DNA from: a virus
Virus record (IMG/VR): IMGVR_UViG_3300000101_000183
Location: 1 to 22,873 of that record
Length of the DNA stretch: 22,873 nt
Strand: one strand, 5' to 3'
How positions within the stretch are numbered: position 1 is the first letter of the stretch; the number at the start of each line of letters is the position of its first letter. The notes under the pieces were generated by a model, which saw nothing but the letters and a program-made list of their open reading frames with translations, had not been told where the DNA came from and made no database searches. Of the stretch, positions 1-22,873 are shown in pieces. The position numbers were made by a program, and so were the translations under genes.

Positions 1-147
1 TTTAGTTCTTATAGATTTACACGCATTTAACCGTTCTTGCCACATATCACCTCGTAGTTCACGTTCTTGCATTAGATCTTGTATTTCTTCTTCCATATGG
101 TCTAAAGCGACCAATAGTACATTTGTTTCTGTGTTTGTTAGGTTCAT
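1..147 (-). CDS. Hypothetical small protein, 3' part cut by window edge
   Basis: Open reading frame from an ATG at 147 running off the left edge, with 49 codons visible and no stop. The protein starts MNLTNTETNVLLVALD and continues as a charged, probably helical stretch rich in E, Q and R. I do not recognise the family. The ATG lies one base downstream of the stop of the preceding 27-codon ORF (stop at 149-151), so the two are probably translationally coupled. It is the last visible member of a leftward mini-operon that starts at promoter motif 440-480. An AATAATAATAAC leader like those of the other leftward genes lies just upstream. Confidence 0.6.
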   Translation of the reverse strand, partial: MNLTNTETNVLLVALDHMEEEIQDLMQERELRGDMWQERLNACKSIRTK

Positions 148-148
148 A

Positions 149-232
149 TTAGTTATTATTATTGATTAACCACATTAATTGTGCATACTCTTCATACTCT
201 CTTTCACTTGAAAATTCATAATGTTCTTTCAT
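149..232 (-). CDS. Hypothetical 27-residue microprotein
   Basis: ATG at 230-232 and TAA at 149-151, 27 residues: MKEHYEFSSEREYEEYAQLM then WLINNNN. The composition (E, Y and R rich, probably one amphipathic helix) is protein-like rather than random. It lies two bases downstream of the stop of the upstream ORF and immediately before the next start, so it fits a tight leftward mini-operon. No family is recognised. The short length means chance cannot be excluded. Confidence 0.4.
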   Translation of the reverse strand: MKEHYEFSSEREYEEYAQLMWLINNNN

Positions 233-234
233 AT

Positions 235-408
235 TTAGTAGTATTTTACTTTAGATCCTTTGTTATTAGAGTTCATGAAGGGAGTTCCGAAAGCTAAGTG
301 ATTTAGTAATTTAAGTTCGTTAGGTGTTATAGATCCTTCTTGCAACTTTTGGTGTAATGCTTCGTATTGTTCCATTTTTATTGGTATTTTACAGTAGACA
401 TAGTACAT
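235..408 (-). CDS. Hypothetical small protein (57 aa, alternative 46 aa)
   Basis: Leftward ORF ending with TAA at 235-237. Two in-frame starts are possible: ATG at 408 (57 residues, beginning MYYVYCKIPIKMEQYEALHQ) and ATG at 375 (46 residues, beginning MEQYEALHQKL). I chose 408 because it leaves 31 bases after the promoter motif at 440-480, in the range of the other copies (17 to 41), whereas 375 would leave 64. The middle (KLQEGSITPNELKLLNHLAF) looks like a small helical domain. No family is recognised. It is the first gene of the leftward mini-operon that continues to the window edge. Confidence 0.55.
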   Translation of the reverse strand: MYYVYCKIPIKMEQYEALHQKLQEGSITPNELKLLNHLAFGTPFMNSNNKGSKVKYY

Positions 409-439
409 AGTCAACTTAGTTATTAATTATTGTTTGTTA

Positions 440-480
440 CACTTATATTATCAATACTTTATCGTATTTAGTTTGTAAAC
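440..480 (-). promoter_or_regulatory. Leftward promoter motif, copy a
   Basis: One of five 41-base copies of the same element, all on the minus strand and all upstream of a leftward ORF. Read leftward it contains TACAAA, then ACGA, then TTGATAATATA, with spacing identical in all five copies. GATAATATA is a plausible -10 region. It precedes the ORF ending at 235. Confidence 0.75.
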
Positions 481-522
481 TCTAATGGGTGTACTTTTAT
501 TTCATTGATAGAATAGTATAGT

Positions 523-537
523 AGGTGTTACTCACCT
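523..537. terminator. Small hairpin after the 62-aa gene
   Basis: Perfect 5-bp inverted repeat AGGTG / CACCT with a 5-base loop, immediately downstream (leftward) of the stop at 542. The position fits a terminator or mRNA-end structure, but the stem is short and no T tract follows, so this is weak. Confidence 0.2.
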
Positions 538-541
538 CTTC

Positions 542-730
542 TTAGAGTCCAACTTGCCTTACTAAATCGTCTATAAGGTCTTGTTCTACTTCATTTTCTT
601 GTATTTCGCAATTATTTTCTACGAATTCTTGTATTTCGTTGTATACTTCTTCTCCGGATGTGTAGGAAGATAGGAATTGGAAGTGATTTATAGTATCTTC
701 GTCCCAATAGTAGTGTTTTTTAGTATTCAT
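542..730 (-). CDS. Hypothetical acidic 62-aa protein
   Basis: ATG at 730, stop at 542. The protein is strongly acidic and carries a helical middle and C-terminus (EEVYNEIQEFVENNCEIQEN, then EVEQDLIDDLVRQVGL). No domain is recognised. It stands alone, directly behind promoter copy b at 748-788. The leader between motif and ATG is only 17 bases and holds AATAATAACA, the A/T-rich leader seen on the other leftward genes. Small acidic phage proteins of this kind are often early host-takeover or regulatory proteins, but nothing in the sequence proves that here. Confidence 0.75.
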   Translation of the reverse strand: MNTKKHYYWDEDTINHFQFLSSYTSGEEVYNEIQEFVENNCEIQENEVEQDLIDDLVRQVGL

Positions 731-747
731 TGTTATTATTTTAAATT

Positions 748-788
748 CATATATATTATCAAAAGTTGGTCGTGTACACTTTGTAAAT
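748..788 (-). promoter_or_regulatory. Leftward promoter motif, copy b
   Basis: Second copy of the 41-base element, with TACAAA, ACGA and TTGATAATATA at the same spacing. It is 17 bases upstream of the 62-aa gene start at 730. It shares an extra upstream block TATAGCA with copy e. Confidence 0.8.
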
Positions 789-960
789 GCTATACGTCAA
801 AAAGTAGGTAATTTTCACTAGAAAATCTAATAGATCGCTGAGGATTAGGTAATGCTATACGCTGCCGCGTAGGACGGAGTCTACTCTTCCGATCATATTT
901 CAAAATCAGGCTCCATATTCGCTACTTTATTTAGGTAACGGCTGGGGATAATTAAAAAGT

Positions 961-1004
961 GTGACAATAGCCTGTTATATATTATAATAGTAGGCTACTG
1001 TCGC
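961..1004. terminator. Strong hairpin, probable bidirectional terminator (element A)
   Basis: The arms GTGACAATAGCCT (961-973) and AGGCTACTGTCGC (992-1004) pair at 12 of 13 positions, including one G-T wobble, with further AT pairing inside. Read leftward, the hairpin directly follows the 23-codon gene and is followed by ACTTTTTAAT, a classic intrinsic terminator shape. Read rightward it is followed by ATTATTTTTACTT. A related element lies at 2172-2217, so it may have an added role. Confidence 0.65.
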
Positions 1005-1011
1005 ATTATTT

Positions 1012-1083
1012 TTACTTGTTTATTGAATGAAACGCTTTAGCATATTGTTTTAGTTCGTTGACTATTGTTTTTATTACTTTCAT
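1012..1083 (-). CDS. Hypothetical 23-residue microprotein
   Basis: ATG at 1083, TAA at 1012-1014, 23 residues: MKVIKTIVNELKQYAKAFHS then INK. It would form a basic amphipathic helix. Its start is 19 bases behind promoter copy c (1103-1143) and its stop is 7 bases before the terminator-like hairpin at 961-1004. Promoter, tiny ORF and terminator thus form a complete transcription unit, which is the main reason to believe it. Alternatively the unit makes a small noncoding RNA. No family is recognised. Confidence 0.5.
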   Translation of the reverse strand: MKVIKTIVNELKQYAKAFHSINK

Positions 1084-1102
1084 ATTATTATAGTTTTAGA
1101 TT

Positions 1103-1143
1103 CGTATATATTATCGATTGATGATCGTGTTTAGTTTGTAGAG
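1103..1143 (-). promoter_or_regulatory. Leftward promoter motif, copy c
   Basis: Third copy of the 41-base element, with TACAAA, ACGA and GATAATATA in the same register and CGATAAT in place of TTGATAAT. It lies just past the stop of the 107-aa gene and drives the 23-codon ORF. Confidence 0.75.
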
Positions 1144-1146
1144 GGG

Positions 1147-1470
1147 TTATTTAACCTCCTCCACGACTTCTTGATCAATGATCTCGGCTAGATGTCTAAC
1201 ATTAGTTGGTAAGTTAGTTGATTGAGACCAATACCCTCGTTTGATCCAACAAGGCATTATGCTTAGCTTAGGTAACATTGCCTCAAGTATGGTATCGTGG
1301 TTGTATGTTACGACTTGATTTTTGTTGTTGACGAATGTTATTATTTGATTTCGTCCTAGCCATGACTTTCTTACTACGAAGTTCTTGCGATTGATTGGAG
1401 GGAAGATTAGTGCTTTTTCTTCGTTAGACATTTTTGCAATTGCATTGGTAATTAATTCTTGATTTGACAT
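1147..1470 (-). CDS. Hypothetical 107-aa protein
   Basis: ATG at 1470, stop at 1147. The N-terminal 25 residues look helical (MSNQELITNAIAKMSNEEKA). A beta-rich middle follows (NFVVRKSWLGRNQIITFVNN), then NHDTILEAMLPKLSIMPCWI and an acidic helical tail (VRHLAEIIDQEVVEEVK). No catalytic motif or known fold is recognised. The gene has its own copy of the repeated promoter (d, 1511-1551) and a 40-base AT-rich leader containing AATAATAATAATAAC. The next promoter copy starts 4 bases after its stop. It is the longest gene of the leftward block, probably early-expressed, with function unknown. Confidence 0.85.
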   Translation of the reverse strand: MSNQELITNAIAKMSNEEKALIFPPINRKNFVVRKSWLGRNQIITFVNNKNQVVTYNHDTILEAMLPKLSIMPCWIKRGYWSQSTNLPTNVRHLAEIIDQEVVEEVK

Positions 1471-1510
1471 AATTTAATTTATTTAGTTATTATTATTATT
1501 TACTTTGTTA

Positions 1511-1551
1511 CGTTTATATTATCAAGTAGAAGTCGTATCTACTTTGTAATT
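1511..1551 (-). promoter_or_regulatory. Leftward promoter motif, copy d
   Basis: Fourth copy of the 41-base element, with TACAAA, ACGA and TTGATAATATA at identical spacing. It is 40 bases upstream of the 107-aa gene. Confidence 0.8.
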
Positions 1552-1582
1552 GTTTAAAAAATAGGGGTTAAGGGTGTGAGGT

Positions 1583-1725
1583 TTAGTCTATGGATTGATT
1601 AATTATAGATTGAATTGTTTTTAATGTTGATTGATCTTTTGGATTATTTTGAAGATAAGTATGAAATACTTTTTCAATGTTGTTGAAATCTTTTGAGTAA
1701 TGTTAATTGATTTTGTTAAAGACAT
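1583..1725 (-). pseudogene. Small gene apparently broken by a one-base frameshift
   Basis: From ATG at 1725 the direct reading is a 34-residue ORF that stops at 1621 (MSLTKSINITQKISTTLKKY..). A -1 shift at the run ACTCAAAAG keeps reading open to TAA at 1583-1585 and gives a more natural 47-residue product: MSLTKSINITQKDFNNIEKV, then FHTYLQNNPKDQSTLKTIQS, then IINQSID. The alternative frame has D/N/Q/E content like its neighbours, while the direct frame is an odd K/I/F-rich tail. It follows promoter copy e at 41 bases. It may be a real mutation, a homopolymer error in the assembly, or recoding. Confidence 0.45.
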
Positions 1726-1766
1726 TTGATATTTGTTTTAAAGTTATTATTATTAGTTTCTTAATT

Positions 1767-1807
1767 CACTTATATTATCAATATCACGTCGTATCCACTT
1801 TGTAAAT
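1767..1807 (-). promoter_or_regulatory. Leftward promoter motif, copy e
   Basis: Fifth and rightmost copy of the 41-base element (TACAAA, ACGA, TTGATAATATA). It sits at the start of the leftward block and is preceded by the TATAGCA extension shared with copy b. Confidence 0.8.
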
Positions 1808-1911
1808 GCTATACGCTTCGCGTTCCTCCGCTCCGATCAAGAGAGGTTCCCAAGCACACACATCAGGACCAGGACCAGACCACACACAGGCCAAAACATA
1901 AGCAAGCGCAA

Positions 1912-1953
1912 GCACATATATACACGTACATACACACATACATATATATACAT
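1912..1953. repeat. 42-bp alternating purine-pyrimidine tract
   Basis: Every base from 1912 to 1953 alternates purine and pyrimidine, as a mix of CA, TA and one CG step. Such DNA can adopt left-handed Z form under supercoiling, and the TA-rich parts melt easily. It lies in noncoding DNA at the strand switch. Confidence 0.85.
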
Positions 1954-2171
1954 TAACACATAGTTAGTTGCATAGCCAGATAGCAGCAGCCGCAGCCGTG
2001 TCGTGCCACGTAAAAGGCAAAAACATTCCAGGAAAATTGTAAAAAAAGGGCCCCGTGGGGTAAAATAAAAGCGTTTTTCTTTTTTCAAATGTGGATATAA
2101 AATGGTATATAACCCCTTACTTCTTCATATCTAACAAAAAATTTTTTTCAAAAAATTCTAAAGATCCACAG

Positions 2172-2217
2172 TGCGACAATAGGTAGTTATATATAATAGT
2201 AACAGGCTAACGTCGCA
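2172..2217. repeat. Hairpin element B, related to 961-1004
   Basis: Outer arms TGCGAC (2172-2177) and GTCGCA (2212-2217), with inner pairs TAG/CTA and GTTA/TAAC around an AT-rich loop. It shares GACAATAG on the left and GGCTA..GTCGCATTAT on the right with element A, in the same orientation. Unlike A it lacks an adjacent T tract, so simple termination is less likely. It lies 48 bases upstream of the first rightward gene. Confidence 0.6.
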
Positions 2218-2264
2218 TTATGAGAGCATGTAAATAAGTTGTATCGTGCGTGAGTATATAAGGT

Positions 2265-2540
2265 ATGGGAAAACAAAAACTATCGCCACAAGCCGCTGCT
2301 AAGAAAAAAGCGAGAGATATTGCTTATGCAAAAGGAATGGCCTGGCAAGGTAAATCTACGGCTAAGTTTAAAAGGAAAGCTAAGAAGGCAGAGAACCAGA
2401 GGATAGGACAAAATAGCACATCGGACATACACCATGTTAATGGTCAAGTCGGTAATACTAAAAGAGTTTCCATAGCAAGTAACCGAGATACGTTTAAAAA
2501 CGGTGATCGCAAGAAAAAGAAAAAAACAAATAAAAAATAA
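2265..2540 (+). CDS. Small basic phage protein, first gene of the rightward block
   Basis: 91 residues from ATG at 2265. It is very lysine-rich at both ends (N-terminus MGKQKLSPQAAAKKKARDIA, C-terminus ending KKKKKTNKK), so it probably binds nucleic acid. The middle has SDIHHVNGQVGNTKRVSIAS followed by NRDTFKNG. The DIHHVNG piece recalls the first histidine motif of HNH nucleases, but no second histidine/asparagine motif follows, so I do not call a nuclease. Small phage proteins with a D-H-x-G..NR pattern are common near structural genes, from memory. It is the promoter-proximal gene of the late block and ends 3 bases before the first fibre gene. Confidence 0.75.
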   Translation: MGKQKLSPQAAAKKKARDIAYAKGMAWQGKSTAKFKRKAKKAENQRIGQNSTSDIHHVNGQVGNTKRVSIASNRDTFKNGDRKKKKKTNKK

Positions 2541-2543
2541 AAC

Positions 2544-3878
2544 ATGGCAATAGTATATACATACCCTATTGGAACTCCCGCGTCTGGCGATTTACTAGTA
2601 GGTACAAAAACACCGGTAGAAGGCGAGGCTTTTGAACCAAAAACAACTTTAAACTTTACGGTCTCTTCGTTATTAAGTTTGGGTATAAATGGTACAGTAG
2701 GTACTATACCTGTATTTACAGGAAGTAACACTGTAGGTAACTCTATAATTACTCAGAACGCTAGCAAGATAGGTATCGATGTTGCAGTACCAAGTTATAA
2801 GTTATCTGTACAAGGAGATATTTCATTAGTAGGCGGTGGAGAGAACTACGGTATCTTGTCACCAATTGCTCAAGGAATGCAAATTGCTGTTGGAGATCCC
2901 GCAAACGTATCCAGTCCTTTAGCTACTTTTGATGGAATAAATCAAAGAGTAGGTATTGGGACTAATACACCATCACAGAAATTACATGTTGATGGTGCTG
3001 TTAGAGTGACCGGTGGATATTTCGATTCTAGTAACTCACAGGGAACTTCTGGTAAAGTTTTATCTTCTACTGGTTCCGGAACTAGTTGGGTAGATACTAT
3101 ATCTGGAACTGGATTAGCGGATACAGTAGTGCGTTGGACGGGCTCTAACACTATAACTTCTAGTAGCATCAGAGATAACGGCACAAACGTCGGTATTAGT
3201 CAAGATGCTGGTGATGAAGTTCTGACAGTAAGTTCAGGTGTTGGTAACGGTATTGATGGTGTTTTTATAAAAGATCCTTTCGCTGGTGGGAGTCGTATCG
3301 TAAGTTCTAAAAACCCAATGCTGTCGTTAGGTACAGCTGCGGATACTGGAGCCACTTCAACTATTTTTATGGGGCATAATGCTACGGCTGAGAATCAAGA
3401 TTGTAAAATAGAGTACAATAGAGGTGGTGGTTCAGATAGTAAATTAAGTATTTGGGTCAAAGGGCAAGGAACGTATAGAGAACACTTAAGATTTGGTGAC
3501 CTCCCTAATAGTACCCCTAGATCAATGTTTTTTGGTAACGTTGGAATTAACACAACTAGTCCGCAGTTTAAATTAGATGTTGGTGATGATATGAGAATAC
3601 AGACCAGCAACAATCTTTATTTTGGTGGAACACAGTCTGTACCTGAGTGGAGTATTAACGCTAGTTCAAGTGACTTACTTATAAACGATGTAGCTACCGT
3701 TCAAGGAGCCGTTTTATTTCAGAATGTAAAAGGTATCGTTCCGCGTAATGCTACAACTGCAGAAATAAGCGCTATAACTGGTGCTAATACAGGCGCTATG
3801 GTTTACAACACAACACTTAATACTATTTGCTTTTATAACGGGTCATCTTGGAGACAAGTTAGCCATACAGCAATGTAA
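2544..3878 (+). CDS. Tail fibre / appendage protein with GIGT..SP repeats
   Basis: 444 residues. The N-terminus (MAIVYTYPIGTPASGDLLVG) matches in style the start of the next gene (YP....D..VGTD) and probably anchors the protein to the virion. The body carries repeats of the type QRVGIGTNTPSQKLHVDG (about 134-151) and NVGINTTSPQFKLDVGDD (about 332-349), plus a degenerate KIGIDVAVPSYKLSVQGD (about 75-92). These are typical of beta-helical fibre shafts. The C-terminus (TGAMVYNTTLNTICFYNGSS then W) resembles a small domain often found at fibre ends. No S74 domain is present, so it is not self-processed that way. It is one of four consecutive appendage genes. Confidence 0.8.
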   Translation: MAIVYTYPIGTPASGDLLVGTKTPVEGEAFEPKTTLNFTVSSLLSLGINGTVGTIPVFTGSNTVGNSIITQNASKIGIDVAVPSYKLSVQGDISLVGGGENYGILSPIAQGMQIAVGDPANVSSPLATFDGINQRVGIGTNTPSQKLHVDGAVRVTGGYFDSSNSQGTSGKVLSSTGSGTSWVDTISGTGLADTVVRWTGSNTITSSSIRDNGTNVGISQDAGDEVLTVSSGVGNGIDGVFIKDPFAGGSRIVSSKNPMLSLGTAADTGATSTIFMGHNATAENQDCKIEYNRGGGSDSKLSIWVKGQGTYREHLRFGDLPNSTPRSMFFGNVGINTTSPQFKLDVGDDMRIQTSNNLYFGGTQSVPEWSINASSSDLLINDVATVQGAVLFQNVKGIVPRNATTAEISAITGANTGAMVYNTTLNTICFYNGSSWRQVSHTAM

Positions 3879-3897
3879 ACTAAAAAAACATAAATAA

Positions 3898-4584
3898 ATG
3901 CCTATAATCAATTCTTACCCACAGGACATAAACATTCAAGATCAAGATGCTTGGGTAGGAACGGACTACAATACCCGTAATACTAAGCAGTATACAGCAC
4001 AAGCGGTTGCTAATTACTTAAACCAAAAAGGTAAAGTATCTATAGCAGGTCAAATTGCTTATAAATTCGTAGACACACCATTCTCAGGGCAAGGCACAAT
4101 GGCTCTTAGCCCAAACAATGGAACATCGTTCTCGGCGATAACAGGGTTTAAGATAGCTAAAGCTAATTTAACCGGGAAACCAGTTGTAGCATATTTGCAG
4201 TTCCTAGTAGGGCAAGAAATATTGATAGTAGATCAAAATGACCCAGAGAGTTTTGGGCACTACACTATTAATACCTACACGGTAGACGCGAACAATGATC
4301 AGTACTACGATATTGCTTTATCTTTCTTAGGAGGTAATGGTAGTATAAGCATCGACAACTTCTATGATATAATAAACTTCACCTTTGGAGATAAGACTTT
4401 TATATATGATCAAGTTACTCCTGCAACAATATGGACGGTTCAACATGGGTTAAATAAGTTCCCCTCTATAACAGTAGTAGACACAGCAAAGTCTGTAGTT
4501 ATAGGTGATTATACCTACGTAGACGACAATAACGTAATACTAAACTTTTCAGCCGCATTTGCAGGTAAAGCATACTTCAACTAA
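3898..4584 (+). CDS. Short appendage / receptor-binding protein
   Basis: 228 residues. The N-terminal 50 residues (MPIINSYPQDINIQDQDAWV, then GTDYNTRNTKQYTAQAVANY) resemble the start of the 444-residue neighbour, suggesting a common attachment domain. The C-terminal 50 residues (WTVQHGLNKFPSITVVDTAK, then a GDYTYVDDNNVILNFS..AGKAY run) match a motif often seen at the end of phage fibre and baseplate-associated proteins: W..QHxLxxxPSxxVVD...GxxxYxxxNxxxxxFxxAxxGxAY. The middle is not recognised. It lies between two longer fibre genes with short A-rich spacers, so it is probably co-expressed with them as another part of the same adsorption apparatus. Confidence 0.75.
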   Translation: MPIINSYPQDINIQDQDAWVGTDYNTRNTKQYTAQAVANYLNQKGKVSIAGQIAYKFVDTPFSGQGTMALSPNNGTSFSAITGFKIAKANLTGKPVVAYLQFLVGQEILIVDQNDPESFGHYTINTYTVDANNDQYYDIALSFLGGNGSISIDNFYDIINFTFGDKTFIYDQVTPATIWTVQHGLNKFPSITVVDTAKSVVIGDYTYVDDNNVILNFSAAFAGKAYFN

Positions 4585-4608
4585 AAAACAAGCTAAAAAT
4601 AAAAAAAC

Positions 4609-5775
4609 ATGGCAATTAATTATTTAAACACGGTTAATCTTAACAAGAACCAATTAGAGCAAGCGGCAATAGAAAACTTAACCGCTAATCCTGCTTCAGG
4701 AGTATTGGGACAAGTGTACTATAATACAGTTTCTAGTCAACTAAAAGTATGTACAACAGCTGGTAACCCAACAGGAGCCGTATGGGCTGTAGTAGGTTTA
4801 GGTGACACTACTTACGATTTAGCCTCAGCGGCAAACGTTTCGGCTGGAGTTAATATTAATTTAACAGGTAGCGATTCCTCTACGGATACTATAAATATTA
4901 TAGGTACAACTAACGAACTCGAGATAACTCAAACAGGTACTGCTAATAAGTTACAGATTGGTCTTCCAGCTGATGTTACTATTAGTAATAATCTTACGGT
5001 TAGCAACAACACTTCTGTTGGTGGAGATTTAGGGGTCAGCGGTGACTTCACTGTTAGTCAAGATGCCTTTTTTAATGGAACCGCTTTTGAGATAGACGCG
5101 AACACTAATATTGAAATAGGTTCTAACAAGCTTGCGAATGTTGCAGATCCAACTTCCGCTCAAGACGCAGCCACTAAGGCTTATGTTGATGCGGCGACTG
5201 TTGGAGGTCTTATATATCAAGGAGGTTATAACGCTGCTACAAATACTCCAGATTTAGATTCATCACCTAGCGCAAGTATTAAAAAAGGTTGGACATACAC
5301 AGTAACAGCTGATGGTCTTTTCTTTACAGAACAAGTAAGAGTTGGCGACGTACTTATTGCAGAAAGCGATACTCCAACAACGTTAGCTAACTGGACAACT
5401 GTTCAAAACAACATCGACCTTGCTAGTTTAACACAAGTAGGTATTGGTAATGTGAATGCTGGAACTGGTATATCTGTTACTTATGCTTCAGGTACCGCAA
5501 CCGTAAATGCTAGTTCTAACGGAGCAAGACAAGATTTACTTTCTAGTGATGCTAATGTTACTAGAACAGAATCTGGAGGGATAACTACGTTTGCATTAGA
5601 CGTTGGAGCAATATTAGGTTCAACTAGCGCTTTAAATGTTAAAGCAGAAATAATTTCTGCCGCCGGTCAAACAGTTTATGCAGATATAACAAGATCGGGA
5701 ACTACATTGAATGTTATTTTCACAGGTAGTGTAGCTAATTCTGCTTATCAAGCTTTGCTTATTGACTTAGCGTAA
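4609..5775 (+). CDS. Tail fibre protein
   Basis: 388 residues. The start MAINYLNTVNLNKNQLEQAA is close to that of the next gene (MAIKFLNTVAVDNN), so the two probably share an anchor. Residues 31-60 (VLGQVYYNTVSSQLKVCTTA..) form a small repeated fibre motif. Residues about 172-195 contain NKLANVADPTSAQDAATKAY then VDA, the signature of the phage tail-fibre repeat typified by NVADPT..QDAATKAYVD. The rest is rich in T, S, N, G and V, typical of trimeric beta-structured fibres. The C-terminal 60 residues (VKAEIISAAGQTVYADITRS..) may be a compact tip domain. I know no enzyme signature here. Confidence 0.85.
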   Translation: MAINYLNTVNLNKNQLEQAAIENLTANPASGVLGQVYYNTVSSQLKVCTTAGNPTGAVWAVVGLGDTTYDLASAANVSAGVNINLTGSDSSTDTINIIGTTNELEITQTGTANKLQIGLPADVTISNNLTVSNNTSVGGDLGVSGDFTVSQDAFFNGTAFEIDANTNIEIGSNKLANVADPTSAQDAATKAYVDAATVGGLIYQGGYNAATNTPDLDSSPSASIKKGWTYTVTADGLFFTEQVRVGDVLIAESDTPTTLANWTTVQNNIDLASLTQVGIGNVNAGTGISVTYASGTATVNASSNGARQDLLSSDANVTRTESGGITTFALDVGAILGSTSALNVKAEIISAAGQTVYADITRSGTTLNVIFTGSVANSAYQALLIDLA

Positions 5776-5792
5776 CAATAAACTTAAATTAA

Positions 5793-7895
5793 ATGGCAAT
5801 AAAATTTTTAAATACAGTCGCGGTAGACAATAACGTTCTATTCGTAGATACAGTTAATGACCAGGTAGGTATCGGGACGGCTAGCCCCGCGGATAAACTG
5901 CATGTTTCAGGAGGCGCTATTAGGCTTGATAACTTTTATCAATTAAGATGGGGAGGAACAGGAACTGGTATTTATGGTCATTCTTCACAAGGTTTAAACT
6001 TTTTTACAGACTCTGGAACGACTAGATTAAAGATAGAAGACGGAGGTAATGTAGGTATTAATACTACTAGTCCTTTAAGTAAGTTTCAAGTAAACGGACA
6101 AGCGTCAGTATTAGGAAATTCATTTAACGGGTTAGCATACTTTAACGGGACTAACGCTTTAGCTAGTTACAACACAGCTAATAAAATTGTAATGAGTTCA
6201 AACGGCTCAGCAGATGGACTATACACAGGAGGATTACATTTAACAAGAAGAGCGCTAACACAGCAAGGTCATTTTGGTTCAGGAATAAGAGGTATATCAG
6301 TAGGTACTGTATTACAAGACAATGCTCTTGAACTGTACACATCCACAAATACACAACAAAATGCCACAAGGTTAAAGATAACGTCTAACGGTAACGTAGG
6401 TATAGGGACGACTAGCCCTGGTTCGAAATTAGAAGTTAATGGCTCGATTGATGCTGGGGGAGATGGTTATTTAATAAACGGAATGGGGTGGGCTTTAGAG
6501 AACTCAGGTGTTTTAACATTAGGTGATTGGGACGGTCAAGAGTTTTCAACTCGTATAATGGATAACAACTCAAGCGAAGTGTTAAGAGTTACTGATGGTA
6601 AGGTCGGGATCGGGGTTACTGGTCCTAGCTTTAAATTAGATCTAGGTGATTCTACAGACTCAAATAACATGTTTAGGTTAAATGGTAACTTTTCAGATGT
6701 TTTATTTTCAGGAAACGTTAGCGCTCCAACGGGAGGAGTAGGTCTTTGGAACTTTATAAACACAGGAACTAACGCTACTAAAAGATTCTATGTGCAAGAC
6801 GCTAATAATTCTGACTCTAGATTAACTTTTGATTTTAAAGGTAATGGTGGAGCTATTGACATATTAGCAGGTACTTCAAGCGGTAACGTCGGGATTGGAA
6901 CGACTAGTCCTGATTCACTTTTAAATTTAGAAGGTGCTAAAAACACTTCAATAATAACTTTAGGAAGTACAACTAATAATTCATCTTGGTCAGTTGGCGA
7001 TAAAATTGGAGCAATTAATTTTTACTCAGCAGATGGGTCAGGAGCAGGAGCAGGAGTTAAAGCGTCTATATCATACGAAGTAGAAGCAGGAACAACAGGC
7101 TCAACTAATTCAATGATTTTTAGGTCCGCAGGCACAGGTGCAGGTACTAACAATACAGAAAGAATGCGTATAGACTCAGCAGGCAACGTAGGTATTGGAA
7201 CGACTAGTCCTAGCGCTAAGTTAGAGATAAATGATGCTTCTGCTCCTAAAATGCGATTTGGTAGAGGTTCTTCTTATTATTGGGATATTGGACACACTAG
7301 TAGTGATTTTCAAATTCAATCACAGACAGGAGGGACAATAATGCACTTAAATTATGACGGTAACGTAGGGATCGGGACGACTAGCCCTACTGAGAAACTA
7401 GATGTAGCCGGAATAATACAATCTAATTTAAATGGATTTCAGATTGACACCGGTAGTTATGGAGACATTAGACTAAGAGCCTTCTATGGTGCTCTTAACA
7501 CCAGTGCGACTCTTTATGTAGGAGGTGTTAATGGATATTCGTGGCGCCCTGTGTATGCTTCAGCTTTTAATGTAAGCTCTGATTATAGATTAAAAACCAA
7601 TGTAGTAGATTTAGAAGAAGCTATAGAAAGAGTAAAACAAATAAACGTACATAGGTTTAATTGGAAAGATAGATTAGACGAAGAAAAAGTTGATGGATTT
7701 TTAGCTCACGAATTAGCCGAAGTTATTCCTGAAGCTGTTACTGGAGAAAAAGACGCAGTTAGAGAAGATGGAACTCTTGATTACCAAGGAGTAGACCAAT
7801 CTAAAGTAGTGCCTTTACTAACAGCAGCTTTACAAGAAGCAATAAGTAAAATAGAACAATTAGAAACAAGAATACAAACATTAGAAAACAATTAA
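5793..7895 (+). CDS. Long tail fibre with C-terminal S74 intramolecular chaperone
   Basis: 700 residues. After a short N-terminus shared with the preceding gene there are seven repeats of the form NVGIGTTSPxxKLEVNG spread over residues about 24 to 550, separated by variable beta-rich segments. From about residue 595 the sequence is a Peptidase S74 domain: SSDYRLKTNV at the self-cleavage site, with the Ser and the following Lys as the expected catalytic pair, then HRFNWKD, GFLAHELAEVIPEAV, DYQGVDQSKVVPLLTAALQE, and a terminal coiled coil (ISKIEQLETRIQTLENN). In this family the domain guides trimer folding of the shaft and then cuts itself off. The mature fibre would therefore end near residue 594. 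It is probably the main receptor-binding fibre. Confidence 0.92.
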   Translation: MAIKFLNTVAVDNNVLFVDTVNDQVGIGTASPADKLHVSGGAIRLDNFYQLRWGGTGTGIYGHSSQGLNFFTDSGTTRLKIEDGGNVGINTTSPLSKFQVNGQASVLGNSFNGLAYFNGTNALASYNTANKIVMSSNGSADGLYTGGLHLTRRALTQQGHFGSGIRGISVGTVLQDNALELYTSTNTQQNATRLKITSNGNVGIGTTSPGSKLEVNGSIDAGGDGYLINGMGWALENSGVLTLGDWDGQEFSTRIMDNNSSEVLRVTDGKVGIGVTGPSFKLDLGDSTDSNNMFRLNGNFSDVLFSGNVSAPTGGVGLWNFINTGTNATKRFYVQDANNSDSRLTFDFKGNGGAIDILAGTSSGNVGIGTTSPDSLLNLEGAKNTSIITLGSTTNNSSWSVGDKIGAINFYSADGSGAGAGVKASISYEVEAGTTGSTNSMIFRSAGTGAGTNNTERMRIDSAGNVGIGTTSPSAKLEINDASAPKMRFGRGSSYYWDIGHTSSDFQIQSQTGGTIMHLNYDGNVGIGTTSPTEKLDVAGIIQSNLNGFQIDTGSYGDIRLRAFYGALNTSATLYVGGVNGYSWRPVYASAFNVSSDYRLKTNVVDLEEAIERVKQINVHRFNWKDRLDEEKVDGFLAHELAEVIPEAVTGEKDAVREDGTLDYQGVDQSKVVPLLTAALQEAISKIEQLETRIQTLENN

Positions 7896-7898
7896 ACA

Positions 7899-8258
7899 AT
7901 GGCAATTACTTACAAATGGGATATCCCTACAATGAACGCTCACGTTCAATCAGAAGGTGAAGACAACGTAATCTACACAGTACATTACAGATACACAGGC
8001 TCTGAAGAGTCAAACGGTAAAACTTATTCGTCAACTAATATTGGTACTCAAGGTTACACTTATGTGGCTGGAGAGCCTTTTACGCCTTACGAAAACACTG
8101 AAGCTTTTGAAGATATAGTTATCGGATGGTTAGAAAGTTCTTTAGACGTAGATCAAATGCAAGCTAGTATAGCTGCAAACATACAGTCTCAAATTACACC
8201 AATTAATGAAGACTTATACTTTACATGGCAAAATCCTGCATTACCTACTGAAGAATAA
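7899..8258 (+). CDS. Small fibre-associated protein (DUF7936-like)
   Basis: 119 residues, starting 3 bases after the fibre stop. The pattern MAITYKWDIPTMNAHVQSEG, then DNVIYTVHYRYTGSEE, then AGEPFTPYENTEAFEDIVIG, then W, followed by a helical C-terminus, resembles a family of short phage proteins usually placed just after fibre genes. From memory this is DUF7936, and that name is not checked. The proteins begin with a WxV/I strand and end with an ExxxxWV helix. Function is unknown, and a fibre-assembly or minor virion role fits the position. No membrane segment or catalytic motif is seen. Confidence 0.8.
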   Translation: MAITYKWDIPTMNAHVQSEGEDNVIYTVHYRYTGSEESNGKTYSSTNIGTQGYTYVAGEPFTPYENTEAFEDIVIGWLESSLDVDQMQASIAANIQSQITPINEDLYFTWQNPALPTEE

Positions 8259-8327
8259 AAGGTAATTTATACGTCAAACGTGTAATAATACTAAAATAGT
8301 ATTAAGAATTAAATCTAATTAAATAAA
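8259..8327 (+). promoter_or_regulatory. Leader of the chaperonin operon with a hairpin
   Basis: 69-base gap, one of the longer ones in the late block. It contains ACGT-caa-ACGT (8271-8281) and a perfect 7-bp hairpin TAATACT-aaaat-AGTATTA (8286-8304), then an A/T leader before the groEL-like ATG. It may be an mRNA control or processing structure. No CIRCE-like operator and no clear promoter are visible. Confidence 0.4.
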
Positions 8328-9881
8328 ATGAGTAACGCAATTGTAAAAAACCTCAGCTTTGGCGATGAGGCAAAAAATAATGTGTTTAAAGGTATCGACA
8401 AACTAACAAAAGCCGTAAGTTCTACTTTAGGGGCTAGCGGAAAGTGTGTCATGCTTGAGAACGAGTTTGGAAAGCCAGTTATTACCAAAGATGGTGTAAC
8501 TGTAGCTAATTCAATAACACTTAGAGATCCTATTGAGAATATGGGTGCAACGCTTCTAAAGGAAGCCGCTAGACAAACTGTGAAAGAAGCTGGAGACGGA
8601 ACAACAACAGCTACAGTACTAGCACACTCAATTCTTTTAAAAGCTTACGCTGCTGATAACAGTGGGTCTCGAGAAATGAAAAAAGGTATTGAAGATGCTA
8701 CTAAAAAAGTAATTACGTACTTAGAAAAAATAGCGGTACCGGTAGAAGGTAACATGATAAACAATGTTGCCACCATTTCAGCGAATAACGATAAAGAATT
8801 AGGAAACGTTATAGCAGAAGCTTTTAAAGAAGTTGGAAAGAACGGTGTTGTAACAATGGAAGTGTCAAATGACAGTTCAACTAGTTATGAAGTTATAAAC
8901 GGAGCGGCTATTGATAAGCCTTTAAAAAACTTTCACTTTATAACAGACGAAAGTAAAAAAGAAGCAGTACTTGATAACCCTTTAGTATTGCTTGTAGAAA
9001 ATAAAATAGAAAACATACGCAAAATACAAAGTGTATTAGAATATGTTATAAAAAACAATAAACCTTTACTTATCATAGGGGAAGCGGACGAACAAGTAGT
9101 ATCTGCTTTAGCGATGAACAAGTTGAAAGGCAATATTAAGGTAAATATTATCGATACTCCTGATTTTGGTATATATAGAAAACAGAAGCTTCAAGATTTA
9201 GCTTTGCTAACAGGAGCTACGGTCGTAAATGAAGACCTTGGAGACGACTTAGATATGATTCAAGTAGAAATGCTAGGAAATTGTTTAAAGTCTATTACAA
9301 ATAGCGAGGAGACTATTCTGCAGGTAGAAAATACTACTGAAGAGGTTCAAGATGTTATTAACGAAATACAAAAAAGTATTGAAGAAGAAAAAGCTCCTGG
9401 TGTTCTAAATAGATTAGAAAAAAGATTAGGTTTACTTTCTTGTAAAGTTGCCGTGATAAAAGTAGGCGCTAGTTCTGAAGTTGAGCTTAAAGAAAAGCAA
9501 GATAGAGTAGAAGATGCGATGTGCGCTACAAAAGCAGCTATTAAAGAAGGTATTGTGCCTGGAGGGGGAATTGCTTTGTTAAACGCAGCTACATTAGTAA
9601 AAGCGTCTAACGAAAATGAAAAAGTATTATTAGAAGCTATTAAAGCTCCTTTCTTGACTATACTAAAAAACGCAGGTTTAGATGAGGTATATCCACAAGG
9701 AAAAGGTAAAGGAATAGACGTAGTTACTGGAAAAAGTGTTAGTATGATTAAAAAAGGTATTATAGATCCTTTGTTAGTTACCAAAAGCGCTTTAAAAAAC
9801 GCAGCATCAGTTGCAACTACAATATTATCGACCGATTGTGTAATCAACAACTTAAGAGTAGAAGATGAAAGCAATAGGTAG
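8328..9881 (+). CDS. groEL: Phage GroEL-like chaperonin (Cpn60)
   Basis: 517 residues, colinear with bacterial GroEL (about 548). Key sites are kept: VITKDGVTVA with Asp55, EAGDGTTTATVLA with Asp90 (ATP binding), ISANND, and RVEDAMCATKAAIKEGIVPG then GG with Asp396, the equivalent of the ATP-hydrolysis aspartate (E. coli 398). It should therefore be an active ring ATPase. In the apical domain, alignment by eye puts Leu, His and Phe at the E. coli 199/203/204 positions and Gln, Leu, Val, Ala and Met at 234/237/259/263/264, so the substrate/GroES groove is diverged but largely hydrophobic. The C-terminal GGM-repeat tail is absent; the protein ends VEDESNR. The gene overlaps the groES-like gene by 17 bases. 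It probably folds capsid or fibre proteins during infection. Confidence 0.96.
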   Translation: MSNAIVKNLSFGDEAKNNVFKGIDKLTKAVSSTLGASGKCVMLENEFGKPVITKDGVTVANSITLRDPIENMGATLLKEAARQTVKEAGDGTTTATVLAHSILLKAYAADNSGSREMKKGIEDATKKVITYLEKIAVPVEGNMINNVATISANNDKELGNVIAEAFKEVGKNGVVTMEVSNDSSTSYEVINGAAIDKPLKNFHFITDESKKEAVLDNPLVLLVENKIENIRKIQSVLEYVIKNNKPLLIIGEADEQVVSALAMNKLKGNIKVNIIDTPDFGIYRKQKLQDLALLTGATVVNEDLGDDLDMIQVEMLGNCLKSITNSEETILQVENTTEEVQDVINEIQKSIEEEKAPGVLNRLEKRLGLLSCKVAVIKVGASSEVELKEKQDRVEDAMCATKAAIKEGIVPGGGIALLNAATLVKASNENEKVLLEAIKAPFLTILKNAGLDEVYPQGKGKGIDVVTGKSVSMIKKGIIDPLLVTKSALKNAASVATTILSTDCVINNLRVEDESNR

Positions 9882-10125
9882 AAACTTAATAATAAAAATC
9901 ATTAAAGAGTCAACCACTAAAACAAAAGGTGGTTTGATTCTTAATGAAAAAAGCAGAGAAGATATAAGGTATCGTAAAGCTACCATTGTATCAATAGGAG
10001 AAGAAGTTATAGGTGTTAATAAAGAAGACACTATATACTTTGATAAAAACGCAGGTCATGGCATAGAGATTGACAATGAAAGGTTGCATGTTATAAAAAA
10101 CCAGGATATAGTTGTTGTATTATAA
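9865..10125 (+). CDS. groES: Phage GroES-like cochaperonin (Cpn10)
   Basis: 86 residues, against about 97 for E. coli GroES. The N-terminus MKAIGRNLIIKIIKE is the first strand. TTKTKGGLILNEK is the mobile loop, with the hydrophobic LIL that docks on the GroEL apical domain. The second half, NKEDTIYFDKNAGHGIEIDN then ERLHVIKNQDIVVVL, matches the typical Cpn10 ending. The start at 9865 lies inside the groEL-like gene in another frame (17-base overlap), so the two are translationally coupled. The order groEL then groES is the reverse of the usual bacterial groES-groEL operon. The stop overlaps the next start by one base (TAATG). Confidence 0.93.
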   Translation: MKAIGRNLIIKIIKESTTKTKGGLILNEKSREDIRYRKATIVSIGEEVIGVNKEDTIYFDKNAGHGIEIDNERLHVIKNQDIVVVL

Positions 10126-10568
10126 TGCGGGTCAATGCTAAGGACATAAAAGAATTAAATTTATTAAAACATTACCGTGTAATACGTAAATGGGCATGTA
10201 GAAATAATGAGTTAAATGATGCAGATCTTGAACTACTTATTTACTTTGATTGTATGGATTATTTTACTAAACACGATTTTCAAATAGGTACATACGCTTA
10301 TAGCTGGGATAATAGACGATGGAATAGGTTACTAAAAGAAGGTTGGATTGTTGTGTGGAGAAAACGCAACAGAACCACTCAGAAATATCATATATACAAA
10401 GTATCCTTTAAGTGTAAACAGCTAATAAGCCGAATGTATCGAATAATGTTAGGTGAAGAAGATATTCCTACTAGCGAAAAAAGAAACAGTATTATGAGAG
10501 GTAAAACATATACAGATAAAGTTTTACAAACAGCAATAAATAACGTGAACAAAGATAAAAGCAGATAA
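10125..10568 (+). CDS. Winged-helix-like protein
   Basis: 147 basic residues. Residues about 15-55 look helical (LKHYRVIRKWACRNNELNDA, then DLELLIYFDCMDYFTK). Next comes YAYSWDNRRWNRLLKEGWIV, then a beta hairpin VWRKRNRTTQKYHIYKVSF and a helix KCKQLISRMYRIMLGEEDIP. Helices followed by a hairpin wing are the layout of MarR-type winged-helix DNA-binding proteins, and RRWNRLLKEGWI is a good recognition-helix candidate. This is a fold guess only. It could regulate late genes or act in the virion. It is coupled to groES by a TAATG overlap. Confidence 0.8.
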   Translation: MRVNAKDIKELNLLKHYRVIRKWACRNNELNDADLELLIYFDCMDYFTKHDFQIGTYAYSWDNRRWNRLLKEGWIVVWRKRNRTTQKYHIYKVSFKCKQLISRMYRIMLGEEDIPTSEKRNSIMRGKTYTDKVLQTAINNVNKDKSR

Positions 10569-10570
10569 CA

Positions 10571-10792
10571 ATGATAGACCCAAAAGACCCAAAAAATAAT
10601 AACGACCCTTACTCGTTAAAAACCATACAAAAATCGTATCCCAACGCTGTATCAGTAAAACCTAGAAAAAATAAATCAGGCGTTACAGTTACGTTTAAAG
10701 GCGGTGGAACTGCGGGTTTAAACAGAGGTCCTTATAAGCAAAAGCAGGAGAGTCTTGCTAGCGCAATAAATAAAGTTATAAATAAAAAATAA
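10571..10792 (+). CDS. Hypothetical 73-aa protein
   Basis: 73 basic residues with an N-terminal stretch rich in D, P and N (MIDPKDPKNNNDPYSLKTIQ), a probable beta hairpin (GVTVTFKGGGTAGLNRGPYK) and a short C-terminal helix (LASAINKVINKK). No family is recognised. It starts two bases after the previous stop and ends three bases before the next start, so it is firmly inside the late operon. A minor virion or DNA-binding role is possible but unproven. Confidence 0.7.
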   Translation: MIDPKDPKNNNDPYSLKTIQKSYPNAVSVKPRKNKSGVTVTFKGGGTAGLNRGPYKQKQESLASAINKVINKK

Positions 10793-10795
10793 ATT

Positions 10796-11095
10796 ATGTT
10801 TGGAGCAGCACTTGGGGCATTAGGAATGTCAAGAAACAATGGAGAATACGCCGTAGATACAAGCGGAGGACTTAAAGGAATGATACAACAGTTGGCACAA
10901 AGAGGAACTACTTCGGAGCCTAATATACCTATGTCAGAATCTTACAACTCAGCTGCGTCATCACCAGTTTTTCCTCCAGCCACTCAAGAAAAAGCAGCGG
11001 CTTTATTTGGAACTGACAATCAAAGGCAAGCTTCTACTAGTGGATTTAAACAAGAAATAAAAGAAAGAATAATGAAGGACATAAGCTCTTTATAA
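10796..11095 (+). CDS. Hypothetical 99-aa protein, Gly/Ala/Ser-rich
   Basis: 99 residues. The first 12 (MFGAALGALGMS) are small and hydrophobic, like the start of some virion-internal or injected proteins. The centre is rich in S, P, A and N and probably unstructured, and the end (GFKQEIKERIMKDISSL) is a charged helix. No family is recognised. It is closely packed between the 73-aa gene and a small membrane protein gene. It could be a structural or ejection protein, but there is no direct evidence. Confidence 0.65.
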   Translation: MFGAALGALGMSRNNGEYAVDTSGGLKGMIQQLAQRGTTSEPNIPMSESYNSAASSPVFPPATQEKAAALFGTDNQRQASTSGFKQEIKERIMKDISSL

Positions 11096-11107
11096 TATAT
11101 ACCTATT

Positions 11108-11263
11108 ATGACTTTTACCGATATAAAAATATATGCACTAAATGGAGGTAGCTTGATGTTAAGTTTTACAAATATAGACTCAGTTTTAAAAATAATACTT
11201 TTAAGTGTTTCAATAGGATACACGCTGCAGAAATGGTATTTAATGAATAAAGAAAATAAATAA
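11108..11263 (+). CDS. Small membrane protein, candidate holin or spanin component
   Basis: 51 residues from ATG at 11108 to TAA at 11261-11263. The second half has one membrane segment (about residues 25-41, SVLKIILLSVSIGYTLQ) followed by a positively charged tail (KWYLMNKENK). Small proteins of this build directly before the M15 peptidase are common in Bacteroidota phages, from memory. With the peptidase 7 bases downstream, a role in lysis is likely: holin, or inner-membrane spanin. The 12-base spacing from the previous stop and continuous coding support a real gene. Confidence 0.7.
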   Translation: MTFTDIKIYALNGGSLMLSFTNIDSVLKIILLSVSIGYTLQKWYLMNKENK

Positions 11264-11269
11264 AACGCT

Positions 11270-11731
11270 ATGAGCAATATAAGTGATCACATAACTTTGA
11301 AAGAAGGTATCAACTCTTTTACTGCTAAAAGAAAAGGTATAGATAACACACCTAATGAATACCAGATAACCAACATGTATATATTAGCTCACAAAGTGTT
11401 TGAGCCTTTACGCAAATGGGTTGGTGGACCTATAAAAATAAATTCTTTTTTTAGATCCGAAGAACTTAATAAAGCTATAGGCGGAAGTTCTAAGTCGCAG
11501 CATTGTGAAGGCAGAGCTATGGATGTAGATGACATATATGGTCACAAGACTAACGCTGAAATGTTTGAGTATATAAAAGAAAATTTGGACTTTGATCAAA
11601 TGATATGGGAGTTTGGTAGTGATGAAAATCCAGATTGGATCCATGTAAGTTACCGCTCAGCAGATGAAAATAGAAAAAGATGTCTAAAGGCATATAGAGA
11701 AAACGGTAAAACTAAATACAAAGTTATATAA
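11270..11731 (+). CDS. Endolysin, M15-family peptidase
   Basis: 153 residues with the zinc-peptidase pattern of the M15_3 (VanY/L-Ala-D-Glu peptidase-like) family. INSFFRSEELNKAIGGSSKS leads into SQHCEGRAMDVD, giving ligands His78 and Asp85 (SxHxxGxAxD). MIWEFG follows at 111-116, then PDWIHVSY with His125 as the third ligand. There is no signal peptide, so a holin is needed for export. It cuts peptidoglycan peptide stems at the end of infection. It lies between two membrane-protein genes. Its stop overlaps the next start by one base (TAATG). Confidence 0.92.
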   Translation: MSNISDHITLKEGINSFTAKRKGIDNTPNEYQITNMYILAHKVFEPLRKWVGGPIKINSFFRSEELNKAIGGSSKSQHCEGRAMDVDDIYGHKTNAEMFEYIKENLDFDQMIWEFGSDENPDWIHVSYRSADENRKRCLKAYRENGKTKYKVI

Positions 11732-12048
11732 TGAGTGCAGAGCTTTCGGAAAAATCAAAAGTTTCTTTAGATGTAAAAGCGATTGTCGGAGCAGTTGCTG
11801 GTATTATCTCAATAGCAGGTGTATGGTTTACATTAACAGCAGAAATAGCCCAACTACAATTAGATGTAATTAGAATGCAAGACGCTGTAAAGCTAAACGA
11901 AGAGTTTAGAGTTAAATGGCCTCGTGGAGAAATGGGTGCGCTACCTGATGACGCTAAACAAGATTTAAAGATAATATATCTGCAAGACGATGTTAATCAA
12001 TTGAAATACATTGTTAAAGCACTCGAAATAGATAATGCTAAGAAATAA
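11731..12048 (+). CDS. Membrane-anchored coiled-coil protein, lysis candidate
   Basis: 105 residues. There is a short charged N-terminus, then one membrane segment at about 17-36 (AIVGAVAGIISIAGVWFTLT). Next is a coiled-coil start (AEIAQLQLDVIRMQDAVKLN), a linker with RVKWPRGEMGALPDD, and a second helix (KIIYLQDDVNQLKYIVKALE). One membrane anchor plus a long coiled coil is the build of inner-membrane spanins and of some holin-like phage proteins. Position directly after the M15 peptidase with a TAATG overlap supports a lysis role. The exact class is not settled by sequence alone. Confidence 0.8.
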   Translation: MSAELSEKSKVSLDVKAIVGAVAGIISIAGVWFTLTAEIAQLQLDVIRMQDAVKLNEEFRVKWPRGEMGALPDDAKQDLKIIYLQDDVNQLKYIVKALEIDNAKK

Positions 12049-12055
12049 AAGAATT

Positions 12056-12184
12056 ATGAAGTCAAAAACAAAAAAAGATTCTTGCTATCACAAAATAAAA
12101 AGATCATACAAAGTATTTCCTTCAGCATACGCTAGTGGAGCTATTGCTAAATGCCGAAAAGCTAAGGGTAAAAAGCGAAAGTAA
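12056..12184 (+). CDS. Tiny basic Cys-containing protein (CYxK..YKVFPSAYASGA..KCRK motif)
   Basis: 42 residues: MKSKTKKDSCYHKIKRSYKV, then FPSAYASGAIAKCRKAKGKK, then RK. The core CYHKIKRSYKVFPSAYASGA followed by KCRK is a pattern I remember from many marine phages and some large algal viruses, where it appears alone or as part of longer proteins. Its function is unknown. Two cysteines and a strong positive charge suggest nucleic-acid binding. TAA overlaps the next ATG by one base. It is the first of four small very basic genes. Confidence 0.8.
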   Translation: MKSKTKKDSCYHKIKRSYKVFPSAYASGAIAKCRKAKGKKRK

Positions 12185-12438
12185 TGGCTGTTAGAAAAAC
12201 TAAAAAAGGAGCCTCCCTTAAAAGATGGTTTAAAGAAAAGTGGACAGATGAAAAGGGAAACGTATGTGGTTCTACTAAAAACAAAAACACTAAAAAGTGT
12301 AGACCAAGTAAAAGAGTGAGCGGCAAGACACCTAAAACTTGGAGAGAAATGTCACCTGCAGAAAAGAAGAAAGCGGTAGCTGAAAAGAAAAGAGTAGGTA
12401 TGGGTAAAAAAACATCATCATTAAAACGTAAAAAATAA
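12184..12438 (+). CDS. Small basic Cys-containing protein (RWFKEKW..CRPSKRVSGKTPKT)
   Basis: 84 residues, about one third Lys/Arg. The motif LKRWFKEKWTDEKGNVCGST, then KKCRPSKRVSGKTPKTWREM, then SPAEKKKAVAEKKRVG is the same kind of short conserved block seen in marine phages and algal viruses, from memory, with two cysteines (CG and KCRPS) that could form a metal or redox site. Function is unknown. Two helices of K/A/E follow. It overlaps the preceding stop by one base, and the four-gene basic cluster is probably co-translated. Confidence 0.85.
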   Translation: MAVRKTKKGASLKRWFKEKWTDEKGNVCGSTKNKNTKKCRPSKRVSGKTPKTWREMSPAEKKKAVAEKKRVGMGKKTSSLKRKK

Positions 12439-12442
12439 CATT

Positions 12443-12559
12443 ATGCCAAAAGTAGGAAGTAAAAAATTCGCGTACACAACAAAAGGAAAAACAGCAGCTA
12501 AAGCTTACGCTAAGAAAACAGGTAAAAAGGTTGTTCCTAAAAAAAAAAATAAATACTAA
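12443..12559 (+). CDS. Tiny basic protein ending in an A11 run
   Basis: 38 residues from ATG at 12443: MPKVGSKKFAYTTKGKTAAK, then AYAKKTGKKVVPKKKNKY. The MPKVGxKKFxYTxxGKxAAK pattern is familiar from marine phage microproteins, with function unknown. Near its 3' end the gene runs into eleven consecutive A bases (12539-12549). With one A fewer, reading would continue past the stop at 12557-12559 to TAA at 12582-12584 and add INTKKPCGCKH, a cysteine-bearing tail that then ends 5 bases before the next gene. The true C-terminus is therefore uncertain. Confidence 0.7.
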   Translation: MPKVGSKKFAYTTKGKTAAKAYAKKTGKKVVPKKKNKY

Positions 12560-12589
12560 AAAACCTTGCGGTTGTAAACATTAATAATT

Positions 12590-12874
12590 ATGGCTAAGAA
12601 ACAAATAAGGAAGACAACTAAGGGTGAAAAAAGAAATTACCTATCCACCAAAGAAGGAGCAGGAATGACCAAAAGAGGTGTTGCTGCTTACAGAAAGAAA
12701 AACCCAGGTAGTAAACTTAAAACAGCTGTAACAGGTAAGGTAAAAGCTGGTAGTAAAGATGCTAAAAGAAGAAAATCATTTTGTGCACGTATGAGCGGAA
12801 TGCCAGGTCCTATGAAGGATAAAAAAGGCAGACCAACTAGAAAAGCAGCTGCACTTAAAAGATGGAGGTGTTAA
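12590..12874 (+). CDS. Small basic conserved protein (DUF6321-like)
   Basis: 94 residues, rich in Lys and Arg. The blocks GAGMTKRGVAAYRKKNPGSK, then LKTAVTGKVKAGSKDAKRRK, then SFCARMSGMPGPMKDKKGRP, then TRKAAALKRWRC match a family I remember from marine phages and algal viruses as DUF6321 (name not checked). The family has the signature KSFCARMxGMxGPMK and ends in KW/RxC. Function is unknown, and its charge suggests DNA or RNA binding or packaging in the virion. It is the last of the four basic genes and lies 3 bases before the holin. Confidence 0.85.
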   Translation: MAKKQIRKTTKGEKRNYLSTKEGAGMTKRGVAAYRKKNPGSKLKTAVTGKVKAGSKDAKRRKSFCARMSGMPGPMKDKKGRPTRKAAALKRWRC

Positions 12875-12877
12875 GTT

Positions 12878-13276
12878 ATGAGTTGGTTAAGTAGATTACT
12901 AGGAGGCGGAACCAAAGGTATTGGGGAATTAGCTAAAGATATTAGAGAAGCAATTAAAGGAAAAGAGCTTGATCCTAATAAAAAGTTAGAAATGGCCGGT
13001 AAATTGGCTGAAGTTCAAACAAAAATAAACGAAGCTGAAGCAACGCACAGAACTGTATTTGTTGCAGGCTGGAGACCTTTTATAGGCTGGGTATGTGGAT
13101 TAGGTTTATTGTACGCTGTATTTATAGAGCCTTTATTAAGGTTTGTTTTTACAGTAAAAGGATGGACAATTGAGTTTCCGAAAATAGACACGACTGTTAC
13201 TATGCAGGTACTATTTGGGATGTTGGGATTAGTAGGGGCGAGATCTTACGAAAAAAAGAATAAATTAACAAAGTAA
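12878..13276 (+). CDS. Holin of the 3TM superfamily
   Basis: 132 residues. An amphipathic N-terminus (MSWLSRLLGGGTKGIGELAK) and a charged helix (about 30-58) lead into VFVAGWRPFIGWVCGLGLLY then AVFIEPLLRFVF (about 60-91), one or two membrane passes. Another segment follows at 108-124 (TMQVLFGMLGLVGARSY) with a basic tail. The GWRPFIGW and LGLVGARSYEK signatures are those of GTA_holin_3TM (PF11351, from memory). It would make the inner-membrane holes that let the M15 endolysin out. It is separated from the peptidase by the basic-protein cluster, which is unusual for a lysis cassette. Confidence 0.88.
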   Translation: MSWLSRLLGGGTKGIGELAKDIREAIKGKELDPNKKLEMAGKLAEVQTKINEAEATHRTVFVAGWRPFIGWVCGLGLLYAVFIEPLLRFVFTVKGWTIEFPKIDTTVTMQVLFGMLGLVGARSYEKKNKLTK

Positions 13277-13336
13277 AACTAAATTACTTGAATTTTAGGT
13301 AATTATAAACAAATAACAATTAAATTAAATTAAATT
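13277..13336 (+). promoter_or_regulatory. Intergenic leader with weak hairpin
   Basis: 60-base gap after the holin. It contains an imperfect hairpin AATTAC (13282-13287) / GTAATT (13299-13304) and a three-fold AAATT tandem repeat directly before the next ATG. It may end or restart a transcript segment. No recognised promoter is visible. Confidence 0.3.
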
Positions 13337-13582
13337 ATGCCAAAAATTAAAAAAGAAGAGTTAGAAGCAATTGTAACTAAACAAAACGAAGTATCTAGTA
13401 TTATGAACAATATAGGTATACTTGAAGCTAAAAAGCACGAGTTCCTACATTCATTTGCTAAAGTAAACGGAGAGTTAGAGGATATTAAAAAAGACCTAGA
13501 AGAAACCTATGGGCAAATAAATATCGATTTAGCAACTGGAGAGTATACTGAGGTTGAAAAAGAAGATGAGCAAGATAATTAG
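13337..13582 (+). CDS. Hypothetical coiled-coil protein, 81 aa
   Basis: 81 residues, nearly all helical with heptad-like spacing (KEELEAIVTKQNEVSSIMNN, then EAKKHEFLHSFAKVNGELED, then IKKDLEETYGQINIDLATGE). It ends in an acidic tail (YTEVEKEDEQDN). Small coiled-coil proteins ending in YGxxNIDLxTGEY are familiar next to terminase genes in marine phages, from memory. No enzyme motif is present. A structural or assembly-linked role is plausible. The 3' end overlaps the start of the next gene in another frame by 17 bases. Confidence 0.8.
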   Translation: MPKIKKEELEAIVTKQNEVSSIMNNIGILEAKKHEFLHSFAKVNGELEDIKKDLEETYGQINIDLATGEYTEVEKEDEQDN

Positions 13583-13793
13583 AAAGATAAGTATCGGTTC
13601 AGATTATAAAAATGACGCCATGCACTACGCTGTTAATCAGTCAGTGTATGGTGGTCATATTATAAAAGATATACTACACGATCCAAGTGACAATTCTTAT
13701 AGCATTTATATTAAAAAAAACAACGAGGTATTAGTTTGGAAGAAATTTAATTCCAACATGGCTATCTCTGTTGAATACGATTTAGAATACTAA
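13566..13793 (+). CDS. Hypothetical 75-aa protein
   Basis: 75 residues from ATG at 13566. A TTG at 13554 in the same frame would add four lysine-rich residues and is less likely. The sequence MSKIIRKISIGSDYKNDAMH, then YAVNQSVYGGHIIKDILHDP, then a beta hairpin (NSYSIYIKKNNEVLVWKKFN) looks like a compact alpha/beta fold. No family is recognised. It overlaps the preceding gene by 17 bases and shares a TAATG with the next, so it is coupled on both sides in the run leading to the terminase. Confidence 0.75.
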   Translation: MSKIIRKISIGSDYKNDAMHYAVNQSVYGGHIIKDILHDPSDNSYSIYIKKNNEVLVWKKFNSNMAISVEYDLEY

Positions 13794-14398
13794 TGAATAG
13801 TTTAGGACAGTTTATTATAAAACCACTAAACAATCGATACAACAATAAAGTAAAGGTAGGTGATAAAGATCTTATTACTAATACCAAAGTGGAAGATTGG
13901 AGATCCGTAAGCAAGGAAGCTATTGTGGTTTCAACACCCTCTGCGTTAGTAACAGATATAAAGCCAGGTGATAAAGTGATAGTGCATCACAATATATTTA
14001 GAAGATGGTATGACGTTAGAGGGACAGAAAGGAATAGTTCAACATTTTTTAAAGACAATATGTATTTTGCTAACCCCGACCAAATATATATGTATCAAAA
14101 AAACGGGGAATGGTATACTCATATGCACTACTGCTTCGTTACACCTGTAATTGAAACAGACGTTTTAAAGAGTCAAAAAGAAAAAGAACTTGTTGGTATA
14201 TTAAAATACAGCAACGAGTCTTTAAAAGCGCTTAAAATTAACCCAGGAGACTTAATTGGGTTTAAACCTAACTCAGAGTTTGAGTTTGTATTTGATAACA
14301 AGCGTTTGTATTGTATGAAATCTAATGATATTGTAATTAAGTATGAAAATAAAGGAGACGAAAAAGAATATAATCCTAGCTGGGCAGATAGCCGTTGA
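13793..14398 (+). CDS. Tandem Cpn10-like protein, candidate second cochaperonin
   Basis: 201 residues that look like two GroES-like barrels in a row. The first spans about 4-115: strand GQFIIKPLNN, a loop with KVGDKDLITNTKVEDW in the mobile-loop position, then EAIVVSTPSALVTDIKPGDK then VIVHHN and a QIYMY strand. The second is about 116-185. Its end, KINPGDLIGFKPNSEFEFVF then DNKRLYCMKSNDIVIKY, aligns without gaps over 37 residues with the end of the 86-aa GroES-like protein at 9865-10125, with 13 identities. The second barrel seems to have a shortened, non-hydrophobic loop. This is fold-level inference from inspection. It could be a specialised cochaperonin or a structural protein reusing the fold. 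Its end overlaps the next gene by 56 bases. Confidence 0.7.
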   Translation: MNSLGQFIIKPLNNRYNNKVKVGDKDLITNTKVEDWRSVSKEAIVVSTPSALVTDIKPGDKVIVHHNIFRRWYDVRGTERNSSTFFKDNMYFANPDQIYMYQKNGEWYTHMHYCFVTPVIETDVLKSQKEKELVGILKYSNESLKALKINPGDLIGFKPNSEFEFVFDNKRLYCMKSNDIVIKYENKGDEKEYNPSWADSR

Positions 14399-14618
14399 AG
14401 AATTAATAAAGGTAGCTCGAGAAGCTATTGTGGATTCTGATGAAGATATATCTGCGGATAGATTAAAAAACGCTGCAGCTACAAAAAAGCTAGCTATTTT
14501 CGATGCCTTCGAAATACTTAATAGAATTGAAGAAGAAGCAAAGCTTTTAGAAGAAAAACCTAAGGAAGTTAAACAAGAAAAATCTTTTAAAGGTTTTGCT
14601 GAAGGTAGATCTAAGTAA
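14343..14618 (+). CDS. Candidate small terminase subunit
   Basis: 91 residues, almost entirely helical and charged: QIAVEELIKVAREAIVDSDE, then DISADRLKNAAATKKLAIFD, then AFEILNRIEEEAKLLEEKPK. It lies just upstream of the large terminase, where the DNA-recognition subunit (TerS) is expected, and its helical build suits a TerS oligomerisation core. No clear helix-turn-helix is visible at the N-terminus, so the assignment rests mainly on position. The start is inside the preceding gene (56-base overlap), and the stop shares a TAATG with the next micro-gene. Confidence 0.6.
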   Translation: MKIKETKKNIILAGQIAVEELIKVAREAIVDSDEDISADRLKNAAATKKLAIFDAFEILNRIEEEAKLLEEKPKEVKQEKSFKGFAEGRSK

Positions 14619-14728
14619 TGTATAAGCAAACATTGTATAGCATAGAGGATTCTTATGTTAAGCCTCAAGTTATAAAGCGAATGAATCGCTATAAGAAGTG
14701 GGAATATGGTTATAATGCAGGAGCATGA
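14618..14728 (+). CDS. Hypothetical 36-aa protein overlapping the TerL start
   Basis: 36 residues: MYKQTLYSIEDSYVKPQVIK, then RMNRYKKWEYGYNAGA. Its ATG overlaps the preceding TAA (TAATG) and its TGA lies 23 bases inside the terminase ORF. The tight TAATG coupling and a Y/K-rich, protein-like composition support a real gene, though it is short. No family is recognised. Confidence 0.55.
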   Translation: MYKQTLYSIEDSYVKPQVIKRMNRYKKWEYGYNAGA

Positions 14729-16844
14729 CCTTGTGGTTATTAGCAAAACTGGAAAAATTGGAAAGATATATACTATCCAAAATCTTAAAATCGCTCTACC
14801 AGAAGAACCAAAAGATATCCAAAAGCGTTCAGTTAAAAAAGAAGAACAGTTTTGGAGCAGGTTGGAATACCCTAAAGAACTATCTAAAATAAAGAGTGTT
14901 TTTGATTGGGAAAAATATCCTATTGATTTTAAAGAAAAGTGGTACGAATATATAGATAAAGAATTTGAAAAAAGGGAAAAAGGTTTTTGGTTTTATAATA
15001 ATGGCAATCCAACTTATATTACTGGCACTCATTATATGTACTTGCAGTGGTCCAAGATTGATGTTGGGGCAGCAGATTATAGGGAATCAAACAGACTATT
15101 CTTCATATTCTGGGAAGCTTGTAAAGCAGACAAGAGGTGTTATGGAATGTCGTATCTCAAGAATAGACGTTCAGGATTTTCATTCATGGCGTCTGGGGAG
15201 ACAGTTAATATGGCCACAATATCAACGGATTCACGGTTTGGGATATTGTCCAAATCTGGTGCCGACGCAAAGAAAATGTTCACAGATAAAGTTGTACCCA
15301 TTTCCAGCAATTACCCCTTTTTCTTCAAACCAATACAAGATGGAATGGACCGGCCAAAAACGGAACTCGCCTATAGGGTACCCGCGTCAAGGCTCACCAG
15401 ACGTAAACTTAATGAAGGTGAAACCGAAAACGAACTAGAAGGACTAGATACAACTATTGACTGGAAGAACACGGGAGACAACTCCTATGATGGTGAAAAA
15501 TTAAAACTATTAGTACACGATGAGAGTGGAAAATGGGAAAGACCAGATAATATATTAAATAACTGGCGGGTTACAAAGACTTGTTTAAGACTAGGTAGTA
15601 AGATCGTTGGTAAATGCATGATGGGTTCAACCTCTAATGCTTTAGAAAAAGGTGGTGGGAACTTTAAAAAACTTTATTATGCCTCAGATGTCACGAACAG
15701 AAACCGCAATGGACAAACTAGCTCAGGATTATATTCTTTGTTCATACCTATGGAATGGAACTACGAAGGATTCATTGATGCTTATGGATTACCTGTATTC
15801 GATAACCCGGAAAAAGAAGTCAAAGATCCTAACGGGGATTTAATAACTCATGGAGTTATAGAACATTGGGAAAATGAAGTTGAAGGATTAAAAGACGATC
15901 AAGACGGTTTAAACGAATATTATCGTCAGTTTCCAAGAACAGAGAAACACGCGTTTAGAGATGAAGCAAAAGAGTCTATATTCAATCTTACTAAGATATA
16001 CGAACAAGTAGATTATAATGAAGACTTAAAAAATACAGCTGTAGTTACTACAGGTAGTTTTGCTTGGGAAAACGGAATGCAAGATACAAGGGTTGTATTT
16101 TACCCTAATAAAGACGGTAGATTCAGAATATCTTGGGTTCCTCCGAATAATCTCCAAAACCAGGTGATAATAAAGAATGGGATTAAATATCCAGGAAATG
16201 AGCATATGGGAGCCTTTGGATGTGATAGCTACGATATATCGGGGACTGTAGATAAAAGAGGTTCTAACGGAGCTTTACACGGATTAACTAAGTTTAGTAT
16301 GGAAGATGCTCCTCCAAATTGTTTTTTCCTTGAATACATAGCTAGACCACAAACAGCTGAAATGTTTTTTGAAGATGTACTTATGGCCTGCGTATTTTAT
16401 GGTATGCCTATATTAGCGGAAAACAATAAACCTAGATTGTTGTATCATTTCAAACGAAGAGGATACAGAGGGTACAGTATGAATAGACCAGATAAGGTTT
16501 GGAATAAGTTATCTGTAACTGAAAGAGAAATTGGTGGTATACCAAACTCAAGTGAAGATATAAAACAAGCTCACGCAGCTGCAATTGAATCATATGTAGA
16601 AACACACGTTGGATTTTTAGGTGAAGGATACGGTAATATGTATATGCAAAGAACCTTAGAAGATTGGGCGAAATTTAATATAAATAACAGAACAAAGCAT
16701 GATGCTTCTATAAGTTCTGGCTTAGCTATTATGGCTTGCAATAAAAATAGATATACGCCAGTCGCTGTTAGACAAAAAAGCAAAATATCTTTACCTTTTA
16801 AAAGATACGACAATAACGGATCCATTTCGAAAATAATAAAATAA
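14706..16844 (+). CDS. terL: Terminase large subunit (packaging ATPase and nuclease)
   Basis: 712 residues. ATPase: a deviant Walker A at about 151-165 (LKNRRSGFSFMASGE), Walker B at 266-274 (LKLLVHDES, acidic pair Asp272-Glu273), and a coupling motif at about 303-311 (KCMMGSTSN). Nuclease: GAFGCDSYDISGT at 502-514, with Asp507 as the first metal ligand of the RNase-H-like fold. The ATPase-then-nuclease order and spacing fit TerL of tailed phages. An in-frame ATG at 14715 is an equally good start. The protein pumps DNA into the prohead through the portal encoded next (adjacent start, no gap) and cuts the concatemer. Confidence 0.93.
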   Translation: MVIMQEHDLVVISKTGKIGKIYTIQNLKIALPEEPKDIQKRSVKKEEQFWSRLEYPKELSKIKSVFDWEKYPIDFKEKWYEYIDKEFEKREKGFWFYNNGNPTYITGTHYMYLQWSKIDVGAADYRESNRLFFIFWEACKADKRCYGMSYLKNRRSGFSFMASGETVNMATISTDSRFGILSKSGADAKKMFTDKVVPISSNYPFFFKPIQDGMDRPKTELAYRVPASRLTRRKLNEGETENELEGLDTTIDWKNTGDNSYDGEKLKLLVHDESGKWERPDNILNNWRVTKTCLRLGSKIVGKCMMGSTSNALEKGGGNFKKLYYASDVTNRNRNGQTSSGLYSLFIPMEWNYEGFIDAYGLPVFDNPEKEVKDPNGDLITHGVIEHWENEVEGLKDDQDGLNEYYRQFPRTEKHAFRDEAKESIFNLTKIYEQVDYNEDLKNTAVVTTGSFAWENGMQDTRVVFYPNKDGRFRISWVPPNNLQNQVIIKNGIKYPGNEHMGAFGCDSYDISGTVDKRGSNGALHGLTKFSMEDAPPNCFFLEYIARPQTAEMFFEDVLMACVFYGMPILAENNKPRLLYHFKRRGYRGYSMNRPDKVWNKLSVTEREIGGIPNSSEDIKQAHAAAIESYVETHVGFLGEGYGNMYMQRTLEDWAKFNINNRTKHDASISSGLAIMACNKNRYTPVAVRQKSKISLPFKRYDNNGSISKIIK

Positions 16845-19250
16845 ATGATAGAAACTAATTACAATAGCTCGTTTCCTACACAAACTGTTAGTGATGAAGA
16901 AAAAGCTAGCCTAGAATACGGTTTAAAAGTAGGTAGGGCGATTGAGCATGAATGGTTTGGAGGTTCCAGAGCATCAAACAATAGGTTTTCGTCAAACTAC
17001 GGAAGATTTCATCAACTTAGATTGTACGCTAGAGGAGAGCAATCTATTCAAAAATATAAAGACGAGTTGTCTATAAATGGTGATTTATCTTACTTGAATT
17101 TAGATTGGAAACCAGTTCCAGTAATACCTAAGTTTGTAGATATAGTAGTTAACGGTATATCACAGAAAAATTACGATATAAAAGCTTTTGCTCAAGACCC
17201 TGAATCAAACAGGCAAAGAACAGAACACGTATCCGCTATTGTTGCAGATATGAACACTAGAGAGTTTAATGAAAAAATGATGTCTCAGTTAGGTATGGAT
17301 ACTTATAATGTAGAAGATCCTTCTATGTTGCCTGAGAACGAAAATCAATTATCATTATACATGCAGCTTGACTACAAGCAAAATATAGAAATAGCACAAG
17401 AAGAAGTAATTAACACTGTATTAGATACCAATAAATATACTTTAACAAAACGTAGGCTAAACTATGACTTAACAACCATAGGTATTGCGGCTACTAAAAC
17501 AAGCTTTAATAAAGCTGAAGGGATTGTTGTAGATTATGTTGATCCTGCTAATTTAGTTTACTCCTATACAGAGGACCCTAACTTTGGGGATTTATATTAT
17601 GTCGGTGAAGCAAAAGAAGTTGCGCTATCAGAACTTAAAAAGGAATTTCCTGCATTAAGTAATGAGGAAATGAAGGAGATAGAGAAAATGGCTGGGTCTA
17701 GTAATTATCTTAATGGTTATAGCAGTTCAGACGACAGCAAGGTTTCTTTAGTATACTTTGAATATAAAACATATAGAAATCAAGTATTCAAAATAAAAAA
17801 GACAGATCAAGGCTTAGAAAAAGCTATTGAAAAAACGGATGAGTTTAATCCACCTGAAAACGATACATTTAAAAAAGTGTCTAGGACTATAGAGGTTATT
17901 TATTCTGGTGTAAAAGTTTTAGGTTATAACAAAATACTTAAGTGGGAATTAGCAGAGAACATGACAAGACCATTTGCTGATACTACAAAGGTTTCTATGA
18001 ATTACTCTATTTGCGCACCTAGAATGTATAAAGGTAAGATAGAATCTTTAGTAGGTCGTATTACTGGCTTTGCTGATATGATTCAATTAACACATTTGAA
18101 GCTACAGCAAGTAATGTCTAGAATAGTGCCAGATGGTGTATTCTTAGATATGGACGGTTTAGCTGAGGTTGATTTAGGTAATGGAACGTCGTATAACGCA
18201 GCGGAGGCTTTGAATATGTATTTCCAAACCGGTAGTGTTGTAGGTAGATCACTCACACAAGACGGGGATATGAACAGGGGTAAAATACCAGTTCAACAAT
18301 TAACATCTTCATCTGGTCAAGGCAAAATAGCTTCTTTAATTAATACATACCAGTATTACTTACAAATGATTAGAGACGTGACCGGATTGAACGAAGCAAG
18401 AGACGGAAGTAATCCAGATAAAAACGCTTTAGTAGGGTTGCAAAAAATGGCCGCTAATCAATCAAATGTAGCTACGAGACATATATTACAAGGGAGTTTA
18501 TATTTGACTCTTAAAACGTGTGAAAACATATCTTTAAAAGTAGCTGATGTAATAGAGTTCCCTTTAACTAGACAATCAATAGAATCCAGTATATCAATAT
18601 ACAATGCTGAAATACTAAAAGAAATTGTAGATTTAAACTTGCATGACTTTGGGATATTTTTAGAATTAGAGCCAGACGACGAAGAAAAGCAACAGTTAGA
18701 GCAAAACATACAAATCGCATTACAAGCTGGAGGTATTAATTTAGAGGATGCTATTGACATTAGACAAATTAAAAATATAAAGCTAGCAAACGAATCTATT
18801 AAATTCAAAAGAAAGAAAAAAGAGGAAGCTGATAGAGCGGCTAAGCAAGCAAATATACAAGCGCAAGCTCAAGCAAACGCTCAGGCAGCTGAAGCAGCGG
18901 CTATGTCGGAAGTTCAAAAGCAACAAGCATTAGCTCAAACCAAAATACAAATAGAGCAATCAAAATCTCAATTTGATATTCAAAAGTTGCAACAGGAGGC
19001 TGAAATTAAAAAGCAATTAATGGAAGTAGAATTCCAATACAATATGCAATTAGCTCAAGCTCAATACGGAGTAAAAAAAGATAACGAAAAATATAAAGAA
19101 GATCGTAAAGACGATAGAACAAAAATACAAGCAACTCAACAAAGCGAGTTAATTGATCAAAGAAAAAATGATTCTTTACCAAAGAATTTTGAATCAGCCG
19201 GGTTTGACAACCTCGGTGGATTTGGCCTAGAGCAGTTCGAGCCTAGGTGA
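16845..19250 (+). CDS. Portal protein
   Basis: 801 residues, long for a portal but in the range of large podovirus-like ones. The N-terminal 130 residues contain FHQLRLYARGEQSIQKYKDE then LDWKPVPVIPKFVDIVVNGI, a pattern typical of portals of this group. The middle holds the stem and wing region (VSMNYSICAPRMYKGKIESL..). The last 150 residues (about 650-775) are a Q/A/K-rich coiled coil (QANIQAQAQANAQAAEAAAM..) that could form the barrel. It starts directly after the TerL stop and is followed by the scaffold and capsid genes. The dodecameric portal is the DNA entry point and docks the terminase. Confidence 0.9.
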   Translation: MIETNYNSSFPTQTVSDEEKASLEYGLKVGRAIEHEWFGGSRASNNRFSSNYGRFHQLRLYARGEQSIQKYKDELSINGDLSYLNLDWKPVPVIPKFVDIVVNGISQKNYDIKAFAQDPESNRQRTEHVSAIVADMNTREFNEKMMSQLGMDTYNVEDPSMLPENENQLSLYMQLDYKQNIEIAQEEVINTVLDTNKYTLTKRRLNYDLTTIGIAATKTSFNKAEGIVVDYVDPANLVYSYTEDPNFGDLYYVGEAKEVALSELKKEFPALSNEEMKEIEKMAGSSNYLNGYSSSDDSKVSLVYFEYKTYRNQVFKIKKTDQGLEKAIEKTDEFNPPENDTFKKVSRTIEVIYSGVKVLGYNKILKWELAENMTRPFADTTKVSMNYSICAPRMYKGKIESLVGRITGFADMIQLTHLKLQQVMSRIVPDGVFLDMDGLAEVDLGNGTSYNAAEALNMYFQTGSVVGRSLTQDGDMNRGKIPVQQLTSSSGQGKIASLINTYQYYLQMIRDVTGLNEARDGSNPDKNALVGLQKMAANQSNVATRHILQGSLYLTLKTCENISLKVADVIEFPLTRQSIESSISIYNAEILKEIVDLNLHDFGIFLELEPDDEEKQQLEQNIQIALQAGGINLEDAIDIRQIKNIKLANESIKFKRKKKEEADRAAKQANIQAQAQANAQAAEAAAMSEVQKQQALAQTKIQIEQSKSQFDIQKLQQEAEIKKQLMEVEFQYNMQLAQAQYGVKKDNEKYKEDRKDDRTKIQATQQSELIDQRKNDSLPKNFESAGFDNLGGFGLEQFEPR

Positions 19251-19281
19251 TAACTATTTACTAATTTTATAATATCATATC

Positions 19282-20349
19282 ATGTCAGAAACAATTAAAG
19301 TAGATCTTAGAGAAGGTCCAAAAAACGTAGAGGATAACGTTACTAAGGTAAATTTATCTGAAACAAAAACAGAAGAGCAAGAAGTTGTTCAAGAAGTAGA
19401 AGATCCTAAAGTTGAGCTTGAGGAGGTAACTCAAGATAACGAAGAAGAAGTTATTACATTAGGAGAAGTGTCAAATGATTCAACTGAAGAAGAAATTCAA
19501 CAAGTTATTGAATCTACACCTAAAGCAGATTTACCTGAAAACGTAGAAAAGCTAGTTGACTTCATGAAAGAAACTGGAGGAACTGTACAAGACTATGTTA
19601 GGTTAAACGCAGATTACAGTAATGTTAACGCGGATACATTGCTAACAGAATATTACAAACAAACAAAGTCACATTTAGATGCTGCTGAAATTGATTTCTT
19701 AATGGAAGACAGTTTTGAATTTGACGAAGAAATAGATGAGGAGCGAGACATCCGCAAAAAGAAACTCGCAAAAAAAGAAGAGGTTGCAAAAGCAAAAAAG
19801 TTTTTAGAAGGTCTGAAAGACAAATATTACTCGGAGATCAAGTTGAGACCAGGTATGTCACCAGAACAAAAAGAAGCTTCGGAGTTTTTTAACCGATACA
19901 ATGAGAATCAGAAAATAGCTGAGCAACAGCACTCTGCATTTAAAGAGAGTACTAAACAAATGTTTAACCAAGATTTCAAAGGTTTTGATTTCAAATTAGG
20001 TGAAAAAACATTTAGATATGGTATTCAAAATGTAAGTAAAGTTGCAGAAAACCAATCAAACATTAATAACCTTATTGGGAAGTTCCTAAATGACAAAGGT
20101 GAAGTAACGGATACGAAAGGTTATCACAAAGCTATTTATGCTGCTGAAAATGTAGATACTATTGCAAAACACTTTTATGAGCAAGGCAAGGCCGATGCAG
20201 TAAAGGATGTTGTAGCAAGTTCTAAAAACACTAGTGCAGAAGCGAGGTCGACGGCGCCTTCTGAAGTTACTGTTGGTGGATTTAAAGTACGAGCAATAAG
20301 TGGTGTTGATTCTTCAAAACTAAAGATTAAAAAAACATTTAACAATTAA
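19282..20349 (+). CDS. Candidate scaffolding protein
   Basis: 355 residues between portal and capsid. The first 90 are very acidic and probably disordered (SETKTEEQEVVQEVEDPKVE..). A helical centre follows (DAAEIDFLMEDSFEFDEEID, then KKKLAKKEEVAKAKKFLEGL), and then a basic C-terminus (VGGFKVRAISGVDSSKLKIK). An acidic head, helical body and basic tail placed just before the capsid gene are what one expects of a scaffold. Its basic tail would bind the capsid shell. No protease domain is visible, so it is probably not a fused maturation protease. Confidence 0.8.
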   Translation: MSETIKVDLREGPKNVEDNVTKVNLSETKTEEQEVVQEVEDPKVELEEVTQDNEEEVITLGEVSNDSTEEEIQQVIESTPKADLPENVEKLVDFMKETGGTVQDYVRLNADYSNVNADTLLTEYYKQTKSHLDAAEIDFLMEDSFEFDEEIDEERDIRKKKLAKKEEVAKAKKFLEGLKDKYYSEIKLRPGMSPEQKEASEFFNRYNENQKIAEQQHSAFKESTKQMFNQDFKGFDFKLGEKTFRYGIQNVSKVAENQSNINNLIGKFLNDKGEVTDTKGYHKAIYAAENVDTIAKHFYEQGKADAVKDVVASSKNTSAEARSTAPSEVTVGGFKVRAISGVDSSKLKIKKTFNN

Positions 20350-20367
20350 CATTAAAAACATTTTATT

Positions 20368-21741
20368 ATGGCATTAACAGGTGGATCAGGCTTAACGCCT
20401 TTCGCAAAAAAATCGGTATTATCAACAAACTATATCGACTTTACAAGTGCTGACGCAAACAGTGCAAACTGGGCTCAGCAATACATTCCAGAAGTATACG
20501 AAGCAGAAGTTGAAAGATACGGAAATCGTACTATTGGAGGATTTTTAAAAATGGTAGGAGCTGAAATTCCTATGACTTCTGATCAAGTAGTATGGTCGGA
20601 GCAAAACAGATTACACGTTTCTTACGAAGATTTAAGTCTTTCTGCTGCAGGAGCATTAAGTTCATTACCGGCTAATAACGTTATAGCTGTTGGACAAACT
20701 ATTTTAGTTATCAAGGCTGACGGAAGTGCATCTGCAAAAGCTTATGTATCTGCAATCACGAATGGAACTACTGTAGCTATTAAAGGTTACTCTAAAAGTG
20801 TATCTGAAATTCACGCTTTAGTTGGAGCAACTGGAGTAAAGGTATTTGTTTATGGATCTGAATACAAAAAAGGAACTGATACTACTGCTGTATCTGTAGA
20901 GCCTTCTTTCACTCAGTTTTCTAACAAACCAATTATTATTAAAGATAAGTATGAAGTAAGTGGATCTGACGCATCTCAAATTGGATGGGTAGAAGTAACC
21001 ACTGAAGGAGGAGACTCTGGATACTTATGGTACTTAAAAGGTGAAGGAGAAACTCGTTTACGTTTTGAAGACTATTTAGAAATGGCTGTAATTGAAGGAG
21101 AGAAGAAATCAGGTAACGGAGATGTTCCAACTGGAATTGAAGGTACTGAAGGTTTATTCGCTGCTGTATCAGGTAGAGGACAAGTTGACAACGCGTTTGC
21201 TGGATCATTAACTGACTTTGACAACATTCTTAAAGGATTAGATAAAGAAGGATCTATTGAAGAAAACATGTTATTCTTGAACAGAACTACTGCTTTAGCT
21301 TTTGACGATATGCTAGGAGCTATAAATGCTAATTACGACGGAGGTACTTCTTTTGGAGTATTCAACAACTCTGAGCAAATGGCATTAAACTTAGGTTTCT
21401 CTGGATTCAGAAGAGGTTCTTACGACTTCTACAAAACTGACTGGAAATACTTAAACGATGCTTCTACAAGAGGAATTGCTGCTGACGCTTCTGTTAACGG
21501 TATTCTTGTACCTGCTGGAACTTCAACTGTATATGACCAATCACTTGGACAAAATATCAGACGTCCATTCTTACACGTTCGTTATAGAGCTTCTGAAGCT
21601 GACGACAGAAGAATGAAGTCTTGGTTAACTGGATCAGTTGGTGGAGCTGCTACATCTTCTTTGGATGCAATGGAAGTTCACTTCTTATCTGAAAGATGTT
21701 TATGTGTACAAGGTGCTAACAACTTTGTATTATTCACATAA
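20368..21741 (+). CDS. Major capsid protein
   Basis: 457 residues following the scaffold candidate. The sequence has an N-terminal arm (ALTGGSGLTPFAKKSVLSTN), then IPEVYEAEVERYGNRTIGGF then LKMVGAEIPMTSDQVVWSEQ. The C-terminus (RPFLHVRYRASEADDRRMKS, WLTGSVGGAATSSLDAMEVH, then FLSERCLCVQGANNFVLF) is a strongly conserved ending I remember from capsid proteins of marine Bacteroidota and crAss-like phages. An HK97 fold is inferred from the role, not shown directly. More codons end in C than in neighbouring genes (GAC, TTC, AAC), as is usual for the most abundant phage protein. A strong hairpin follows the gene. Confidence 0.92.
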   Translation: MALTGGSGLTPFAKKSVLSTNYIDFTSADANSANWAQQYIPEVYEAEVERYGNRTIGGFLKMVGAEIPMTSDQVVWSEQNRLHVSYEDLSLSAAGALSSLPANNVIAVGQTILVIKADGSASAKAYVSAITNGTTVAIKGYSKSVSEIHALVGATGVKVFVYGSEYKKGTDTTAVSVEPSFTQFSNKPIIIKDKYEVSGSDASQIGWVEVTTEGGDSGYLWYLKGEGETRLRFEDYLEMAVIEGEKKSGNGDVPTGIEGTEGLFAAVSGRGQVDNAFAGSLTDFDNILKGLDKEGSIEENMLFLNRTTALAFDDMLGAINANYDGGTSFGVFNNSEQMALNLGFSGFRRGSYDFYKTDWKYLNDASTRGIAADASVNGILVPAGTSTVYDQSLGQNIRRPFLHVRYRASEADDRRMKSWLTGSVGGAATSSLDAMEVHFLSERCLCVQGANNFVLFT

Positions 21742-21764
21742 TCAAGAGTATATTATTGTAATTT

Positions 21765-21791
21765 TTACCCTCGTATAATTTACGGGGGTAA
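21765..21791 (+). terminator. Hairpin after the capsid gene
   Basis: Arms TTACCCTCGT (21765-21774) and ACGGGGGTAA (21782-21791) pair over 10 bp with one G-T wobble and a 7-base loop. It lies 24 bases after the capsid stop. No long T tract follows, so it may be a partial terminator or an mRNA-stabilising end rather than a full stop, in keeping with very high capsid expression. Confidence 0.65.
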
Positions 21792-21828
21792 CTATTACCT
21801 TTATTAAATTATTAAATCTTATTATATT

Positions 21829-22659
21829 ATGGCTAAACAAGCTACAGCAAAAAAAGTAGAGGTTGCACCTCAACCAATAGTAGAAACTAAAAAAGTGTCT
21901 ACACCAGTACAACCTACAGAACCAAAGTGGGAAATAAAAGACAGAAGCTATTACTTAGCTGGAAATGAAGAGCCTTTAACATTTAGACTTAAAGCTAGAC
22001 ATTCAAGATTAAAACCTTTGCTTTACTTTGATGAAGAGCAAGGTATTCAAAAAGAAATTAGATATGCAACTAATCAGCAATCTCCATTTGTACAAGATCA
22101 AAACGGAGAGGCTACATTAGGGCAAATTGTTTTTGAAAACGGTATATTATCTGTACCTAAACAAAAGCAAAATTTACAAAAACTATTATCATTATTCCAT
22201 CCTGACTTAAACAGTAAATATTACGAGTTTGATGCTCAAGAGGAAGCTAAAGATGATTTAGAAGATTTAGAACTAGAATTTGAAGCAATCTCCGCTGCAA
22301 GAACAATGGATGTTGATCAAGCAGAAGCAATATTACGAGTTGAAAAAGGCTCTGAAGTATCTTCTATGAGTTCTAAAGAAATAAAAAGAGATTTATATAT
22401 CTTTGCTAAAAGTAATCCAAGTTTGTTCATAGAACTAGCTAATGACGATAACGTTCATTTACGTAACGTAGCTATTAAAGCAACAGAAACTGGTATCATA
22501 ACTTTAAGCGGAGACAATAGGACATTCAACTGGGCTAGCAATAACAGAAAGTTAATGACTGTACCTTTTGATGAAAATCCTTATTCTGCTATGGCTGCCT
22601 ACTTTAAGACAGACGAAGGTATTGAAGTTTTAAAGTCAATAGAGAAAAAACTAAATTAA
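21829..22659 (+). CDS. Conserved virion-associated protein of unknown function
   Basis: 276 residues. The N-terminal 35 residues are low-complexity (MAKQATAKKVEVAPQPIVET..). A beta-rich domain follows (YYLAGNEEPLTFRLKARHSR, then LLYFDEEQGIQKEIRYATNQ, then QSPFVQDQNGEATLGQIVFE, then NGILSVPKQKQNLQKLLSLF). After this is an acidic helical hinge (EEAKDDLEDLELEFEAISAA) and a C-terminal alpha/beta part (KSNPSLFIELANDDNVHLRN). Proteins of this build directly after the capsid gene are familiar in marine Bacteroidota phages, from memory, but I know no function. A head-completion or head-decoration role would fit the position. The stop shares a TAATG with the next micro-ORF. Confidence 0.85.
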   Translation: MAKQATAKKVEVAPQPIVETKKVSTPVQPTEPKWEIKDRSYYLAGNEEPLTFRLKARHSRLKPLLYFDEEQGIQKEIRYATNQQSPFVQDQNGEATLGQIVFENGILSVPKQKQNLQKLLSLFHPDLNSKYYEFDAQEEAKDDLEDLELEFEAISAARTMDVDQAEAILRVEKGSEVSSMSSKEIKRDLYIFAKSNPSLFIELANDDNVHLRNVAIKATETGIITLSGDNRTFNWASNNRKLMTVPFDENPYSAMAAYFKTDEGIEVLKSIEKKLN

Positions 22660-22718
22660 TGTGTAATAATCAATATATGCCGGCTGTTAAAAGCGGTCGG
22701 CTATATTACAACAAGTAA
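22659..22718 (+). CDS. Putative 19-residue micro-ORF
   Basis: MCNNQYMPAVKSGRLYYNK, starting within TAATG at the end of the preceding gene, the same coupling used by several genes here. It ends 15 bases before the next ATG. Much of it overlaps an imperfect hairpin (22672-22707), so it could be either a microprotein or a structured leader. Confidence 0.35.
   Translation: MCNNQYMPAVKSGRLYYNK
22672..22707 (+). terminator. Imperfect hairpin between late genes
   Basis: AATATA (22672-22677) pairs with TATATT (22702-22707), and GCCG (22679-22682) with CGGC (22698-22701), with one bulged T. No T tract follows. It is more likely an mRNA processing or translation-control structure than a terminator. 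Confidence 0.35.
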
Positions 22719-22733
22719 CCTAAAAAAGTAAAA

Positions 22734-22873
22734 ATGGCTATAAACATAAACTCAGTTTATAAAGCTGTTCTAGTTGTTCTAGAGCAAGGAAAAAGAGGTG
22801 TTTTGACGCCAAATGAATTTAGCAAAATTGCCACTCAGGCACAGCAAGAAATATTTACTCAATATTTTGATGA
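22734..22873 (+). CDS. Partial conserved virion protein, cut by window edge
   Basis: 46 codons visible from ATG at 22734: MAININSVYKAVLVVLEQGK, then RGVLTPNEFSKIATQAQQEI, then FTQYFD. The pattern V(Y/L)..V......RG.(L/I)TP.EF......AQ.EIF..YF is the start of a structural protein common in marine phages, from memory, usually found a few genes after the capsid. Its function is uncertain, and a head-to-tail or internal virion role is likely. The gene continues beyond the window. Confidence 0.75.
   Translation, partial: MAININSVYKAVLVVLEQGKRGVLTPNEFSKIATQAQQEIFTQYFD

Follow-up and report, generated by a model that had tools for sequence, protein, structure and literature searches.

We describe a phage genome fragment that encodes, besides a GroEL-like chaperonin and a GroES-like co-chaperonin, a second, double-length co-chaperonin predicted to consist of two head-to-tail Cpn10 barrels. 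Our main reading, to which we give a probability of about 0.6, is that one diverged phage chaperonin ring is served by these two different co-chaperonin lids. The three genes are conserved under purifying selection (overall dN/dS 0.03-0.17), and a mobile loop of the GroEL-docking type is apparent, at the sequence level, in both the GroES and the first domain of the long lid.

The window (the whole stretch of DNA analysed, 22,873 nucleotides of a 23,177-base IMG/VR record) is a fragment of a tailed phage of Bacteroidota type. Upstream of most of its gene starts the sequence is A/T-rich, and motifs resembling Shine-Dalgarno sites are few. These A/T-rich stretches, together with the isolated relatives that infect Flavobacteriia, make a Bacteroidota host likely. 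The GroEL-GroES pair is flanked by tail-fibre genes on one side (2544-8258) and by lysis, packaging and head genes on the other (11270-22659), and its placement inside a morphogenesis cluster in the preliminary description is a fair one. The gene of the long co-chaperonin, which that description had overlooked, is located 5' of the terminase, portal and capsid genes. The features are arranged as follows:

2544-8258: tail-fibre genes
8328-9881, plus strand: GroEL-like group I chaperonin, 517 aa (Pfam, PHROG and NCBIfam)
9865-10125, plus strand: GroES-like co-chaperonin, 86 aa (Pfam Cpn10 and structural model)
Between GroES and the M15 peptidase: small genes
11270-11731: M15 peptidase
12878-13276: holin
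13793-14398, plus strand: long co-chaperonin, 201 aa, two predicted head-to-tail Cpn10 barrels, Cpn20-like (structural model and profiles)
14706-16844, plus strand: terminase large subunit, which adjoins the long co-chaperonin in relatives too (context only)
16845-19250, plus strand: portal protein (context)
Between the portal and probable capsid genes: scaffold-like protein
20368-21741, plus strand: structural protein of the virion, 49 kDa, probably the major capsid protein

The tail-fibre run includes a 700-aa tail-fibre protein (5793-7895) with tail-fibre PHROG matches, the C-terminus of which appears to resemble an S74-type self-cleaving chaperone domain, and ends with a DUF7936 protein (7899-8258; Pfam E=9e-20) directly 5' of GroEL. 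Two small proteins of 84 and 94 aa (12184-12438 and 12590-12874), both very rich in lysine, are encoded between the peptidase and the holin.

The GroEL-like protein scored 196.6 bits against Pfam Cpn60_TCP1 (PF00118; cut-off 34.3), matched the PHROG chaperonin GroEL family with E=1e-135 and exceeded two NCBIfam GroEL subfamily cut-offs (for NF000592, 477 vs 397 bits), which assigns it to the group I chaperonins by curated cut-off, at a score below the cut-off of the equivalog TIGR02348 (461 vs 582 bits). The ATP site is kept (D52, D87, D398, K51 and T89-T91 in E. coli numbering), including the three aspartates already pointed out in the preliminary description; P33 is replaced by alanine. Two further observations made there hold as well: the GGM tail is absent from the C-terminus, which ends in ...VINNLRVEDESNR, and the apical groove has diverged (Y199L, Y203H, L234Q and V263A, with F204 and L237 kept). 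Aligned to E. coli GroEL, the window protein has no residues at positions 433-434 and 463-467, and the ring-ring contact segments of E. coli are deleted in it and in most of its clade, a deletion that suggests weaker double rings or single rings. The gene is under strong purifying selection (dN/dS 0.03-0.12).

The stop codon of GroEL (TAG, 9879-9881) lies beyond the start codon of GroES (ATG, 9865), giving an overlap of exactly 17 nt and the GroEL-then-GroES order, both as originally stated. The GroES-like protein scored 46.5 bits against Pfam Cpn10 (PF00166; cut-off 21.1) and fell under every NCBIfam GroES cut-off. Its model matches Cpn10 structures (Z 11.7 to 1wnr), among them T4 gp31 (2cgt; Z 10.0, 1.5 Å over 64 residues). 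The mobile loop keeps the hydrophobic docking triad (GGLIL aligned to GGIVL), in a region of low pLDDT in the model, and is about 3 residues longer than that of E. coli GroES in the alignment, compared with 22 vs 16 for gp31. The roof hairpin of E. coli GroES is missing, being deleted in the alignment and represented by no strands in the model. In this the protein is similar to gp31, a phage Cpn10 fold without roof loops that is believed to help fold the large capsid protein (PMC6318259); T4, however, relies on the host GroEL, whereas the window phage supplies a GroEL and a second lid. GroES is under purifying selection (dN/dS 0.05-0.07). With both genes over their Pfam cut-offs and conserved in this way, the phage does encode a complete chaperonin pair, as had been proposed. 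The self-sufficiency of this machine and its tuning to virion proteins, both put forward in the preliminary description, are conjectural.

Relatives of the 201-aa protein are annotated as 'chaperonin cpn10', 'co-chaperonin GroES' or 'hypothetical protein', and its own Pfam Cpn10 signal is sub-cut-off and limited to residues 140-183. An AlphaFold2 model built from 49 sequences reached a pLDDT of 88. Its best match in the PDB was the Chlamydomonas tandem co-chaperonin CPN20 (7ekq_R), covering residues 1-185 with Z 10.2 (160 residues, 3.9 Å; Foldseek E 3e-5), while the best single-domain GroES match covered residues 106-185 only (Z 8.2). The two halves scored 34.9 and 35.8 against the profile of the phage's own GroES (shuffled maxima 17.2 and 13.1). 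Against bacterial GroES, the match of domain 2 spans 79 columns, nearly the whole domain, and that of domain 1 is weak (24.0 over 25 columns); compared directly, the two domains did not match each other significantly. The profiles of the halves alone would permit a single Cpn10 domain with an insertion, a candidate that we rejected because the full-length match to CPN20 and the 79-column match of domain 2 favour two domains. On the predicted model, the protein thus comprises two head-to-tail Cpn10 domains, as do chloroplast Cpn20 and Cpn21, from which it differs in being phage-encoded, in its trimmed domain-2 loop and in sequence (13% identity in the structural alignment).

Domain 1 has 28-32 residues at the position of the GroES mobile loop, and carries a GroES-like motif there, GGIEF (GLIL in relatives). 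In domain 2 the corresponding loop has 12 residues in the window and 12-14 across the window, MW202828 and elemovirus types, compared with 22-23 in three phi38:1-type sequences, two of which carry GSIIV. The long lid of the window therefore does not have a docking loop in both domains, that of domain 2 being trimmed. Its gene is also under purifying selection (dN/dS 0.10-0.17).

The preliminary description regarded such a pair as uncommon, which does not hold in this phage lineage: GroEL accompanied by GroES is the rule here, usually in the same order. In about 60 window-type loci from viral contigs GroES begins before GroEL ends, with 4-20 nt shared between the two genes, and the long lid followed by the terminase is found downstream in every locus that extends far enough. 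GroEL also comes first in elemoviruses, MW202828 and Panino, and GroES in phi38:1 and immuto; the GroEL-then-GroES order is a lineage trait and no oddity of the window. Relatives of the chaperonin genes occur in isolated Flavobacterium, Maribacter and Cellulophaga phages, and long-lid relatives in viral contigs amount to 87 stretches of the window type and 540 of the MW202828 type; a scan of viral contigs based on Panino found nothing. At all loci whose surroundings were read, the tandem lid adjoins the terminase, and the phage often has a GroEL and a second GroES as well. Among 19 larger contigs with a long lid, 17 carry GroEL, and no contig is without a Cpn10 match; one of the two GroEL-less contigs is a 41.8-kb fragment. 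The complete genome of phi13:2 and a 72.8-kb contig (G214) have the long lid and no GroEL, each with two Cpn10 genes, one of the long type. Retention of the long lid without a phage ring fits either its use on host GroEL or a role apart from GroEL.

The Flavobacterium elemoviruses and the uncultured podovirus ctfjg026 (MW202828) share with the window the order GroEL then GroES and a long Cpn10 gene by the terminase, but their GroEL is just 34-39% identical to that of the window, and the elemovirus pair is on the strand opposite its neighbours. Cellulophaga phage phi38:1 / Calle (Pervagoviridae) likewise has GroEL, a short Cpn10 and a long GroES immediately before the terminase. In this phage, GroES lies ahead of GroEL with one gene between them, whereas the window has the reverse, overlapping order, and the domain-2 loop of its long lid has 22 residues vs 12 in the window. 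Mass spectrometry has revealed the phi38:1 GroEL both in infected cells and in samples of free virions (PMC13288928), and the core proteins listed for the phi38:1 family include a Cpn10 protein (PMC8776804). Three other loci deserve mention: a near relative of the window (IMGVR_UViG_3300046167_000556) has a GroEL gene interrupted by stop codons and a shift of frame, reflecting a damaged gene or an assembly error; in crAss-like cr108_1 (2492-4229), an overlapping 92-aa ORF follows GroEL in an arrangement like GroEL-GroES; and in the 43-kb siphovirus MW202497, GroEL lies between two glycosyltransferase genes, near the terminase and portal.

In a careful tree, the window GroEL falls into a phage-only clade (support 99/97) together with environmental phages, an elemovirus, MW202828, Panino and phi38:1, while the chaperonins of immuto, Bacteroides DAC23, crAss-like cr108 and Vibrio phages lie outside it. 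None of the 278 phage records with a GroEL match exceeded 60% identity to the window protein. Several long branches make the deep placement provisional. The long co-chaperonin is present in all named members of the clade as well, pointing to joint inheritance of GroEL and the long lid. Recent capture of host groEL and groES, put forward in the preliminary description as the outcome that would overturn its proposal, is a reading that we discount almost entirely. A quick tree does group the phage clade with Bacteroidota GroELs (SH-aLRT 96), and an ancient Bacteroidota origin is possible on these sequence grounds. However, the best host-side identity was 44% and no host genome with near-identical genes was found among 196 genomes of one Flavobacteriaceae order; moreover, the clade contains phages only, the gene order is unlike the bacterial one and dN/dS is low among the phages.

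The jumbo-phage chaperonins of EL, OBP and AR9 are, like the window protein, phage-encoded GroEL-like ATPases, with weakened ring-ring contacts that may have a counterpart in the window GroEL, but they reportedly function in the absence of a co-chaperonin (PMC7185714, PMC9598537). We rejected an assignment to this type, as the EL chaperonin is 25% identical to the window GroEL and the window phage has its own GroES. The same distance bears on the idea that the phage GroEL, having lost its encapsulation cycle, is a holdase that does no more than prevent aggregation, a role proposed for the EL chaperonin (PMC7185714). The diverged groove, the missing tail and the deleted ring-ring segments would agree with such a function, yet GroEL retains its ATP-site residues, and in ~60 contigs it is conserved along with an overlapping GroES that bears a docking loop, making a pure holdase improbable. 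The GroEL-GroES pair could work as a chaperonin while the long protein puts the Cpn10 barrel to another use, as an assembly factor for heads or packaging and not as a GroEL lid; its gene lies beside the terminase and is present without a phage GroEL, and its second docking loop is trimmed. We consider this unlikely, given that domain 1 keeps the GroES-like loop pattern and that phi38:1-type relatives retain a loop in domain 2, and retention without a phage GroEL would also be expected if host GroEL is used. That the long lid caps another seven-fold ring instead of GroEL, for example host ClpP, sparing phage proteins from proteolysis, appears very improbable. The best structural match, CPN20, comes from a ClpP structure (7ekq), and CPN20 with CPN11 and CPN23 caps Chlamydomonas ClpP, inhibiting proteolysis according to the title of a study cited in PMC8889267; CPN20 is, however, also a chaperonin lid, so that the match does not discriminate. 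It is also quite unlikely that the trimmed second barrel adapts the tandem protein beyond the role of a plain GroEL lid, either to form a higher, incompletely docked dome for head proteins or to cap some other seven-fold ring, host ClpP for instance. Were a host ClpP cap to prove true, new capsid protein would be shielded from the host protease.

In the two-lid machine that we favour, an ATP-driven phage GroEL ring would enclose phage proteins, probably virion proteins, during infection. The small roofless GroES would cap this ring, leaving a cage whose top would be opened by the missing roof hairpin, as in T4 gp31. For head-assembly proteins, the tandem protein would take the place of this lid or combine with it in a mixed one. 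Given the difference in domain-2 loop length from the phi38:1 type, only the first barrel of the long lid would dock to GroEL in the window lineage, and the second might merely fill the ring or reshape the dome. In relatives with the long lid and without GroEL, the lid would be used on host GroEL. The GroEL cage has a limit of roughly 60 kDa. By this limit, the probable capsid protein would fit a standard cage and is by inference a candidate substrate, whereas the portal and terminase (91 and 82 kDa) would be too big. Several points speak against the two-lid reading. The long lid occurs without a phage GroEL and so is not necessarily a partner of the phage ring; a ring made entirely of long lids, having a single docking loop for every two barrels, may bind weakly; its domain 1 resembles bacterial GroES only weakly in sequence; and the polar residues at apical positions 203 and 234 mean that GroES docking could differ from that in E. 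coli.

Phage GroEL, phage GroES and gp31-type lids are already known. Tandem co-chaperonins, on the other hand, have been described as chloroplast-specific in a review (PMC5780408), and our full-text literature search found no phage example of a tandem GroES, although literature beyond that collection may differ. Cpn20-like tandem lids are present in hundreds of viral contigs. If the long protein works as a lid, the phage folding machine takes two kinds of cap. These phages are a natural experiment on the reasons for which a folding ring would need two lids and on the number of docking loops that a lid requires, with phi38:1 and the elemoviruses as culturable phages in which such tests could be made.
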